The translations under genes and the position numbers were made by a program. DNA of 64,000 bases, taken from assembly GCF_004368405.1 (NCBI RefSeq), contig NZ_SBJH01000072.1:1-64000 (forward strand). The letters are read 5' to 3'. The notes beneath the pieces are model-generated. The model saw nothing but the letters and a program-made list of their open reading frames with translations, was not told the DNA's origin and searched no databases. Within the stretch, counting starts at the first letter, position 1. Each line of letters opens with the position of its first letter. The stretch is from Olivibacter sp. XZL3 (GTDB lineage: Bacteria > Bacteroidota > Bacteroidia > Sphingobacteriales > Sphingobacteriaceae). Of the stretch, positions 1 to 64,000 are shown in pieces.

Positions 1-210
1 AAAAACATAAAAGATCTGTATCCGCAGAACTATAAACAAATTATGCTCAAATCAAACACGTAGTCCATAGGACGGATACAACATATCAGACCATGGTTGA
101 TCCATGGAAAGCGATGTCTCTCTCGTTCGGAAACCGCTAATATACCCACGAGAAGGCAAGTGATTCGCCCATTCTGAGGAGATTGTGTATCTTCGCAGAT
201 ATATTCTGTC
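1..210. other. Upstream non-coding stretch
   Basis: No gene is recognised here on either strand. The only clear local structure is a short hairpin at 91-107, where CCATGG is repeated as an inverted pair around a 5-nt loop. It directly precedes the structured segment at 211-320, so it may belong to the same transcript or be the tail of a gene outside the window. Confidence 0.4.
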
Positions 211-327
211 CAAAGGGGTGGGCTTCACTTAAATTCTTCGGGGGAACTCCCTGCCTCGCGTAGGTCGGGAGGAGGCTCTTAGCGGTGCCACGATCGAAGG
301 ATGTGAAGTCCACCTTTTTGTTTTTGC
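211..327 (+). ncRNA. Candidate structured RNA or leader with U-rich end
   Basis: Positions 211-228 pair with 303-320 over 18 consecutive base pairs, counting G-U pairs. After a 4-nt bulge at 229-232 the helix continues with 233-240 pairing to 295-302. Inside lies a smaller hairpin (about 247-271, CTCCC/GGGAG and CCT/AGG arms, loop CGCGT). The 3' arm ends in a T-rich run. This could be a small RNA with its own terminator, a long terminator of an upstream gene, or a leader of the following operon. It lacks the GGAAGGAAGC-type loop expected of SRP RNA. No known family was recognised. Confidence 0.4.
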
Positions 328-362
328 ATCCAATATGAGACTCGTTAAGAACTTAACGAGTT

Positions 363-497
363 ATGAAAAGAAAACCTAATCCAAACCAACCTACCCAACG
401 TTTCAATAAGTTAGAACGTTCACATTACTATTACTACATAGGCCAGTTACATTCCCGTAAATGCCTCTTCAAAAATATTATCCGTAAGCCTGAATAG
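363..497 (+). CDS. Possible 44-residue basic peptide
   Basis: An ATG at 363 opens a 44-codon frame ending with TAG at 495-497. The product is very basic and rich in Asn, Tyr and Arg, beginning MKRKPNPNQPTQ and containing a YYYY run. No signal peptide or known motif is seen and there is no convincing ribosome binding site. It sits between the structured segment at 211-320 and the thioredoxin gene. It may be chance; it is listed because it is the only short frame of this region with a plausible start. Confidence 0.2.
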   Translation: MKRKPNPNQPTQRFNKLERSHYYYYIGQLHSRKCLFKNIIRKPE

Positions 498-557
498 CTC
501 TGGTTAAAATCTCTTTGAATACCTAACAGGATTTTTAACCCAACCTATTCAATTTAA

Positions 558-2645
558 ATGAACGATAAATACGTAACGGGCTTGCTATGCCTTAAGATTA
601 AGCTTTTGAATATCATCAAAACGCTGATTAATAAATATTTACAAAATAAAGATAAAAGACATAACCGCTTGATGTTAGATTGTGTGCCTGCCGTGGGACG
701 AATAACAAAGTCTAGGGACGAACAGCCTGTTTACAGTACTGATCTGGGACGAACGACTGCTAGGAGGGACGAACGACTTCTTTTGGCTGGCGCGCGAAGA
801 CGGACCTTAGTGATGAGTGATGAGTTATCAGTGAGGAGTTTGCCCGTTACCTACGCCCAGAGATGTTTAGGTAGGCTTCGGATATTTTCGTATAGGCACC
901 TCCAATGGTTCGGCATAGCGACGTGGTACGTTGAGTGCGTTTGGTGGAATGCAGATAAAATAGGTCAAAATGCAGAAAAAGCACTCCAAATTGCAGAAAA
1001 ACCAGGACAGAATGCAGAAAAAGCAGGATGGAATACATTAGCCCCTAGGCGAAATGCGTTGAATTTAAGCTGTGCATTCAGACGTTTGTTTTTCGTTTTT
1101 ACGCATATGCTGGGACGAACTAACTCGAGCAGGGACGAACGACTTATTTTGGCTTGCGCACCGAGGCGGGCGCCCCTAGTGATGAGTGATGAGTTATCAG
1201 TGATGAGTTTGCTTCTGCCCGATGTAGGGCGAAATGTAGGTGAAATATGGCGAGATGCACTTACTGAAAGGCCAAATGCATCTGCTGGCAGGCGAAATGC
1301 AAAAAAAATACGGCGAAATGCAAAGAAGTTTAGGCGAAATGCACGATTCAGAGATGAACGACCTATTAAAGGCCAGGCCTTGCGCGCCCTTAAACCTTAT
1401 GCCTTTTACCTTATAACCTTAAAGATATTGTTCTGTGTTTGTTTGGCACACGCCCAGCAGTCCTCCGCCCCGGAGGCTGCCCACGGCGTGGCTTTATCCT
1501 CAGATTCTATTAAGCCTTTGCAAATAGGAGATACCATTCCCGATGAATTATGGAACCTGCCGCTAAAAATAGTAGAAGTAGGGCAGGAGGGAAGTCCTAC
1601 GATAACGCTTGCCGACTACAAAGGTAAACTCATCATCCTCGATTTTTGGGCCACTTGGTGCAGCAACTGTTTAGCAGCTATTCCAAAGGTTGAGGATTTA
1701 CAAGAGCAGTTTCAACAGGTGTTACAGGTTTTACCTTTAACCTATGAGAATGCTGTCACGGCTTTGCCTACCATGCAACGAAACGAGTGGAAACTACCAT
1801 CCATCATGAAGGGCGAAATCTTTAAAAAGTATTTTCCGCACCGCTTTATTCCGCACTATGTGTGGATAAAGGATGGATATGTTTATGCGATAACGGCAAG
1901 TGAAGAGTTAACCGCCAAAAACATACAGAAGGCATTACATTCTACAGCACCCGTTTTAAAAGAGAAGCGCGATCTAGCCCGAAACCCGTTCATACCTATT
2001 GATCGCTATGCCGCAGAGCAAGGTGCCAAGATATGGAAGCGTTCTGCTCTTACCGGCTTTATTGAGGGTACGGGTGGTTCCGGCCATCATATAAAGGCAG
2101 ATACGCAGGTGTTCTACCAGTTTAACAGGCCTATTGTGGATATCTATCGTGGGGCACTGGCTTGTGATTACAACCGGATATTGATAGAAACGACCGATTC
2201 TGCAAAGGTGTTAAACCGTGACTTTAAAAAGGAAAATCTATACGCCTATCAATTACTGCTGCCACGTCAGGCGGATGGTCGATCAATTCAACAATATGCG
2301 GTGCATGACCTAAACACGGCCTTTGGTCTTCATGGGCATTGGGAGCCTAAAAAGCGAGCGGTTTACTCCATAAAGGAAATGAGCAATAGAAAGAGCACCG
2401 TAAAAGACGGGATGCCGCTGAGCAAGCTGTTAAAGCAATTAAATTATGCTCCGCAATGGCGTACTGACCTGCCTATATTTTTAAGTGAATGCGCTATAGA
2501 TAGGCATGTTAGCTTACCAGAGGCTGGTTTCGTGTTGAGAGACAATATACCCAAATTGAAAGATGTGCTGGCTGCCAACGGCTTGATATTACTGGTGGAG
2601 CAGCGGCAGATACCGATGTTTATTTTAAGTGATAACCGTAATTAA
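558..2645 (+). CDS. TlpA-like thioredoxin-family protein with repeat-rich N-terminal extension
   Basis: The reliable part begins near residue 275, where a hydrophobic signal-like stretch (LITLKILFCVCLAHA) is followed by a thioredoxin-like domain with the WATWCSNC active site (CxxC at residues 368-371). The roughly 230 residues after it match the layout of long TlpA-type proteins that precede SusCD pairs in this group. Expected role: periplasmic thiol-disulfide exchange linked to the outer-membrane uptake system. The first 274 codons run through degenerate repeats and look non-native. No ATG lies in frame near the signal peptide, but a TTG at 1380 would start directly in front of it. The start is therefore uncertain; the stop and C-terminal part are secure. 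SusC follows after 18 bp. Confidence 0.75.
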   Translation: MNDKYVTGLLCLKIKLLNIIKTLINKYLQNKDKRHNRLMLDCVPAVGRITKSRDEQPVYSTDLGRTTARRDERLLLAGARRRTLVMSDELSVRSLPVTYAQRCLGRLRIFSYRHLQWFGIATWYVECVWWNADKIGQNAEKALQIAEKPGQNAEKAGWNTLAPRRNALNLSCAFRRLFFVFTHMLGRTNSSRDERLILACAPRRAPLVMSDELSVMSLLLPDVGRNVGEIWRDALTERPNASAGRRNAKKIRRNAKKFRRNARFRDERPIKGQALRALKPYAFYLITLKILFCVCLAHAQQSSAPEAAHGVALSSDSIKPLQIGDTIPDELWNLPLKIVEVGQEGSPTITLADYKGKLIILDFWATWCSNCLAAIPKVEDLQEQFQQVLQVLPLTYENAVTALPTMQRNEWKLPSIMKGEIFKKYFPHRFIPHYVWIKDGYVYAITASEELTAKNIQKALHSTAPVLKEKRDLARNPFIPIDRYAAEQGAKIWKRSALTGFIEGTGGSGHHIKADTQVFYQFNRPIVDIYRGALACDYNRILIETTDSAKVLNRDFKKENLYAYQLLLPRQADGRSIQQYAVHDLNTAFGLHGHWEPKKRAVYSIKEMSNRKSTVKDGMPLSKLLKQLNYAPQWRTDLPIFLSECAIDRHVSLPEAGFVLRDNIPKLKDVLAANGLILLVEQRQIPMFILSDNRN
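690..1352 (+). repeat. Degenerate direct repeats before the thioredoxin domain
   Basis: Three word families are interleaved. GGGACGAACGACT or close variants occur at about 695, 715, 746, 766, 1112 and 1132. An approximately 85-bp block (763-845 and 1130-1220) combines that word with a GATGAGTGATGAGTTATCAG segment. Arrays of AATGCAGAAAA (947-1036) and GGCGAAATGCA (1226-1345) follow, the latter with a 21-bp period. The large block is repeated in the same reading frame (369 bp offset), giving two related peptide segments that both contain VMSDELSV. The look is that of degenerate intergenic words, yet the frame stays open. Confidence 0.7.
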
Positions 2646-2663
2646 TTTATAACCCTAAACCAT

Positions 2664-5600
2664 ATGAAATTCTGGATACTATTTTTATCAATTTACTTAG
2701 CTGCTATGCACAATGCCGCTGCACAGCAGGAAATTGTAAGAGGTTTGGTGCTTGATAGCCTGAGCGGTGCTGCACTTCAGGGTGTAACGCTTCGCGCCGA
2801 ACGCAGTAACACCACGGTGCTAACGGATAGCTATGGCCGCTTTTCTATAGGTGTTTCGCTGCCTGATACCATCCGCGTCAGTTTGGTGGGCTATGCGCCT
2901 TTTAAGTTGGGGATCGCTGGTCCGCATGAACTTTTACGGATTACACTTCTGGCGCAAACGGCTGTGCTTGATGAGGTGGCTATAGTAAGCACGGGCTACC
3001 AGCGTATACCAAAGGAGCGGGCTACCGGCAGTTTTGATTTGATAGACAATGAACTGCTAAACAGAAGCGTTTCGCCTGATTTTTTAACTCGCTTGGAAAA
3101 CCTGAGCCCGGGATTGCAATTTAATAAGGGCGATGCGGCTGACACAGACCCTTTCCTGATCCGGGGAAGAAGCACTATCACAGCGGATGCCCAACCTTTG
3201 GTTGTACTGAATGATTTTCCTTATGATGGTGACTTGGCTAATATCAATCCCAATGATATCGAAAGTGTGAGTGTGCTGAAAGATGCGGCGGCGGCTTCTA
3301 TATGGGGAGCCAGGGCGGCTAATGGTGTTATTGTCATTACAACAAAAAAGGGAAAAACGACTAAGCCGCGCATTGAACTGAATACCAATGTAACATTACA
3401 AGCTAAACCTGATGTCTATAATGTGTCTTGGATGAGCAGTGCCGATAGGATAGATTGGGAACAGCGCTTATTCGACCTGGGTTATTACGATGGTGCTAAA
3501 TTAGGCAATACCTTAGCGCGGCAGGTAACCGCTATACCGGAGGCTGTTGAGCTTATGATAGCCAATGAAGCGGATTTAGCAGTTGCGTTGAACGAGCTAC
3601 GACAGCAAGATGCCCGCAGGGATATCGAGCGGTATTTCTATCAAAATAGCATTAATCAACAGTATAACCTAAATATCAGTGGCGCGCAGGATAAATTGAC
3701 CTATTTTTTCTCGGCAGGCTACGATGCCAACCGTTCAAATCTGGTTGGACAACATAACGAGCGGATATCGCTGCGTAATGCTACTACCTACCGCTTAACA
3801 GATAAACTGCAACTGCAAGCGACGATGCAGTACATCCAATCGGAGGAGGAGCTCGGCGATAACCCGGGAATGAACTCAGCAATTGGTTATGGCTTGAATG
3901 GCTTAAGCCCCTATACCCGCTTGGTGGATGAGCATGGCTTGGCCTTGCCTGTTCATAGTTATTACCGTAAAGGCTTTATTGATACAGCGGGTGCCGGAAA
4001 CTTTCTGGACTGGAATTTTAGGCCTTATGATGAAATCCAGTTCCAACGAACGACGAACAATATCCGGGATATTTTAGTGAATGGTACAGCCCGCTACGAA
4101 ATTTTAAAGGGCTTACAGGCAGAGGTACTTTATCAGTACCAATACCAGCAGGACAAAAATCAAACGGCTACGGACGAGCAGTCTTTTACAGCACGGAATC
4201 GTATCAATAGGTTTACGCAGATCAATCCTGCTACGGGCACCGTCACTTATCCGGTACCGCTGGGTGGTATGCTTCAAACGTCGGATAATGAAATCAGAAG
4301 TCATCAGGGCCGTGCGCAACTCAACTTTACCAAATCCTGGCATGATAAGCATCATGTGGATGCAATTGCCGGAGTAGAAATTAGAAGTAAGCAAACGGAT
4401 GGGATGAGCTATTTTTATTATGGTTACCGCCCACAGTATAACGCGTTTAATGTAAATGTCGATTTTGTGAACACGTATCCTCTTACAATCTCAACAGGAA
4501 ACTCGCGTATTCCCTCCGGTAGTAATGGACTGGTCAGGTTGACGGATAACTTCTTTTCTTTATACGCAAACGGGGCCTATACTTATCATGATAAATACAC
4601 CTTCTCTGCCAGTATGCGAAAGGATGAGGCAAATCTTTTTGGCGTATCTAGTAACATGCGTGGTACACCACTCTGGTCGCTCGGTGCGAAATGGCAAATC
4701 AATCGAGAGGCTTGGTACACGTTGGATTGGCTGCCGGTACTTAACCCACGTGTAACCTATGGGGTGAATGGTAATATTTCAAGAGCTGCATCCGCTTTAA
4801 CTACAGCTTATCTCTATTCCGGTGGTACCACGCATCGATACCCGACGGCTACAGTAGTGAGGCCTCCGAATGATCAGTTGCGCTGGGAACGGGTTAAGAT
4901 GTTGAACCTGGGCCTGGATTTCAGTTTGAAAAGGAATGTTTTGTCAGGTAGTATAGAATATTATGATAAGACGGCGACCGACCTGTTGGCTCAAACACCT
5001 ACAGACCCCACCTTGGGCTTTTCATCAGTCTTTGCCAATGTGGCCAGTATGAAGGGTAGGGGCTGGGATATACAGCTGAATAGTTTGAATTTGGACAAGG
5101 CTTTGCGCTGGCAAAGTAATCTAATTTATAGTTATTCCGTCAACAAGGTGACGGAATACCTGATGCCGGTAAGTAATGTTGGACGAAGCTATGTAACAGC
5201 TTTAACAGCGGTGCAACCCATCATTGGGATGCCGCTTTATACAGCTTATAGCTTCCCTTGGGCAGGCCTTGATCCGGAAACGGGTGCGCCGCGCAGCTAC
5301 CTCAATGGGGAGGTGAGCATAGACTATAACGCTATCTATAATACTACAAGCTTAGATGAGTTGCAATATCATGGTCCGGTGCAACCTGTGCATTATGGTG
5401 CGCTCCGCAACACGTTTTCTTTTAAGGAATTTACGCTCTCTTTTAATATCAGTTACAAATTTGGTTACTATTTCAGAGCGCCTACGGTTATCAATAATGC
5501 TATTGTAGCAGGTTGGGATGGACATGGTGATTACGCTCTGCGTTGGCAAAAGCCGGGTGATGAACAGCAAACCCATGTGCCTGCCATGATTTACCCTGCC

Positions 5601-5858
5601 AATGTAAATCGGGATAACGTATATCGATATGCTTCGGTGCATATACTAAAGGGGGATCATATTCGGCTAGAAGATGTCAACTTTTCCTATACCTTCCGGC
5701 GAGCTAAAAAAATGCCTTTCCAATCTATGCGGCTCTTTGTGTATGCTGCCAATTTACCGGTGTTGTGGACGGCTAATAACCGCGGTATTGATCCTTATTT
5801 TAATAATGTGCCCAGAACAGCTGGCAGCTTTGCCTTGGGTATGAATTTAACCTTATAA
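2664..5858 (+). CDS. SusC/RagA-family TonB-linked outer membrane transporter
   Basis: This 1064-residue protein has a signal peptide (residues 1-21), a carboxypeptidase-regulatory-like domain (about 24-100), a TonB plug domain with the family signatures LIRGRSTI and VLKDAAAASIWGARAANGV, and a long beta-barrel ending in the aromatic-poor SFALGMNLTL. The family imports oligomers across the outer membrane together with a SusD lipoprotein. The SusD partner starts 10 bp downstream. The thioredoxin protein just upstream is a frequent neighbour of such pairs. The substrate cannot be told from the sequence, because no glycosidase or peptidase lies in this short operon. Confidence 0.95.
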   Translation: MKFWILFLSIYLAAMHNAAAQQEIVRGLVLDSLSGAALQGVTLRAERSNTTVLTDSYGRFSIGVSLPDTIRVSLVGYAPFKLGIAGPHELLRITLLAQTAVLDEVAIVSTGYQRIPKERATGSFDLIDNELLNRSVSPDFLTRLENLSPGLQFNKGDAADTDPFLIRGRSTITADAQPLVVLNDFPYDGDLANINPNDIESVSVLKDAAAASIWGARAANGVIVITTKKGKTTKPRIELNTNVTLQAKPDVYNVSWMSSADRIDWEQRLFDLGYYDGAKLGNTLARQVTAIPEAVELMIANEADLAVALNELRQQDARRDIERYFYQNSINQQYNLNISGAQDKLTYFFSAGYDANRSNLVGQHNERISLRNATTYRLTDKLQLQATMQYIQSEEELGDNPGMNSAIGYGLNGLSPYTRLVDEHGLALPVHSYYRKGFIDTAGAGNFLDWNFRPYDEIQFQRTTNNIRDILVNGTARYEILKGLQAEVLYQYQYQQDKNQTATDEQSFTARNRINRFTQINPATGTVTYPVPLGGMLQTSDNEIRSHQGRAQLNFTKSWHDKHHVDAIAGVEIRSKQTDGMSYFYYGYRPQYNAFNVNVDFVNTYPLTISTGNSRIPSGSNGLVRLTDNFFSLYANGAYTYHDKYTFSASMRKDEANLFGVSSNMRGTPLWSLGAKWQINREAWYTLDWLPVLNPRVTYGVNGNISRAASALTTAYLYSGGTTHRYPTATVVRPPNDQLRWERVKMLNLGLDFSLKRNVLSGSIEYYDKTATDLLAQTPTDPTLGFSSVFANVASMKGRGWDIQLNSLNLDKALRWQSNLIYSYSVNKVTEYLMPVSNVGRSYVTALTAVQPIIGMPLYTAYSFPWAGLDPETGAPRSYLNGEVSIDYNAIYNTTSLDELQYHGPVQPVHYGALRNTFSFKEFTLSFNISYKFGYYFRAPTVINNAIVAGWDGHGDYALRWQKPGDEQQTHVPAMIYPANVNRDNVYRYASVHILKGDHIRLEDVNFSYTFRRAKKMPFQSMRLFVYAANLPVLWTANNRGIDPYFNNVPRTAGSFALGMNLTL

Positions 5859-5868
5859 AAATAAACAG

Positions 5869-7266
5869 ATGAGTAATTTATATGTAATCGCCTGCCTACT
5901 CCTTTTAGCGGGATGCAGCAAATCTGAATTTTTAAGCGAGAATCCTAATCGCTCGCAGATTGTGCCGACAACTTTGGACGACTTTCAAGCCATATTAGAT
6001 CGGGATATTGAAATGAATGGCGTGGGTAGTACCGCCCGTGGCCCGGTACCGGGGATAGGTGAAGCTGCGTCGGATAGTTATTACGTTACGGATGCAGATT
6101 TTAATGGAATGCTACAGCCTCAAATTCAAAATTATTACCTATGGGCTGCGGAGCCATACGTTGGCGATGCCGTGTACGATTGGGATTATCCCTACTTAGT
6201 GATTTTTTCTGCGAATGTGGTGCTGAAAGGATTGGAAAATTTGGCTCCTACGTCTACAGATGTTCGGCAATACAACATGGTCAAGGGCCAGGCTCATTTT
6301 CATAGGGCACATGCATATTTTCAATTGGCACAAATTTTTGCCCCTCCATATCACAAAGGCAATTTGACCGGTAAGTGGGGGCTCCCGCTGCGGTTAGAGG
6401 CAGATTTAAACGAACCCGTCAAAAGAGCTACATTGCAAGAAACCTACAATCTCATCCTTAATGATTTATCAGCGGCGAGAGAACTGCTAGCCGCTGATAT
6501 CCAAGTGAAGACGAGGGCTTCTAAACAAGCCGCATTTGCGTTGCTTGCACGAACGTATTTAATTATGCAGGAATATGAATCTGCTTATACCTATGCTGAT
6601 AGCTGTTTACAGCTTATGGGCAACTTGCTCGACTATAATGAAATAAACGCCGAGCTTTCGTATCCCTTCGTTGCCGGCAGTCAAGAGCATAGGGAAGTGA
6701 TATTTTCGTGTAATATGATCAGCCGCCCATTAATGTCCTATCCTTTTCGCCCAACTTTTGCACGTGTAGACAGTGTTTTATATGCATCCTATGATGAACA
6801 TGATTTACGGAAAAAAGTGTTTTTTAATCAGGAAGAGAATGGTGTGAGCTTTAAAGGCAGTTATGATGGCAGAGAATATAATTTTGCAGGATTGGCAAGC
6901 GATGAGGTTTATCTTATCCGAGCGGAAGCAGCGGCGAGGTTGGGCAACACTGAACAGGCCTTGAATGATCTGAACCGATTGAAGGCTGCCCGGTGGGAGA
7001 AAAATGTGGCCTTCCAGCCGTATTCGGCAACTAGCCAAGAGGAGGCGCTAGCCTATGTGCTGGCAGAGCGTAAAAAAGAATTGCTGTTCCGTGGCTTGCG
7101 CTGGTCGGATTTAAGGCGTTTAAACCTTGAGGGTAGAGCGATAAGCATAGAACGAATGATAGACGGCAAAATGTATGCGCTGCTCCCTAATGATCCGCGG
7201 TATACCTACCCGATACCGAATGAAGTGATTGCTTTCCATCCGGATATGCCGCAAAATGAACGGTAA
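5869..7266 (+). CDS. SusD/RagB-family nutrient-binding lipoprotein
   Basis: The 465-residue product begins with a lipoprotein signal (LLLLAGC, lipid-attached Cys near residue 16). It contains the SusD hallmarks: a TPR-like helical region with GQAHFHRAHAYFQLAQ, and C-terminal repeats such as VYLIRAEAAARLG and AERKKELLFRGLRWSDLRRL. It would cap the upstream SusC barrel at the cell surface and bind the ligand. It is the last gene of this operon and is followed by a strong hairpin shared with the convergent gene on the other strand. Confidence 0.95.
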   Translation: MSNLYVIACLLLLAGCSKSEFLSENPNRSQIVPTTLDDFQAILDRDIEMNGVGSTARGPVPGIGEAASDSYYVTDADFNGMLQPQIQNYYLWAAEPYVGDAVYDWDYPYLVIFSANVVLKGLENLAPTSTDVRQYNMVKGQAHFHRAHAYFQLAQIFAPPYHKGNLTGKWGLPLRLEADLNEPVKRATLQETYNLILNDLSAARELLAADIQVKTRASKQAAFALLARTYLIMQEYESAYTYADSCLQLMGNLLDYNEINAELSYPFVAGSQEHREVIFSCNMISRPLMSYPFRPTFARVDSVLYASYDEHDLRKKVFFNQEENGVSFKGSYDGREYNFAGLASDEVYLIRAEAAARLGNTEQALNDLNRLKAARWEKNVAFQPYSATSQEEALAYVLAERKKELLFRGLRWSDLRRLNLEGRAISIERMIDGKMYALLPNDPRYTYPIPNEVIAFHPDMPQNER

Positions 7267-7270
7267 AAAA

Positions 7271-7300
7271 GCGGCCGTTCTTGCCTGGCAAGACGGCCGC
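7271..7300. terminator. Bidirectional hairpin between convergent genes
   Basis: GCGGCCGT at 7271-7278 pairs with ACGGCCGC at 7293-7300, and CTTG at 7280-7283 pairs with CAAG at 7289-7292, leaving one bulged T. A run of A residues lies just before it (7265-7270), which is a U run for the minus strand. It separates the SusD gene on the plus strand from the DUF6520-like gene on the minus strand. Confidence 0.7.
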
Positions 7301-7318
7301 CGACCGGCATAGAGGACA

Positions 7319-7603
7319 CTAAGGATTGGCTCTGTAAACGACATCCTGGGCCCCGCTTGCAGATGAATCATCCAGTTCAGCTGGATTCTGCGGCTCGGTA
7401 AAGCCAAGTGCACAGATTGTTGGACCAGTTGGGTTACAATCTTCATGCTCGTTCTGCATGTCTTCAGAATAGTTGCCGGCATTATCACGGATATACCAGT
7501 TCAATTCTTGAGATTGTTCAGCCACCCGTGGTTCTTCTGCTGTAAACGACATTAGCGTTACGGCAAAGGCAAGTGCACCTGCTCCTAAGAAGTAATTCTT
7601 CAT
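7319..7603 (-). CDS. Small exported protein resembling DUF6520
   Basis: The 94-residue product has an N-terminal signal-type hydrophobic segment (YFLGAGALAFAVTLMSF), then an acidic region with the paired cysteines and WY..DNAGNY / GPTICALGFTEPQ pattern that I associate with the DUF6520 family of Bacteroidota. The function of this family is unknown; members are short, exported and often encoded next to a MauE-like membrane protein, as here. The gene lies 33 bp downstream of that gene in the same direction, so the two are probably co-transcribed. Confidence 0.75.
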   Translation of the reverse strand: MKNYFLGAGALAFAVTLMSFTAEEPRVAEQSQELNWYIRDNAGNYSEDMQNEHEDCNPTGPTICALGFTEPQNPAELDDSSASGAQDVVYRANP

Positions 7604-7636
7604 AACTTAAGAATTAAGTGAGGGGTGAATGATGAA

Positions 7637-8113
7637 TTAACAACCTATGCCGGCCCCTTCACCCTTCCGGTCGGCATAGATTATATTGTTGGTATGTTGT
7701 TTATTGATAAAGTATGTTGAAAGGCCCACAGCTGCTATAAGCAAAAAGGTGATGTTGAAGTATAGTTGCCCTTCCCAGCTGATATCTTTCACAATAGATA
7801 TACAAGAGCACGGCAGGTATTCAAATAGGCCAAGCAGTACAGCGCTCACATAGCTTGTGAAAAGAACCATTAAAAGGGCGGCGCTGAGTAAACCAAAAAA
7901 TCTCTTTTCTGGAATTGTCAGCAGGATAATCACAATAGTCAGCACTGACGGGATGACATAGCTCAGCACGCTAGACAATACCGGGCTGAAAACCTGCCGC
8001 TGCATTTTTGACTGAAATTGTTCGAAATGATGTATTTGGTCATAGAGAAAGCAGGCGAACATCGCAATCAATAAAAAACAGATAATGTTTATGATAGTCT
8101 TGTACTTTTTCAT
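7637..8113 (-). CDS. MauE/DoxX-like membrane protein
   Basis: From the ATG at 8113 the product is 158 residues with four hydrophobic segments: TIINIICFLLIAMFACF, a second at about 55-75 (VLTIVIILLTIP), a third around GLLSAALLMVLFTSYVS, and the last near FNITFLLIAAVGLSTYF. A PCSC motif between the third and fourth is typical of MauE-like proteins, which are thought to handle redox steps during maturation of exported proteins. I chose 8113 rather than the longer frame to 8239 because an AGGAG-type site precedes it and the upstream residues look untranslated. It is encoded with a small exported protein that has two cysteines. Confidence 0.75.
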   Translation of the reverse strand: MKKYKTIINIICFLLIAMFACFLYDQIHHFEQFQSKMQRQVFSPVLSSVLSYVIPSVLTIVIILLTIPEKRFFGLLSAALLMVLFTSYVSAVLLGLFEYLPCSCISIVKDISWEGQLYFNITFLLIAAVGLSTYFINKQHTNNIIYADRKGEGAGIGC

Positions 8114-8282
8114 GTTTGCTTCTCCTTTCTTATTTAACCAGCGGCCGCCGATCGTTTTGTCATGCCCAGATCGGCAGCCGGCCGGTAATGGAACTATGTC
8201 TACAAGCGGTTTAGCAAGCCTTCGTTTCCATAGAAGCAAAACTACTAAGCTAATGGACTCAATATTGGTGCGTTATACACCA

Positions 8283-8867
8283 TTATTGCTGTTTATTTTT
8301 TCGTAAGTAGTTCATGAGCGAGCGGTAGTAGGTTCTTTTGTTGATGTTTAAAAAGCGTAAACGTTGCTGCATGGTTAACGGGTGGATTTGTTTAGGTAAG
8401 TACTGCATGCTGACGTCAAAGCGTTGGTGAGGTTTCATCTTCATGATCTTGAGTAGTTGCGTACGCTGATTGATTTTATGTTGTTTCAGCACATGCAAAA
8501 GTTCGGCGAAAGCGGGCCGTGTACGTTGTGCATCCTGTAAATGGAAGATCGGTATTTCAAGGATTGAACTGTTTTCCAGAAAACGGATAGCAAGTTGGTT
8601 GCTCCGTTTACTGAATGGATGCTTCGTGCCGACAAAATAATCGTTCGCAGTGCTTACCCAATAGATGGTTTCCTGTGTATTGGGTGGAATGTCCAAGCCT
8701 GCCACCGTTCCTTCCAATACAAAGCACCACCGCAATTTTACTTCGCCCTTCATGATATAATACTCGTTTTTACTGTAGGTAAGCACACGGGCATGTTGCC
8801 GGATAAATTGCTTGTCGTCCCAGTTTAGGGTAACGTATTTCCGCCAGAAGGTAAAGAATCGTTCCAT
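8283..8867 (-). CDS. Crp/Fnr-family transcriptional regulator
   Basis: The 194-residue protein has the cyclic-nucleotide-binding beta-roll layout (residues about 20-110, with YYIMKGEVKLRWCFVLEGTVAG) and a C-terminal region with a helix-turn-helix-like segment (LTMQQRLRFLNINKRTYYRSLMNYL, in parts). Such short Crp-like proteins are common in Bacteroidota. It is encoded upstream of the MauE-like and DUF6520-like genes in the same direction, with 169 bp between, so it may act on them. The ligand is unknown. Confidence 0.85.
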   Translation of the reverse strand: MERFFTFWRKYVTLNWDDKQFIRQHARVLTYSKNEYYIMKGEVKLRWCFVLEGTVAGLDIPPNTQETIYWVSTANDYFVGTKHPFSKRSNQLAIRFLENSSILEIPIFHLQDAQRTRPAFAELLHVLKQHKINQRTQLLKIMKMKPHQRFDVSMQYLPKQIHPLTMQQRLRFLNINKRTYYRSLMNYLRKNKQQ

Positions 8868-9166
8868 GCTGATTGATTTGCCTGTGAAACTAATGCTAAC
8901 CTTCGGTTAAACGCTGGCCGCTGCGCAGCCTGCTGGATGGGCTGCGTGAATGGCCTTGTCGATTACGTGAACGTTTTCCGGAGGGCTTATGTGGCTAAGG
9001 GCTGTTTCTATGCACCGGTTCTGCCTTTTTGCGCTGTCGGTGAACTTTCTTTCCGTTTTTCTTGCAAATTCAAATCGTCGATCGCAGTAATGGTGCCACC
9101 GGCCGGGGTGCCCGGGCGTTTTGCCAACCCGCTAAGCTGGCAAGTACAACTTAAATTTTCAATAGG
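8868..9166. other. Intergenic region before the small peptide gene
   Basis: This holds the divergent promoters of the Crp-like gene and the peptide locus. An open frame at 8937-9170 (77 codons) ends with a TGA that overlaps the peptide ATG as ATGA, but its Cys/Phe/Val-rich product looks non-coding. A hairpin TTGCCA/TGGCAA lies at 9121-9143, just before the peptide gene. No convincing TAnnTTTG box was found. Confidence 0.4.
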
Positions 9167-9313
9167 ATGAAAAGCAATCAAAAATTAGCCTTTAGGCCCA
9201 ACATCGCAGCGCTGACTGAGCCGCTGTCTTTAGCAGTTTTTATGGACCGCTTTGTTTTCCTCGACGATAATGACGATGACGGCGGATCGAAATGTGATAT
9301 CGAGATTTTGTAA
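9167..9313 (+). CDS. 48-residue peptide, candidate modified or signalling peptide precursor
   Basis: ATG at 9167, preceded by AATAGG, opens 48 codons ending with TAA at 9311-9313. The product starts MKSNQKLAFRPNIAALTE, continues PLSLAVFMDRFVFLDD, then NDDDGGSKCDIEIL. This is a leader-like N-terminus, an acidic stretch, a Gly-Gly pair and a short tail with one Cys. A hairpin (9327-9348) separates it from the acyltransferase gene, a layout that often gives more peptide than enzyme. The peptide is too short for ordinary gene callers. I see no known family. The inference that it is a precursor rests on size, composition and neighbours. Confidence 0.5.
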   Translation: MKSNQKLAFRPNIAALTEPLSLAVFMDRFVFLDDNDDDGGSKCDIEIL

Positions 9314-9326
9314 GGGTGAACGGGGT

Positions 9327-9348
9327 CATGCCCCTTTTTCGGGGCATG
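9327..9348 (+). terminator. Attenuator-like hairpin after the peptide gene
   Basis: CATGCCCC at 9327-9334 pairs with GGGGCATG at 9341-9348 around a 6-nt loop, followed by a short CCTCTTT. It starts 13 bp after the peptide stop and ends 29 bp before the acyltransferase ATG, so it may let only part of the transcripts continue. Confidence 0.6.
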
Positions 9349-9377
9349 CCTCTTTGCTTAATTGATAACCGAATACG

Positions 9378-10388
9378 ATGATAAAGCAATATAGAATTGA
9401 GAAAGCCATCATAGAAGAACGCTATGATAGCTTTAGCCTCGCCAAAGCCAATGACCGGACGCTGTACCATTACGCTTTTTTTAGTGCTAACTTGCACCGT
9501 TTTCTGCCGCACATCCCTTGGCATGAGCATGCGAGGCTCTTTAAAGAGATGGCTCTTAACCAGTCCCTCAGCTTGCTGGATATGCAATATGCAACGGTAT
9601 TTGCCGATAATACGCTGCAGACGGCGGTGGAAAACTTAAGGGATCAACTACAGGCGCAGCCGGGGATTGTGGTGACTTTCCATACGGGCTCCTACCGCTT
9701 ATTGAATTTCCTGTTGACTAAAGCGGGCGTGCCTATTTCTTTGGTGGTGTCTAAACACACTTATATGAAGGAGGGAGAGGCTTTCCGCGAAGCGTTCCGT
9801 AAATTAGGGAATGGGACCGGGCATTTCGACCTCATTGTGGCGGAACAGCCGCAAGCCTTGTTGAGGATGGTGCGTAGTTTGAAAGACGGCAATAATCTGC
9901 TGTTGTATATGGATGGCAATACAGGCATGCGGGCAAGGCTGAATCAGCTAGAGGAGATTAGTTGGTTCGGTAAGCCTCTTTTTGTCCGTCGGGGCGTTCC
10001 TTATTTGGCGCATGCTGCGCAGGTGCCGATTTATCCGGTGTTGAGCGAACGGGGGGCAACAGGCGTGGACTTGCTTATTTTGTCGAAAATTGATCCCGCA
10101 GGCTTCGTTCAGCGGACCGCCTTTATCGCAGAAACCTGTCAACATTTGTATGCTTTGTTGGAGGCTGTCTTGCAAAAGCAGCCGGAGCAGTGGACTTGCT
10201 GGCCCTATATTCACCGAAACTTAGGGCCTTCAATTTCAGGTAATCCCTTAAGCGAGCCGGAAAATCAGTTGTCTTGCTGGTCTGTATTTAAGTTTGGCTC
10301 GGACTGCTATCTTTTCGATAAAATAAATTATCAATTTTTCATGATTACGAGCGAAATGTATAAAGATTGTGTGGAAATGTGCTTATAA
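9378..10388 (+). CDS. LpxL-like acyltransferase with extra C-terminal tail
   Basis: The 336-residue protein shows an HTGSYR motif (His102), in the place of the HxxxxD/E catalytic motif of LpxL/HtrB acyltransferases, and LLLYMDGNTG (Asp179) in a second conserved place. A basic stretch follows (WFGKPLFVRRGVPYL). It lacks the N-terminal membrane segment usual for LpxL. Residues about 300-336 (beginning CWSVFKFGSDCYLFDK) form an added tail whose hydrophobic/aromatic pattern recalls a small peptide-binding domain such as PqqD; this is a guess. With the peptide gene directly upstream and a two-component system downstream, the enzyme may acylate a peptide rather than lipid A. Confidence 0.65.
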   Translation: MIKQYRIEKAIIEERYDSFSLAKANDRTLYHYAFFSANLHRFLPHIPWHEHARLFKEMALNQSLSLLDMQYATVFADNTLQTAVENLRDQLQAQPGIVVTFHTGSYRLLNFLLTKAGVPISLVVSKHTYMKEGEAFREAFRKLGNGTGHFDLIVAEQPQALLRMVRSLKDGNNLLLYMDGNTGMRARLNQLEEISWFGKPLFVRRGVPYLAHAAQVPIYPVLSERGATGVDLLILSKIDPAGFVQRTAFIAETCQHLYALLEAVLQKQPEQWTCWPYIHRNLGPSISGNPLSEPENQLSCWSVFKFGSDCYLFDKINYQFFMITSEMYKDCVEMCL

Positions 10389-10460
10389 AGTGATATTATT
10401 CTCACTTTTTCTTTAATTTATTATCGATTTTGTGTTAATTAATCATTAAAAATCGATTTT

Positions 10461-11549
10461 ATGAAACAATCTTTACGAATTTCTAAATCCAGACACCTGT
10501 TGTTTTGGTCTTGCTACGTCCTTATTTCTTGTTTAATCAATAAGTGGAAATTTCCTGCTACTTCTGTCTGGCCGGTACTGGGACTGAATTTATTTTTAGT
10601 GTTTTGTTTTTATGTATTGGTGCATGCTTTTGACCGTATCATGTCGGCAAGGCCTAATATCAAGGCTTGGCTCCTGTTGCTACGCGATATTTCGCTGCTG
10701 GCTGTGGGCGCTTTTGTGTTATTGGAGTTGCTGTTCCCAGCGCTTGGCCTAACCTTGGAAAGGCCGGGAGCGCGGGTGACCTGGTTGAAGTTTTTGCGCG
10801 AGGTGCTAATCGGTCTGTTTCGCTTTGGAATGTATGCTCTGGCTTATGTGTATATGAAACGAAGTGTAGAAAAGGAGAAAGATAAACGTTTGTTATTGGA
10901 AGTAAACCTGCGGCAAGCGCAAGAGAAACTGGAACTGGAGCGACTGAAACAGCAGGAGGAGAAGGAAAAATGGCTTTATGAGATGCGCTGGCAGTCGGCC
11001 CAGATTTATCCACATTTCCTGAAAAATAGCTTTTCACTTCTTTTGCTGCGTGCTATGAAGCATAATGATCCACCACTGGAACAGGCGGTACGTAGTTTGG
11101 CTGCTATTATGGATTATGCGTTGGAGACCTCGCGTACGCAAAGCCTGTTGGTTAGCGTAGAAAGGGAGTTGACTTATCTGGACTATATGTTGCGCTTGAT
11201 CAGCTTGCAGCAGGGTAGTGAAGAGGTGGTGCAATGGCGGTATAATGGGATTTTCGCTGGCCAGCAGATTCCACAGTTTACTTTGCTGACCTTGATAGAA
11301 AATGCTTTGAAGTATGGTGAGATTTCGCGCAAGCATCCTTTGATGGTAGAGACGCGGCTTAGCAACGGACGGTTCTGTTTTTCGTGCACCAACCGGAAAA
11401 AGGCTGTAGTGCGCAGTGAAAAGGCTGGATTGGGTCTTGCCAATTTACAACGACGCGGTAATATGCTGTTACAGCAGGATTTCGATCTGCAGGTGACAGA
11501 CGGAACCGAACATTTTACTGTTGAGTTGAGTATTGCCTATGCCAAATGA
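10461..11549 (+). CDS. LytS-type membrane sensor histidine kinase
   Basis: The 362-residue protein has four hydrophobic segments in the first 132 residues, a coiled-coil linker rich in Glu/Lys/Gln (about 136-172), and a His_kinase domain with phosphoacceptor motif QIYPHFLKNS (His185). An HATPase region follows with LIENALKYG (N box) and GLGLANLQRR (G box). There is no extracellular sensor domain, so the membrane part itself probably senses, as in peptide quorum-sensing kinases. Its stop overlaps the start of the response regulator gene, so the two are translationally coupled. Confidence 0.9.
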   Translation: MKQSLRISKSRHLLFWSCYVLISCLINKWKFPATSVWPVLGLNLFLVFCFYVLVHAFDRIMSARPNIKAWLLLLRDISLLAVGAFVLLELLFPALGLTLERPGARVTWLKFLREVLIGLFRFGMYALAYVYMKRSVEKEKDKRLLLEVNLRQAQEKLELERLKQQEEKEKWLYEMRWQSAQIYPHFLKNSFSLLLLRAMKHNDPPLEQAVRSLAAIMDYALETSRTQSLLVSVERELTYLDYMLRLISLQQGSEEVVQWRYNGIFAGQQIPQFTLLTLIENALKYGEISRKHPLMVETRLSNGRFCFSCTNRKKAVVRSEKAGLGLANLQRRGNMLLQQDFDLQVTDGTEHFTVELSIAYAK

Positions 11550-12276
11550 GAAACATGCCCGGGTAACGGTAATGATTGTGGACGATAATCTGCATGAGGT
11601 GCAGTTGCTAAAAGTGTATGTAGAAAGACAGGAGGAACTGGAGTTGGTGGCTATGGAAACCGATGCATATGAAGCGCGCCGTTTCTTACTGGAAAACCGG
11701 GTGGATTTACTTTTACTGGATGTAGATATGCCGGGAATGGACGGGATTAGGCTCTATGGCTCTTTGCCAGACCCACCTTTGGTGATTTTCTATACGGCGC
11801 ATGACTGCTTTGCGGTGGATAGTTATGACTTAGGTGCCGTGGATTTCTTGGTGAAGAATATGCATTATGAACGTTTCTTGAAGGCAATTAAGCGCGCCTT
11901 GGCCGAATTGGGGAAGGTAAGCGAGCCAGCACCCATGCTGAAAGAGATACCGGGTGATTATCTGTTTCTCTATGACCGGGATTTAAAAATGGAATCGCGC
12001 GTACCCCTGAGCGAAATTGAGTATGTAGAGGTTAAGAATCATGCACTGGTTTTATATTTCAGGGAAAGTACACGTGTTTACAGTAGTTCGCTGAAAGCGA
12101 ATCTGCCTATTTTGTTGGGTGCCGGTTTTATTCAGGTGAACCGAAGTTATGTGGTGCGCAAATCTGCCGTTTACTCAACGGATGGCCATGTTGTCCACTT
12201 GTGGAATAGGCCCGAAAGGCTTTCGCTTGGAAGAGCTTTTGCGAAAGCTTTTATGGAGTTTTATCATGGAAGATAG
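11539..12276 (+). CDS. LytTR-family response regulator
   Basis: Starting from the ATG at 11539 the protein has 245 residues. The receiver domain (about 10-125) has acidic pair VDD near residue 15, phosphoacceptor Asp61 in LLLLDVDMPG and Lys106 in VDFLVKN; the Pro normally after this Lys is replaced by Asn. A LytTR DNA-binding domain follows (about 145-242, IEYVEVKNHALVLYF and FIQVNRSYVV). A TTG at 11533 would add two residues. It overlaps the kinase gene by 11 bp. Expected role: activation of target genes after phosphorylation by that kinase. Confidence 0.9.
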   Translation: MPNEKHARVTVMIVDDNLHEVQLLKVYVERQEELELVAMETDAYEARRFLLENRVDLLLLDVDMPGMDGIRLYGSLPDPPLVIFYTAHDCFAVDSYDLGAVDFLVKNMHYERFLKAIKRALAELGKVSEPAPMLKEIPGDYLFLYDRDLKMESRVPLSEIEYVEVKNHALVLYFRESTRVYSSSLKANLPILLGAGFIQVNRSYVVRKSAVYSTDGHVVHLWNRPERLSLGRAFAKAFMEFYHGR

Positions 12277-12285
12277 GACTGACGC

Positions 12286-12513
12286 CTATTGAAGTAAAAA
12301 GAGCAAATGATGTTCTTCCAAGTAGGCTGTCCATTCCCTGAACAGCCTTATGTCGAGGTATGCGGCGCTGATGGCCTTTTCGCGGGGGAGAGACAATAGC
12401 TCTTGAATATGGTGTAAGTTTAGGGTTTTGCAGCGTTTTATGAAGGCATCGCTTAGTGCGTGATCCGTAATGAGGCTGTGTTTGAATTGCTGGAGATTGA
12501 GGTATGCGGTCAT
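12286..12513 (-). CDS. Small helical protein resembling an RNAP alpha C-terminal-type domain
   Basis: The 75-residue protein has the pattern of short Bacteroidota hypothetical proteins with a helix-hairpin-helix-like core (SDAFIKRCKTLNLHHIQELL, then SAAYLDIRLFREWTAYLEE). The spacing of leucines and the LNLHHIQELLSLP segment recall the alpha C-terminal domain of RNA polymerase. Function unknown. It converges on the LytTR regulator gene with a 9-bp gap. A GC-rich palindrome (GCCCGCATGCGCGGGC, 12589-12604) lies upstream. Confidence 0.6.
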   Translation of the reverse strand: MTAYLNLQQFKHSLITDHALSDAFIKRCKTLNLHHIQELLSLPREKAISAAYLDIRLFREWTAYLEEHHLLFLLQ

Positions 12514-12803
12514 GATAAAAAAAATAGCGGGTCATCGAATTTCCCGCTTCTGAACCGTTGCGACACGGCTTTACACAAAGAAACCGATGCCCGCATGCGC
12601 GGGCAATCAGTCTATTTTCCTTCGTGTAAAGTTTTATAAGTCGCAATATTTCAGAAACGAGTAAAATAGCTGTTGCTAAATATTATATGTTAAAAAAATA
12701 CGTCTATATCATTCTTATCTATTAATTTCTTTGCTTCAAAGGTAGTCATATTTCGCATCGGAGGCAAGGGAGATTTTTTAAACCTAAGATCGTTATACCA
12801 CTC

Positions 12804-13109
12804 ATGATTACCCAAAAACTAGATATATTGATTGAAATTCTACAGGAAGTCCGGCGACTAATGGAACAGCTGGCTGACCGGCGTACAGTGTCCCAATCGA
12901 CCAGCGAACCATTTTTGCCCATTAACCAACAGGCTTCGCCAAGCCGCGTATTGGACAACGCGGATATCAAACAAATGCTGAAAATAGGCGATACGAAGCT
13001 GTATTACCTCAAAAAGAAAAAGATCCTGAAGCCTTATAAGTTGGATGGTAAGGATGTTTATTTGGAGCATGAGGTAATTGAAGCGATAAGGGGAAGTGGT
13101 GGGTTTTGA
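12804..13109 (+). CDS. Helix-turn-helix (excisionase/MerR-like) protein
   Basis: This 101-residue protein has an N-terminal coiled-coil-like segment (ILIEILQEVRRLMEQLADR, residues about 8-26) and a C-terminal winged-helix part of the HTH_17 type (ADIKQMLKIGDTKLYYLKKK, then GKDVYLEHEVIEAI). Such proteins are frequent in Bacteroidota near mobile or accessory regions and bind DNA. It is transcribed alone; directly after its stop a long block of degenerate repeats begins. Confidence 0.8.
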   Translation: MITQKLDILIEILQEVRRLMEQLADRRTVSQSTSEPFLPINQQASPSRVLDNADIKQMLKIGDTKLYYLKKKKILKPYKLDGKDVYLEHEVIEAIRGSGGF

Positions 13110-13377
13110 GTTTTAAGTTCTAGGTTATGGGTTCTACGTTTTAAGTTCTACGTTGTAGGGTTTTAAGTTTTACGTTTTAAGTTCTAGGTTTTAGGTTTTA
13201 CATTCGAGGTTGTAGGTTTTACGTTCTACGTTTTAAGTTCTACGTTCTGCGTTATAGGTTCTACGTTGTAGGTTTTTAAGTTTTACGTTTTAAGTTCTAG
13301 GTTTTAGGTTTTACATTCGAGGTTGTAGGTTTTACGTTCTACGTTGTAGGTTTTACGTTTTAAGTTCTAGGTTTTAG
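13110..13377 (+). repeat. Degenerate GTTTTA/GTTCTA word block with an 85-bp near-perfect duplication
   Basis: The stretch is built almost only of words such as GTTTTAAG, GTTCTACG, GTTTTAGG and GTTGTAGG, about 8-11 bases each. Within it, 13148-13232 and 13261-13345 are identical over 85 bp except for one base. The sequence begins within a few bases of the stop codon of the HTH gene. No coding frame or stable hairpin was seen. Confidence 0.85.
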
Positions 13378-14043
13378 GGCGGTGGCAGAAGCAAGAGTTA
13401 TAAGTAGCAGGGGCAGGAGCAGTGGTAGGAGGATAATCGTAGCAGGAGCACTAAAGAATTGAGAGTTGCCTGTTAGTAGTTGTTAGTTGTTAGTTGCTCT
13501 TGTGTTGTCAGTTGCCAGTTGTCTGTTGCCGGTGTGGGCATTGAGCAGTATTCCACTCTTTTAACGATATTAAAACAGCCGTTTTTTCTCCCTTATGGTT
13601 GCTCAAATATTGTACATTCATTGGTTCGAAGATAACATAAGATAGGACACAAGCCCTTTTTGACACTGGAAGCTACTGTAAACCTACTGAAATGGTACTG
13701 GTTGGTACTGCGTTCACACAGAAAAGCTACTGAGCAGGAACTAGCTTGACACTGGTTTGGAACTGCGCCGACACTAGCTTGGTTATACGAATAGACTTCT
13801 TTAACACTTCTTTAATACCAAAAGCGAATGGCGCGAGTTTGTTAACTCTTGGCAATTGGACGTTACACAACTTTTTCATAAAGCTTCTACTTTATTCATT
13901 TTTCTTCATGATTATTCACAAGGTGTTGATATCCATTGATTTATGTTGTTTTTTGTTAACCTTTGAATCGTAATCGACGCGATTGGTACCAAAAAGCGAT
14001 TGCACAAATGGTTTAATTTTTAATTCTTTTAAAATTTTATGTT
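13378..14043. other. Long intergenic region with further short-word repeats
   Basis: Three segments can be seen. 13380-13440 is rich in AGCAGGAGCAG-type purine words. 13460-13530 consists of GTTGTTAGTTG and GTTGCCAGTTG variants. 13655-13790 carries repeated ACACTGG, GGTACTGG and AGCTACTG words. From about 13800 to 14043 the sequence is AT-rich and probably holds the promoter of the following gene. A frame at 13746-13973 (75 codons) has no recognisable features and is not counted as a gene. Confidence 0.5.
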
Positions 14044-14613
14044 ATGGCAAAATCCAGAAATAATGTGGTTATGCGTGGAGCAAGTGGTAAGGTCGGCAAT
14101 ATGCTTGTTTTCCGTCAAAAGGCGGGGAACACCATCATTGCTGATGTTCCGAAGATCGATCCCGATCGGGTACCTACGGATGGTCAGCGTACGGTCCAGG
14201 AACGTTTTGCCGATGCGGCCTTCTATGCAAAACGCGCGATCAGCGATCCTAATCTGAAGGAACGCTATCAGCAAAAGGCGAAACCGGGACAAACGGCTTA
14301 TAATGTGGCTTTCAAGGATTATATGACGGACCCGGAAATCAGAAGGGTGCTTACCGATCGCTATGTGGGAGCCATTGGCGATGAGATCACGATACGTGTG
14401 CGGGATGTACTGGAAGTAAAGCAGGTGCATGTGGATATTGTGAATGGTAACGGTGAGGCGATTGAGGATGGCTTCGCAGTGGCTACCGATGATACGGCCA
14501 CTGAATGGGTTTATACGGCTACGGCTAGTAATGAAGCCCTGAATGGCTCGGCTGTTACAGTCACCTTAGTGAATACCCCGGGTAATATGTCGTCGACAAT
14601 TGTCGAACTGTAA
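14044..14613 (+). CDS. Conserved hypothetical protein
   Basis: The 189-residue protein begins MAKSRNNVVMRGASGKVGN and has no signal peptide or membrane segment. The N-terminal half is basic with FADAAFYAKRAI, the C-terminal half is rich in Thr, Val and Asp and may form a beta-sandwich (about 115-189). I recall similar proteins as uncharacterised in Sphingobacteria, often near CHAP-type hydrolases. It is the first gene of a group that includes a 3-TM protein, a hydrolase and a lipoprotein, and is followed by its own terminator, so it may be the product handled by that group. Function unknown. Confidence 0.75.
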   Translation: MAKSRNNVVMRGASGKVGNMLVFRQKAGNTIIADVPKIDPDRVPTDGQRTVQERFADAAFYAKRAISDPNLKERYQQKAKPGQTAYNVAFKDYMTDPEIRRVLTDRYVGAIGDEITIRVRDVLEVKQVHVDIVNGNGEAIEDGFAVATDDTATEWVYTATASNEALNGSAVTVTLVNTPGNMSSTIVEL

Positions 14614-14621
14614 CATTCGTT

Positions 14622-14650
14622 AAAGCAGGCGGCCTTGGCCGCCCTGCTTT
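14622..14650 (+). terminator. Rho-independent-type hairpin
   Basis: AAAGCAGG (14622-14629) pairs with CCTGCTTT (14643-14650) and CGGCC with GGCCG, leaving one bulged base. It lies 8 bp after the hypothetical gene. The trailing T run is short, so termination may be partial and the downstream membrane protein may still be read through. Confidence 0.65.
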
Positions 14651-14712
14651 AATCGAATAATGAACTTGCCTACCGAACAGGTAGGTAACCAATAACAAGT
14701 AAAATAACGACT

Positions 14713-15066
14713 ATGGAAAATTTCATCATCATTTATAGAAAGTATCTTTTAATAACGCTGCTGATAGCCAGTATTTTGGCTTACATCGCTTATCAACCGC
14801 TCATCCGCTTAGTGGACATCACAGCTGCACCCATCGATTATGGGGTACTGAGTGCCGTTTTAGTGGCGGCCATAGCTGTGCTGAGTTTCGTACAACTGTG
14901 CCTTTGGGTGCTCCATCAGCATTGGCCGTTTTTGGGGGAATATGCTGCCGAGCACTTTGAACGGAACTTTAAATCGCTGCTTTCCTGGCAGAAGATTGGT
15001 GTTTACTTGGGGCTCTTACTGGCTTTTTTGTATGCTTTTGTAATGGCTTTGGGAACGGTACTTTGA
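14713..15066 (+). CDS. Small membrane protein with three hydrophobic segments, holin-like
   Basis: The 117-residue protein has hydrophobic segments at about 12-30 (LLITLLIASILAYIA), 43-68 (YGVLSAVLVAAIAVLSFVQL) and 95-115 (KIGVYLGLLLAFLYAFVMAL), with charged loops between. Size and topology resemble class I holins but no family signature is recognised. Downstream, beyond an inserted IS element, lie a CHAP-type hydrolase and a lipoprotein with a C-terminal membrane segment. Before insertion it was about 0.5 kb from them. The holin role is inference from context. Confidence 0.65.
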   Translation: MENFIIIYRKYLLITLLIASILAYIAYQPLIRLVDITAAPIDYGVLSAVLVAAIAVLSFVQLCLWVLHQHWPFLGEYAAEHFERNFKSLLSWQKIGVYLGLLLAFLYAFVMALGTVL

Positions 15067-15537
15067 AGCACCAAAGTACCCAAAGTGCTTGGCTGGCTTA
15101 CTACCTTGCAATTCGTGGCCACTTGTCCGTTCGCAAAAGGAGACACGCCCTGCAAAGGCTATCGCTTCGTTTGTCTTTTGCTTTAAGGTGTTAGCTACGC
15201 GTGAAAATATGTTTAGGGACAAGTCCGGCTGCCGATTGCTGTGTCCGTAAGCCTAGGCCATTTCGGATGATCAACGTTAATGCAAACTTGGCTCTGGTGG
15301 TAGGGCAGGACGGCCTCACGGAGTGAGCGTCAAGAAGATTTAGGATAGCCTAGGAAAAAATCATGTGAAGAAGCGAAGCATGGCCTGTGCTATGGCGCGG
15401 CTCCACAGGATTGAGGATTAGGCCTAAATCTTTAGCGAAATACGTGCAGCCTTGATCTTTATTCACTTGGGTTTATTTTTTCAAAGGTGTTCATGAGCTC
15501 GAAGCAAGCTTCTCGGTTTTGATTCTTTTTCCATCAA
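15067..15537. other. Non-coding spacer upstream of the IS element
   Basis: No gene is seen. It starts with a small inverted repeat AAGCAC/GTGCTT (15066-15090). It ends in the left arm of a hairpin, ATTCTTTTTCC at 15522-15532, whose right arm GGAAAAAGAAT is now at 17180-17190 on the other side of the IS. This type of spacer, with AAGTACCCAAAG and a terminal hairpin, looks like an interspersed intergenic repeat of the genome. Confidence 0.5.
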
Positions 15538-17174
15538 GTGGCTGTTGCACAACTCACGTTCGTTGATAACTTATTTTGATAAGGTTATGGAATAACAGTA
15601 AATTGGGATATGCAAGGAAAAAAGACCTATCAAGAGAAACTGTTCATCCAATTTCAACTTTCGGACTATGTTCCGGCGGATAATTTTTATCGGCGTCTAA
15701 AAGAGACTTTGGATTTTGAGTTTCTGTACGCGACTACATCTAAATACTATGGCAGCGAAGGCCAGAAAAGCATCGATCCGGTGGTTTTTATGAAACTGAT
15801 GCTTGTAGGTTATCTGGAAAACCTCAACAGCGATAGGCGTATTATCTGTACCTCGAAGTTGCGCCTCGATATCCTTTATATCCTTGATTACGATCTTGAT
15901 GAGGAGTTGCCATGGCACAGCACGCTGAGCAGGACCAGACAACTGTACGGCCAGGAGGTGTTCTCCGAACTCTTCAGGCGGGTGCTGGGCCAATGCATCG
16001 AAAAGGGAATGGTTTCGGGCAGGCGGCAGGCTGTTGACGGCGTCTATGTCAAAGCCAATGCCTCACTGGATAGTATGGTGCGCAAAGACATACTCGAAGA
16101 TGCGGAGCGTTATGCAAGGGAATTAGAAGAAAACGAAGAAGTACACGCTCCCCGCAGCGTGGAAATGAAAAAGACAAAAGATCGTCACTACCCTTTACTC
16201 AGGCCCAAAAAGAATGCCCATAACGATACGCATATCAGTCCTTCCGATCCCGATGCAAAGATGGCGGTAAAGACAGGAAAAGCCATGGCCCTGAATTATC
16301 TGGGACAGGTGAGCGTGGATACAGCTTCGCATGTGATTACCCATATACAGGCCTTTACCGCAGACAAAAATGATAGCCAATGTCTTCCAATCCTTTTGCC
16401 GCAGCTTGTAAGGAACCTACAGGAACACGGGCTTGATCCGGAGGAGCTTGTGGCGGATACGGGCTATAGCAGCGGTGAGGCGCTTAAAGCCCTGCAGGAG
16501 AACAACATCCGGGGATATATTCCTAACAGACCTCATTTCATGTATGAAAGGGAAGGGTTCTCCTATAATCGGCAGGGGGATTTTTATACCTGTGGGAATG
16601 GCAAACAGCTTAAATATGTTGGGACCTTTAAGAACCAGCGCTCTTTCAACAGGGAATACCGTATAGGCGTCGGGGAATGTAGGGAGTGTCCGGTAAAAGA
16701 GATGTGTCCTGCATATAGGAAAAATAAGGGTACCTCCATAAAGTCAACCATAGACAAAGACTACTATGATCAGATGCATCTGCGCATGCAGACAAAAAAG
16801 GCGAAGATCCTGATGAGGAAACGGCAGAGCACCGTGGAACCTGTTATTGGCACTCTGGTCAATTACCTGGGCATGAAGAAGGTCAACACCAAAGGACTTG
16901 CACAGGCAAATAAGTGTATGACCATAGCCGCCATTGCCTACAATCTCAAAAAAATGCTCAAGTTCAGCCCGAAAAACTGGATTAGTAACCTGCAAAGAAT
17001 AAAACTAGCCGGAAAAAGACTTTCACAGCTCATTTTCAATCCGTCCAGTATGTCCCTTATCCGCCCCGGCCTAGATACTTTGCCAACTTACTAAAATGTC
17101 AAAAGACACTAAATAAATATTCCTCAAGTCCCAATCCTTAAAATCTCAAAAGAAACAGGTAGCGCAACAGCCAC
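15538..17174 (+). mobile_element. IS1182-family insertion sequence, complete
   Basis: The ends are perfect 11-bp inverted repeats, GTGGCTGTTGC at 15538-15548 and its complement at 17164-17174, with partial similarity for a few more bases. A 4-bp direct repeat TCAA flanks both ends (15534-15537 and 17175-17178). Length is 1637 bp with one intact transposase. The target was the loop of a hairpin with arms ATTCTTTTTCC and GGAAAAAGAAT. The intact transposase, clean ends and target duplication point to a recent insertion. Confidence 0.9.
15610..17094 (+). CDS. IS1182-family DDE transposase
   Basis: The 494-residue transposase has the N-terminal DUF772-like region (KLFIQFQLSDYVPADNFYR, then DPVVFMKLMLVGYL) and a DDE catalytic core with Asp in QAVDGVYVKAN, Asp in LVADTGYSSG and Glu in STVEPVIGTL. 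A Cys-rich segment (YTCGNGK, CRECPVKEMCPAY) lies between. Length and order agree with full-length IS1182 enzymes. It fills most of the IS element and appears intact. Confidence 0.95.
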   Translation: MQGKKTYQEKLFIQFQLSDYVPADNFYRRLKETLDFEFLYATTSKYYGSEGQKSIDPVVFMKLMLVGYLENLNSDRRIICTSKLRLDILYILDYDLDEELPWHSTLSRTRQLYGQEVFSELFRRVLGQCIEKGMVSGRRQAVDGVYVKANASLDSMVRKDILEDAERYARELEENEEVHAPRSVEMKKTKDRHYPLLRPKKNAHNDTHISPSDPDAKMAVKTGKAMALNYLGQVSVDTASHVITHIQAFTADKNDSQCLPILLPQLVRNLQEHGLDPEELVADTGYSSGEALKALQENNIRGYIPNRPHFMYEREGFSYNRQGDFYTCGNGKQLKYVGTFKNQRSFNREYRIGVGECRECPVKEMCPAYRKNKGTSIKSTIDKDYYDQMHLRMQTKKAKILMRKRQSTVEPVIGTLVNYLGMKKVNTKGLAQANKCMTIAAIAYNLKKMLKFSPKNWISNLQRIKLAGKRLSQLIFNPSSMSLIRPGLDTLPTY

Positions 17175-17212
17175 TCAAGGGAAAAAGAATAAGAAATTTT
17201 TAATGTGTTAAA

Positions 17213-17875
17213 ATGAAAAAGAAAATAAATCCTTTAATAATTATATTCAGTGTCTTGATTATAAAAACAGGGCTGTCACTATGGCTTCCATTGCTTGGTG
17301 ATAGCAATAGGCATGCTACGCCCGATAGTTTGGCGAAGCAAGATGATATGCTTGCGGAAAAATTTCCCATAGAAACTACCCGTTTGAGGGTAAAGAAAAT
17401 TTACGACAGTCAACTGGGGGTACGGGAGGCGACGGGCCGTAACGACGGGCCGCAAGTGGAAGCTTATCTAGCCTATACAGGCCTAGGAAAAGGGCATGCC
17501 TGGTGTGCGGCTTTTGTTTGCTGGGTGCTGGGGCGGGCGGAGGTAGACAACCCCAAGACAGCCTGGGCCGCCAGCCTTTTTCCGCAAGATAAATTGGTGT
17601 GGCCTCGTGCGAAGGCGCTGGCAAGGGGATCACGAACAACTAACAACGAAAAACCAATAACGAAAACAAGCTGTGTGTTCGGCCTCTACTTTCCCTCCCT
17701 CAAACGGATCGCCCACTGTGGCTTTATCGATAAATGGGGCGAAAAGGAGGTGATTACCGTAGAAGGGAATACGAACGATAATGGCAGCAGGGAAGGGGAT
17801 GGGGTATATAGAAAGCGTCGGCCGATCAAAAGCCTCTATGCTGTGGCCGATTGGATAGGAGGGGAGACACGATGA
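17213..17875 (+). CDS. CHAP-type (TIGR02594-like) peptidoglycan hydrolase with N-terminal membrane anchor
   Basis: The 220-residue protein starts with a signal or anchor segment (PLIIIFSVLIIKTGLSLWLPLL). The catalytic domain shows the Cys in GHAWCAAFVCWVLG (near residue 100), the His in RIAHCGFIDKW and a polar residue in TVEGNTNDNG, matching CHAP/NlpC-like amidases of the TIGR02594 type, often phage-related. An insert around residues 141-155 (RTTNNEKPITKT) is encoded by a low-complexity AAC-rich stretch. It overlaps the lipoprotein gene by 4 bp (ATGA). Probable role: cutting peptidoglycan in a lysis or release module. Confidence 0.75.
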   Translation: MKKKINPLIIIFSVLIIKTGLSLWLPLLGDSNRHATPDSLAKQDDMLAEKFPIETTRLRVKKIYDSQLGVREATGRNDGPQVEAYLAYTGLGKGHAWCAAFVCWVLGRAEVDNPKTAWAASLFPQDKLVWPRAKALARGSRTTNNEKPITKTSCVFGLYFPSLKRIAHCGFIDKWGEKEVITVEGNTNDNGSREGDGVYRKRRPIKSLYAVADWIGGETR

Positions 17876-18318
17876 AAATCTATATAGTCATTGGTGCAGG
17901 ACTTCTACTTTCCTGTACTTCCTCGAAGCTTAAAACGAAGTATTCCACCAGCGAGACCACTTCTGCACGAAGTGATTCAGTGCGCAGTGAAACTAGCTGG
18001 CGCCGCAATAGAGCCGAAGGGTATGCAGAATATGACGCTTTATGGTGGTTAAATGGCAATGTCCGTTGGCATCCGGATAGTGGCCTCGCTGCCGATGAGA
18101 TGCTGCTGCGGTATCGGGGCGAAGCTTGGCGGAAGGCGGATCTGCTGGATAGTCAGCAACGGTTCCATGGGATGCTCAATGTGGTGCAACAGGAGACTTC
18201 CACAACATCCCAGGAGAAGCAAAAAGGGCAAAAAAGCGGATTTCGTTTACCTTGGTGGGCGTATGTGTTGCTTTTGCCAATGTGTCTTTATGTATGGAGA
18301 AGGGTAAGTCGGCACTAG
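17872..18318 (+). CDS. Lipoprotein with C-terminal membrane segment, spanin-like
   Basis: I start at 17872 because AGGAGGGGAG lies just before and the product then begins with a lipoprotein signal (IGAGLLLSC). The 148-residue protein has a polar central part with a Gln/Ser-rich stretch (about 105-125) and ends in a membrane segment (WWAYVLLLPMCLYVW) followed by Arg residues. An outer-membrane lipid anchor at one end and an inner-membrane segment at the other is the layout of a unimolecular spanin, which joins the two membranes during lysis. The sequence itself matches no family I know; the role is inferred from layout and the hydrolase gene next to it. Confidence 0.65.
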   Translation: MKIYIVIGAGLLLSCTSSKLKTKYSTSETTSARSDSVRSETSWRRNRAEGYAEYDALWWLNGNVRWHPDSGLAADEMLLRYRGEAWRKADLLDSQQRFHGMLNVVQQETSTTSQEKQKGQKSGFRLPWWAYVLLLPMCLYVWRRVSRH

Positions 18319-18357
18319 CTACAGTCGTAAGTCTTTGTGTTCTTTCGTGAAACTAAT

Positions 18358-18423
18358 ACATAAAAATGTTGTATATAACAAAAAAATGTACATAAAATAG
18401 TTATATATAACAAAAAGTCGTAC
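18358..18423 (+). repeat. Two tandem 32-34-bp repeats upstream of an AAA ATPase gene
   Basis: Unit 1 (18358-18389) and unit 2 (18390-18423) share ACATAAAA, then TATATAACAAAAA. A third copy lies just after the gene at 19771-19801. A TATATTTG box at 18433-18440, matching the Bacteroidota -7 consensus, follows immediately, so the repeats occupy the region where a repressor or activator would bind. Confidence 0.7.
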
Positions 18424-18443
18424 TTGTTTTCGTATATTTGTGT

Positions 18444-19739
18444 ATGAAAAGACAAGTGCTGACATATTTGCAGACGTGGAAAGACAGTTCCGACCGGAAA
18501 CCACTTATTATCCGGGGCGCTAGACAGGTGGGTAAAACCTGGCTGATGAAAGAATTTGGAAGGCAGGCTTATGAGCAGGTAGCTTACGTGAATTTGGAAA
18601 GTAACGCCATTGCTAGAAGCCTGTTTGCTGCCGATTTTGATATACAACGTATTATTTCAGGGATACAGATCGATACCGGTGTGGTTATTAACGCTCAAAA
18701 CACACTGTTGATTATAGATGAGATTCAGGAATTCCCAACTGCAATCACTGCGCTCAAGTATTTTCAGGAGAATGCCCCGCAGTATCATATTGTTTGTGCA
18801 GGCTCGCTATTAGGCGTTGCATTAAGCCGAAATACTTCTTTTCCTGTCGGAAAGGTGGATTTCCTTGATTTATATCCACTCAATTTTTATGAGTTTCTGG
18901 ACGCGGTGCAGCAAACGTCTTTAAAAGAGCTATTGGTACAGGAAAACTGGGAACTCATTCAAACTTTCGCCCCGAAATATACAGAGCTGTTACGTAGCTA
19001 TTATTATATTGGAGGTATGCCTGAAGCAGTTTTGGCTTATTCCAAAAGGCAGGACTTTATGGAAGTTAGGGCTATCCAAAAGCGTATCTTGTTAGCTTAT
19101 GAACAAGATTTTTCTAAACATGCACCCAACGATATAGTACCCCGTATTCGAATGTTATGGAACTCAATTCCAGCACAGCTCGCAAAGGAGAATAAAAAGT
19201 TCATTTATGGAATCATCCGCCAGGGAGCCAGAGCCAAGGATTATGAATTGGCATTGGCGTGGCTTGTCGATTGTGGTTTGGTAAAACAGATCTTTAACGT
19301 TTCTAAGCCTGCGGTGCCGCTCAAGGCTTATGAAAATTTCGGTGCTTTTAAGCTGTTTATGGTCGATGTGGGGTTGTTGGGAGCAATGACAGACCTAGAC
19401 GCGCGTACACTTTTGGAGGGTAATGCGATCTTTCAAGAATTTAAAGGAGCCCTTACCGAGCAGTATGTGGCGCAGCAATTGATCACACGCAGCGATTTGA
19501 GTATCTATTATTGGTCTCCGCAAAATGCCCGGGCCGAAATTGATTTTTTAGTGCAACTTGCGGGTGAAATCATTCCTATAGAAGTGAAGGTGGAGGAAAA
19601 TTTACAGGCTAAAAGCTTACGGGTTTATTATGATAAATTTCAGCCTAAAATAGCCGTCAGAACTTCCATGAGCGATTATCGCAGAGAAAGCTGGTTGGAG
19701 AATATTCCCTTATATGCCATCCTTGGTTTTCATCGTTAA
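18444..19739 (+). CDS. AAA_14/DUF4143 ATPase (type C in this window)
   Basis: From the ATG at 18444 the protein has 431 residues; the longer frame uses TTG at 18438. Walker A is GARQVGKT (near residue 30), Walker B LLIIDEIQE. The C-terminal DUF4143 part has the AEIDFLVQ...PIEVKV pattern of PD-(D/E)xK-like folds. Such ATPases are abundant in Bacteroidota and their role is unknown. The gene is single and is flanked by the same ACATAAAA...TATATAACAAAAA repeat on both sides. The TATATTTG box is only 3 bp before the ATG, so the mRNA may be nearly leaderless or start inside the gene. Confidence 0.9.
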   Translation: MKRQVLTYLQTWKDSSDRKPLIIRGARQVGKTWLMKEFGRQAYEQVAYVNLESNAIARSLFAADFDIQRIISGIQIDTGVVINAQNTLLIIDEIQEFPTAITALKYFQENAPQYHIVCAGSLLGVALSRNTSFPVGKVDFLDLYPLNFYEFLDAVQQTSLKELLVQENWELIQTFAPKYTELLRSYYYIGGMPEAVLAYSKRQDFMEVRAIQKRILLAYEQDFSKHAPNDIVPRIRMLWNSIPAQLAKENKKFIYGIIRQGARAKDYELALAWLVDCGLVKQIFNVSKPAVPLKAYENFGAFKLFMVDVGLLGAMTDLDARTLLEGNAIFQEFKGALTEQYVAQQLITRSDLSIYYWSPQNARAEIDFLVQLAGEIIPIEVKVEENLQAKSLRVYYDKFQPKIAVRTSMSDYRRESWLENIPLYAILGFHR

Positions 19740-19770
19740 GCTTTAATCATAATTTTTAGCGTAAACTACT

Positions 19771-19801
19771 ACATAAAATATCGTATATAACAAAAAATAC
19801 G
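19771..19801 (+). repeat. Third copy of the type C ATPase repeat, downstream of the gene
   Basis: ACATAAAATATCG followed by TATATAACAAAAAATAC repeats the sequence found twice upstream of the same gene. It lies 31 bp after the stop codon and directly before a remnant of another ATPase cassette. It includes a CGTAT/ATACG inverted pair. Confidence 0.65.
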
Positions 19802-19820
19802 AATAAATGTTTCCAGCTTA

Positions 19821-20057
19821 ACACCTTATACTTCGTTCGTTGTTGATTTTCATCACCGCCGTAAATCAAGGTTTTGTTTACTGATTTTGGGCTTGCTAGA
19901 TCGCCGAAATAGTCCATATTGGCGAAGAGTTTAGGTGTAATGGTTTGGGCGGCTTTGACTTTGAATTTTGAAAATGCATGAAATTTATTTTGAATTTACA
20001 TGGAGTAAACTTTGAAAATACATAAGATAAATTTTGAATTTGCATAGCAAATAGTGT
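19821..20057 (-). pseudogene. Mini-cassette 1: tail of a type A ATPase joined to its upstream repeats
   Basis: On the minus strand 19821-19961 encodes KLFANMDYFGDLASPKS and TLIYGGDENQQRTKY, closely matching the C-terminus of the intact ATPase at 51545-52711. It is followed at 19965-20057 by the TTTTGAA...CAT repeats that lie upstream of that intact gene. The whole middle of the gene is missing. A second, very similar mini-cassette lies about 600 bp further on. Confidence 0.75.
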
Positions 20058-20102
20058 GGTTTTTTCAAAAACACAAGCAAGTTTTGAAAGTGGGCCATTA
20101 AT

Positions 20103-20158
20103 AAAAAAAGCTTTTAACCAAGACAGAATGAAAATTCCATCTGCCTTGGTTAAAAGCT
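20103..20158 (-). terminator. Rho-independent terminator for the DUF2382 remnant
   Basis: AGCTTTTAACCAAGACAG (20109-20126) pairs with CTGCCTTGGTTAAAAGCT (20141-20158), 17 of 18 positions. The A run at 20103-20108 is the U run of the minus-strand transcript. It ends the gene remnant at 20179-20420. Confidence 0.85.
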
Positions 20159-20178
20159 ATCGGCACCAACGTTTACTG

Positions 20179-20420
20179 TTATAAATCCCTATCGGTATTC
20201 AGTCTGCTTTTATTGCCGATGGGCTCTGCTTCCACATCGGTTTTACGTACGCTGTCCCGAATGGTCTCCTCTTTTTCTTCCACCTCTTTTTCTAGATTAA
20301 CTTCTTCTACCACTCGGGCTTCCTTAGACACAACAGGGACTTCCTCGTGTTCGGTAATTTCTATCGAGCCTTCGGGGAAGGCGTTAAAATCGGCCTCAGT
20401 AGCCGGTCGCGTTAGCTATC
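20179..20420 (-). pseudogene. 3' remnant of a DUF2382 (YsnF-like) stress protein gene
   Basis: The minus strand encodes the end of a DUF2382 domain, with EEVPVVSKEARVVEEVN, KEETIRDSVRKTDVE and a stop at 20179-20181. This is the typical conserved half-repeat of YsnF-type general stress proteins, which usually have 200-300 residues. The 5' part is missing; the frame breaks at about 20412 where the next mini-cassette begins. Its terminator is still present. The remnant sits exactly between two similar ATPase mini-cassettes, which suggests loss through their insertion or recombination. Confidence 0.75.
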
Positions 20421-20429
20421 GCTCCTGTT

Positions 20430-20655
20430 TTTCCAGCTCACCTTATATTTTGTTGTTTGTTCTCATCAGACTTGCTAGATCGCCGAAATAGTCCATATTG
20501 GCGAAGAGTTCAGGTGCAATGGCTTGGGTGGCTTTGACTTATGTTTTTCAAAAATATGAACAAATTTGAAAATACATGAAATTTATTTTGAATTTACAGG
20601 GAGTAAACTTTGAAAATACATAAGATAAATTTTGAATTTGCATAGCAAATAGTGT
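20430..20655 (-). pseudogene. Mini-cassette 2: tail of a type A ATPase joined to its upstream repeats
   Basis: The tail segment (20430-20540) is like that of mini-cassette 1 but has a further deletion of about 40 bp. The repeat segment (20555-20655) is nearly identical to 19965-20057, including the end GCATAGCAAATAGTGT. It abuts the stop codon of the intact type B ATPase gene. Confidence 0.75.
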
Positions 20656-20660
20656 ACTTG

Positions 20661-21830
20661 TTAATAGGTCATTCCGAACTGCCAAAGAGGGACGGTGTTC
20701 AAAAATCCTGATTCGATATCGTCTTTTACAATGTAACCTTTTTTAGCACCCTCGAGCTGTTTCTGGTTTTTGGTTTTTCCGCCGATTTCGAAGATCACAT
20801 CACCGATTTGAAAGTCTCCCACAGTCGAAGCTAAGACGTCGTGCTTAACCCGTAGTTGGTTTAAAAAAAACGTTTCCCGGATATTGCCGATATTCGGAGA
20901 GCTTTCCGCTAAATTGTAAACGAGATTGGGATTATCCAAATATATTTTATCGACTTTACCTAAACCTCTTATTCCTCCGGTGTCATCCCGCAATTGGGCG
21001 ATCATCCCGGCTTCTTCTATATACAGGCAATAATCAGCGATGTTGTTTCTGCTGGCGGAGAGCATAGTGGCAATACTGGAGAAATTGGGTTTGAAAGGAA
21101 CGCTCTTCGCAATGATTGCTAAAAGTTGTTTCATTTTTCTTCCCGTTGCCACGTTCATATCGGCAAACAAAGGAATATCGGACTCCAAGGTTTGATTGAT
21201 TGTCTGTTGCAGTCGTATATCAAAATCGCCTTCTAAAGCAAATGGGTAATATCCTCTTCTTAAGTACTGAGCAAAGAATTTTAAGGGATGTTTCAAATCC
21301 GGTATTTTTACCTGATGCGTGAGGATGTCTTCTAAAGAATATACATCTGCGGAAATTTGGTGAAACAGTTGTAAATATTCTCTGAATGACAGGCCTTGCA
21401 TATGGTACATGACAGCCCTACGACTTAAATCGGAAGCGCCTTTATTAATATCCAATACAGAAGATCCTGTAAAGACAACCTGCAATTCGGCATAATAGTC
21501 ATAAATTAACTTGAGCTCTTTTGACCAGTTTTTATATTTATGGATTTCGTCTATAAAAAGGTGTTTTCCCCCCTGTTTGACGAAGACGTCGGCTAAGTCT
21601 ATTAACTTGTGATCGGCAAAATAAAAGTCCTCAGCGGTAACATAAAGTGCTTCTGCCGGATTCAAATTTTTCTTGATGTATTGTAGGATGAGCGTAGTCT
21701 TACCGACGCCTCGCGGTCCGGTAAGGCCGATCATTCGGCTTTCCCAATTTATTTCTGCATAGGTATAGCGAAGAAAGCTTGTATCAATAGCCTGTAAAAG
21801 CTTATGAAAATATTCCAATAATTTCTCCAT
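20661..21830 (-). CDS. AAA_14/DUF4143-like ATPase (type B in this window)
   Basis: The 389-residue protein has Walker A GPRGVGKTT (residues 38-46) and Walker B HLFIDEIH (Asp94, Glu95). The C-terminal DUF4143-like part contains YCLYIEEAGMIAQL and GDVIFEIGGKTKNQ, the latter fitting a weak PD-(D/E)xK pattern. The role of the family is unknown. It has its own promoter with two perfect palindromes upstream. A decayed relative with a similar operator lies at 49523-50102, and a fragment of another 3' end at 22190-22248. Confidence 0.9.
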   Translation of the reverse strand: MEKLLEYFHKLLQAIDTSFLRYTYAEINWESRMIGLTGPRGVGKTTLILQYIKKNLNPAEALYVTAEDFYFADHKLIDLADVFVKQGGKHLFIDEIHKYKNWSKELKLIYDYYAELQVVFTGSSVLDINKGASDLSRRAVMYHMQGLSFREYLQLFHQISADVYSLEDILTHQVKIPDLKHPLKFFAQYLRRGYYPFALEGDFDIRLQQTINQTLESDIPLFADMNVATGRKMKQLLAIIAKSVPFKPNFSSIATMLSASRNNIADYCLYIEEAGMIAQLRDDTGGIRGLGKVDKIYLDNPNLVYNLAESSPNIGNIRETFFLNQLRVKHDVLASTVGDFQIGDVIFEIGGKTKNQKQLEGAKKGYIVKDDIESGFLNTVPLWQFGMTY

Positions 21831-21845
21831 AGCAGTTAATTTTCA

Positions 21846-21909
21846 CAAAGATAGCTATTTTGCACTGTAACAGTGCAAATTTCAGTAAAAAGTGCACTGT
21901 AACAGTGCA
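21846..21909 (-). promoter_or_regulatory. Promoter with paired palindromic operators for the type B ATPase
   Basis: TGCACTGTAACAGTGCA occurs at 21861-21877 and again at 21893-21909, start to start 32 bp apart. On the minus strand a TATCTTTG -7 box lies at 21853-21846, and TTTG at 21879-21876 fits a -33 element. The first palindrome fills the space between them and the second lies just upstream, as expected for repression. Confidence 0.8.
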
Positions 21910-21927
21910 GAACGAGTATGGCTATTT

Positions 21928-22075
21928 ATATAATCTCATCACTACCGTAAATTAAGGTTTTCTTCACGGGCTGTGGGCTTGCCGGTTCATCGAAATAATC
22001 CACGTTGACGAAGGGTTTAGGTGTAACGGTCCGGGTGGCTGTTACTTCGAAAACCTCAAAACCATTAATATACCG
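21928..22075 (-). pseudogene. Type A ATPase C-terminal remnant
   Basis: The minus strand reads NGFEVFEVTATRTVTPK, then VNVDYFDEPASPQPVKKTL and IYGSDEII before a stop. This corresponds to the last 50 residues of the intact ATPase at 51545-52711 with several substitutions and an early end. No matching promoter repeats are attached. Confidence 0.75.
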
Positions 22076-22189
22076 CACCTTACAAAGATGGGGCAGGAAG
22101 GGGCCGATAAGAATAGAGGAATTGCCCGATGATTCGTGTTATTTTCCCGCCTTGGTAGCTTGGTGGAGCAGGGCCAGCTGTTTCTTATG

Positions 22190-22248
22190 TTAATAAGTCA
22201 TTCCAAGTTGCCAAAGAGGGATGGTGTTTAAAAATCCTGATTCGGTAT
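22190..22248 (-). pseudogene. Type B ATPase 3'-end remnant
   Basis: The minus strand encodes TESGFLNTIPLWQLGMTY and a TAA stop, nearly the same as the final residues of the type B ATPase (ESGFLNTVPLWQFGMTY). Only about 60 bp survive. The 100 bp between this and the neighbouring type A remnant (22076-22189) are not recognised. Confidence 0.7.
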
Positions 22249-22337
22249 ATTTTCTGAAAAATGATATTTCGTAATCAGCTTAAACCGATTACAAGTTTAT
22301 AAACAAATTTTTGAGTGATATATTTAATAAAAAAATG

Positions 22338-22354
22338 TATTTTTGTATACAAAA
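22338..22354 (+). promoter_or_regulatory. Promoter -7 box and GntR operator overlapping the regulator start
   Basis: TATTTTTG at 22338-22345 matches the -7 consensus. TTTTGTATACAAAA (22341-22354), a perfect palindrome, overlaps it and ends on the A of the ATG. This predicts autoregulation and a very short or absent mRNA leader. Confidence 0.75.
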
Positions 22355-22992
22355 TGAAAGAAGATTCACTTGCAAATAAAGTGTATAATGAGATTCGTAA
22401 AAAAATTTTGGCGAATCAATTGGTAGGTGGTGCCCGCTTGAAAGAAAGCTCATGGGCGGAAAAGTTAAATGTTAGCCGTGTTGCCGTTCGTGAAGCGCTA
22501 ATTCGGCTATCGGGTGAAAATCTAGTGGAATTCGGTGAAAAGGGTGGATGTTTTGTTAGAAATATGACCGCTGAAGATGTGCGTGACATCAGGGAATTGC
22601 GTGAAATTTTCGAAGTAGGGGCGCTGAAATTGCTGTTTAAGAAAATCGACAAAGATATTATTAAAGAGCTGGAAGCAATTTGTGATGATTTTACCTCCAT
22701 GACAGAGCGGGGGTATTATAGTGGCGCCTGCGAAGCAGATGTGCGTTTTCACGAAACTATTATGGAGCGATCTGGAAATAAACGTCTATTGGCTCTGTAT
22801 AAAAACAGTAATATTCCGTTGTTCCATTTGAAATTAGGTAATTCGCTGAGCCATATGGATGACTATAAGCAAACGGATACGGAGCATCGTAGAATTGTGC
22901 AAAGCCTGAAATCCGGAAACTTTGACGATGCGTTAAATACGCTTATTAACCACTTGGACCGAGGTGAAAAAGAAGCACTTGAACTAATCTAA
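22354..22992 (+). CDS. GntR/FCD-family transcriptional regulator of the catabolic island
   Basis: I start at 22354 (MKEDSLANK), 212 residues, because the upstream part of the longer frame runs through the promoter. The winged-helix GntR domain spans about 1-70 (VYNEIRKKILANQLVGG, NVSRVAVREALIRLSGEN) and the FCD effector domain about 75-205 (IRELREIFEVGAL, RFHETIMERSGN, TEHRRIVQSL with conserved His). The TTGTATACAA palindrome has the TGT-N2-ACA core expected for FadR-type GntR proteins and occurs at its own promoter and before both large operons, so it is the likely local repressor. Confidence 0.9.
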   Translation: MKEDSLANKVYNEIRKKILANQLVGGARLKESSWAEKLNVSRVAVREALIRLSGENLVEFGEKGGCFVRNMTAEDVRDIRELREIFEVGALKLLFKKIDKDIIKELEAICDDFTSMTERGYYSGACEADVRFHETIMERSGNKRLLALYKNSNIPLFHLKLGNSLSHMDDYKQTDTEHRRIVQSLKSGNFDDALNTLINHLDRGEKEALELI

Positions 22993-23020
22993 TATAAAAG
23001 CCTGAAAAAATGAGTTTGCG

Positions 23021-23046
23021 AACCGCTTCCATGAAGCGGTTTTTTC
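23021..23046 (+). terminator. Rho-independent terminator after the GntR gene
   Basis: AACCGCTT (23021-23028) pairs with AAGCGGTT (23034-23041) around a 5-nt loop and is followed by a T run. It separates the regulator transcript from the operon that starts near 23100. Confidence 0.9.
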
Positions 23047-23070
23047 ATTTAAAATAATCCCAAATATTTT

Positions 23071-23104
23071 TATGTATACAAAAATATTATATATTTGTAT
23101 ACAA
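23071..23104 (+). promoter_or_regulatory. Paired GntR operators and promoter of the SusCD operon
   Basis: Two TGTATACA cores lie at 23073-23080 and 23096-23103, 23 bp apart, extended to ATGTATACAAAA and TTGTATACAA. A TATATTTG -7 box (23090-23097) overlaps the second. The same pair with the same spacing is found at 37518 and 37541. Confidence 0.8.
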
Positions 23105-23159
23105 TTCTGCTTAACTGATTATAGCCAATAAACTGTCGGAAAACATTTTAAAAACAAAC

Positions 23160-24695
23160 ATGTGCCAAGCTATGCGTCCTTTTGTGCTTTTCAGCTTTCT
23201 GTCCATTATCTGTGGGTCTTGTCAAATTGGCAATTCCCCCTTGATGTCAGGCAAACTTGTAGGTGTCTATAGGCTTGATACGACCGCCGTTCGGATCGAT
23301 GCCTTGGCCGAACATCTCGATGTTCCTTGGGAGTTATGTTACGTGGGGAGCGATGAACTTTGGTATACGTTGCAATCCGGTGAAGTTTGGCGTCTCAATT
23401 TGCGTGATAGCACAAAACAGCGTTTGTTGTTAATCCCTGAGGTTTACCGATACCGCACCTTGGGCCTGCTCGGAATGACGGTTCACAAGTCCGGGGAAAA
23501 TACACAGGCTTATCTGATTTATAATAAACAATTGGACAGCGCACATATTGTCAGTCGTCTCGTGCAATATACATTGCGTGGGGATTCGCTGGTTCAACCA
23601 AAGAAACTATTGGAATGGCCGGGTAATACCGGACATAATGGTGCGCGCGTTGTTTATGGTGCCGATAACAACTTATACCTAAGTGCTGGGGACCGGGCAG
23701 AAGGCCTGCTTGCGCAAGACTTGCTTTCGCCGAATGGGAAAATTTTACGACTGAAACCGGATGGACAAATACCCGTTGACAACCCCTTTACCAATTCATA
23801 TGTATGGAGTTATGGGCACCGAAACATTCAGGGATTAGCTATTGGTCGCAACGGAAAGCTCTACGCTTCTGAACACGGGGACGCAATTGAAGACGAAGTA
23901 AATTGGATTCAAAAAGCGAAAAACTATGGATGGCCCCTAAGAGAAGGGAAGGTTTACGCACCACAAGCGGATTCAAGCAGCAATCGGGATTTCACGGATC
24001 CGCTCGAAAGTTGGACGCCTACCGTTGCACCGGCGGCAATGACCTATTATAAAGACGGTCCAATTAAGGAATGGCGCAATTGTTTATTATTGGTGACATT
24101 GAAGGGGAGTGCTTTGTATGTGCTGCAGTTGAATGAGGAAGGGAACCGTGTTGTAAAAGAGCAGGTTTATTTCAAAAATAGTTTTGGCCGACTTCGCGGA
24201 ATCTGTGTAGGCCCGGATGGGGCGGTGTATGTTACAACGAGTAACCGTGATTGGAACCCCGCACCGGGATATCCGAAAGTATACGACGACCGGATTTTGC
24301 GCATAGCTGTTGCACACACAAGTAGTTTGGGAGGTGTGATCAAGCCTGCCATGCAGGTAGTAGAAAAGCGCGTGGATGCTGCGGCACTTTATCGGAATTA
24401 TTGTGCTTCCTGTCATAAAGAGAATGGATTGGGTGTGGAAGGGGTATTCCCTCCATTAAAAGGGAACCCGATTCTAAACCGCCCTACGGATTTGTTTCAT
24501 GTGGTGTTTAATGGGAAATCGCCCGGTGGGAAGATTATGGGAAAAACCTATGATCAGGCCATGCCGGGCTTTTCCTTTTTAAAGGATGAAGAAGTGGCTG
24601 AGATACTCACTTACATTTCACAAACATTTGGCAATAACTCAAATGTCTTTTCTGCTACTCAGATAACAGAAGAGCGAGAAAAAAGGAAGAAATAA
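23160..24695 (+). CDS. PQQ-dependent sugar dehydrogenase-like protein with C-terminal cytochrome c
   Basis: The 511-residue protein has a probable lipoprotein signal (FLSIICGSC), a GSDH-type six-bladed propeller domain (about 45-385, with GHNGARVVYG, YLSAGDRAEG, SYGHRNIQGLA and PKVYDDRIL) and a cytochrome c domain with CASCH heme motif (residues 415-419) and a Met ligand in QAMPGF. It would oxidise a sugar or related polyol in the periplasm and pass electrons through its own heme. The start may also be the ATG at 23172. It is first in the operon behind the paired operators. Confidence 0.85.
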   Translation: MCQAMRPFVLFSFLSIICGSCQIGNSPLMSGKLVGVYRLDTTAVRIDALAEHLDVPWELCYVGSDELWYTLQSGEVWRLNLRDSTKQRLLLIPEVYRYRTLGLLGMTVHKSGENTQAYLIYNKQLDSAHIVSRLVQYTLRGDSLVQPKKLLEWPGNTGHNGARVVYGADNNLYLSAGDRAEGLLAQDLLSPNGKILRLKPDGQIPVDNPFTNSYVWSYGHRNIQGLAIGRNGKLYASEHGDAIEDEVNWIQKAKNYGWPLREGKVYAPQADSSSNRDFTDPLESWTPTVAPAAMTYYKDGPIKEWRNCLLLVTLKGSALYVLQLNEEGNRVVKEQVYFKNSFGRLRGICVGPDGAVYVTTSNRDWNPAPGYPKVYDDRILRIAVAHTSSLGGVIKPAMQVVEKRVDAAALYRNYCASCHKENGLGVEGVFPPLKGNPILNRPTDLFHVVFNGKSPGGKIMGKTYDQAMPGFSFLKDEEVAEILTYISQTFGNNSNVFSATQITEEREKRKK

Positions 24696-24737
24696 AATGA
24701 ACAGACCTAATAATAAGCTAGTCCTAACCCCTTTTAT

Positions 24738-27700
24738 ATGAGAACTAATCAATTTATTTTGTTAATCGGCATATTCAGTATGCTGTTTGCGACAAACCTT
24801 CATGCATGGGCGCAAGGTACCCAGGTAGTGGAAGGATATGTCATCAGCGCAACGGATAAGGGTCCTTTGCTTGGTGTAAGTGTGCATGCTACCGGTACGG
24901 CCGTAGCAACCAAAACGAATGAGCAAGGGTATTTTTCGCTTCAATTGACGCTGCCAAGCGTCCTACGCTTTTCCTATTTAGGATATACAACGAAAGAACT
25001 TGAGGTGAAGGAGGTGGGTAATCCGCTTCGTATCCTATTGGAAAAAACTTTTGCTAATCTTGATGAGGCTGTGGTGGTGGGCTATGGAGCCGTTAAACGG
25101 AGCTCTTTGACGGCGGCTGTTACTAAAGTAGAAAACAAGGGCCTCGACGAAATTCCAACCGCCCGACCCGAAGTTGCACTACAGGGAAAACTAGCAGGTG
25201 TCAATATTTCGCAGACCAGGAATGCGCCCGGCTCAGCACCGATAATCCGCATTCGAGGTGCAGGTTCTATTTCGGCGGGGAATGATCCCTTAATTGTGGT
25301 GGACGGTTTTCCAGGTGCCAGTTTTAGCAACATCAACATGAACGACGTGGCATCAATTGAGGTGCTTAAGGATGCCTCGTCTGCTGCTATCTACGGATCG
25401 CGCGCGGCGGGAGGTGTAGTGATTGTAACCACCAAGTCCGGAAAGCAGGGAAAGCCTGTTCTATCAGTTAATGCGTTTGGCGGTTTTTCAAAGGCGAAGC
25501 TCCACAACGATTGGCTCAACGTGAACGAGTATTATGATGCTATCACGAAATACCAGAACCGCGAATATGCGTGGATTGGTGGCGACACATCAATTCCAGT
25601 GTGGGGCGATAGCAATCGTCCGGCGGGTTATCAGGTGAGTCCTGCCGTACTGAATGGTACGGATGTGAACTGGCAGGATGCGGTGATGGAAACAGCTCCT
25701 TTTCAAAATTATGATCTGGCGGTGAACGGAGGAAATGACAATATCAATTATTATATATCCGGCATTGTCAGGGATCAGCAGGGAACGCTACGGAATACTT
25801 GGTACCGAACCTATGGTGCCCGCGCCAGCTTAAATATCAAGGTAAATGAGCGTGTCGACCTGGGGCTAATGCTGAACCCCAATTATGCAACAAGCCGTAT
25901 CGCACCCAATAATATGATCGACTATGCGAAATACCCTCCATTTGTGGCAATCCAAAACCCGGATGGTACGTACCCAACCGCTAGGAGTTATTGGGGTGCC
26001 GCGGTAACCAGTCAGGCAAATCCAATGGCCATACTGGAAGGGACCAATTATCGAGCTAATACCCTAAACACCATTGGTAATTTTTATGCTTCTGTAAAGC
26101 TGGCGGAAGGTCTGCATATCAAATCTACCATAGGTACAAATATGTCTTATAACATAACCGATCGGTTTCAAGCGTCCTGGGCGTCTAGCTCAAGTACATC
26201 GTCAGGTTCTGCCATTGATTCGCGTACCATTAGCTTAATCAATGAGAATACCATCAATTATCAAAAGACTTTCGGAGCTGATCACGATTTCGGCGCATTA
26301 GGGGGAGCTTCTTATCAACACAACTTCTCCAGGTCGATGACAACATTGGCCGTTAACGGCTCTTTCAATAATGACATTATCCAAACCTTGAATAATGCAA
26401 CCATTAACCCGGTAGGTACCAATACCCTTAAATCAGAATGGGGCCTCGTTTCCTATTTCGGCCGTGTTAATTATGGCTTCAAAAATAAATACCTGTTTAC
26501 TGCCTCCATCCGAACGGATGGATCGTCCCGTTTTGGCCCCGATCGTAAATGGGGATGGTTTCCTTCGGCCTCTGCTGCATGGCGTATTTCCGGTGAGCGT
26601 TTTATGGAAAACTTAACCGTGTTGAGCGACTTAAAGTTACGGGCGAGTTTCGGGACTACCGGAAATATGAATATTGGTGACTTTGCGTATTTAGGTACGA
26701 TAGGCGGCGGTATCTATACGGTAAACGATCAGATTACCAACTGGCAGGCACAATCGACCTATGGCAACAGTAGGCTGGGATGGGAGAAAACACGGGAGCT
26801 TGACTTTGGTGTAGATATCAGTTTGTTCAATAACCGAGTGACCATTAATGCCGACTATTACCGAAAACGTACTGATGGATTACTTTATGCCGTATCAATT
26901 CCTGGTATTACAGGTTTTACATCTTCCCTTTCGAATGTCGGTGAGGTGGAAAATAAAGGCTTTGAGATTGAGTTGAACACCAAAAACCTAGTGGGTGATT
27001 TTAAATGGCAAACCAGCTTTAATGTGGCGGCTAACCGGAATAAGGTGTTGAGTTTGGGTGGCGTAAACGAACGCATCACAACGGATGGCTATGGGATGAG
27101 TTGGTTGCTACGTGTGGGCGAGCCGATGTTTTCTTACTATGGGTATAAACAAACGGGTGTGATCCAAACGGCCGAGCAGCTCACTTCGGTGCCCGTAATG
27201 GCAGGTTCTAAACTGGGGAATCCAATTTATGATGACCTCAACGGCGATGGAATCATCAACCAGAATGACAGGGCAGTGCTGGGTAATTTTATGCCCAAGG
27301 CTACCTTTGGGATGACGAACAGTTTCTCTTACCGAAGCTTTGATCTCTCTTTTACCATCCAAGCTTCGGTGGGTGCAAAAATATACAATTTCGAGAATCA
27401 GTTTTATCAAGGATCGGTACTGGGTGCCATGCGGCAATCGCTGATAGCAGATCAGTGGTGGTCTGTGGATGACCCCGGCGATGGTTTGCACCCTGCTGTG
27501 TCGTTGAGTCAGCTTTCGTTCAACGCAAATTCGGATTACTATATCGAAGATGCTTCTTTTCTGGCCGTTCGCAATATCAATGTGGGTTATAATTTTCCGG
27601 TGGCTATCAGCAGAAAAATTGGATCCAGTAAGCTCCGTCTATTTGCTTCAATTAATAATGCTTTGTTTTTGACGAAGAAAGAGTTTCATGGCTATAATCC

Positions 27701-27812
27701 GGAAGGTTATACGGCTGGAGAAGTGGCCGGAATAAATAGTAAGCCGGGCTATAATATTGGTTCAGAGCCTATTAACCGGGTATATACCTTTGGTGTGAAC
27801 TTGGGTTTTTAA
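24738..27812 (+). CDS. SusC/RagA-family TonB-linked outer membrane transporter
   Basis: The 1024-residue protein has a signal peptide (ending near HAWAQ), a carboxypeptidase-regulatory-like domain (about 28-105), the VVGYGAVKRSSLTAAV TonB-box-like segment, a plug with IRIRGAGSISAGNDPLIVVD and VLKDASSAAIYGSRAAGGV, and a barrel ending in GVNLGF. It is the first of two SusCD pairs in this operon. It should import the large substrate of the island across the outer membrane together with the SusD lipoprotein 41 bp downstream. Confidence 0.95.
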   Translation: MRTNQFILLIGIFSMLFATNLHAWAQGTQVVEGYVISATDKGPLLGVSVHATGTAVATKTNEQGYFSLQLTLPSVLRFSYLGYTTKELEVKEVGNPLRILLEKTFANLDEAVVVGYGAVKRSSLTAAVTKVENKGLDEIPTARPEVALQGKLAGVNISQTRNAPGSAPIIRIRGAGSISAGNDPLIVVDGFPGASFSNINMNDVASIEVLKDASSAAIYGSRAAGGVVIVTTKSGKQGKPVLSVNAFGGFSKAKLHNDWLNVNEYYDAITKYQNREYAWIGGDTSIPVWGDSNRPAGYQVSPAVLNGTDVNWQDAVMETAPFQNYDLAVNGGNDNINYYISGIVRDQQGTLRNTWYRTYGARASLNIKVNERVDLGLMLNPNYATSRIAPNNMIDYAKYPPFVAIQNPDGTYPTARSYWGAAVTSQANPMAILEGTNYRANTLNTIGNFYASVKLAEGLHIKSTIGTNMSYNITDRFQASWASSSSTSSGSAIDSRTISLINENTINYQKTFGADHDFGALGGASYQHNFSRSMTTLAVNGSFNNDIIQTLNNATINPVGTNTLKSEWGLVSYFGRVNYGFKNKYLFTASIRTDGSSRFGPDRKWGWFPSASAAWRISGERFMENLTVLSDLKLRASFGTTGNMNIGDFAYLGTIGGGIYTVNDQITNWQAQSTYGNSRLGWEKTRELDFGVDISLFNNRVTINADYYRKRTDGLLYAVSIPGITGFTSSLSNVGEVENKGFEIELNTKNLVGDFKWQTSFNVAANRNKVLSLGGVNERITTDGYGMSWLLRVGEPMFSYYGYKQTGVIQTAEQLTSVPVMAGSKLGNPIYDDLNGDGIINQNDRAVLGNFMPKATFGMTNSFSYRSFDLSFTIQASVGAKIYNFENQFYQGSVLGAMRQSLIADQWWSVDDPGDGLHPAVSLSQLSFNANSDYYIEDASFLAVRNINVGYNFPVAISRKIGSSKLRLFASINNALFLTKKEFHGYNPEGYTAGEVAGINSKPGYNIGSEPINRVYTFGVNLGF

Positions 27813-27853
27813 GAAGATAGAAATTAGATAATCAGCATTAAAATAAGCAATCC

Positions 27854-29332
27854 ATGAGAACAAATTATATCATAATGAGCTTGTGTTTATCGCTGCTGGC
27901 GTTTAGCGCCTGCCATGATGAACTCTTAAATCCGGTGCCCGAATCATCGCTAACGAATGTGAATTTTTATCAGTCTGCGGATGATATAGATCAGGCGGTA
28001 CTGGGTATTTACGGACAGCTGCAGTTGCGTAAACCTACGGATTATCAATTACTGGAGATTGGTACGGATAATCTCTATATGTCTACCAATACGGTGATTG
28101 CGGGAATTCCGGAAGTGGATGGACTAACGGTTTCTAGCAGTAACCCATTGGTACTAACTTTTTGGCAGAATACCTACAATGGTGTCTTTAGGGCCAATGC
28201 AGTATTGGCTAATATCGATACACCTATCGATTATCCTTCGGGTATGAAAGAGCAATATGTAGGTGAAGCGAAATTTATGCGGGCGCTTTTTTATTTTGAC
28301 CTGGTGCGCGTTTTTGGATCGGTGCCGTTGGTGACAACGCCGATTTCGGCAGAGGAAGCGACAAATGTTGGACGAACTGATGCTGAGGCGGTGTATCAAT
28401 TGATCATAGCGGATCTTACGGAGGCGGTAGATTTGCTTCCGCTTAAGGGCGCAATTGCGAGCGGACGGTGTAACCGCGAAACTGCATTAGGACTGTTAGC
28501 AAAGGTATATGTGACTAAAAATGATTGGCAGGCGGCAAAACAAACGTTGGATCGTTTTTTTACGGAGTTTGGATCAACCTTTAGTTTGGTGGAAAATTTT
28601 GGCAGCCTTTGGCAGGTGGCTACTGAAAATAACGCGGAAGTATTGTTTGCAATGAAATATACGGATGGAACCAATGGGCATAGTTTGTCTACGGCCTTTA
28701 TCCCGAATGCCGGCGTACCGAACGTGGTGAGCAGGGGCGCAGAGATTGCACTTCCTTCCTGGAGTTTGCATAAACTGTTTGATGAAGAGGATAGTAGAAA
28801 AACGGCTACTATTGCAGAGCAATATGTGCCTGCATTATCGCCAAGTGATGACCCAATCTGGTATCCCTATGTCTCAAAATACGCAATAACACATACTTTT
28901 AATGCTTCCGGACTGGATTTACCAGTGTTACGTTACGCCGATATTATTCTCCTACATGCGGAAACCTTAAATGAACTGGGGCAGCTCAATGCGGCATTAT
29001 CTGAGTTGAATAAGGTGCGGGTACGGGCTTTCGGGAATACAACACATAACTATACGGCCCGCGAGGTGGCAGGCCAGGATGAATTTACGGATGTGCTGCT
29101 CAAAGAACGTCAACTCGAATTTGCATTTGAAAATGAGCGCTGGTTTGACTTGGTGCGGAAGGAAAAATTTGTGCAGGTGCTGCAATCGGAAGAACGGAAC
29201 TATAATCCTGCTAATGGGCAAGCACAGGTGGTTCCTTTACAGCCTGCTGCCTATATGCAGTTGTTCCCTATTCCGCAAGCTGAAATTGATCTGGTGGGTA
29301 GTAGTGTGCTTTCACAAAACCAAGGCTATTAG
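27854..29332 (+). CDS. SusD/RagB-family lipoprotein
   Basis: The 492-residue protein has a lipoprotein signal (LLAFSAC, Cys near residue 20). SusD hallmarks are NVNFYQSADDIDQAVLG, YVGEAKFMRALFYFDLVR, LRYADIILLHAETLNELG and KERQLEFAFENERWFDLVR. It is the binding partner of the SusC encoded just before it. Family members bind glycans or other oligomers; the ligand is unknown. Confidence 0.95.
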   Translation: MRTNYIIMSLCLSLLAFSACHDELLNPVPESSLTNVNFYQSADDIDQAVLGIYGQLQLRKPTDYQLLEIGTDNLYMSTNTVIAGIPEVDGLTVSSSNPLVLTFWQNTYNGVFRANAVLANIDTPIDYPSGMKEQYVGEAKFMRALFYFDLVRVFGSVPLVTTPISAEEATNVGRTDAEAVYQLIIADLTEAVDLLPLKGAIASGRCNRETALGLLAKVYVTKNDWQAAKQTLDRFFTEFGSTFSLVENFGSLWQVATENNAEVLFAMKYTDGTNGHSLSTAFIPNAGVPNVVSRGAEIALPSWSLHKLFDEEDSRKTATIAEQYVPALSPSDDPIWYPYVSKYAITHTFNASGLDLPVLRYADIILLHAETLNELGQLNAALSELNKVRVRAFGNTTHNYTAREVAGQDEFTDVLLKERQLEFAFENERWFDLVRKEKFVQVLQSEERNYNPANGQAQVVPLQPAAYMQLFPIPQAEIDLVGSSVLSQNQGY

Positions 29333-29370
29333 GTGTTTTGCAAATGCTTTAATTAATCAATCTAATAAAA

Positions 29371-32300
29371 ATGAAAAAAATGCTACAGCGTATGCTGTTT
29401 TTCAATCTACTCTTACTACATGGTTTTGGTGGATTCGTGGCGCTCGCGCAAGAGGCTACGGTTAGAGGTACCGTCTATCACCGTGAAACCAGGGAGCCTC
29501 TTGCTGGTGTGAGCGTCAAAGTGGTGGGCAAAACGCAGGCTAGTAAAACGGACACGAATGGCACGTTTATGTTGCAGGCACTTCCTGCCGAAGCGCAGTT
29601 AAGTTTCAGTATGGTGGGTTTTGTGACGCAACAACTGCCTGCTAAAAGCAACATGGAGGTCTTTTTAGTTTCTGAGATGCAGGCGCTGGCAGAGGTGGAG
29701 ATTGTGTCTGATGGCTACCGCACCAGTACCCGTGCGGCTAATGCCAGCGCTATTACTTCTATTGGTGGCGAGGCTTTTGAAAATAAGCCCTTTTCTACTT
29801 TTATGCAGTCGTTGCAAGGGCAATCTGCCGGAGTAACAGCGGTGCAGGCTAGCGGGCAACCAGGGTCAGATGTGGCCATCCGTATCAGGGGGCTGGGCTC
29901 CTTGTCGCTTTCTTCCAATCCACTAATTGTGGTTGACGGGATGATTGTGAATGCAGGTGTTTTAAGTTCTTATGCTAATTCTTCCAGTGCACTGGCAGGG
30001 ATAAATCAGAACGATATAGCACGTATGGATGTTTTGAAGGATGCTGCTGCCACGGCCCTGTATGGTTCGCGGGGGAGTAACGGGGTAATTTTGATTACCA
30101 CGAAAAGAGGTAATACCGGTAAAACGCAGGTGCGTTTGGATGCAGAACTGGGGGTGTCTAGCCCGATGGATCCTCCGGAAGCGGGTAAGCCGCTGTCGGC
30201 AACGCACTATGCGGAGCTTTTTAGAGAAACTTTATCGAATGGTGGTTACGCCCCAGAGCAAATCGAAACGTTGGCGGAGAGTTATGGCTTGAATAGCGGC
30301 CTGAGTAACCACTGGTATGATTTAGTGACGCGAACCGGCCGCCAGCAACAATACAATGTGAGCTTGAACGGCGGAAGCGATAAAGCGAAGATTTTTGCCT
30401 CTGCGGGTTATTTTGATCAGGAGGCCACTACCATCGGTTCTGATTTTAAAAAGATTTCCGGTCTATTTAACTACGATTACAGGATAAACGATAGACTTTA
30501 CTTATCAACGGGGATTAATTTTTCTAATGTCGACCAAAATACACCAAATGGAACACAATATTCGGATAATCCGGTATGGGCTGCTCGGATGCTAAGGCCG
30601 TATCAACTGGCCTATAATGCAGATGGCTCGTTAAATACGGAGGTAAGCGGAAACACAAATTTTCCCGGTGTCTACAATCCTTTATGGATTGCTGCGCATG
30701 ATAAAAAGCATTTAAGCGAGACACGCATATTGGGTAATACGCAACTAAAGTGGAATATCTGGGACAAACTGAATTATACAAGTTATTTTAGTATTGATTA
30801 CAATACGGTAGAAGAGACCATCTTTTTGAATGGAACGATGGGCTTGGGCGCGTCTGTTGGAGGTTATGGAAGAAATTATTACAGGCGATATTTCAACTGG
30901 TTGTCGCGAAATCAATTAGACTATCGCTATGATATTCCAGGTTTTTCAGATTTTTACGTCACAGCGAGTGTGGGTTATGAGGCGCAGCGGTCTAAAGAAT
31001 ATTATCTTGCGGCCTTGGGTTATGGTTTCCCTTCCGGTCATGAAGACTTAACCGCACTGAGTAATGCTGCTACGCCTGCAGCCATAGTGGGGCAATACAG
31101 TAATTACGCATTCACTTCATTGTATGCTACAGGTGGAATTAATTATCAAAATAAGTATGCCCTGAACCTGTCTTGGCGACGGGACGGTAGCTCGCGCTTT
31201 CCAACTAATAACCAGCAGGCGAATTTTTATTCAATTGGCGGTACCTGGAACGTAGAAACGGAGGACTTTTTTAAGCGGCAAAACGTTTTTTCGTCCTGGA
31301 AAATTCGGTCTTCTTATGGTACAACCGGCAATGCTAATTTGGGTAATTATGATTGGCTCCCGCAATCCTCTTACAGCGGCAACTATGGCTACGCGGGCTA
31401 CAACGGTCAGCAATACAATATCATCGGAAGCAGGAACCTCCGTTGGGAAACAGCTAAGAAATTTGATGTGGGTGCAGATATTGGTTTTGCCGAAGATCGT
31501 TTTGTGCTGACGGTAGATTACTATTACAATAACATCGATGGCTTGATACAGTCCGTACCTACTTCCTTAACCACGGGCTTTGCGTCTGCTAGTCAAAATA
31601 TAGGAGCCATGGTAAATAAGGGTTGGGAGTTTACTGTAAAAGGTGACGTGTTGCGGGTGGGCAACTTCAAATGGTTCAGTAATTTTAATGTGTCGTTTAA
31701 CCAAAACGTAATGAAGCGTACGGCAAATGCTGCAGGGCCAAGCGGTTTGTATTACTTGGGAGAGGGCTATAATTTTTATACTTATTATATGAAAGAGTTT
31801 GCCGGTGTGGATCCTGCAAACGGAGATCCCTTATACTACGTGGATGCTTCTCATGCGGAGACAACGAATAATTATGCCGAGGCACAGTTTTCTATTCTGG
31901 ATAAACAATCTAACCCGAAGTCAACGGGTGGTTTTAATAATGTTTTTACGTATAAAGGCTTTTCACTGGGACTGGATTTTAACTACAGCTTCGGTAATTG
32001 GATTTATGGGGCTTCTGATTTGTATTTTACCTCGGGTGCAATCTATACTTATAATAAGTACCAGTTTGTGTATAACCGCCGTTGGACAACACCGGGTCAG
32101 GTAACCGATGTGCCGCGGTTCTCCACAACCACGGATTATTCTACCAGCACGTTCCGCTTGTATTCGGGCGACTATATCCGTTTGCGGAACGTGAGTTTGG
32201 GTTATGATTTTAAGAAATTGGCTATGTTTAATAAGTTAGGTGTTAGTAAGCTGCATGTATATGCAAGGGCTACTAATTTATGGACAATCCTGTTTGATGA

Positions 32301-32400
32301 CCGCCTGCCTTTTGATCCGGAGGTGAGTTATGCGGGTAATGAGTATCAAAATATGTTGAAATATAAAACCTTCACCTTTGGTGTGAACATAGGACTTTAA
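29371..32400 (+). CDS. SusC/RagA-family TonB-linked outer membrane transporter
   Basis: This 1009-residue second SusC of the operon has a signal peptide (about 1-25), a regulatory-like domain (about 29-105), a plug region with IRIRGLGSLSLSSNPLIVVD and VLKDAAATALYGSRGSNGV, and a barrel ending in GVNIGL. Its plug differs clearly from that of the first SusC, so the two pairs likely take up different pieces or linkages of the same material. The partner SusD starts 7 bp downstream. Confidence 0.95.
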   Translation: MKKMLQRMLFFNLLLLHGFGGFVALAQEATVRGTVYHRETREPLAGVSVKVVGKTQASKTDTNGTFMLQALPAEAQLSFSMVGFVTQQLPAKSNMEVFLVSEMQALAEVEIVSDGYRTSTRAANASAITSIGGEAFENKPFSTFMQSLQGQSAGVTAVQASGQPGSDVAIRIRGLGSLSLSSNPLIVVDGMIVNAGVLSSYANSSSALAGINQNDIARMDVLKDAAATALYGSRGSNGVILITTKRGNTGKTQVRLDAELGVSSPMDPPEAGKPLSATHYAELFRETLSNGGYAPEQIETLAESYGLNSGLSNHWYDLVTRTGRQQQYNVSLNGGSDKAKIFASAGYFDQEATTIGSDFKKISGLFNYDYRINDRLYLSTGINFSNVDQNTPNGTQYSDNPVWAARMLRPYQLAYNADGSLNTEVSGNTNFPGVYNPLWIAAHDKKHLSETRILGNTQLKWNIWDKLNYTSYFSIDYNTVEETIFLNGTMGLGASVGGYGRNYYRRYFNWLSRNQLDYRYDIPGFSDFYVTASVGYEAQRSKEYYLAALGYGFPSGHEDLTALSNAATPAAIVGQYSNYAFTSLYATGGINYQNKYALNLSWRRDGSSRFPTNNQQANFYSIGGTWNVETEDFFKRQNVFSSWKIRSSYGTTGNANLGNYDWLPQSSYSGNYGYAGYNGQQYNIIGSRNLRWETAKKFDVGADIGFAEDRFVLTVDYYYNNIDGLIQSVPTSLTTGFASASQNIGAMVNKGWEFTVKGDVLRVGNFKWFSNFNVSFNQNVMKRTANAAGPSGLYYLGEGYNFYTYYMKEFAGVDPANGDPLYYVDASHAETTNNYAEAQFSILDKQSNPKSTGGFNNVFTYKGFSLGLDFNYSFGNWIYGASDLYFTSGAIYTYNKYQFVYNRRWTTPGQVTDVPRFSTTTDYSTSTFRLYSGDYIRLRNVSLGYDFKKLAMFNKLGVSKLHVYARATNLWTILFDDRLPFDPEVSYAGNEYQNMLKYKTFTFGVNIGL

Positions 32401-32407
32401 GTTAAAT

Positions 32408-33853
32408 ATGAAGGAAATGAACGGAAAACATTTGATTGGCTATTTGCTGCTTTGCACGCTAACGCTTGCCTCTTGCAGTAAAAGTTTTTTACAGGAAGAT
32501 CCCTCTACTTCGGTAGCGGTAGAAAGTGCTATCTCTTCTGAAACGGACATGCTGGAATCGGTAGCTGGACTGTACCGGTCTTTGGATAACTATTTTATAT
32601 TCGGACGGAACTACCCCTTGTTTGGCGATCTGCTGGCCGATAATGTCTATCTGAGCAGCACCAACTCATCGCGCTTACTAATGCAGAATAATTATACCTG
32701 GACAATCGCTAATACAGAGCCGCGCACGTTTTGGTCGAATACCTATTATAGTATTCTGCAAGCGAATAGAATCATTGGTTCGAACCTTGATATAACGGAG
32801 AATGTGGCACAATTGAAAGGCGAAGCTTATGCCTTGCGGGCGCTTTGTTATTTATACTTGATAAATTGGTTTGCTAAACCTTACACGGTGGATCCAAATG
32901 CAGCTGGTGTGCCTTTGGTTACGGTTTCTACCAGTATTACCGGTCCATTAGTAAAACCGGAGAGGAATACCGTGGCTGAAGTGTATGATAAAATGATCAG
33001 TGATCTGGATAGCGCATTTCTGCTTATGCCGGAAACGACACCGGCAATCCATATAGCAAGTTCCAATTTTATAGCGAAGTACGCGGCCAAAGCATTGCAA
33101 TCTCGTGTATTTCTGTATAAGGCAGATTATGAAAACGCACGGGACGCGGCTTTATCAGTGGTGCAGAACGGAGGTTATTCTCTAACAGATAGCCCGGGTG
33201 ATTTTGCGGCGTATTGGGCGTCAACGGCGTCAAGGACCGATAAAGTGGAAACGATTTTTGAGCTCAACAATTCGGCTACGGCTAATAATGGCATTGAAGG
33301 ATTAGATTTCATTTATGCGGCGCAGGGCCATGGTGATATGTTGGTCACAGATGATACGTATGCAATTTATCAGGAAACGGATAGCCGTAGGGCGCTTATA
33401 CAGGATGGTACTCGTAATGGCATGCAGGCTTATTTTGTGAATAAATATCCAAATGTTACGGCAACGGATCGGGATGAAGTGAAGATGATCCGCTATGCGG
33501 AAGTACTGCTGACTTTATCCGAGGCTTATGGCCGTTTGGGTGATGAGGCGAATGCAAGGCTTTACTTGAATATGGTGGCACAGAACAGAGATCATAGCAT
33601 CGCTCCTTACACCTATAGTGGCAATGAGTTGCTGGACGCGATTGTGTTGGAGAGGCGGAAGGAGCTGGCTTTTGAAGGTCTACGATTTTTTGACCTGACG
33701 CGGCTAAACCTTGATTTTACAAGACAGAATATGGGCACGAAAGCCTATTCTTATTACACCGACGTACTTCGTACGGATTTTAGGAGAATACAGCCCATAC
33801 CGCAGGAGGAAATAAATGCCAATCCGAATATGACGCAGAATGCGGGTTACTAA
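32408..33853 (+). CDS. SusD/RagB-family lipoprotein
   Basis: The 481-residue protein has a lipoprotein signal (CTLTLASC). Helical repeats include LKGEAYALRALCYLYLINW, and the C-terminal part has IRYAEVLLTLSEAYGRLG and LERRKELAFEGLRFFDLTRL. It pairs with the SusC gene 7 bp upstream. A second ATG at 32417 is an alternative start. The following lyase-like gene begins 21 bp after its stop. Confidence 0.95.
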   Translation: MKEMNGKHLIGYLLLCTLTLASCSKSFLQEDPSTSVAVESAISSETDMLESVAGLYRSLDNYFIFGRNYPLFGDLLADNVYLSSTNSSRLLMQNNYTWTIANTEPRTFWSNTYYSILQANRIIGSNLDITENVAQLKGEAYALRALCYLYLINWFAKPYTVDPNAAGVPLVTVSTSITGPLVKPERNTVAEVYDKMISDLDSAFLLMPETTPAIHIASSNFIAKYAAKALQSRVFLYKADYENARDAALSVVQNGGYSLTDSPGDFAAYWASTASRTDKVETIFELNNSATANNGIEGLDFIYAAQGHGDMLVTDDTYAIYQETDSRRALIQDGTRNGMQAYFVNKYPNVTATDRDEVKMIRYAEVLLTLSEAYGRLGDEANARLYLNMVAQNRDHSIAPYTYSGNELLDAIVLERRKELAFEGLRFFDLTRLNLDFTRQNMGTKAYSYYTDVLRTDFRRIQPIPQEEINANPNMTQNAGY

Positions 33854-33874
33854 TAGCTATAATAAGGGAACAAT

Positions 33875-36595
33875 ATGAATAAAACGATTGCTTGTGCTTT
33901 GCTGTGTTTTGGGGTGGCGCTATGGCCACTAATGGCTCGTACACAATCTGTGTCCGTAAAGTTTTATAGTATGGAGCAGGTGCTGGTGAATAAAAAGCAG
34001 GTAAAGGTAGTTTCAGTAAACACGCGGTCTTTGAAAGAGCAGTGGGCACTTTCCAAAAGTGACGGTGGCCTAAGGTCTAAAATGGGGAAGCCTGACCTTG
34101 AGATTCCTGTGACAGTGCCTAAAGAGGGTTTGTATATTATCCGTACGAAGGCCATGCTGCCGGAGGGAAATCAAAAGGGCGAAACGGGAACTGCTTATTT
34201 GACTATGAAGTTAGCAGGTCAACGGCCTACCAAACGGATTCTTTTTGATAACTATAATGGTGGTGATCAGCGAGCGGGAATATTTGAATTGGAAGCAGGA
34301 CGGCAGGTGCTAGAGCTTTGGTTGCCGCCAAAGGTACTCTTTGGTGGGATCAGTGTGGCACCTTATCAAGCGCCTGAAGTACCCGAGCCGGCACGTAGCT
34401 ACGTGCCGAAGATACTACCTGGGGGTGGGCACCCGCGGCTCTGGTTTACAAAAGAATGCCTGCCTTTAATCCAGTCGCGGTTGAGCTTAGGAGAGAACCG
34501 GGCACGTTGGGAACAGGTGCAAGCACAGGCGAAAGAGCCGTTTCATTTTGCGATGGATCCGAAACAGGAGCAGTTTTACAATGAGGCTCTGGAAAAAGCA
34601 GCGGAGGCGAAAGCTTTTTATTATGCCATGACGGGAGATACAATCATTGGCCGAGAGGCGGTGCAATTAATGGCGGATTATTATACGGTATTGGAGTTTG
34701 GTAATGTGACCTACGGCGATATTAGCAGAGAAATTGGACGGGCGATTTATACGGGTGCTCTGGTATACGATTGGTGTTACCCTTTGCTGGAGCAGGGCGA
34801 AAAAGAGCTCCTACGTAAACATATGATGCGCCTGGCCCGGGATATGGAGATCGGTTGGCCACCCTTTTACGGAGTTGAAAGCATTGTAAATGGACATGGT
34901 AACGAAGCACAAATTTGTCGTGATTTATTAGCAATGAGTATTGCTATCTACGATGAAGACCCGCTTCCTTACCGATACACTTCCTATACCGTGCTGGAGC
35001 AATTGGTGCCCATGCGCGCTTTCGAATACCAATCGCCCCGACATAATCAAGGGGTAGATTACGGGGCCTATCGCTTTGGTTGGGAGATGCATGCGGTTTG
35101 GTTGCTATATCGAATGAGTGGACGACGGGTATTCGATGAGAATATTAAAAACCTGGCCTATTACTGGCTTTACATGCGTCTTCCAAATGGCGAAATGTTG
35201 CGGGATGGTGATATGTTCAGCCTTGTTAACAACAAAGGCCGCTTTTATTGGAAGCAGCCGCAGACAATGCTACTGGCTTATGCTTATGGCGATGACCCCT
35301 ATATTAAGGGTGAATTTGAACGACAGGGAGGCCTGCCGGATAATCCCATACTTTTCCTATTGGTAAATGACCCAAACTTAAAGGCCGAGCACAATCTGCA
35401 AGCGCTGCCTTTAACGAAGACATCGGGCACGATCCTGGGCTCGATGGTGGTACGTACGGGCTGGGATAACCGGCCACAGAGCGGGGATGTCATCGCTGAA
35501 ATCAAAGGAGGCGGCTATATTTTCGGTAATCATCAACATCCGGATGCAGGTGCCATCCAGCTATATCACCATGGTTTTTTGGTGGGCGATATAGGGTTGT
35601 ATCTTTCCTATGGCCCGCCTTACGATTTTAATTTCAACAAGCGCTCCATCTCACATAGCATGCTTTTAGTACGGGATCCTAAAGAACCCTTGCTTTTCCG
35701 AACCGAGGCAAATGACGGTGGTGCACGTTTTAATCAGCGTTTTCCACGAACCCCCGAAGAAGTGACCTCAGATGCTTGGTTTGATAACGGTGTAGTATGT
35801 TCAAGCAGTTTCGGACCTTCCAGGATAAGTCCTCGTTTCAATTACTTTAAAGCTGATTTAACGGGGGCTTACACGAGTAAAGTTAGTTCTTATGTGCGAG
35901 GTTTTTGTTTCCTGAAATTGAACCGAAAGGACATCCCTGCCATTATAATCTTAACAGATGATATAACAAGTGCTGATTCAAGCTTTGCTAAGTACTGGCA
36001 GATCAATACATTGAACAGTCCGGATACGCTTGGCGATGGTTGGGTCTTACATAGCGAAGCGTCCGGTTTTCGAGGGAAAGCTTTTGTATCCATGCTCTTG
36101 CCAAAAACATCGGATCGGGAAGTTGATATTTTATCGGGTAAACGTGCCAACAGCACCTTTGAATTTCAATACGAGCCGAAATCGAGCAGACCCGAAGCCA
36201 ATGCACACCGCATTATGGTTTCTCCCAAGAAAAAAGAAAAACACCATCGATTCATCGCCTTATTTCAGGTTGGCGGTGAGGAAACTGGAAAATTGCCCCT
36301 TCAATTTCAAGAGGAACAAGGACGTTATTCGCTCGTTATCGAAGATCAAGTGGTAAATCTAGGCGGTGGTTCTCACCTACAACAAGACCGGCTCGTGCTT
36401 ACCGTTCCTTCGAAAAAATCACATTATCAGGTGTTGATTACGGATTTACAGGCAGGTTATTGGCATATAAAGACTGGAGCAGGTGATTTCTTTCGTAATG
36501 TGAAGGTGATGCCGGGAGAAAATACACTTCATTTTGAGGCGGACCCTGGTGTTTATCAGGTGATGCCCGGTAGATTATACCAAGAGGAGAAGTGA
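33875..36595 (+). CDS. Heparinase II/III-like polysaccharide lyase-type protein
   Basis: The 906-residue protein has a signal peptide (MARTQ end), an N-terminal beta domain (about 25-170), an alpha/alpha toroid (about 185-480, with NGHGNEAQICRDLLAMS and NQGVDYGAYRFGWEM) and a C-terminal heparinase II/III beta-sandwich with GNHQHPDAGAIQLYHHG (His553, His555). Members cleave uronate-containing polysaccharides by beta-elimination, and this His-rich motif carries catalytic or metal-binding residues in the family. It is the last gene of the operon and the best clue that a uronic-acid-type glycan is degraded outside the cytoplasm. The exact substrate is not predictable. Confidence 0.8.
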   Translation: MNKTIACALLCFGVALWPLMARTQSVSVKFYSMEQVLVNKKQVKVVSVNTRSLKEQWALSKSDGGLRSKMGKPDLEIPVTVPKEGLYIIRTKAMLPEGNQKGETGTAYLTMKLAGQRPTKRILFDNYNGGDQRAGIFELEAGRQVLELWLPPKVLFGGISVAPYQAPEVPEPARSYVPKILPGGGHPRLWFTKECLPLIQSRLSLGENRARWEQVQAQAKEPFHFAMDPKQEQFYNEALEKAAEAKAFYYAMTGDTIIGREAVQLMADYYTVLEFGNVTYGDISREIGRAIYTGALVYDWCYPLLEQGEKELLRKHMMRLARDMEIGWPPFYGVESIVNGHGNEAQICRDLLAMSIAIYDEDPLPYRYTSYTVLEQLVPMRAFEYQSPRHNQGVDYGAYRFGWEMHAVWLLYRMSGRRVFDENIKNLAYYWLYMRLPNGEMLRDGDMFSLVNNKGRFYWKQPQTMLLAYAYGDDPYIKGEFERQGGLPDNPILFLLVNDPNLKAEHNLQALPLTKTSGTILGSMVVRTGWDNRPQSGDVIAEIKGGGYIFGNHQHPDAGAIQLYHHGFLVGDIGLYLSYGPPYDFNFNKRSISHSMLLVRDPKEPLLFRTEANDGGARFNQRFPRTPEEVTSDAWFDNGVVCSSSFGPSRISPRFNYFKADLTGAYTSKVSSYVRGFCFLKLNRKDIPAIIILTDDITSADSSFAKYWQINTLNSPDTLGDGWVLHSEASGFRGKAFVSMLLPKTSDREVDILSGKRANSTFEFQYEPKSSRPEANAHRIMVSPKKKEKHHRFIALFQVGGEETGKLPLQFQEEQGRYSLVIEDQVVNLGGGSHLQQDRLVLTVPSKKSHYQVLITDLQAGYWHIKTGAGDFFRNVKVMPGENTLHFEADPGVYQVMPGRLYQEEK

Positions 36596-36612
36596 TTCTC
36601 CTCTGTACTATA

Positions 36613-37458
36613 TTAGGTTCTTTGAGCTATAATAGGGTATCGTATGGCCCCTTTCGCGCGACGATTTAGTTGCAACAACTGCCCTTTTTCCGCTTCGGTA
36701 ACAATCAGGCCTAATTTACCTGATGGATCAAATGCGCAATTGGTTGGGTTGTTGCCGGGTAAAGGGATTCTTTCGATCGTGCTCCCTGTTGGGTCGAAAA
36801 CGCGTATAGATCCGCTACCGTAAACCGCCACGTATAGATTGCCTTCATCGTCAAAGGCGATCCCATCGGGGCCAATAGGCCCGCCTGTGTTGGCAAATAT
36901 CCGTGGGTTTTGCCAGCTGGCCGTTTCGCTGTGCCAGGTTCCTATCCAAAGGCGGTGCTTGGCAGTCTCGGCAATTACAAGTTGATTGCCATCAGGTGTG
37001 AAAGCCAAACCGTTTGGATATCGCAAGCTTTTTGCAACTATAAGGAGTTGCCCGTCTTGTTTGTAGCAACAGACGTAGGTATCGGCAGCATCAAGGCTTG
37101 ATCCTGGGCAGGTAAATACCAAATTACCCAGATCATCAAAGGCGAGATCATTCGGCATGTTCAACGGTATGCCTTTAATGCTGCTGAGAACAGTTTCTAA
37201 CTGCGTTGAAACAGGATCGTAAACCCGGATGGCGTTAAAACCCGCATCGCAGAACCATAAACGTCCCTGGGCATCGAAAGTTAAACCATTGGGCCGACCA
37301 CCGGTATGCACGGTTATCAAGCCCTCGTTTGTATAGGCAAGTAATGATTCGCCCTGCTGTTCAACACACCAGAGGGTACCATCCGGCGCGAAAGCGGGGC
37401 CTTCCGGAAAACGGATGCCTTGTGCAAGTATATGTATTGAAAGCGGTGGATGTGCCAT
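36613..37458 (-). CDS. SMP-30/gluconolactonase-like protein
   Basis: The 281-residue cytoplasmic-type protein has the six-bladed propeller pattern of the SMP-30/gluconolaconase/LRE-like family: LAQGIRFPEGPAFAPDG with the metal-binding Glu, RPNGLTFDAQG, NMPNDLAFDDLG with the catalytic-type Asn/Asp, and GPDGIAFDDEGNLYVAVYG. It would open a sugar lactone, a fitting step after a sugar dehydrogenase. It is transcribed divergently from the aminotransferase operon and shares with it the intergenic region holding the paired GntR operators. Confidence 0.85.
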   Translation of the reverse strand: MAHPPLSIHILAQGIRFPEGPAFAPDGTLWCVEQQGESLLAYTNEGLITVHTGGRPNGLTFDAQGRLWFCDAGFNAIRVYDPVSTQLETVLSSIKGIPLNMPNDLAFDDLGNLVFTCPGSSLDAADTYVCCYKQDGQLLIVAKSLRYPNGLAFTPDGNQLVIAETAKHRLWIGTWHSETASWQNPRIFANTGGPIGPDGIAFDDEGNLYVAVYGSGSIRVFDPTGSTIERIPLPGNNPTNCAFDPSGKLGLIVTEAEKGQLLQLNRRAKGAIRYPIIAQRT

Positions 37459-37513
37459 TTTTCTATCGATCGATTAAGATATTATAATGCTACAAAGAAA
37501 ATAAAAATACAAT

Positions 37514-37552
37514 TTTTTGTATACAAAAAAATAATATATTTGTATACAAAAT
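37514..37552 (+). promoter_or_regulatory. Paired GntR operators between divergent transcripts
   Basis: TTTTGTATACAAAA at 37515-37528 and TTTGTATACAAA at 37539-37550 have TGTATACA cores 23 bp apart, exactly as at 23073/23096. A TATATTTG -7 box for the plus-strand operon lies at 37535-37542 inside the second site. Repression would cover both the lactonase gene and the aminotransferase operon. Confidence 0.8.
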
Positions 37553-37602
37553 TATTTTATCCCAATTGAAATATTAAAATCAATCATAAAAATAAAAAGA
37601 TC

Positions 37603-38931
37603 ATGGTAAATAAGAGGCAACGGTCTGCCGAGATACTGGAGACCAACGCGCAATGGATTCCCGGAGGAGTCGTGTCCCTTAATAGAAAATCAGAACCAAA
37701 TATCTGTTTCGAAAAGGGAGTAGGTAGTAAAGTTTACGACGTTGATGGCAATGCCTATATTGATTACCAAGCAGGTTTTGCGGCTTCCTTTTTAGGCCAT
37801 AATGACCAAGATATAAATGCGGCGGTAGCAGCTACCTTATCAAATGAGAGCCTGTTGATGGGTGCTGGGCCTACCGTACTTGAAGGCGAGTTTGCCAAAC
37901 TTTTTTGTGAGGCAGTGCCAACGGTAGACAGCATTCAGATTACCACTACGGGTTCCGAAGCCACGTATCATGCTATACGCATTGCGCGGGCAGTTACCAA
38001 GCGAGACCATGTTATTGTGATGCAGGGAGGTTATAATGGTTGGCATAACGATGTTGCCTGTAATGTGATCAGCGCTAAACAGGATGTGGGGGTACGCGTG
38101 AGCCCGGGTGAGTATCCTTTTGATGCGGGCTCTGCAGGTATACCAAATGCGCATAAAAATTTAGTGCATATCGTTAATTACAACGACCTGGATTCAGTGC
38201 GTTACGTATTGAAACGTTATCCAATAGCTTGCATCATTCTGGAACCTATCTTACAGAACGTGGGAATAGTGAAGCCGCAGGCGGGTTATTTGCAGGGACT
38301 GCGTGCTTTGGCAGATGAAGAAGGTTTTCTGTTGATTTTTGATGAAGTAAAAACAGGTTTTCGACATGCTTTAGGAGGATATCAGTCTATCTGCGGCATT
38401 CAACCTGACTTGTCAACCTTTGGAAAAGCTGTAGCGAATGGTTACCCCATGGGAGTCATTGCCGGGAAAAAGAAATATATGGATTATTTTGTGCATCCAG
38501 AGAGAGCGGAGCGTGTATTGATAGCAGGTACGTATAATGCGTTTCCTTCTACCACCGCCGCAGGTATTGCTACGTTAAAAAAACTTGCATCACCCGAATT
38601 TGATGTTTATGGACATGTTAATGCTTTAGGGGATCTAATGGAAAACGGATTGAATGATATTTTGAGTAAATTAGGTCGACCTTTTTATGTGGCACGTCAA
38701 GGATCGGCTTTTTGTACCTATTTTATGGATCATCAACCGGTAGATTTTCATGATATTTTGGACCATCATGATTTTGACTTAGATAAACGCTATCGCCTTC
38801 AATTAATTGACAGAGGAGTTTACCATTTTCCGCTTCCAATTAAACAGGGTAGTATATCTTATGCGCATAGCCTGGCAGATATTGAACAGACATTAGAGGT
38901 TACAAAGCAAGTTATTGAAGCATTATATTAA
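37603..38931 (+). CDS. Class III aminotransferase, glutamate-1-semialdehyde-aminomutase-like
   Basis: The 442-residue PLP enzyme shows the class III features [44 protein letters not shown] and the PLP lysine in [14 protein letters not shown] (Lys275). It resembles glutamate-1-semialdehyde 2,1-aminomutase and related catabolic transaminases. In this operon it is unlikely to serve haem synthesis; it more likely moves the amino group of an amino-sugar- or amino-acid-derived intermediate. It is first in a packed operon of about ten genes behind the paired GntR operators. Confidence 0.85.
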
Positions 38932-38932
38932 A

Positions 38933-40111
38933 ATGAAAATTACAAGAATTGAGACCTATGTTTGCCATGCGCGTATGCGTAATTGGATCTTTGTAAAGGT
39001 CTTAACCGACCAACCCGGTTTGTGGGGATGGGGCGAGGCTACACTTGAATGGCATACAAAAGCTGTTGTGGGGGCCATCGAGGATTTATCGCAATTACTT
39101 ATCGGCGAAGATCCCCGGCGGATCGAACACCTTTGGCAGATGATGTACCGCCAGCATTTTTGGCATGGCAATGGCATCGTACGCGGTACCGCAATCAGCG
39201 GCATCGATATTGCGCTATGGGATATTGCCGGTAAAATACATGGTGTTCCCTGCCATGAGCTATGGGGTGGTCGCGTACGCGACTATGTACGTCTTTATTG
39301 TCATTTAGGTGGGGGACGCATGGAGGACTTTTATGAAACGAGCCCCGCTGATGCCAATCGTTTCGCAGCGCTTGCCGTTCAGGCTGTAGAACAAGGTTTT
39401 ACGGCCTTCAAGTCAATGGCGGTTCCGGAAACCATGTCGTTGGAAGGTCTACAGCCGGTTAAGTATGCGGAAGCCTGTGTCCGCGCTATGCGTGACGCGG
39501 TGGGAGATCAGATTGATATTATGGTGGATTGTCACGCGCGTCCCAGCCCGCGTATGGGGTTGCTCTTTGCCAAAGCCTTAGAACCTTATAACCTTTATTT
39601 CTTCGAAGAGCCCTGTTGGCCGGAAACGATGGATGATATTGCGATGATTCAACGAGCGGTTAAGACACCAATTGCATCAGGCGAACGGTTGGTGGGCGTG
39701 TATGCTTTTCGCGAGATGCTCGAAAAACGCGCGGTTAGTGTTATTCAGCCCGACATTACCCATTGCGGTGGATTAACGGAGGCGCGTCGCATCACTGCAT
39801 TGGCTGAAGCCTATCGTGTATCGGTAGCTCCCCACAATCCACAAGGACCTATCAGTACAGCGGCGTCACTTGAGCTGGGTTTTGCTACCTCATCTTATAT
39901 CATTTGCGAGAGCGTTCATCAAGATGTTCCTTGGCGGAATGAAGTTGTAAATGAGGGGTTCTCCTTACAGGAAGATGGGCGATTGATCTTCCCTAACAAG
40001 CGACCTGGATTAGGCATCGAGATTAATGAAGAAGAGGTTAAAAAACATCCTTTCCAAACGGAAATTTTACAAAGAACTTTTTATAAGGATGGAAGTGTAG
40101 GCGATTGGTAA
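38933..40111 (+). CDS. Mandelate racemase/enolase-superfamily dehydratase, DgoD-like
   Basis: From the ATG at 38933 (1 bp after the previous stop) the enzyme has 392 residues. An N-terminal capping domain (about 1-115) is followed by the barrel with metal ligands in [20 protein letters not shown] and IASGERLVG, then PDITHCGG and [11 protein letters not shown] (His). This set matches galactonate-type acid sugar dehydratases. It would remove water from a sugar acid to give a 2-keto-3-deoxy acid, which suits the DapA-like aldolase gene in the same operon. The exact sugar acid is unknown. Confidence 0.85.
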
Positions 40112-40120
40112 AATTGTTTC

Positions 40121-40906
40121 ATGGAAAAAACAAAAGCATTTAAAGAACAGGTTGTCATGATTAGTGGCGGTCTTGGCGACATTGGACAGGCAATAGCAAA
40201 GGCTTTTGCCAGCGAGGGGGCCTACGTGGCTATAGGTGATATCCTTCCCGTAAACGAGGCCAATAAAGTACGCATCAACCTGGGCATTGCGGAAGGGTAT
40301 TATCATTACCAACAAGTGGATGTGCGTGATGGGCAGGTGGTTGCAGATTGGGTAGAAGCGGTTACACAATATTGGAAATTGCCGAGTATCGCCATTGTCA
40401 ACGCGGCCACGGTGACACTGAAGAATTTTCAGCAGCTAACGGATGTGGAATGGAATAATGAATTACAGGTGAACCTTTCGGGCGCTTATTTTTTTGCCAA
40501 TGCACTTGCCAAGCGCCTGGAAGCTAAAGGGCAGCCCGGAAATATAGTGTTTTTGGGCAGCTGGGCAGCCCATGCGGTGCACAGCCATATTCCCGCTTAC
40601 AGCGTCTCTAAAGCAGGGATCCGGATGCTGTGCCGTTCTATGGCCTTAGCCTATGCCTCTGTTGGCATACGGGTTAATGAACTGGCTCCGGGCTATGTAA
40701 ATGCGGGCCTCAGCAAAGCTGTTTGGGAACGAGATCCTGATTTAGCAGCACAAGCGAAAACTAAAGTGCCTTTACACAGCTTGATCGAAACGGATGAGCT
40801 TGCATCGCAGGTATTATGGCTTTGTCATGCTCAAAATAAGCATATTACAGGAAGCACTTTTTTAATTGATGGCGGTCTTTCCTTGGTGAGCATAAGTGAA
40901 AAATGA
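40121..40906 (+). CDS. Short-chain dehydrogenase/reductase
   Basis: The 261-residue classical SDR has the cofactor motif ISGGLGDIGQAIA, the VNAATV segment and the catalytic YSVSKAG (Tyr-x3-Lys), then LAPGYVNAGLSK and the family-typical end GSTFLIDGGLSL. It would oxidise or reduce a hydroxyl group of a sugar acid intermediate with NAD(P). It lies 9 bp after the dehydratase gene and 12 bp before the ceramidase-like gene, so is co-transcribed. Confidence 0.9.
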   Translation: MEKTKAFKEQVVMISGGLGDIGQAIAKAFASEGAYVAIGDILPVNEANKVRINLGIAEGYYHYQQVDVRDGQVVADWVEAVTQYWKLPSIAIVNAATVTLKNFQQLTDVEWNNELQVNLSGAYFFANALAKRLEAKGQPGNIVFLGSWAAHAVHSHIPAYSVSKAGIRMLCRSMALAYASVGIRVNELAPGYVNAGLSKAVWERDPDLAAQAKTKVPLHSLIETDELASQVLWLCHAQNKHITGSTFLIDGGLSLVSISEK

Positions 40907-40918
40907 TGATCGAATAAG

Positions 40919-42292
40919 ATGAAGAAACAGGAATTGGTAGATGCATGCCCCGGCTTGCAGGGTTTTTTTGGGCTAGCGGAGGCTGATATTACGCCCACAC
41001 TAGATATCTATGCCCGTAATTGGGGTGCAGCAAAACAGGATCGATACCAAGAGATTCATCGGCCATTATGCATGCAATGCTTGGCCATTTCGACGACGAA
41101 AGATGCTAAAGCTCTTTTTTTGCTGACGGCTGATTTGGGCTGGTGGAAAAATGCAGCGGATGAACAGCGGATCAGGCAAGCAATTCTTTCAGCTTGTCAG
41201 CTCACTGAGGATCAGCTCTTGCTGTGTTTGTCGCATACGCATGCCGGACCTGTCATTTGCTCTACGGATTATGATAAACCAGGTGGCGAACACATTGTTC
41301 CCTACTTGCAATTATTAGTAGAAAAAGCCATTACCCTCATTAGACAATGCACTGAAAATAAGGTGTCGGCTAAACTGACATGGAAGTACGGAACCTGCGA
41401 TTTAGCAGCAAATCGCGACCTGGACCTGGAAGGAGAAATGCTAGTGGGCTTTAATCCAGCGGGTGCCGCAGATCAGACCTTATTGGTTGGGCTCCTTGAA
41501 AAAGATAATGGTGAAAAGCTCGCCGTTCTGGTAAATTATGCCTGCCATCCAACTACCTTGGCGCATGAAAATATTGCGCTTTCACCCGATTATATAGGCG
41601 CTATGCGCGAGCTGGTAAGGGCGCATACAGGTGCCGCCTGTCTTTTCTTGCAAGGCGCCTCGGGCGAATTGGCTCCCCGAGAGCAATATGTGGCAGACCC
41701 GGCAATAGCAGATGCGCATGGACGTAAATTGGCTTATGCAGTTTTATCGACTTTAACGGGAATGTTGCCCGCCGGGGAAGCATTGCTTTATACAGGGAAA
41801 ATACCATCCGGCGCTGACCTTGCTGTATGGACACGTGGTGAATACGAGATGCCGGATACGATAAAGGCTGTGCTGTTAACCGTTGATTTGCCACTAAAGC
41901 CTTTGGGTGCAGTGGAAGAAATAGAACAGGCCTGGACAAACTGTCAGGATCGGGTATTGAAGGACCGACTTTGGCGAAAATTGAACACGCTTCGTAGCCT
42001 AGGAAATGGAAATACAGCAAAAGCAAAGCTATGGATTTGGAAATTGGGAGCCGTGTTATTAGTTGCCCAACCCAATGAAACATATGCTTGCTATCAACAA
42101 CAGTTACGGGCTGCTTTTCCGGATACAATACTAGCCGTGGTTAATATAGCCAATGGTTATATAGGTTACTTACCGCCCGCTAGCCTATACGCAAAAACGA
42201 TGTATGCGGTGGAACAAACGCCTTATGCAAAGGGAGCACTTGAAATATTAATAAAATCGACCATTAGCGCCTTGCAAACCATTAAACCATGA
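40919..42292 (+). CDS. Neutral/alkaline ceramidase-like hydrolase
   Basis: The 457-residue protein has the layout of the N-terminal domain of neutral ceramidase-type enzymes: GLAEADITPTLD at the start, CLSHTHAGPVI, LVNYACHPTTLAHENIALSPDYIG and LFLQGASGELAPRE, with His residues of the zinc site. It has no signal peptide, unlike true secreted ceramidases, and lacks their C-terminal domain. Within a sugar-acid operon it probably hydrolyses an amide or another bond of a small molecule rather than ceramide. Its stop overlaps the symporter start by 4 bp (ATGA). Confidence 0.75.
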   Translation: MKKQELVDACPGLQGFFGLAEADITPTLDIYARNWGAAKQDRYQEIHRPLCMQCLAISTTKDAKALFLLTADLGWWKNAADEQRIRQAILSACQLTEDQLLLCLSHTHAGPVICSTDYDKPGGEHIVPYLQLLVEKAITLIRQCTENKVSAKLTWKYGTCDLAANRDLDLEGEMLVGFNPAGAADQTLLVGLLEKDNGEKLAVLVNYACHPTTLAHENIALSPDYIGAMRELVRAHTGAACLFLQGASGELAPREQYVADPAIADAHGRKLAYAVLSTLTGMLPAGEALLYTGKIPSGADLAVWTRGEYEMPDTIKAVLLTVDLPLKPLGAVEEIEQAWTNCQDRVLKDRLWRKLNTLRSLGNGNTAKAKLWIWKLGAVLLVAQPNETYACYQQQLRAAFPDTILAVVNIANGYIGYLPPASLYAKTMYAVEQTPYAKGALEILIKSTISALQTIKP

Positions 42293-43854
42293 ACTTAAGC
42301 ACACTGGATATAACCATCTTTTCTCTCTACATATTTTGTATTCTATTGCTCGGTTTGTATGCATCCAAGCAGAATAAACGAACAAAGCGGGATTACTTTT
42401 TAGCAGGGGATAAACTTCCGTGGTGGATGATTGGTGGTAGTATTATCGCGGCTAATATAAGCAGTCATCATCTGGTGGGTGCTATGGGTGCTGCCTATAG
42501 TCATGGTTTTGTGGCAGTTACCTTGGAGTGGGGGGCTATATTAATTGGTTTCAATGTGCTATTATGGGTCTTTTTACCCTTTTATATCCGTAACGGCTTT
42601 TATACGGTTCCCGAGTATTTGGAGAAACGATTTGGCCGATCTACCCGGGCTTTATACGGCATTCTTATTCTTTTCACGTATGTATTTGTTGAAATTGGCG
42701 CAGTACTCTATCTGGGCGCGCTCTCCTTATACGCTCTTTTTGATATTCCTATTTTATATAGTGTGCTCGCCTTAGCCATTTTTACAGGAATTTATACCAT
42801 CATTGGGGGCTTAAGAGCGGTTATCTGGACCGAGATGGTGCAACTTTTAGTGCTGCTGGGTGGTGGCTTGGTATTGACTTTTGCAACGGTAAAAGCGGCT
42901 GGCGGTATTCAAACCATTGCTGCATCTTCTCGCCATTGGAAAATGCTGTATCCTGCTGATCATCCGGATTTTCCATGGACTATGTACCTTGGAGGACTAT
43001 TGTGTATCAGTGTTTTTTATTGCGCAACCAACCAGTTTATTGTGCAACGTGTATTGGCTGCAAAAAATGAATGGCACGGGCGTATGGGTGTTGTTTTTGG
43101 CGATTACCTGAAATTTTTGGTACCGCTTATTATCACCGTACCTGCTTTGGTAGCACCGGCTTTTTTACCAACTTTAGAAAGGCCCGACTTACTTTTTGCG
43201 ACACTTGTAGAGACATTGTTGCCAAGCGGTTTAATTGGATTGGTGATGGCAGGCTTAATTTCTGCTATTATGTCACATATCTCGGGTGCTATCAATTCTT
43301 GCACAACAATTTTGACGGTTGATTTCTATTTACCTTATATCAATAAAGAAGCAAACGATCGTACGGCCGTGCGGTTTGGCCGATTGGCGGGTATCTTGAT
43401 TGTTTTAATCGGTATCGGTTGTGCGCTGCTGCTTATGCGGCATGCTGATAAGCCAGTTTTCCTTTACTTAATGAACTTATATGGACTGTTTACACCGGGT
43501 ATCGCGACCATGTTCCTATTAGGTATTTTTTGGAAAAGAACCACTTCGTCAGGCGCGATGTCAGCGGGTATTTTAACTATCCCCCTTTCTTTATTGTTGG
43601 AATCCACATTTCCCGATATGCCATTTTTCAATCGTACGGGTGTTGTTTTCTGGTCATGCATGCTGCTATGCGCGGTAGTAAGTTGCTTAACAAAAGCGAA
43701 GCCTGCCGAACAGCTGCAAGGCTTGCTTTGGAAAAAAGAGGTGCTAAAACTACCAGAGGTAGAAAGGAAAAATTATGGCGGATGGAAAAATCCCTTTTAT
43801 TGGTGGCTTTTAATTACACTCTTCGTATTATACTTCTATGTCCGATATGCATAA
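42289..43854 (+). CDS. SSS-family sodium/solute symporter
   Basis: The 521-residue membrane protein has about 13-14 hydrophobic segments and sodium:solute symporter signatures: RDYFLAGDKLPWWMIGGSI, AANISSHHLVGAMGAAY, FYTVPEYLEKRFG, IYTIIGGLRAVIWTEMVQ and MAGLISAIMSHISGAINS. It resembles SGLT-like sugar transporters of this group and should carry the products of the outer-membrane system across the inner membrane. It overlaps its upstream neighbour by 4 bp and its downstream neighbour by 17 bp. Confidence 0.9.
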   Translation: MNLSTLDITIFSLYIFCILLLGLYASKQNKRTKRDYFLAGDKLPWWMIGGSIIAANISSHHLVGAMGAAYSHGFVAVTLEWGAILIGFNVLLWVFLPFYIRNGFYTVPEYLEKRFGRSTRALYGILILFTYVFVEIGAVLYLGALSLYALFDIPILYSVLALAIFTGIYTIIGGLRAVIWTEMVQLLVLLGGGLVLTFATVKAAGGIQTIAASSRHWKMLYPADHPDFPWTMYLGGLLCISVFYCATNQFIVQRVLAAKNEWHGRMGVVFGDYLKFLVPLIITVPALVAPAFLPTLERPDLLFATLVETLLPSGLIGLVMAGLISAIMSHISGAINSCTTILTVDFYLPYINKEANDRTAVRFGRLAGILIVLIGIGCALLLMRHADKPVFLYLMNLYGLFTPGIATMFLLGIFWKRTTSSGAMSAGILTIPLSLLLESTFPDMPFFNRTGVVFWSCMLLCAVVSCLTKAKPAEQLQGLLWKKEVLKLPEVERKNYGGWKNPFYWWLLITLFVLYFYVRYA

Positions 43855-45106
43855 AAATAACTCAAAAAAAATAGTTGACATGAAAGCGCAGCCCTCTGGC
43901 CCCAAAGCGCTCAAATGGTTAAATGCCCTTGTTCCCGGTATTATTACAGCTGCCGTTGTTTTTGGTCCGAGTAAAATGACCATCACATCTAAAATGGGCG
44001 CAAGTTACGGCACATCCCTGCTTTGGATCGTTGTGGTAGCTATTGCGCTGATGGCTATTTATACCGGGATGGCCGCCCGTATAGGGCGGGCGAGTAAGCT
44101 TTCTTTTTTAGGACTTGTACGTCAAAAATGGGGGCAACCCGTTACCATGTTTATTGGTATTGGAATTTTTTTGGTAACTACTTCCTTTCAGGCAGGTAAT
44201 GCCATCGGTGCGGGAGTGGCCATGGCTGAGCTAACGCATACATCTACAACAGCTTGGGTTATCCTCTTCAGTCTGTTAGCTATTACGATGCTCTTTTTCC
44301 GTTCTTTCTATAAGCTATTGGAAAAGGTGATGATCAGTATTGTCTTATTGATGTTATTTTCTTTTGTAACGACACTCGTGTTATCGCGCCCATCACCGGT
44401 GATTTTATTGGAAGGATTAAAGCCGAGTATTCCAGACGGTTCCATGCCCTTGGTTATTGCGTTTGTAGCGTCTTGCTTTTCGTTGGTTGGTGCGCTTTAT
44501 CAATCGTATCTAGTGCAAGAGAGGGCTAAAAGCTTAAAGATGCAAGATAATCGGAAAGTGGAGGACAGAAGTTTACCCGGTGTTTTGCTGCTTGGTGTGA
44601 TGAGTGCCTGTGTAATGATCTGCGCAGCGACGGTACTGCATACACGTGGAATGGCTATCGTGAGTGCAGCTGATATGGGTAAGTCACTTGAACCCTTATT
44701 TGGAAGTTTTTCAACCATTTTATTTTTAGTGGGGCTATTAGGGGCCGCTATTTCGTCGTTGATTGGCAATGCCACCTTGGGAGGGACCTTGTTGGGAGAC
44801 GCTTTGGGTAAGGGTTATAGCATGAATGATGCAGGTATTAAAATGTACATCGCTGCCGTGATGCTTATCGGCGGAATCATAGCCATTTGTTTTGGTAAAC
44901 TGCCCTTGGAACTGATTGTCTTTGCACAAAGCATCACCATTTTTGTGGTACCCACTATTGGCGTTGCACTATTTTCAGTAGCTAACGACCGACAAATCAT
45001 GGGCGATCTGGTAAATTCGGGTTCAACTAAATTTTTTGCAGCCATCGGCCTGCTTGTTGTATTCTGTTTGGCGGCGATTCATCTTCAACAACTTATTTTC
45101 AATTAA
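43838..45106 (+). CDS. Nramp-family-like transporter lacking the metal-binding motifs
   Basis: The 422-residue protein has the overall Nramp layout with 11 or so membrane segments (GIITAAVVFGPSKMTITSK, LLWIVVVAIALMAIYTGM, and later QSITIFVVPTIGVALFSVAN). However, the TM1 metal motif DPGN is replaced (VFGPSKMT, residues 41-48) and the TM6 MPHN motif reads GALYQSY. It is therefore unlikely to be an ordinary manganese or iron importer and may carry another cation or an organic substrate. An ATG at 43880 is an alternative start. It is embedded in the catabolic operon. Confidence 0.75.
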   Translation: MSDMHKNNSKKIVDMKAQPSGPKALKWLNALVPGIITAAVVFGPSKMTITSKMGASYGTSLLWIVVVAIALMAIYTGMAARIGRASKLSFLGLVRQKWGQPVTMFIGIGIFLVTTSFQAGNAIGAGVAMAELTHTSTTAWVILFSLLAITMLFFRSFYKLLEKVMISIVLLMLFSFVTTLVLSRPSPVILLEGLKPSIPDGSMPLVIAFVASCFSLVGALYQSYLVQERAKSLKMQDNRKVEDRSLPGVLLLGVMSACVMICAATVLHTRGMAIVSAADMGKSLEPLFGSFSTILFLVGLLGAAISSLIGNATLGGTLLGDALGKGYSMNDAGIKMYIAAVMLIGGIIAICFGKLPLELIVFAQSITIFVVPTIGVALFSVANDRQIMGDLVNSGSTKFFAAIGLLVVFCLAAIHLQQLIFN

Positions 45107-45110
45107 ATAT

Positions 45111-46130
45111 ATGGAAGCACTTAAACAACGGTACGAAACATTATTGGCACCTTCCGCTGCACTTATTAATGATCTAAAGGACATCGACGGAGATTTGCTG
45201 ATTCTGGGTGTAGGCGGTAAAATGGGTCCTAATTTAGCACGTTTGGCCAGACAGGCACTGGACGAGGCGGGTAAAGCGGATGTACAGGTAATTGGAGTCT
45301 CTCGCTTTTCCGATACCCAACTGCAGCAGCAGTTGGAGGCTGAAGGCATTCGGACAATTGCTGCAGATTTGCTGAACGATAACGACCTACAAAGCTTACC
45401 TTTCGCGCCAAACGTGATTTTTATGGCCGGCAATAAGTTTGGAACTACCGGTAAAGAAGCCTTCACCTGGGCGATGAATGTCTTTCTTCCCGGTCGGGTA
45501 GCTGATAAATACAAAAATGCCCGAATGGTGGTGTTTTCATCGGGTAATATCTATCCATTTGTATCGGTTACATCGGGTGGTGCTTCTGAAAAAGTGGCTC
45601 CGGAGCCCATCGGTGAATATGCGCAATCTTGTTTAGGACGCGAACGCATTTTTCAATACCACGCACAACAGAATGGTACACCTATGTTGATCTATCGTTT
45701 AAATTATGCAAATGATGTCAGTTATGGGGTACTCGTAGAAATCGGAAAAGCAGTTAGAGACGGCCAGGCGGTTGATCTCACAACAGCCAATGTGAATGTC
45801 ATCTGGCAAGGTGATGCAAATGAGTATGCCCTGCGAAGCTTGAAATACTGTAGTACACCGCCAAAAGTGCTGAACATCACTGGCCCTGAAACCGTATCGG
45901 TGAAATGGGTAGCTGAAATCTTCGGCGAATTTTTCAATCGTAAACCAACGTTTGAAGGTACAGAAGAAGGGGTGTCTCTGCTCAATAATGCGGCTGAGTC
46001 GTTTGCGCTTTTTGGTTATCCTCGTACGCCATTAAAAACCATGATCGGTATGATTGCGGCTTGGTTGGATGCGGGAGCACCACTACTAAATAAACCGACA
46101 CATTTTCAGGAACGTGAAGGGAAATTTTAA
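45111..46130 (+). CDS. NAD-dependent epimerase/dehydratase-like protein
   Basis: From the ATG at 45111 the protein has 339 residues; the longer frame to 45036 overlaps the transporter. The nucleotide-binding motif LLILGVGGKMGPNLARLA is present and the fold is of the extended SDR type. The catalytic Tyr is in GEYAQSCLGRER, but the Lys four places later is a Cys. Chemistry may therefore differ from usual epimerases, or the protein uses another base. It sits in the operon 4 bp after the transporter stop and 10 bp before the aldolase gene. Confidence 0.8.
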   Translation: MEALKQRYETLLAPSAALINDLKDIDGDLLILGVGGKMGPNLARLARQALDEAGKADVQVIGVSRFSDTQLQQQLEAEGIRTIAADLLNDNDLQSLPFAPNVIFMAGNKFGTTGKEAFTWAMNVFLPGRVADKYKNARMVVFSSGNIYPFVSVTSGGASEKVAPEPIGEYAQSCLGRERIFQYHAQQNGTPMLIYRLNYANDVSYGVLVEIGKAVRDGQAVDLTTANVNVIWQGDANEYALRSLKYCSTPPKVLNITGPETVSVKWVAEIFGEFFNRKPTFEGTEEGVSLLNNAAESFALFGYPRTPLKTMIGMIAAWLDAGAPLLNKPTHFQEREGKF

Positions 46131-46140
46131 TTCATCGTAT

Positions 46141-47172
46141 ATGTTAACAAAGGAAAAAAGAGCGTTCTTACAAGAGGGAACAGTCATACCTGCACACCCC
46201 TTAGCTTTGACTGCCAAACTCGATGTGGACGAGGAAAAGCAACGGAATCTTACTCATTATTATATCAATAGCGGTGTCGGCGGCATTGCGGTAGGTGTCC
46301 ACACAACTCAGTTTGAAATTCGTGATCCAAGGTTCAATCTATATGAAACCGTTTTGCGCTTTGCGGCCGAGGAAATAGCGGATGCAGGTTTAAACCGTCC
46401 TTTCATTAAAGTAGCTGGTATTTGCGGGCCTACGGCACAAGCGCTTCAGGAAGCTGAGTTAGCTATTAAATATGACTATGATCTGGCTTTGCTAAGCCTT
46501 GGCGGATTAAATGATTGGACGGATGACCAACTGATTACACATGTAAAAGCGGTTGCTGCCCGTATTCCGGTTATTGGATTTTACTTACAACCCGCCGTGG
46601 GAGGTCGTTTGCTTAGCTATCACTTCTGGGAGCAATTTGCGCAAATAGACGGGGTAGAAGCCATTAAAGTAGCTTCTTTCAATCGCTACCAGACTTTAGA
46701 TGTGGTACGTGCTGTTTGTACTTCGCCTCGTAGTGAGGATATTGCCTTATATACAGGCAATGATGATAATATTGTAGCGGATTTGCTGACACCCTATAAA
46801 TTTTTGATTGATGGTACCTGGAAAGAGAAGCGTTTTGTGGGAGGGCTGCTTGGACATTGGGCTGTTTGGACTGAAACGGCGGTGAAGCTTCATCAGCAGA
46901 TTAAACATTGCATTGCCAATCAATACCAAGGTGTTGAAGATCTTTTAAGGCTAGGTGTGCAGGTTACAGATATGAATGCGGCGCTTTTTGATGTTAGCCA
47001 TAATTTTAAAGGGAGCATCGCCGGCATTCACGAAGTATTGCGTCGAAACGGACTGATGGAGGGTATTTGGTGTTTGAGTCCAAAAGAGATTTTGTCTCCA
47101 GGACAGCTTGAAGAGTTAGATCGTGTTATAGCGGCTTACCCGCACCTTAGCGGTGCACAACCTTCGTATTGA
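46141..47172 (+). CDS. DapA-family aldolase/lyase
   Basis: From the ATG at 46141 the enzyme has 343 residues. The (beta/alpha)8 barrel of the dihydrodipicolinate synthase family is suggested by YYINSGVGGIAVGVHTTQF, KVAGICGPTAQALQEAELA and the Schiff-base lysine in VEAIKVASFNRYQTL. Members cleave or form 2-keto acids; a 2-keto-3-deoxy acid from the DgoD-like dehydratase would be a fitting substrate. Longer than the usual 290-310 residues. It lies between the epimerase-like and amidohydrolase genes. Confidence 0.85.
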   Translation: MLTKEKRAFLQEGTVIPAHPLALTAKLDVDEEKQRNLTHYYINSGVGGIAVGVHTTQFEIRDPRFNLYETVLRFAAEEIADAGLNRPFIKVAGICGPTAQALQEAELAIKYDYDLALLSLGGLNDWTDDQLITHVKAVAARIPVIGFYLQPAVGGRLLSYHFWEQFAQIDGVEAIKVASFNRYQTLDVVRAVCTSPRSEDIALYTGNDDNIVADLLTPYKFLIDGTWKEKRFVGGLLGHWAVWTETAVKLHQQIKHCIANQYQGVEDLLRLGVQVTDMNAALFDVSHNFKGSIAGIHEVLRRNGLMEGIWCLSPKEILSPGQLEELDRVIAAYPHLSGAQPSY

Positions 47173-47182
47173 TAAGGTAGCC

Positions 47183-48364
47183 ATGATAACAAAGCAGCAG
47201 ATTGATCAACTGGTGGATCAGATTTTACCGCAGATGATCGGTATACGAAGACATTTTCATCAATTTCCGGAACTTTCTTTTGAAGAATACGAAACATCGG
47301 CTTTCATCAAAAACTATTTGAATGAGCAAGATATTCCTTGGAGACCGCTGGCCAATACAGGTATTGTGGCGACGCTAGATGGAAACAGGTCATCAGACAA
47401 AGTCATCGCCCTCCGTGCCGACATGGATGCCTTGCCTATTCAGGAAGAGAATGATCTGCCCTTCCGATCGGTTCGAAACCAGGTAATGCATGCCTGCGGA
47501 CATGATATCCACTTGGCTTCTTTATTAGGCGTAGCGACCGTTCTTCGGCGCAATAGATCAAGGATGGCGGGCACGGTGCGCTTTATATTTCAGCCTGCAG
47601 AAGAAAAGCTGCCGGGCGGAGCGCAACAGATGATCAAGGAAGGTGCGTTGGAAGGCCCTGTACCAACTTGGGTGATTGGTCAGCATGTTATGCCCGAATT
47701 GCCTGTTGGCAGGGCTGCTTTTTATCCCGGTAATTATATGGCAAGTAACGATGAGATTTATATAAAAATCAAAGGGAAGGGAGGTCATGCCGCGCAACCT
47801 CACCAGAATATAGATCCGGTGGTAATTGCAGCACAATTAATTCTAAACCTTCAATCACTTGTAAGTCGCATTGCAGACCCCAGGATCCCCACAGTACTTT
47901 CATTTGGAAAAGTGATTGCTGAAGGGGCTGTGAATATTATTCCGGATGAAGTTTCCTTAGCGGGAACCCTGCGTACACTAGACGCCAGGTGGCGTATGCA
48001 GGCGCACCAGAAAATTAAAGAAATCAGTGAAGCTGTTACGAGTGCCATGGGAGGCCATTGTGAAGTACACATTGTGAAAGGTTATCCGGTGCTGCACAAT
48101 GATCCCTCGCTTACAGAGAAGCTCAGCAAATTGGCTGAAAAGTACTTAGGCAAAGAAAACGTGGTGCCCATAGACGTATGGATGGCAGCCGAGGATTTTG
48201 CTTATTATGCGGAGCAGGTTCCTTCATCTTTTTTTCGCTTAGGGGTGCAGAGTGTTTCTGGTTTACACACCGCTACTTTTAATCCGGACGAAGGTGCCTT
48301 GCGCACTGGTATCGGGTTAATGAGCTTTATGGTTTGTAGTTTATTGGAAGGTCATGTCTCTTAA
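47183..48364 (+). CDS. M20-family amidohydrolase
   Basis: From the ATG at 47183 the enzyme has 393 residues. The metal-site motifs of the M20D type are visible: ALRADMDALPIQEE, VMHACGHDIHLASLLG, FIFQPAEEKLPGGAQQM and WMAAEDFAYYAEQVPSSFFRLG. Such enzymes remove acyl groups from N-acylated amino compounds. In this operon it may deacylate an N-acetylated intermediate before the aminotransferase acts. It has no signal peptide. It overlaps the next gene by 11 bp. Confidence 0.9.
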   Translation: MITKQQIDQLVDQILPQMIGIRRHFHQFPELSFEEYETSAFIKNYLNEQDIPWRPLANTGIVATLDGNRSSDKVIALRADMDALPIQEENDLPFRSVRNQVMHACGHDIHLASLLGVATVLRRNRSRMAGTVRFIFQPAEEKLPGGAQQMIKEGALEGPVPTWVIGQHVMPELPVGRAAFYPGNYMASNDEIYIKIKGKGGHAAQPHQNIDPVVIAAQLILNLQSLVSRIADPRIPTVLSFGKVIAEGAVNIIPDEVSLAGTLRTLDARWRMQAHQKIKEISEAVTSAMGGHCEVHIVKGYPVLHNDPSLTEKLSKLAEKYLGKENVVPIDVWMAAEDFAYYAEQVPSSFFRLGVQSVSGLHTATFNPDEGALRTGIGLMSFMVCSLLEGHVS

Positions 48365-49355
48365 TCGTCGGACTTTTATGCAGCAGGCCGCATTGCTGGG
48401 GTTTTATGCGGTGGCATCAAAGCCATGGATCAAAGCCATCCGGCAAACCGTTGATGGAAAGCGAATTGGTATCATCGGCCTGGATACCTCACATAGTATT
48501 GCTTTTACCAAAGCGCTGAATGCGGCTAATGCCGACCCGATTTATAAAGGCTTCCATATAGTGGCAGCCTATCCCTATGGCAGTAAAACAATCGCAAGCA
48601 GTGCAAATCGAATTCCCGCCTACATCGAAGAAGTGAAAGGAATGGGGGTGGAAATATTGCCTTCTATATGTACACTTTGTGAGGCGGTTGACTATATATT
48701 GCTGGAAACAAATGATGGCCGCTTACATTGGGAGCAAGCGAAAGAAGTAATTGATTTGGGTAAAACTTTGTTCATCGATAAACCGCTTGCTGCTTCTTAC
48801 ATGGATGGTAGCCGAATTCTTGCCTACGCTAAGCAAAAGGGTGTCCCCGTTTTTTCCGCATCTTCGCTCCGATGGGCAGATGGTATAGGCGAATTGCACG
48901 AAAACCGTAAAATCGGTGATGTCAAAGGTGCCGACACTTTTTCACCTTCACCCCTTGAACCCACGCATCCTGATCTTTTTTGGTATGGAATTCATGGGGT
49001 GGAGATGCTCTATGCTATCTTAGGTGCCGGTTGTACCGAAGTAAGCAGGATAACCACGGCGACTACCGATATTGTTGTGGGTAAATGGCCCAATGAATGT
49101 GTCGGAACTTTTAGAGGCATGCGGGAAGGGAACGCTTTCGGAGGCATTGCTTTTGGTGAAAAAGGTGTACAGCTAATAGGTGGTTATAAAGGTTACAACC
49201 AACTTTTACAGCAGATAGTCAATTTCTTTGAGACCGGTATTGCACCAGTCTCTGACCAAGAGATGCAGGAAGTACTTGCCTTTATGGAAGCAGCTGATTT
49301 AAGTAAGAGTGAAAACGGTCAGGCCGTGTCCTTGGCCGAAGTGTTAAAAAGATAA
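48354..49355 (+). CDS. Gfo/Idh/MocA-type oxidoreductase-like protein with Tat-like signal
   Basis: The 333-residue protein begins with a twin-Arg type sequence (NRRTFMQQAALLGFYAV) and continues with a Rossmann-like region (RIGIIGLDTSHSIAFTKAL) and the family-typical VDYILLETNDGRLHWEQAKEVI and LFIDKPLAAS (Lys-Pro). This resembles Gfo/Idh/MocA proteins of Bacteroidota that act in the periplasm with tightly bound NAD. It is the last gene of the long operon; after its stop only decayed sequence is found. Confidence 0.8.
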   Translation: MSLNRRTFMQQAALLGFYAVASKPWIKAIRQTVDGKRIGIIGLDTSHSIAFTKALNAANADPIYKGFHIVAAYPYGSKTIASSANRIPAYIEEVKGMGVEILPSICTLCEAVDYILLETNDGRLHWEQAKEVIDLGKTLFIDKPLAASYMDGSRILAYAKQKGVPVFSASSLRWADGIGELHENRKIGDVKGADTFSPSPLEPTHPDLFWYGIHGVEMLYAILGAGCTEVSRITTATTDIVVGKWPNECVGTFRGMREGNAFGGIAFGEKGVQLIGGYKGYNQLLQQIVNFFETGIAPVSDQEMQEVLAFMEAADLSKSENGQAVSLAEVLKR

Positions 49356-49522
49356 ATCGAAATTTCGCGAAAACTTAATCGTATGTCGGAAACAGTAACT
49401 TCCGACGGATAAAAAGAATATGGGCCTCCCAAGATTTGAGTAGGCGCTAAAAGGTGTTTAACCAAACTATCCTTTTTGTGCTTGCAGCCGGCGTGTTGCA
49501 AACAGCGTTTCATTTCCGCAGG

Positions 49523-50058
49523 CAACTATTCCTGCTTCTTCTATATATCGGCAATGATCAGCAATATTGTTTCTGCTGGCAGAAAACATAGGTGCAATAC
49601 CGTAAAAATTGAGTTTGAAAGGAACGTTCTTGGTTATGATCCCAAAAACTGTTTCATTTTTCTTTCCATGGCTACATTCATATCGGCAAACAAAGGAATA
49701 TCAGATTCTAATGTTAGATTGATTATCTGTTGCAAACGTGTATCAAAATCGCCTTTAATGCAAATGGGCAATATCTTTTTCTCAAGTACTAAGCAAAGAA
49801 CTTGAGCGGATGTTTCAAGTCCGGTATTTTTACCTGATGCGCCAAAATAGTTTCTAAAGAGTATACGTCCGCGAATATTTGATGAAGAGTTGTAAATATT
49901 CACTGAATGACAGCCCATTCATATGGCGCATGACGGCCCTGCGAATTAAACCCGAAGCACTCTTGTTAATGTTCAATACGTAGGGTGCTGTGGAGATAAC
50001 TTGCAACTCTGCGTAATAATTGCAAATTAACTTGAGCTTTTTCGACCGGTTTTTATTT
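49523..50058 (-). pseudogene. Decayed type B ATPase gene
   Basis: The minus strand aligns with the middle of the type B ATPase at 20661-21830, for example the region encoding IADHCRYIEEAGI, LFADMNVAMERK and the DTRLQQIINLTLESDI segment. The frame is broken several times, the C-terminal part is gone and at the 5' side the sequence stops before Walker A, jumping straight to the operator. Positions 49356-49522 hold nothing recognisable. Confidence 0.8.
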
Positions 50059-50063
50059 ACAAA

Positions 50064-50102
50064 GCGTGCTATTCTGCACTCTTACAGTGCAAAATAGCAC
50101 GC
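50064..50102 (-). promoter_or_regulatory. Operator palindrome of the decayed type B ATPase inside a larger inverted repeat
   Basis: TGCACTCTTACAGTGCA at 50075-50091 is the type B operator with one mismatched pair. It lies inside a larger inverted repeat, GCGTGCTATT (50064-50073) and AATAGCACGC (50093-50102). The -7 box of the intact promoter (TATCTTTG) is changed to ACGCTTTG here, so the promoter is probably dead. A second operator at 32 bp is absent. Confidence 0.65.
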
Positions 50103-50111
50103 TTATGGATT

Positions 50112-50564
50112 TTATCCTGCCGGTTGAATGGGTTTAGGGATTTCCCGTACTTCTACCGTTCCGCCATATAACAAAACCGGGACGGATTTGGCTAGCTCCA
50201 GGGCCTGCTCTATACTTGCAGCACGTAGTACAACCTGGCTTACAACACGAAGATTGCCGGAAAGCACGCTTTCTTTTTTTACGGTTTCCCCTCCGGTACC
50301 TGATACAGTGTAGCTTTCTCCGGGAAAAGCAAAGCTGAGTACATACATGCCTGCTGCTTTCCATTGCTCTATCAAATTGTTCCATTGCACACCTGCCGAT
50401 TTAACCTGCGCTTCACTATAGGTTTCGGGTACACGTACTAATAAACTGAATTGTTTCATTTCCTGGTCTTTTGCGGTTAACGTCAATGCTTGGGCTGACT
50501 GATTGAAAGTTCTGTAACTTATCAATGCCAGGCCTGCAAAGACGGCTAATAGACCTAGTTTCAT
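50112..50564 (-). CDS. Exported YCII-like domain protein
   Basis: From the ATG at 50564 the product is 150 residues with a signal-type segment (KLGLLAVFAGLALISY). The remainder has the alpha/beta pattern of YCII-related/DGPF-type domains (FSLLVRVPE, WNNLIEQWKAAGMYVLSF, VVSQVVLRAASIEQALELAKSVPVL in parts). Such domains are usually cytoplasmic and of unknown catalytic role, so an exported form is unusual. The AraC gene lies 59 bp upstream in the same direction. The longer frame to 50630 overlaps that gene and is less likely. Confidence 0.7.
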   Translation of the reverse strand: MKLGLLAVFAGLALISYRTFNQSAQALTLTAKDQEMKQFSLLVRVPETYSEAQVKSAGVQWNNLIEQWKAAGMYVLSFAFPGESYTVSGTGGETVKKESVLSGNLRVVSQVVLRAASIEQALELAKSVPVLLYGGTVEVREIPKPIQPAG

Positions 50565-50623
50565 ATACTTTTTTATGCAAAGATGGCGCGTTGGAAAAAG
50601 CAATCCTTGTAAAAAATCATTGA

Positions 50624-51394
50624 TTACCAAAAAGAAGGTGATTTGAAAAAATCAGTGGGTGTTTGCCCGGTAAATAGCTTGAAATCCCGGTTGAAATGGG
50701 GTTGATCGTAATAACCGTTTTCAAAGACCAGGTCAAGAAGCGATGCCGGATTAGGTTGATGAACAATAGCGTTCATTTTTATAATCTGCGAAAATTGTTT
50801 AGGGGAAGCTCCTGTTACTTTTCTAAACCGCTTTTCGAAGGCGTCTTGGCTGATGCATAAAGCCGCAGCAAGCTCCTTTATTCGGATATTTCCCCTTGTT
50901 GAATGGATTTTATGGATCGCTTCTGTTACCAATAGATCGGGAGTACGGTTAATCAGTATGGAGATTAAAAATTCCTCCATGCAGGCGATTCTCAATTGGT
51001 TGTTGCTCATTTCGGCTAGGCGCTCTTCCACAAGTGCTAGCGTGGCGGGTGGTATATAATGGTCTAAGGGAACGGTCTGCTCAAATAAGTCGTAAAGCGG
51101 TTGTCTGAAAAAGGCGGACAAGCCCTGTTCACTGAATGAGACAATAAGGGTGCCTGAGTTTTTCTTATAATGGATAAACCGAACGGACTTTCGCAATCCT
51201 GACAAGGCGATGTTTGGTAAATCGACGGAGCGGTCGTTGTTTATATACGATATTTGGCCGCTAAGACGAAAAGCTAAAGCAAATGAGGCATTAGGTACCA
51301 CTTGGTTGGTTGTATCGTACTGGCTTTCAATGATTTTATAATCTTTTATAAATGGCTTTAATTGCGCCGTAGGTATGTACGTTGTGATTTTCAT
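50624..51394 (-). CDS. AraC-family transcriptional regulator
   Basis: From the ATG at 51394 (MKITTYIPT) the protein has 256 residues. The N-terminal part looks like an effector or DUF6597-like domain (PFIKDYKIIESQYD), and the C-terminal AraC domain has both helix-turn-helix segments (IRIKELAAALCISQDAFEKR, LLDLVFENGYYDQPHFNRDF) and the GQTPTDFF end. It probably controls the YCII-like gene just downstream, although the target is not shown by any repeat. The frame could start further upstream but without a better site. Confidence 0.9.
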   Translation of the reverse strand: MKITTYIPTAQLKPFIKDYKIIESQYDTTNQVVPNASFALAFRLSGQISYINNDRSVDLPNIALSGLRKSVRFIHYKKNSGTLIVSFSEQGLSAFFRQPLYDLFEQTVPLDHYIPPATLALVEERLAEMSNNQLRIACMEEFLISILINRTPDLLVTEAIHKIHSTRGNIRIKELAAALCISQDAFEKRFRKVTGASPKQFSQIIKMNAIVHQPNPASLLDLVFENGYYDQPHFNRDFKLFTGQTPTDFFKSPSFW

Positions 51395-51458
51395 TATAGT
51401 GGTAGCCTGCGTCCGTTTTCGAATTCTATGATAAATATAGTGAATAGAAGGGAATTTA

Positions 51459-51521
51459 CTCATTTCACAAACTCCTCACCGAATTGGCGGTTGCCGTTTT
51501 AATGGCTTGGAAGCCAACTGC
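51459..51521 (-). pseudogene. Remnant of the 3' end of a MacB-type permease gene
   Basis: The minus strand encodes VGFQAIKTATANSVRSL and a TGA stop (51465-51467), matching the last residues of the permease at 52885-55263 (VGFQAIKAATANPVRSL). Over 62 bp the DNA differs at 8 positions from 52888-52949. Directly next to it ACAGTGCAAAA (51523-51533) equals one half of the type B ATPase operator. Confidence 0.75.
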
Positions 51522-51544
51522 GACAGTGCAAAAGGAGAAGCTAC

Positions 51545-52711
51545 TTATAGCTTGCCGATATCCTTCCAACTTAATACGGTATATTTTGTGCGCTGTTGGT
51601 TCTCTTCACCGCCGTAAATTAGGGTTTTCTTCACCGGCTGTGGGCTTGCCAGTTCATCAAAATAATCCATGTTGGCGAAGAGTTTAGGTGTAACGGTCTG
51701 GGTAGCTTTTACTTCAAAAACTTCAAAACCATTGGCTTTTTTTAAGAGAAAATCAATTTCATGTTGATTACTATCTTGCCAAAAATAGGATTCCTGATGA
51801 AGATATTGATGTGCATTCTGCTTGATGAACTCCGCAATAACCATATTTTCAAAGATGTTACCTTTTAAGCGGTTCTCGAGCACTTCTTCTTGATGGCGAA
51901 TACCCAATAGATGACACAATAAACCGCTGTCATAAAAATATAGCTTGGGACTTTTGATTAGCCGTTTGTTAAAATTTTCGTGATAAGGATTGAGTAAGAA
52001 GATAATATAGCTGCTTTCCAGAATAGAAAGCCAAGCTCTAGCTGTGGGTTGGCTAATATCGCAGGCGTTAGCCAATGCGCTGATATTAAGTAATTGGCCG
52101 GCGCGGCTGGCGCAAAGACCAAGAAAAGTGCGGAAGGTTTTTAAATCACGAATATTGATTAAGGTAGTTACATCCTTTTCAATATAGGTTTGGATGTAAT
52201 TTGCATAAAATATATTCGGGTCGATTTCACGATCGAATATTGCCGGGTAAAAGCCCTTGAAACAGGCATCGGTATAGGTCTTGGACAATAACCGTGCGTT
52301 TTCCATTTCCTGTATATCAAAAGGTAATAATTTGAACAGCGCTACCCTTCCGGATAGGGTTTGCGTAATACTGTTCAGCAGGTGAAAATTTTGGGAGCCT
52401 GATAGGATAAATTGCCCCATTTTACCGGTTTCATCCACCTTTGATTGGATGTAAGAAAAAAGTTCAGGTGTTCGTTGTGCTTCATCTAAAATAACTTTTC
52501 CGTCATATTGTTGCAAAAAGCCGTTGGGATCTTCATTTGCAAAAGAACGGATGTCAGGATTTTCTAACGTTATATATTTATAATCTTTGAATAGATGCTT
52601 CAATAAAGTTGTTTTTCCTGATTGCCTAGGACCGGTAATTGCTAATACTGGGAACTTTTCCTTTTGGGCCATCAGGATACTTGAAACAGAGCGGTTTATG
52701 AATTTTTCCAT
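51545..52711 (-). CDS. AAA_14/DUF4143 ATPase (type A in this window)
   Basis: The 388-residue protein has Walker A GPRQSGKTT (residues 27-35), Walker B KVILDEAQ (Asp76, Glu77), the sensor-like ILSGSQNFHLL, a winged-helix-like part (ISALANACDISQPTARAWL) and DUF4143 with HEIDFLLKKANGFEVFEVKA, the PD-(D/E)xK-like pattern. Function unknown. It is a single gene with its own repeat-rich upstream region, lies between two copies of a permease 3' end, and has remnants in at least three other places in the window (19821, 20430, 21928). Confidence 0.9.
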   Translation of the reverse strand: MEKFINRSVSSILMAQKEKFPVLAITGPRQSGKTTLLKHLFKDYKYITLENPDIRSFANEDPNGFLQQYDGKVILDEAQRTPELFSYIQSKVDETGKMGQFILSGSQNFHLLNSITQTLSGRVALFKLLPFDIQEMENARLLSKTYTDACFKGFYPAIFDREIDPNIFYANYIQTYIEKDVTTLINIRDLKTFRTFLGLCASRAGQLLNISALANACDISQPTARAWLSILESSYIIFLLNPYHENFNKRLIKSPKLYFYDSGLLCHLLGIRHQEEVLENRLKGNIFENMVIAEFIKQNAHQYLHQESYFWQDSNQHEIDFLLKKANGFEVFEVKATQTVTPKLFANMDYFDELASPQPVKKTLIYGGEENQQRTKYTVLSWKDIGKL

Positions 52712-52728
52712 CTTCTTGTTTTTTCAAA

Positions 52729-52830
52729 AATACGTAGTAATTTTGAAAATACATAAGATTAATTTTGAATTTACATGAATTAAACTTTGAAATTACATAG
52801 AATAAATTTTGAATTTGCATAGAAATCAAC
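52729..52830 (-). repeat. Tandem 21-22-bp repeats upstream of the type A ATPase gene
   Basis: About five units follow the pattern TTTTGAAAATACATAAGAT or TTTTGAATTTACAT, then TAAA. The same array is found in mini-cassettes 1 and 2 (19965-20057 and 20555-20655). Position and regular spacing (two helical turns) suggest binding sites for a regulator or for the ATPase itself. Confidence 0.75.
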
Positions 52831-52884
52831 TATTGTAGTTCTTGCAAAAGTGAAATGTGAAAAATATACTTGCATATAAATCGT

Positions 52885-55263
52885 CTACTCATTTCGTAAG
52901 CTCCTCACCGGATTGGCGGTTGCTGCTTTAATTGCTTGGAAACCAACTGTGAAAAGCGTGATAATGAGCGCCAGTACGGCGGCGGCGATAAACACGAGCC
53001 AGCTGATCTCTACCCGATAGTCATAATTGCTAAGCCATTCGCCAAGATAGTACCAAGCCACGGGCACCGCGATGATGCAGGAAATGGTAACCAACAGTAC
53101 AAACTCTTTTGAAAGCAGACGCAGTAAATTTGCGACGCTGGCACCTAATACTTTTCGGATGCCGATCTCTTTGGTCCGTTGCTCTGCCACAAAGCTGGCC
53201 ATGCCGAACAGTCCGAGGCAGGAAATGAAGATGGCAAGTACAGCGAAATAAGAAGATAACTTGCCGATGCGTTCTTCTGTTTTGAACTTGTCGCCAAAAG
53301 CTTCATCGACAAATGAATACTCAATGGGAACGTCATCCACGTATTTCTTCCAAATATTTTCAATGGTGCTGATGGATTGGCTGGGGTTCTGTTTTGGATT
53401 TAACCTTAAGACAATGTTTACCATTGCGTCGTACGTGTCGAGGTGATAAAAGGTTGGCCGCACGGGGAAGAAAGGCGATTCTTGCAAGATGTCGTCAACT
53501 ACGCCTATAATGGTAAAGCGGTCGTCACCTTGCCGAATCGTTTTTCCTACGGGATCTTTAAATCCCATAAACCTGGCGGCGGATTCATTGATGATAAAAG
53601 CCATGGAATCGGTAGCGAATGCTTTTGAAAAATCTCTCCCCGCCTTTATTTGCCATTGCACGGTTTTACCAAAATCAATGGATACCGAGTTGTTCGGAAA
53701 GTCGGTCGCCAAATCGGGGTCTTTGCCTTCCCAATCAAAACCACCGTTGCTATTCCATACCCCGGTAAGGAGTTGACACCCGGCCATTTCTTCAATGGCA
53801 CCGGCGTTTTTCAGGTCTGTTCTGAAGGCTTCAAAATGTTTTCTCAGTTCACCTTCGAGGGGCAGGTTTATCAATCCCGTTTTGGTATAACCGACCGGTC
53901 GGCTTTTGGCATGCTGAATTTGCTGATAGACGATAATGGTACCGATGATCAGCATAATGGAAACCGTAAACTGTACAACCACGAGTACTTGGCGCGGCAC
54001 CGAAGCAAATCGGCCAACTTTGAATGTCCCTTTCAGTACCTTCAAGGGTTGGAACGATGATAAATAGAACGCAGGGTAGCTACCGGCCAATAAGCCGGTG
54101 ATGACTATAAAGGCCAGGCTGGTGCACCAGAATAGGGGGTTGAGCCAAGGGATTTCGATTTTTTTGTCGGCCACCTCATTAAAAGAAGGTAGGAATAAGA
54201 TGACTAATAGCAAGGAGAGTACAAAAGCGATCAGCACGGTGATATACGATTCTGCAAAGAACCTGCCGATCAGTTGCAGGCGATGCGAGCCGACGGTTTT
54301 ACGGATGCCCACTTCCTTGGCGCGCTTTTCGCTTCGTGCGGTCGTCAGGTTCATGAAATTAATGCAGGCCAATAGCAACACAAAGCCGCCGATGAGGCTA
54401 AACAATCGTACGTACTGGATACTCCCCCGGTATTGATACCATTGCGGAATTCATTATACAAATTCCATTTACGCATGGGATGCAAGAAAACCACCCAGTT
54501 AGTTTTCGCTTCGTCTTTCCCTACCTTATCTGACTTTACATGTTTGATTTTACGGGAAATATTCTCCATATCGCCCTGTTCGGTAAGCTGCACAAAGGTT
54601 TGGCTGAAGTTGCTGCCCCATGGTTTTTCCATTTTGTTGACCCAGGGGTTTTGAATAATCCATAAAGACCAGGGCAGGATAACTTTTACCTTATTGAAAG
54701 AGCTGTTGTTGGGTAGGTCTTCATAAACACCGGTTACCTTCACCTCTTGGCTGCGGTCTACCCTCAAGGTTTTTCCCATGGGGTCTTCCTCGCCAAATAG
54801 GGCTTGGGCCGCAGAGGCGGATAATAAAATAGAATGCGGATCATGTAAGCCGGCACGTGTTCCCTTCAGCATTTGTAAACTGAGCATTTCAGGGGCGTCT
54901 TCCTCGAAATAGATGCCTTCTTGGCTGATATGTTTGTCGCCCACAGAGAGCAAAGGGTTGAGTACCAGGATGCCTGTACCACATATTTGAAATCATTTCC
55001 GTATTTAGCCCGTAATTCCGGTCCCATCAATGCAGGGTTGGCGCTCTGTGTACCTATTTTACCGTTAAAATGGCATGTTGCATCACTTGCGCGATGCGAT
55101 CATAGTTTTTGTGGTAGCTATTGTACGTGAGTTCGTCATATACCCATAAACCGATCAATATGACGACGGCCATCCCCACGGCAAGTCCCCCGATATTGAT
55201 AGCGCTATACCCTTTGCTTTTAACCAGGTTGCGCCAGGTGGTTTTCAAATAATTTTTGATCAT
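52885..55263 (-). pseudogene. MacB/FtsX-type ABC transporter permease broken by three frameshifts
   Basis: Three consecutive frames make one permease of about 790 residues: start MIKNYLKTTWRNLVKSKGYS (55263), the MacB periplasmic core, and the two FtsX membrane parts with ARSEKRAKEVGIRKTVGS and AEQRTKEIGIRKVLGAS. Frame changes occur near 55067 (after MQHAI), near 54957 (after WYST) and near 54420, where one G is missing in a GGGGG run. Start and stop codons are intact. Three lesions make sequencing error less likely than true decay, though the last is in a homopolymer. Confidence 0.85.
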
Positions 55264-55484
55264 AGCGTTTATATTCCGCGACCGATTTCCGGTGTTTAGC
55301 AGAAGGCTATCATCAATTAAGCCAAAAATGTAAATGACTGATTTTGTGCTGTATAAGCTATTGATTGGTGGTCTAACTGTTCGATATTGAACACTCGCTG
55401 TTCATTTGTGGACGGATAGGTTTGATTGCATGATCTCATTCGATATTGGCAAACCGAGAACGGCCTCTTTATAAAAGGGTACAT

Positions 55485-55533
55485 TGCACTATGATAGTGC
55501 AAAATGTTATAAAAAATGCACTGTCACAGTGCA
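55485..55533. promoter_or_regulatory. Orphan pair of type B operator palindromes
   Basis: TGCACTATGATAGTGCA (55485-55501) and TGCACTGTCACAGTGCA (55517-55533) are both perfect palindromes, 32 bp apart from start to start, the same as upstream of the type B ATPase. No ATPase gene or TAnnTTTG box is near. The pair lies in the 300-bp region between the broken permease and the FadR-type regulator; the rest of that region is unremarkable. Confidence 0.7.
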
Positions 55534-55563
55534 AAATGGAGATAGAATCAATTCATAGAAAAC

Positions 55564-56280
55564 TTAGCTACGGGCGAAAAGGCGAGCGAAATGATTATCA
55601 AGATGCTTTCGCATGGCATTCCGGAATACCTCGGGATTACCAACTTTTAAAATGTCAACCAAACCCCGATGCGAAATGAATGTTTTCGATTGAGAGGCTT
55701 TGGTTAATAAGCCGCTCGTATGTACATATTGAAACACCGGTAAAAGCATATGCTGGAAATCTTTCAGCATTTGATTGCCTGATATTTCATAGAGCTTCCC
55801 GTGAAAAGCGATTTCATCTATAATATTAAATAGGGTCGCGTCTGGATTCAAGGGCTCATTGGCAACAATTTTGTCCAATTCTTCCAGGTCGGTATCCGTA
55901 ATACGTTCAAATAGTAAGTCCGCCATACCAACCTCCAGCACCAAGCGCATTTCAAATAAATCCCGTAAGGTTTTCTCAGCTAATATGCTCGGATGGAGCG
56001 ATTTTTTTAAAGGTGAGAGCAAGTCCGGATTGGTGAGCACAGCACCACGATGCTTTTTCGAATCGATCAATCCTACCATGCGCAGCCGCAACATCGCTTC
56101 GCGGATAACCGTGCGGCTCACGCCCAAAATTTCAGCGAGCTCCACTTCTTTTGGAAGCGCATCCCCAACTTTCAAGCCCTTATTAATAAATAAGTCGATA
56201 ATCTTCATTTCTACTCGATCGACCAGACTGGAAGTGTCTAATGTGCCAAATTGCTCTGAGATTGTGCTTTTACTGCTCAT
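55564..56280 (-). CDS. FadR-type GntR/FCD transcriptional regulator, probably of sialic acid use
   Basis: The 238-residue protein has a GntR winged helix (about 20-85, LPKEVELAEILGVSRTVIREAMLRL) and an FCD domain (about 100-225, LFEMRLVLEVGMADLLFE, DEIAFHGKLYEISGNQ, SHRGLVDIL with metal-site residues). It is divergent from a SusC-SusD-NanA-NanM-MFS gene set, a common arrangement for the regulator of such an operon. Its intergenic region has two TTATGTWATAC-type sites that could be its operators. Specific ligand not shown. Confidence 0.9.
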   Translation of the reverse strand: MSSKSTISEQFGTLDTSSLVDRVEMKIIDLFINKGLKVGDALPKEVELAEILGVSRTVIREAMLRLRMVGLIDSKKHRGAVLTNPDLLSPLKKSLHPSILAEKTLRDLFEMRLVLEVGMADLLFERITDTDLEELDKIVANEPLNPDATLFNIIDEIAFHGKLYEISGNQMLKDFQHMLLPVFQYVHTSGLLTKASQSKTFISHRGLVDILKVGNPEVFRNAMRKHLDNHFARLFARS

Positions 56281-56328
56281 GGGGTGTTATGCTAAACTTG
56301 CAACAAAGATAATGAATTGCAATCGTTA

Positions 56329-56401
56329 TTATGTTATACATATTATTGTTTTTTTCTTGCATATCATTTTTTAATCTCTATATTTGTGAATTATGTAATA
56401 C
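56329..56401 (+). promoter_or_regulatory. Promoter of the sialic-acid-type operon with two candidate operator sites
   Basis: TATATTTG at 56379-56386 matches the -7 box. TTATGTTATAC (56329-56339) and TTATGTAATAC (56391-56401) differ at one base and bracket it, 62 bp apart. They would suit binding by the divergent FadR-type regulator. Confidence 0.5.
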
Positions 56402-56430
56402 TTAATACTTTTATACCTGAACTAGTAATT

Positions 56431-59400
56431 ATGAGAGTAAACCTAAAAATCCACCTTGTAGCGATACTATGTACGCTGATAGTGGGCTATGAGCAAGCGT
56501 ATGCACAGACGAAACGGATTGTCGGTCAGGTTGTTGATGCAACAACGAACGAAGTCTTGCCGGGCGTTACCATTACGCGCAAATCAACGGGAACAGCGGT
56601 ACAGAGCGATCCGGAGGGGAAGTTTAGTTTAGATGCGGAGCCGCAGGATGTGCTGATGGTAACCTATACGGGCTACACGCCAAAGGAAATTATTGTGGGG
56701 AAAGAAACCCAGCTTCGCATTAGCCTTGAAGTGAATGTGCAAACAATGGATGAAGTGGTGGTGGTAGGTTATGGAACACAGAGCCGATCGAACATCACTG
56801 GTTCCATTGCTAAATTGGATAAAAAAGTACTTGAAAATGTACCGCGCGCAAACGTAGCTTCGGCCTTGCAGGGTGCTGTGCCGGGTTTACAAGTAGTTAA
56901 TAAAACCGGGCAACCGGGTGCTGCTCCGATGTTGCGTCTACGAGGTGGCGCCTCCATCAATAATCCGGGAGGGCCCTTGGTTGTGGTTGATGGGGTTATA
57001 CGCGATTTAAATGATATTGCTTCAGAGAATATCGAGTCGATGGAGTTATTGAAAGATGCTTCGGCCACCGCGATTTATGGCGCCAGGGCAAATAATGGGG
57101 TTTTATTGGTGACTACGAAAACGGGTAAGGCCGGTACGGCACAGATCACGTATAAGTTTACCGGTGGATTTAATCAACGGAGAAACGGTTATCGATATAT
57201 GAATGCCGGTGACTATATCTACTACACGCGTTTGGGTTATTTGAATGCGAACAGAACGGAGGCACAAGTGAATAGCTCCCGTGGGCTTGGGCTGCTGACT
57301 GATCCGGCTAATTTAGGGACCTTTGATATTCGGCGGTATACACCGGAGCTTAACTATCTTGTAAACGAGGGCTGGGCTGTGTTGGATGACCCATACGGCG
57401 GCCAAATTATTTATAAAGATCACGGTGGTGAGGTGGAGGATATTTTATTCAGAAACACCACAACGCAGGATCATTATGTTAATGTTACGGGCGGGAATGA
57501 CCGGGGTAAGTATTTTGCCTCCTTTGATGCCTATAATGAAAAAGGGGTGATTGTGGGTTCGGATTATAAACGCTACTCGGCAGACGTAAATGGCTCGTAC
57601 AAAATAAAACCTAATTTGGAAGTGTCTACGGGTGTTACGCTATCTACTTCCTCTCAGTATGGTGTTGCGGGGTCAGAAGTAAATGCGCTATATCGGACAC
57701 TGGCCATTTGGCCAACGTTCAATCCCTGGCTTGACGAAGCGAAGACTTTACCGAACCCCGGGAATGGGGTTAATGACGGGAACCCCTTGTATTGGTTATC
57801 ACGTATCTCCCGAAAAAATGAAACCAATCGCGTCATTGTAAATGGCTCGTTGAAATGGGACATCCTTCCCGGCTTCTATTTTAAAGCTACTGCCAATGCT
57901 TATATGCTCGAGCAGTTTAATGAGTCCTTTCAGAAGTCTACACAAACCTATGCTAACATCTTTTCGGATCCGCCATCTATCGGTAGTACTTCCAGAGATG
58001 CTTATCGAAACTTGAATCGGGATTTACAGACACAGTTCAATGGCCTGTTCAATTATACCAAAACCTTTAACGATAAGCATAATTTCAATGCCATGGTTGG
58101 GGCGGAATACTACAATGTAAAAACGGATTACATGCAGGTGTACGGAAAAAATGCACCAACTGATGATATACCTACGGTAAATGCCTCGACGGTTTTTGTA
58201 CCGGGAGATAACACCAGCACGCAGTCGGAATACCGCATTATATCTTCTTTGGGCCGCCTGGCCTATGACTTTGACGGTAAGTATTTAATTAATGCGGTCT
58301 ATCGCTTGGATGCGGCGTCCAGCTTAGCGGCCGGAAATCGTAGCGGATTCTTTCCGGGGGTTTCAGCGGGTTGGAATATGCATCAGGAACACTTTTTTGC
58401 AGCATCGGCCCTATCGAAATATATCTCGACCTTCAAACCTAGGCTGAGTTATGGTGAGAATGGGAATATTTCGGGGCTGGGCAGGTACGAAGTGCAGGGA
58501 ACCTACGGCCTGCAGACTAACTATAACGGTGTGGCCGGTTACTTAAACACCGAACCGGTTAATAGCAACTTGGCCTGGGAGAAGAGTAAAACAACAGGGG
58601 TAGGATTGGATCTGGGGCTATTCGATAATAGAATAACGCTGTTGTTCGATTATTACGATCGCCGGACGAGTAACTTGTTGACCGATTTGTCTCTTCCAAG
58701 TTATGTCGGGTTTTCTTCGATTACCACCAACCTGGGTACCTTACAAAATAAAGGATATGAGTTTGCTTTGAATGCGCAGCTACTGCGTAAGCCGGAAGGT
58801 ATTAACCTGAATGTGGGTATCAATGCGGCTTTTGTTAAGAACAAAATTTTAGAATTACCCTATAATGGCAACGAGCATAATCGCCAGGGCGGCTTACAGG
58901 TCTATGATCCGAAATCAGGTCAGGTCGTTTGGGTCGGTGGTTATCAGGAGGGGCAATCGATGGGCGACATTTATGCCTATAAACAGGTTTCTATTTTTAA
59001 GGATGAACAAGAGGTGCAACAGTTAGCCGGTAATCGAACCGATGCTATCGCCGGGATTACCGGACCAAATTTGCCGGCCGGGCCGAATGGACGCATCACA
59101 CCGGGCGACGTAAACTGGCTGGATGTAGATGGCAATAATATCATCGATTCGCGCGATCAGGTCTATATCGGTAATATTAATCCGAAATGGACGGGGGGAT
59201 TTACAACCAATTTAAGCTATAAAGCCCTGAGCTTATTTACGAACTGGGAGTTTGCGTTGGGACATACCATCTATAACGATTTGGTAGCGCGTACCTTGGG
59301 AAATTATCAGGGAACTTTCAATTACATCGAGCTGCAGAAACAGGCTTGGTCTCCAACAAATACGGTAACGGATATTCCAAAAGTATATTTTGCCGATCAG

Positions 59401-59730
59401 GTGGCGGGTTCGAAACAGAATTATACGCGCGGAAATAACGCAAACCCGGTGTTGAACAGTAATAATTCCAGGTTCTATGAAAAAGGGGATTACCTGGCTT
59501 TGCGTGAAATCACCTTGTCGTACGATCTGCCCAAAAGCCTATTATCAAAAACGCATTTGCTTTCGCAGGCTAGAGCATATGTAAGTGCTAACAATTTGTT
59601 TTACATCACCGGGTTTTCGGGCCCGACGCCTGAGCCGCCGGTGAACGCGAGTAACCTCGCGACGGGAATATACAGTGGTACGTATCCAACGCCACGCTCT
59701 TTTGTAGTAGGTGTTCAGGTTTCATTTTAA
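56431..59730 (+). CDS. SusC/RagA-family TonB-linked outer membrane transporter
   Basis: I start at 56431 (MRVNLKIHLVAIL), giving 1099 residues; the longer frame begins inside the promoter region. A signal peptide (to YAQ), a regulatory-like domain (about 27-105), plug motifs LRLRGGASINNPGGPLVVVD and LLKDASATAIYGARANNGV and a barrel ending in GVQVSF are seen. It is the first gene of an operon with NanA- and NanM-like enzymes, so sialic acid or sialo-oligosaccharides are the likely cargo. Confidence 0.95.
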   Translation: MRVNLKIHLVAILCTLIVGYEQAYAQTKRIVGQVVDATTNEVLPGVTITRKSTGTAVQSDPEGKFSLDAEPQDVLMVTYTGYTPKEIIVGKETQLRISLEVNVQTMDEVVVVGYGTQSRSNITGSIAKLDKKVLENVPRANVASALQGAVPGLQVVNKTGQPGAAPMLRLRGGASINNPGGPLVVVDGVIRDLNDIASENIESMELLKDASATAIYGARANNGVLLVTTKTGKAGTAQITYKFTGGFNQRRNGYRYMNAGDYIYYTRLGYLNANRTEAQVNSSRGLGLLTDPANLGTFDIRRYTPELNYLVNEGWAVLDDPYGGQIIYKDHGGEVEDILFRNTTTQDHYVNVTGGNDRGKYFASFDAYNEKGVIVGSDYKRYSADVNGSYKIKPNLEVSTGVTLSTSSQYGVAGSEVNALYRTLAIWPTFNPWLDEAKTLPNPGNGVNDGNPLYWLSRISRKNETNRVIVNGSLKWDILPGFYFKATANAYMLEQFNESFQKSTQTYANIFSDPPSIGSTSRDAYRNLNRDLQTQFNGLFNYTKTFNDKHNFNAMVGAEYYNVKTDYMQVYGKNAPTDDIPTVNASTVFVPGDNTSTQSEYRIISSLGRLAYDFDGKYLINAVYRLDAASSLAAGNRSGFFPGVSAGWNMHQEHFFAASALSKYISTFKPRLSYGENGNISGLGRYEVQGTYGLQTNYNGVAGYLNTEPVNSNLAWEKSKTTGVGLDLGLFDNRITLLFDYYDRRTSNLLTDLSLPSYVGFSSITTNLGTLQNKGYEFALNAQLLRKPEGINLNVGINAAFVKNKILELPYNGNEHNRQGGLQVYDPKSGQVVWVGGYQEGQSMGDIYAYKQVSIFKDEQEVQQLAGNRTDAIAGITGPNLPAGPNGRITPGDVNWLDVDGNNIIDSRDQVYIGNINPKWTGGFTTNLSYKALSLFTNWEFALGHTIYNDLVARTLGNYQGTFNYIELQKQAWSPTNTVTDIPKVYFADQVAGSKQNYTRGNNANPVLNSNNSRFYEKGDYLALREITLSYDLPKSLLSKTHLLSQARAYVSANNLFYITGFSGPTPEPPVNASNLATGIYSGTYPTPRSFVVGVQVSF

Positions 59731-59823
59731 GGCGATAGATCGGTGAGATCATCCTTTATCAAATGAACGAATGTAAAAAATAGTATAGCAACTTCATTGC
59801 CATTGAAAGAAAAAATTATTTAA

Positions 59824-61359
59824 ATGAAAACTACAATGATCATATCGCTTATAGCGATCAGCATAGGTGCCACGGGCCTTACTTCGTGCAATAAAAAGCT
59901 GGATTTGGTACCGGTGAGTACCATCAGCGATGCCAGCTATTGGAAAACGCCGGATCAATTTGACGCCTTTGTTACGGGTTTGCATACCCGTTTCCGAGAC
60001 CATGCGCAAGGTTTTATGTATCTGGGCGAACTGAGAGGCGATATTTTTGGAAATGATGCCGGTACCTCAGCCTCCTTTACCGGTGAAGCCTCGCAGGGCC
60101 TGGAACGGATGTGGTTACATAACCTTGACCTGGATAACCCCGGTGTAAGTAATTATGGAGATTTCTATAGTAACATCAATCAATTGAATTTATTGATCAG
60201 CAAATTGAATAGCACAAATGTTGTAACCGAAGCAACCAAGCAATATTATTTGGGCATTGCCCATGGTATGCGGGCCTTTTATTATTTTCAATTGTATCGT
60301 TCTTGGGGGAAGGCCATTCTGCAAACGGAGGCAATAGCGGATATTGATGTTGCTAATTTAGCAAAGGAAGCGAGCCCCGCTAATGAAGTATTGGACTTGG
60401 TGAGGCAGGATATTGAGACGTCGATAAGCCATTTTGTCTCGGATTATAGTATCCGAAGCAACAAAGCGTTCTGGTCAAAGTCTGCTTCGCTGATGCTGAA
60501 AGCGGAAGTTTTTTTATGGACCGCACACCGCGAGGGAGGGGCAGCAGACGCGGAGGTCGCTAAACAAGCGCTGCTTGAGGTACAAAGCAACTTGTCTTTG
60601 AACCTACTAACAAGCTATAGGGAAGTATTTGATGCCGCCAACAAAGGAAATGCGGAAATGATCTTTGTAATCAGGCATCAACTGAATGAAGCTACATTAG
60701 GGTTTATCGGCAATTTTGTTCCGCAAACGGGTTTGATTGCGAATTTCTATGATTCGCTTGAAAATAGGCAATTTAGTGTAACGGCCGATAATTATGGCGG
60801 TATACTGCGCGCCCCCACTAAAATACAGACCTATAGAAAATTTGAGGAGGACGATACGCGAAAAAATACCAGTATCCAGGCGGCCTATGAAAAGGATAAC
60901 GAGGGAAAATACCGTATGGCGGGTTGTTTCCTGAGAAAATTTCAGGGCGAACAGAATGCAGGAATGAGGGCCTATACCAATGATTATCCGATTTATCGAT
61001 ACGCTGATTTACTTCTGTTGCTGGCGGAAGCGAAAGCGATCTTGGGCGAGAATCCGGCCGACGAAATAAATCAGGTCCGTCAAAGAGCCTATGGAAGTAA
61101 TTATCAAGCTGCCGTACACGGCTATCCCAATCAACTTGTGGACACTAATCCTGCGGAGGCCATCTTGCAAGAACGCTTTTTTGAGTTTGTGGGAGAGGGG
61201 AAGCGCTGGTATGATTTGCGTCGTTTTGGTGATGCTTTTGTTTATAAGTACACCGGGCTTCCTGCTTCCGATGCGTATAAGTTATACTGGCCGATTGATC
61301 GGAATACCTTAACAAATAACCGATCGCTCGCGCAGACTGATGGCTATTCGCAATTTTAG
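59824..61359 (+). CDS. SusD/RagB-family lipoprotein
   Basis: The 511-residue protein has a lipoprotein signal (ATGLTSC, Cys near residue 22). Typical features are the SDASYWKTPDQFDAFVTG segment, YYLGIAHGMRAFYYFQLYR, YRYADLLLLLAEAKAILG and LQERFFEFVGEGKRWYDLRR. It is the surface partner of the SusC gene 93 bp upstream and directly precedes the lyase gene. Confidence 0.95.
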   Translation: MKTTMIISLIAISIGATGLTSCNKKLDLVPVSTISDASYWKTPDQFDAFVTGLHTRFRDHAQGFMYLGELRGDIFGNDAGTSASFTGEASQGLERMWLHNLDLDNPGVSNYGDFYSNINQLNLLISKLNSTNVVTEATKQYYLGIAHGMRAFYYFQLYRSWGKAILQTEAIADIDVANLAKEASPANEVLDLVRQDIETSISHFVSDYSIRSNKAFWSKSASLMLKAEVFLWTAHREGGAADAEVAKQALLEVQSNLSLNLLTSYREVFDAANKGNAEMIFVIRHQLNEATLGFIGNFVPQTGLIANFYDSLENRQFSVTADNYGGILRAPTKIQTYRKFEEDDTRKNTSIQAAYEKDNEGKYRMAGCFLRKFQGEQNAGMRAYTNDYPIYRYADLLLLLAEAKAILGENPADEINQVRQRAYGSNYQAAVHGYPNQLVDTNPAEAILQERFFEFVGEGKRWYDLRRFGDAFVYKYTGLPASDAYKLYWPIDRNTLTNNRSLAQTDGYSQF

Positions 61360-61378
61360 ATTGAGTGTACGAAATTAA

Positions 61379-62314
61379 ATGATAACAAACATGAATAAAC
61401 ACTTAGCGGGTTTAATTGCTGCTCCTTTTACACCGATGCATGCCTCGGGAGCACTTAATTTAACGGGTATTGCCGATTATTATCGATTTTTGAAAGCCAA
61501 TGGCGTTGCTGGTGCTTTTATTTGCGGTTCTACAGGGGAAGGGGCCTCGATGACCTTTGCCGAAAAGGTTGCTGTTATGGAGGCTTGGGCGGTGACCACC
61601 GCGGAAGACAATGACTTTAACGTAATGGCATTGCTAGGGGGTACCTGCCTGAGCGACTGCAAGGAATTGGCAAAGGAGGCTTATCGGCTCGGGCTCTATG
61701 GGGTTTCTTTCACGGCACCGTATTATTTTAAGCCGCCGCATGTAGCGGCGCTTGCGGATTGCTGTGCAGCGGTGGCTGCTGCGGTTCCGGACATGCCTTT
61801 CTATTATTATCATATTCCGGTGCTGACCGGCGTTGGTTTTCAAATGGCCGATCTTTTAGCGGCCGTTGATGGCAACATACCCAATTTTGCGGGCATTAAA
61901 TACACGCATGAAGATTTCATGGATTTTTTAACCTGCTTACATTTTGCAGCGGGTAAATATGATATGCTCTGGGGGCGTGATGAAAATATGTTATCGGCTT
62001 TAGTGCTCGGGGCGAAGGGTGCGGTGGGTAGCACCTTCAATTATGCCGCTCCGCTTTACCACAAGCTTATCGCTGCTTTTGAATCGGCTAAGCTTGGGGA
62101 CGCACAAAAGTTGCAGCAACAGTCGATCGATATGATTAGATTGCTCGGTAAGTATGGGGGCATCGCAACAGGCAAGGCCTACATGAAATTGGTAGGCATC
62201 GATTGCGGTGGTTTTCGTTTGCCGGTACAGAATATGGGTGAAGAGGAAACCGAGCGCTTTAGAAAAGATGTTCTGGCCCTGGGTTTTGACCAATTCCGGT
62301 CGGTTTTGCCTTGA
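61379..62314 (+). CDS. nanA: N-acetylneuraminate lyase-like DapA-family aldolase
   Basis: The 311-residue protein is close to NanA in layout: FICGSTGEGASMTFAEKV at the substrate carboxylate site, the catalytic Tyr in PFYYYHIPVLTG, and the Schiff-base Lys in FAGIKYTHEDFMDF. NanA cleaves N-acetylneuraminate to N-acetylmannosamine and pyruvate. The ATG at 61391 (MNKHLAGLIAAP) is an equally good start. Together with the mutarotase-like and transporter genes after it, this makes a sialic-acid operon likely. Confidence 0.85.
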   Translation: MITNMNKHLAGLIAAPFTPMHASGALNLTGIADYYRFLKANGVAGAFICGSTGEGASMTFAEKVAVMEAWAVTTAEDNDFNVMALLGGTCLSDCKELAKEAYRLGLYGVSFTAPYYFKPPHVAALADCCAAVAAAVPDMPFYYYHIPVLTGVGFQMADLLAAVDGNIPNFAGIKYTHEDFMDFLTCLHFAAGKYDMLWGRDENMLSALVLGAKGAVGSTFNYAAPLYHKLIAAFESAKLGDAQKLQQQSIDMIRLLGKYGGIATGKAYMKLVGIDCGGFRLPVQNMGEEETERFRKDVLALGFDQFRSVLP

Positions 62315-62330
62315 GCACCAATTTTTTATA

Positions 62331-63470
62331 ATGAACACAGGTTTTTATCGTATTATTTCTCTTATATTCATGACAATAGCCATATCGGTGAAGGGCCGGC
62401 ATGAACAAAGGCAGCTTGATTGGTCGGTAGCCTTTTCAATACCCGGCGCAGCTAAGGGGACGGTACATCCAGGTTTGGCCGGCCCCATTGTGGGGGTGTG
62501 CGATTCGTTGCTTTTAATTGGAGGAGGTGCAAATTTTCCGGACAAACTGCCTTGGGAGGGGGGTGTAAAGGCCTATCACCGGCAGGTTTATGTTTATAAA
62601 AAGACAAAGAACGCGGAAGAGTTGATGGATCAGGTTGAACTGCCGGTTGATCTCGCTTATGGTGCGAGTTGGAGCACGGCGGATGGGATGGTAATTGCCG
62701 GAGGAGAAAATCGGGAAGGATTGAGCGATCAAACGCTCTTGCTGCAATACCGGAAGAAGGGCAAACACCTTCAAGTAAAAAAACTGCTACCACTGCCGTT
62801 TCGGTTAAGCAATGCAGCGATGACGTCTGTGGGCGATATCCTTTATTTGGCCGGTGGCGAGCTGGAGAAGGGCGTTTCTGATCAGTTGCTTGCCTTGGAT
62901 ATGCGGCAACCGGAGAAAGGATGGATAAGACAAGTGAATCTGCCCTACCCTGTTTCCCACGCTTATTTGTTTAGCCTGGGTGATGCTATCTATTTAATTG
63001 GGGGCAGAAAAAGGAATGAAGGGACGCTGAGTGATTTTTATCAGGGTGTTTGGCAATATCAAATCAAATCAAAAAAATGGATTGCTAAAGCGCCTTTACC
63101 AGAAGCTTTATCGGCAGGTACAGGGCTCGCAATGGGTGAAGATGAAATTTGGATATTCAGCGGCGATCAGGGCGCTACGTTTAAAAAGGTGGAAAGATTG
63201 CTGAGCGAAATTGCAGTGGAAGAAGATAGTGAAAAGAAGCGGGCATTGATCGACGAAAAGAATAACATACAGATCGCACATCCGGGTTTCGGGCGGAAAG
63301 TTTGGGCATACAATAGCTTAACTGATACTTGGCGGGTTAAAGAGGAACTTCCGATAAATGCACCGGTTACAACCACCGCAGTATGGTGGGGAGGGCAGGT
63401 ATATATACCGAGTGGGGAGGTGAAAGCCGGCATTCGAACGCCGCTGGTGTTAAAGGGAAAGTTAAAATGA
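62331..63470 (+). CDS. nanM: NanM-like Kelch-repeat mutarotase, exported
   Basis: From the ATG at 62331 the protein has 379 residues with a signal segment (RIISLIFMTIAISV). Kelch-type propeller repeats are visible (SLLLIGGGANFPDKLPWEGG, ILYLAGGELEKG, AIYLIGGRKRNEGT, IWIFSGDQGA). The GGGANFPD start is typical of cyclically permuted N-acetylneuraminate mutarotases. It would convert the released alpha anomer of sialic acid to the beta form in the periplasm. It lies 16 bp after the lyase gene; the longer frame to 62208 overlaps that gene. Confidence 0.85.
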   Translation: MNTGFYRIISLIFMTIAISVKGRHEQRQLDWSVAFSIPGAAKGTVHPGLAGPIVGVCDSLLLIGGGANFPDKLPWEGGVKAYHRQVYVYKKTKNAEELMDQVELPVDLAYGASWSTADGMVIAGGENREGLSDQTLLLQYRKKGKHLQVKKLLPLPFRLSNAAMTSVGDILYLAGGELEKGVSDQLLALDMRQPEKGWIRQVNLPYPVSHAYLFSLGDAIYLIGGRKRNEGTLSDFYQGVWQYQIKSKKWIAKAPLPEALSAGTGLAMGEDEIWIFSGDQGATFKKVERLLSEIAVEEDSEKKRALIDEKNNIQIAHPGFGRKVWAYNSLTDTWRVKEELPINAPVTTTAVWWGGQVYIPSGEVKAGIRTPLVLKGKLK

Positions 63471-63514
63471 TAAATGACCAATAGATAGACAAAACCAATG
63501 ATAAACACCGCGCA

Positions 63515-64000
63515 ATGAACCGAAAGAAATATTATCCTTGGTTAGTAGTAGCCTTACTGTGGGTAGTGGCTCTATTGAATTACCTCGATCGGCAAATGCT
63601 GGCCACGATGAAACCCGCCATGCAGGTTGACATCACGGAACTGAAACTGGCTACGAATTTTGGCCACCTCATGGCGGTCTTTTTATGGATTTATGGTATA
63701 ATGAGTCCCCTTGCGGGTATGATAGCCGACAAAACGAATCGTAAATGGTTGATCGTTGGTAGCTTGTTTGTTTGGTCGGGCGTCACATTTGGTATGGGCT
63801 ATGCAAGCACTTATCATCAGCTTTATGTTTTAAGGGCTATTATGGGGGTTAGTGAAGCTTTGTATATTCCTGCCGGTCTTTCGCTTATCGCCGATTATCA
63901 TCAAAAGCGGACCCGCTCTTTGGCCGTAGGCTTACATATGACAGGGCTTTATTTCGGGCAGGCACTGGGAGGTTTCGGGGCTACAATTGCCAGCAATACC
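63515..64000 (+). CDS. MFS transporter, cut by the window end
   Basis: An ATG at 63515 opens a frame that is still open at the last base (162 codons visible). Four or five membrane segments appear, starting PWLVVALLWVVALLNYLDRQ, with the MFS loop signature GMIADKTNRKWLIVGS between segments 2 and 3 and RAIMGVSEALYIPAGLSLI later. It resembles the anion:cation symporter branch, which includes sialic acid and hexuronate carriers. Position after NanA- and NanM-like genes suggests import of sialic acid across the inner membrane. Confidence 0.85.
   Translation, partial: MNRKKYYPWLVVALLWVVALLNYLDRQMLATMKPAMQVDITELKLATNFGHLMAVFLWIYGIMSPLAGMIADKTNRKWLIVGSLFVWSGVTFGMGYASTYHQLYVLRAIMGVSEALYIPAGLSLIADYHQKRTRSLAVGLHMTGLYFGQALGGFGATIASNT

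Follow-up and report, generated by a model that had tools for sequence, protein, structure and literature searches.

A candidate peptide-signal cassette with a predicted LPLAT-fold acyltransferase in Olivibacter sp. XZL3 and other Sphingobacteriaceae

Gene content of the locus

The first 64,000 nucleotides of contig NZ_SBJH01000072.1 from Olivibacter sp. XZL3 (assembly GCF_004368405.1; this whole stretch is hereafter the window) carry a row of four genes on the forward strand, encoding a 48-aa peptide, a soluble acyltransferase (AT) of predicted LpxM/PatA fold, a LytS kinase and a LytTR regulator. All four frames had been described in an earlier note on this DNA, and all are present among the ORFs and translations of the window. 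The features of the locus and its surroundings are as follows.

2664 to 5858, + strand: SusC/TonB-dependent receptor-like protein (Pfam Plug, 50.6 bits)
5869 to 7266, + strand: SusD-like lipoprotein (Pfam SusD-like_3, 102.6 bits)
7319 to 7603, - strand: DUF6520-like small protein (21.5 bits, below the cut-off of 25.4)
7637 to 8116, - strand: MauE-type membrane protein (Pfam MauE, 75.4 bits, cut-off 27)
8283 to 8867, - strand: divergent Crp-like regulator with a weak cNMP-binding match (18.8 bits, cut-off 27.5)
9167 to 9313, + strand: putative precursor peptide gene, 48 aa, MKSNQKLAFRPNIAALTEPLSLAVFMDRFVFLDDNDDDGGSKCDIEIL, ending in DDNDDDGGSKCDIEIL (frame; family of upstream frames)
9293 to 9310, + strand: proposed core hexapeptide CDIEIL, Cys43 to the C-terminus (Cys-to-end spacing in relatives)
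9314 to 9359, + strand: stem-loop in the gap between precursor and AT genes, inner stem 9327-9348 (folding energy, conservation)
9378 to 10388, + strand: soluble AT of predicted LPLAT fold (LpxM/PatA-like), 336 aa, probably a peptide acyltransferase (Pfam, model, fold match)
10257 to 10385, + strand: C-terminal tail of the AT, residues ~294-336, three strands and a helix predicted (AF2 model)
10461 to 11549, + strand: LytS-type histidine kinase with four predicted membrane helices and no external domain (Pfam His_kinase, topology prediction)
11539 to 12276, + strand: LytTR response regulator, starting at ATG 11539 or at TTG 11533 (Pfam Response_reg, LytTR)

The earlier note had also placed a hairpin between the peptide and AT genes, and this is borne out. 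Its predicted folding energy in the window is -26.9 kcal/mol (z = -3.3), which none of 200 shuffles equalled, and an equivalent hairpin with z < -2 is conserved in 78 of 98 loci, compared with 8/98, 9/121 and 23/121 in controls. A simple terminator scan of the window region found sites no commoner than in shuffles (3 vs a mean of 2.8), and no known RNA family reaches its gathering score in the window.

Of 399 genomes from Sphingobacteriaceae, the family to which the window belongs, 83 have homologues of the AT, and the window genome itself holds five diverged copies with different peptide tails. The comparisons below cover 121 loci, namely the window and 120 stretches selected from among the matches listed in a family-wide AT search. 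A scan of contigs with the single AT as query confirmed nothing; a scan with a narrower AT alignment gave 18 named loci. Start positions of the ATs are estimated, and a few of them, such as those at L070 and L091, are wrong. One further locus, L018, lies outside the 121 and adjoins a transposase.

The kinase and regulator recur in the agr-type combination, with LytS downstream of the AT on the same strand in 116/121 loci and a LytTR regulator in 37 of 41 extended loci. At L189 the AT frame is without its first third and no LytS lies behind it. A SusC or SusD cluster is found in 30 of the 41 extended loci and the MauE cluster in 14; the cluster of the Crp-like regulator is present in 17 and another cluster, AraC-like by eye, in 13, so that either is seen in 29/41. 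No protease or exporter was recognised among the recurrent clusters of these extended loci, where unlabelled frames were not identified, and the same holds for a C39 transporter. Some loci sit directly before a module encoding endolysin-like, DUF5675 or DUF6266 proteins.

The upstream cysteine peptide

The earlier note had made its reading depend on homologous enzymes also carrying an upstream peptide, and they almost always do. A short upstream frame with its last Cys near the C-terminus was found by curated reading at 112/121 AT loci, and on recheck L115 proved to have a short frame as well. As in RiPPs, a short encoded precursor thus adjoins a dedicated enzyme, the modification itself being presumed. 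A strict automatic test, which asked for an ATG frame of 30-75 aa that ends between -160 and +60 nt relative to the AT start and has 4-8 residues after a Cys, was positive at 89/121 AT loci vs 152/2268 random positions and 8/121 shuffled upstream regions. Of the loci that depart from this pattern, L172 and L175 encode a corresponding peptide that lacks Cys (...KKNDLVWL), the peptide of L184 stops right after Cys, and at L128 a suitable tail is encoded but its frame has no start codon; no upstream Cys peptide was found at L093, L100 or L189. Although 110 of the 112 peptides are distinct, many are close relatives, so the locus and peptide counts are not independent. Ten peptides were assigned by hand, and tallies on the 112 include one wrong frame (L149), which was mended in the core/leader and core/kinase comparisons.

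The position of the cysteine is nearly fixed, with five residues after it in 68 of the 112 peptides and six in 18 (86 together); in 24 the tail is longer than six residues, reaching 19. There are 78 distinct tails. The residue pair at the proposed cleavage site is usually Lys/Arg-Cys. At AT identities of at least 20% the core is more alike than the leader (the leader being compared ungapped), and core divergence keeps pace with AT divergence. A dN/dS comparison had been named as a further check on the 48-codon frame, and in relatives neither this check nor the one on homologous loci refutes the earlier reading: median pN/pS is 0.28 over 50 overlapping pairs of related peptides, and pN is lower than pS wherever pS exceeds 0. 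The related peptides are therefore under purifying selection; the window peptide has no close relative in the tested pairs.

The window peptide has no match in Pfam or NCBIfam. Among nine of its relatives there was a single Pfam row, at chance level, and none from NCBIfam; four further peptides yielded one NCBIfam row, again at chance level. Upstream of the peptide the 8-mers GAAGCCGT, GATCGATC and GTGATCAC are enriched, which may reflect mere relatedness of the loci, and the enrichment establishes no regulatory site there. The Gly-Gly pointed out in the earlier note did not hold up as a family feature: GG lies no more than 8 residues before the last Cys in just 3/112 peptides. The family therefore does not belong to the double-glycine leader peptides, and a C39-type leader was rejected. 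Away from this locus, the window genome has four matches to proteins of C39 type, on contigs C67, C70 and C111.

Acyltransferase, kinase and remote relatives

The AT matches Pfam Lip_A_acyltrans (PF03279) at 23.9 bits (cut-off 22.3), and its AF2 model (mean pLDDT 87.9) is predicted to have an LpxM/PatA-like LPLAT fold. In structure comparison the best solved matches of the model were LpxM and PatA at Z ~21 (5kn7: Z 21.3, 251 residues, rmsd 3.3; 5f34_A: Z 21.2, 235 residues, rmsd 3.0). His102 is present in 121 of 122 aligned AT rows and Asp179 in all 122, and we propose these two residues as the catalytic pair; the spacing suggests that Asp179 is the equivalent of LpxM D192. His-Asp/Glu pairs with a layout similar to that of the AT are described in LpxM, PatA and VexE, and the LPLAT enzymes described there use lipids or sugars as acceptors, which counts against a peptide acceptor here (PMC6286764; PMC9597891).

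The HX4D/E motif of LpxL/M is absent from the window AT, which has Arg107 at the acid position. Over the 122 rows this position holds R in 61, Q in 20, A in 13, L in 6, M in 6, E in 4, F in 4 and P in 3, with five rows unlisted. VexE, likewise without the HX4 acid, is described as active (PMC9597891). The lack of a membrane anchor, as claimed earlier, was confirmed: there is no N-terminal membrane helix in the window AT (its most hydrophobic 19-mer within the first 60 aa averages 0.24), and a strongly hydrophobic 19-mer occurs in the first 60 residues of only 1/121 AT proteins, with starts estimated. The AT thus shares with LpxL/LpxM, PatA and VexE the predicted LPLAT fold and the putative catalytic His with a distant Asp, but differs in having no anchor, in the replacement of the HX4D/E acid, mostly by R, Q or A, and in its setting beside a peptide and a two-component system.

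The AT tail is variable and, because it is nearly absent in L070, L082, L111, L113, L115 and L167 (it could be delimited in 61/121 proteins), it is not essential. Its suggested likeness to PqqD or an RRE gained no support from profile comparison. With seven full-length tails, hhalign gave 1.6% and 5.6% against the N-terminal regions of rSAM and M50 proteins, regions themselves only presumed to be RRE-like. Three full-length ATs had no Pfam match to PqqD at E 0.05, the sole matches of the tail profile to solved structures had E-values of 0.05 and 1.3, and the VIA-align table of the AT model, in which the tail is barely covered, contains no RRE or PqqD chain.

Remote AT relatives point to a peptide substrate. 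At L202 and L203 the neighbours are rSAM/SPASM proteins, short frames that contain Cys, and M50 proteins akin to proteases of the daptide/YydH type, and at L073 the neighbour is a relative of ATP-grasp peptide maturases; all these neighbours score below the curated cut-offs of RiPP-specific models. Since remote ATs adjoin relatives of radical-SAM and ATP-grasp peptide maturases, a ribosomal peptide is the likely substrate on this genomic evidence. Grasp-with-spasm and rSAM/SPASM RiPP clusters are similar to this extent; in contrast, the Sphingobacteriaceae cassette has no recurrent ATP-grasp or radical SAM gene among the clusters of 41 extended loci.

The window kinase matches Pfam His_kinase at 35.8 bits (cut-off 25.2), and the regulator matches Response_reg at 64.5 bits and LytTR at 35.3 bits. 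Topology prediction gives the kinase four membrane-length helices with short loops, in agreement with the earlier description of a membrane kinase without an external sensor domain; a plain hydropathy scan shows only two strongly hydrophobic segments. In pairs at 25-50% AT identity the peptide core correlates with the membrane part of the kinase beyond what the AT and the kinase domain account for (partial rho 0.49), but not with the kinase domain (-0.09). When every pair is included, the partial correlation with the membrane part is 0.13 for the core and 0.12 for the leader; if each AT group at 50% identity is reduced to a single representative, the values are 0.136 and 0.142. These low values make covariation of the core with the kinase membrane part as its receptor only suggestive.

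A proposed lipopeptide signal and its alternatives

The agr/AIP and fsr systems of Staphylococcus and Enterococcus unite in one locus a ribosomal precursor, one maturation enzyme, a histidine kinase without a large external domain and a LytTR-type regulator. The cassette too has a short precursor, one enzyme, a membrane kinase and a LytTR regulator together. However, its enzyme is a soluble acyltransferase of predicted LPLAT fold, whereas that of agr is the membrane protease AgrB; it is found in Gram-negative Bacteroidota, with a divergent Crp- or AraC-like regulator and SusC/SusD alongside; and its Cys tail forms the very C-terminus, often preceded by an acidic stretch. Fatty acylation of ribosomal peptides by GNAT enzymes is described for selidamides, lipolanthines, goadvionins and nostolysamides (PMC13060382). 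The cassette would share with these a dedicated fatty-acylating enzyme, but its enzyme is an LPLAT rather than a GNAT (Z ~21, PF03279), its proposed acceptor is Cys and not the N-terminus, Lys or ornithine, and no lanthipeptide synthetase was recognised in it. In DAG-RiPPs of Bacteroidota, which are RiPP-lipoprotein hybrids, a cysteine of the ribosomal peptide carries a lipid, and the general lipoprotein pathway is used, together with an MNIO enzyme and a signal peptide of type II (PMC12636315). The proposed lipidated Cys of the cassette would likewise be on a ribosomal peptide in Bacteroidota; it differs in its dedicated soluble acyltransferase and in the location of the Cys near the C-terminus.

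We regard the row, with slightly better than even confidence, as a self-contained peptide-signal cassette in which the AT fatty-acylates the core Cys, giving a lipopeptide signal for LytS/LytTR. In favour of this are the repeated gene set, the nearly constant position of the Cys, selection on related peptides, the conservation of the hairpin, the predicted AT fold with its conserved His and Asp, and the parallel divergence of core and AT; the exceptional loci and the longer tails speak against it. We infer the acylation and its site, the cleavage, export, ligand sensing and regulated targets along the following lines. The precursor would be produced in excess over the AT because, as we propose, the stem-loop behind the peptide gene trims the downstream message. 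With His102 and Asp179 as its catalytic pair, the soluble AT would bind the precursor and acylate the core cysteine with a fatty acid drawn from acyl-ACP or acyl-CoA. A cut before the core Cys, perhaps preceded by an S-to-N acyl shift, would then release an acylated cysteine hexapeptide, though no recurrent gene recognised in the 41 extended loci accounts for this step. This short lipopeptide may partition into the membrane and be read there by the four-helix LytS without an external domain, after which LytTR would switch the locus and neighbouring genes.

The product may instead be an antimicrobial or other effector lipopeptide, with LytS/LytTR merely regulating its production and SusC/SusD serving for uptake. 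Several diverged copies per genome (five in the window genome), the diversity of tails (78 among 112) and the RiPP-type genes adjoining AT relatives are all compatible with this, but no transporter or immunity gene was recognised in the recurrent clusters of the 41 extended loci, and the core tracks the kinase membrane part at intermediate divergence, albeit weakly over all pairs and representatives; we consider an effector unlikely. An agr-like thiolactone seems a little less probable again. Here the AT or a housekeeping protease would join the Cys thiol to the C-terminal carboxyl, and the resulting macrocycle would signal to LytS/LytTR. The kinase and LytTR regulator are as in agr, in 86/112 peptides the Cys sits 5-6 residues before the C-terminus, in tails that are mostly hydrophobic, and the tails CDFVIL and CDIEIL presumably resemble the staphylococcal AIP ring. 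However, the conserved enzyme is of predicted LPLAT fold, which takes the acyl groups it transfers from thioesters and is not known to activate a free carboxyl, and longer tails (CDVILPGxDxF) end at no fixed place. Moreover, no AgrB-like gene was recognised among the recurrent clusters of the 41 extended loci, and the window genome has no AgrB-family match at E<=0.01, a cut-off that no control genome passes either.

We find it just as doubtful as a thiolactone that the AT makes a lipid, such as an acylated aminolipid, with the peptide acting as a regulatory partner of the AT or LytS and not as a substrate. The LpxM/PatA fold is that of enzymes with lipid acceptors, and profile comparison gave no support for a peptide recognition domain in the AT tail; yet a binding partner would have no need of a Cys whose distance from the C-terminus hardly varies, and AT relatives have rSAM/SPASM and ATP-grasp proteins as neighbours, along with further short frames that contain Cys. 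The AT also has no N-terminal membrane helix of the kind described for LpxM (PMC6286764). The conserved hairpin directly behind the short frame would suit a leader or attenuator whose translation controls the downstream genes while the peptide itself is inert, but the amino acids are under selection, and similarity among relatives is higher in the Cys and tail than over the remainder of the peptide, which leaves this explanation hardly credible.

To our knowledge, no LPLAT fold acts on ribosomal peptides. Among the matches listed in a search of open-licence literature, as far as titles and abstracts show, neither an LPLAT/LpxL-type enzyme acting on a ribosomal peptide nor this cassette is described, and the gene set looks like an undescribed way to make and sense an acylated peptide signal. 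More tentatively, and with somewhat less than even confidence, it may represent a new class of bacterial cell-cell signal, in which acylated Cys hexapeptides are made from ribosomal precursors by LPLAT-fold enzymes recruited from lipid A-type enzymes and are read within the membrane by a four-helix LytS, with several parallel, sequence-distinct channels per genome and some loci perhaps switching the endolysin-like/DUF5675/DUF6266 module. As the window genome holds five diverged copies with different tails, signal-receptor specificity could be tested in one strain. If the lipopeptide signal proposed here is correct, it would provide a compact enzyme with which fatty acids could be attached to peptides, and would bring a new enzyme fold to ribosomal peptides and a peptide-signalling class to Bacteroidota.

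A conserved cysteine peptide ahead of the acyltransferase

Four genes sharing one strand in the window encode a short peptide, an LPLAT-fold acyltransferase (AT), a LytS kinase and a LytTR regulator:

9167-9313, + strand, precursor peptide frame of 48 codons, no Pfam or NCBIfam match
9378-10388, + strand, acyltransferase (AT), 336 aa
10461-11549, + strand, kinase (LytS), 362 aa
end at 12276, + strand, LytTR response regulator

Across 121 AT loci (the window and 120 further stretches), a strict automatic peptide rule was satisfied upstream of AT in 89, compared with 152/2268 positions drawn at random from the same sequences and 8/121 shuffled upstream regions. Reading by eye, which allowed longer tails and other start codons and corrected misplaced enzyme starts, placed a Cys peptide at 112 of the 121 loci. 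Among the other nine, L106 is at a contig edge, AT lacks its first third in L189, a stop codon immediately follows the Cys in L184, and the fitting tail in L128 (PKCHFFPF) belongs to a frame with no start codon. On recheck a short frame was present in L115 after all, ending EEEPKCDPWIF, and no Cys peptide was found upstream of AT in L093 and L100. The precursor-like frames upstream of AT in L172 and L175 end KKNDLVWL, with Asn where relatives carry Cys, and these natural Cys-less variants could help to tell which residue is acylated.

In tallies over the 112 peptides that include one wrongly picked frame, the last Cys is followed by five residues in 68, six in 18 and more in 24, it is preceded by Lys in 72 and Arg in 12, and there are 78 different tails. 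Recurrent kinds are KCDIEIL, KCDFVIL, KCPFEIF, RCPIFTL, KCFFRTI, KCNIVFPF and DKCWPSSF, alongside a longer kind, CDVILPGxDxF. A single Cys is the rule (92/112); the Gly-Gly to which the earlier note drew attention in the window peptide is no family feature, occurring in 3/112. Two palindromic 8-mers, GTGATCAC and GATCGATC, are enriched within 260 nt upstream of the peptide at the 112 loci, by a measure that ignores locus kinship, and are possibly regulator sites.

The peptide frame is selected at the protein level. The median pN/pS of related peptides is 0.28 (50 overlapping pairs), and pN is below pS in all such pairs with pS > 0. The proposed C-terminal Cys peptide (the core, compared with its Cys left out) shows higher similarity than the rest of the precursor (the leader) at all AT identities of at least 20%, with similarities of 0.42 vs 0.12 at AT identity 30-40% and 0.93 vs 0.64 at 70-80%, the leader being understated by comparison without gaps.

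The acyltransferase and its relatives

The AlphaFold2 model of AT (mean pLDDT 87.9) is closest among solved structures to LpxM and PatA (Z about 21), and no membrane anchor was seen in the protein. His102 is present in 121 of 122 aligned AT rows and Asp179 and Trp272 in all 122; most rows lack the HX4D/E acid. According to the excerpted accounts of LpxM, PatA and VexE, the catalytic His is paired with a distant acid (D192, E200 and D532, own numbering), and VexE is active without the HX4 acid (PMC9597891, PMC6286764). The His102-Asp179 spacing in AT, 77, is near those of LpxM (70) and VexE (66), and of PatA (74, counted from His126). Conservation of the two residues at such a spacing argues for a working His-Asp acyltransferase. 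The tail is predicted to form strands and a helix; in the 61/121 proteins where it could be delimited, its length runs from next to nothing up to some 95 residues. Comparison with PqqD/RRE gave no support for a relation.

A profile built from 19 ATs found relatives in 83/399 genomes of the window's family (Sphingobacteriaceae), in 5/25 genera. The window genome has five AT copies. The order-level search found relatives in 78/400 genomes, mostly the same ones, and the phylum-level search in 6/395, with four matches beyond the family (G477, G644, G701, G833). Both results fit an AT family whose centre lies in Olivibacter, Parapedobacter and Sphingobacterium.

Beyond the window's family, AT relatives sit in apparent RiPP clusters. 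In both L202 and L203, AT is preceded by short frames containing Cys (MENQEMVS...CVINTCQC; two tandem MNNSF... frames) and accompanied by a radical SAM/SPASM protein, in which the SPASM domain alone passes its cut-off among the NCBIfam models shown, RiPP maturase models scoring well below theirs. Both also have an M50 protein matched below cut-off by daptide and YydH/LiaK protease models, and an M50 protein of this kind adjoins AT in L047/L100. In G644 and G701, two genomes of another family, MKK... frames with Cys precede AT; in L201 the frame is doubled, as two identical tandem 50-aa copies (MKKQFTIKPAQ...GACCSSFDLSKMVATR; 5265-5417 and 5479-5631, enzyme orientation). In the related L200, a LytTR-domain membrane protein lies near AT. 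In a paralogue within the window genome (L005/L073; G000:C97:1-12000, AT at 4311-5517), AT is flanked on one side by a short frame that ends in SCCFDY and on the other by an ATP-grasp protein (grasp-with-spasm model, 169.8 bits, cut-off 230), making L073 a possible acylated graspetide locus.

Gene neighbourhood and the sensor kinase

LytS lies downstream of AT in 116/121 loci. In 41 loci with a wider neighbourhood, it is next in 40. LytTR is detected by profile in 37 of them, and clusters for SusC or SusD occur in 30; 29 carry a regulator of Crp-like or AraC-like type (the latter label given by eye), 21 cluster c5 (no Pfam match above cut-off) and 14 MauE. No transporter or leader-type protease was recognised among the recurring clusters. 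Elsewhere in the window genome four C39-peptidase matches (L204-L207; contigs C70, C111 and C67), two above 100 bits, are possible trans-acting exporters. Genes divergent to the window cassette encode a Crp-like regulator as well as MauE and DUF6520-like proteins; beyond these lie thioredoxin-domain, SusC-like and SusD-like genes.

The interval between peptide and AT contains a stem-loop of z<-2 in 78/98 measurable loci (median -3.2), compared with 23/121 after the AT stop, 8/98 before the peptide and 9/121 within AT. Some stems are GC-rich with a U-rich stretch behind, resembling partial terminators; the window's own stem did no better than chance in a simple terminator scan.

Downstream of LytTR lies a recurring gene set of varying composition (window 12804-18318; relatives L072, L075, L079, L086-L088, L090-L092, L095-L098, L102, L108 and L109). 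Its members include the small membrane protein cluster c12, endolysin-like proteins and HTH_17-like proteins, whose matches in the window stay below cut-off; relatives also encode DUF6266 and DUF5675 proteins. Of the 41 extended loci, 17 have one or more of clusters c9-c13, c15 and c22, and the set might serve lysis or release under the control of the cassette. In the window it includes:

15610-17094, DDE transposase gene, within the module and flanked by c12 and the endolysin-like gene
17213-17875, endolysin-like gene (PHROG endolysin, E 4e-14)

Four membrane-length helices are predicted in the kinase (residues 2-30, 37-61, 67-94 and 108 onward; hydropathy alone marks two), with short loops and followed by a cytoplasmic part, an arrangement that would fit a ligand located inside the membrane. 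At AT identity 25-50%, the core tracks the kinase membrane part (partial rank correlation 0.49, AT and kinase domain allowed for) and the leader does so less (0.24), while the kinase domain does not track the core (-0.09). Over all 5886 pairs the correlations with the membrane part are 0.13 for core and 0.12 for leader, and over 70 loci, one per AT group at 50% identity, 0.136 and 0.142, the core value being equalled or exceeded in 1/500 permutations. On these figures, ligand-receptor co-variation between core and kinase membrane part is no more than suggestive.

Nature of the product

That the short frame is an attenuator is unlikely, because the peptide is selected as a protein and its core is more conserved than its leader. 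In a rival reading AT makes a lipid and the peptide is a partner rather than a substrate; the occurrence of AT relatives amid RiPP-type genes argues for a peptide substrate. The product could instead be an effector lipopeptide, or an Agr-like ring. The cassette shares its layout with agr, but no AgrB-family protein was matched in the window genome, nor, at that cut-off, in control genomes.

The cassette is not of the type of the GNAT-lipidated RiPPs or DAG-RiPPs, as these appear in excerpts of PMC13060382 and PMC12636315 respectively, and no description of it was found among the literature matches listed. The general kind to which it would belong, a ribosomal peptide signal with a dedicated maturation enzyme, is already known. 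A lipidated cysteine peptide is the most parsimonious reading: the precursor would be produced in excess, AT would transfer an acyl group to its Cys, cleavage at Lys/Arg-Cys and export would follow, and LytS would sense the lipidated peptide, to which target genes would respond.
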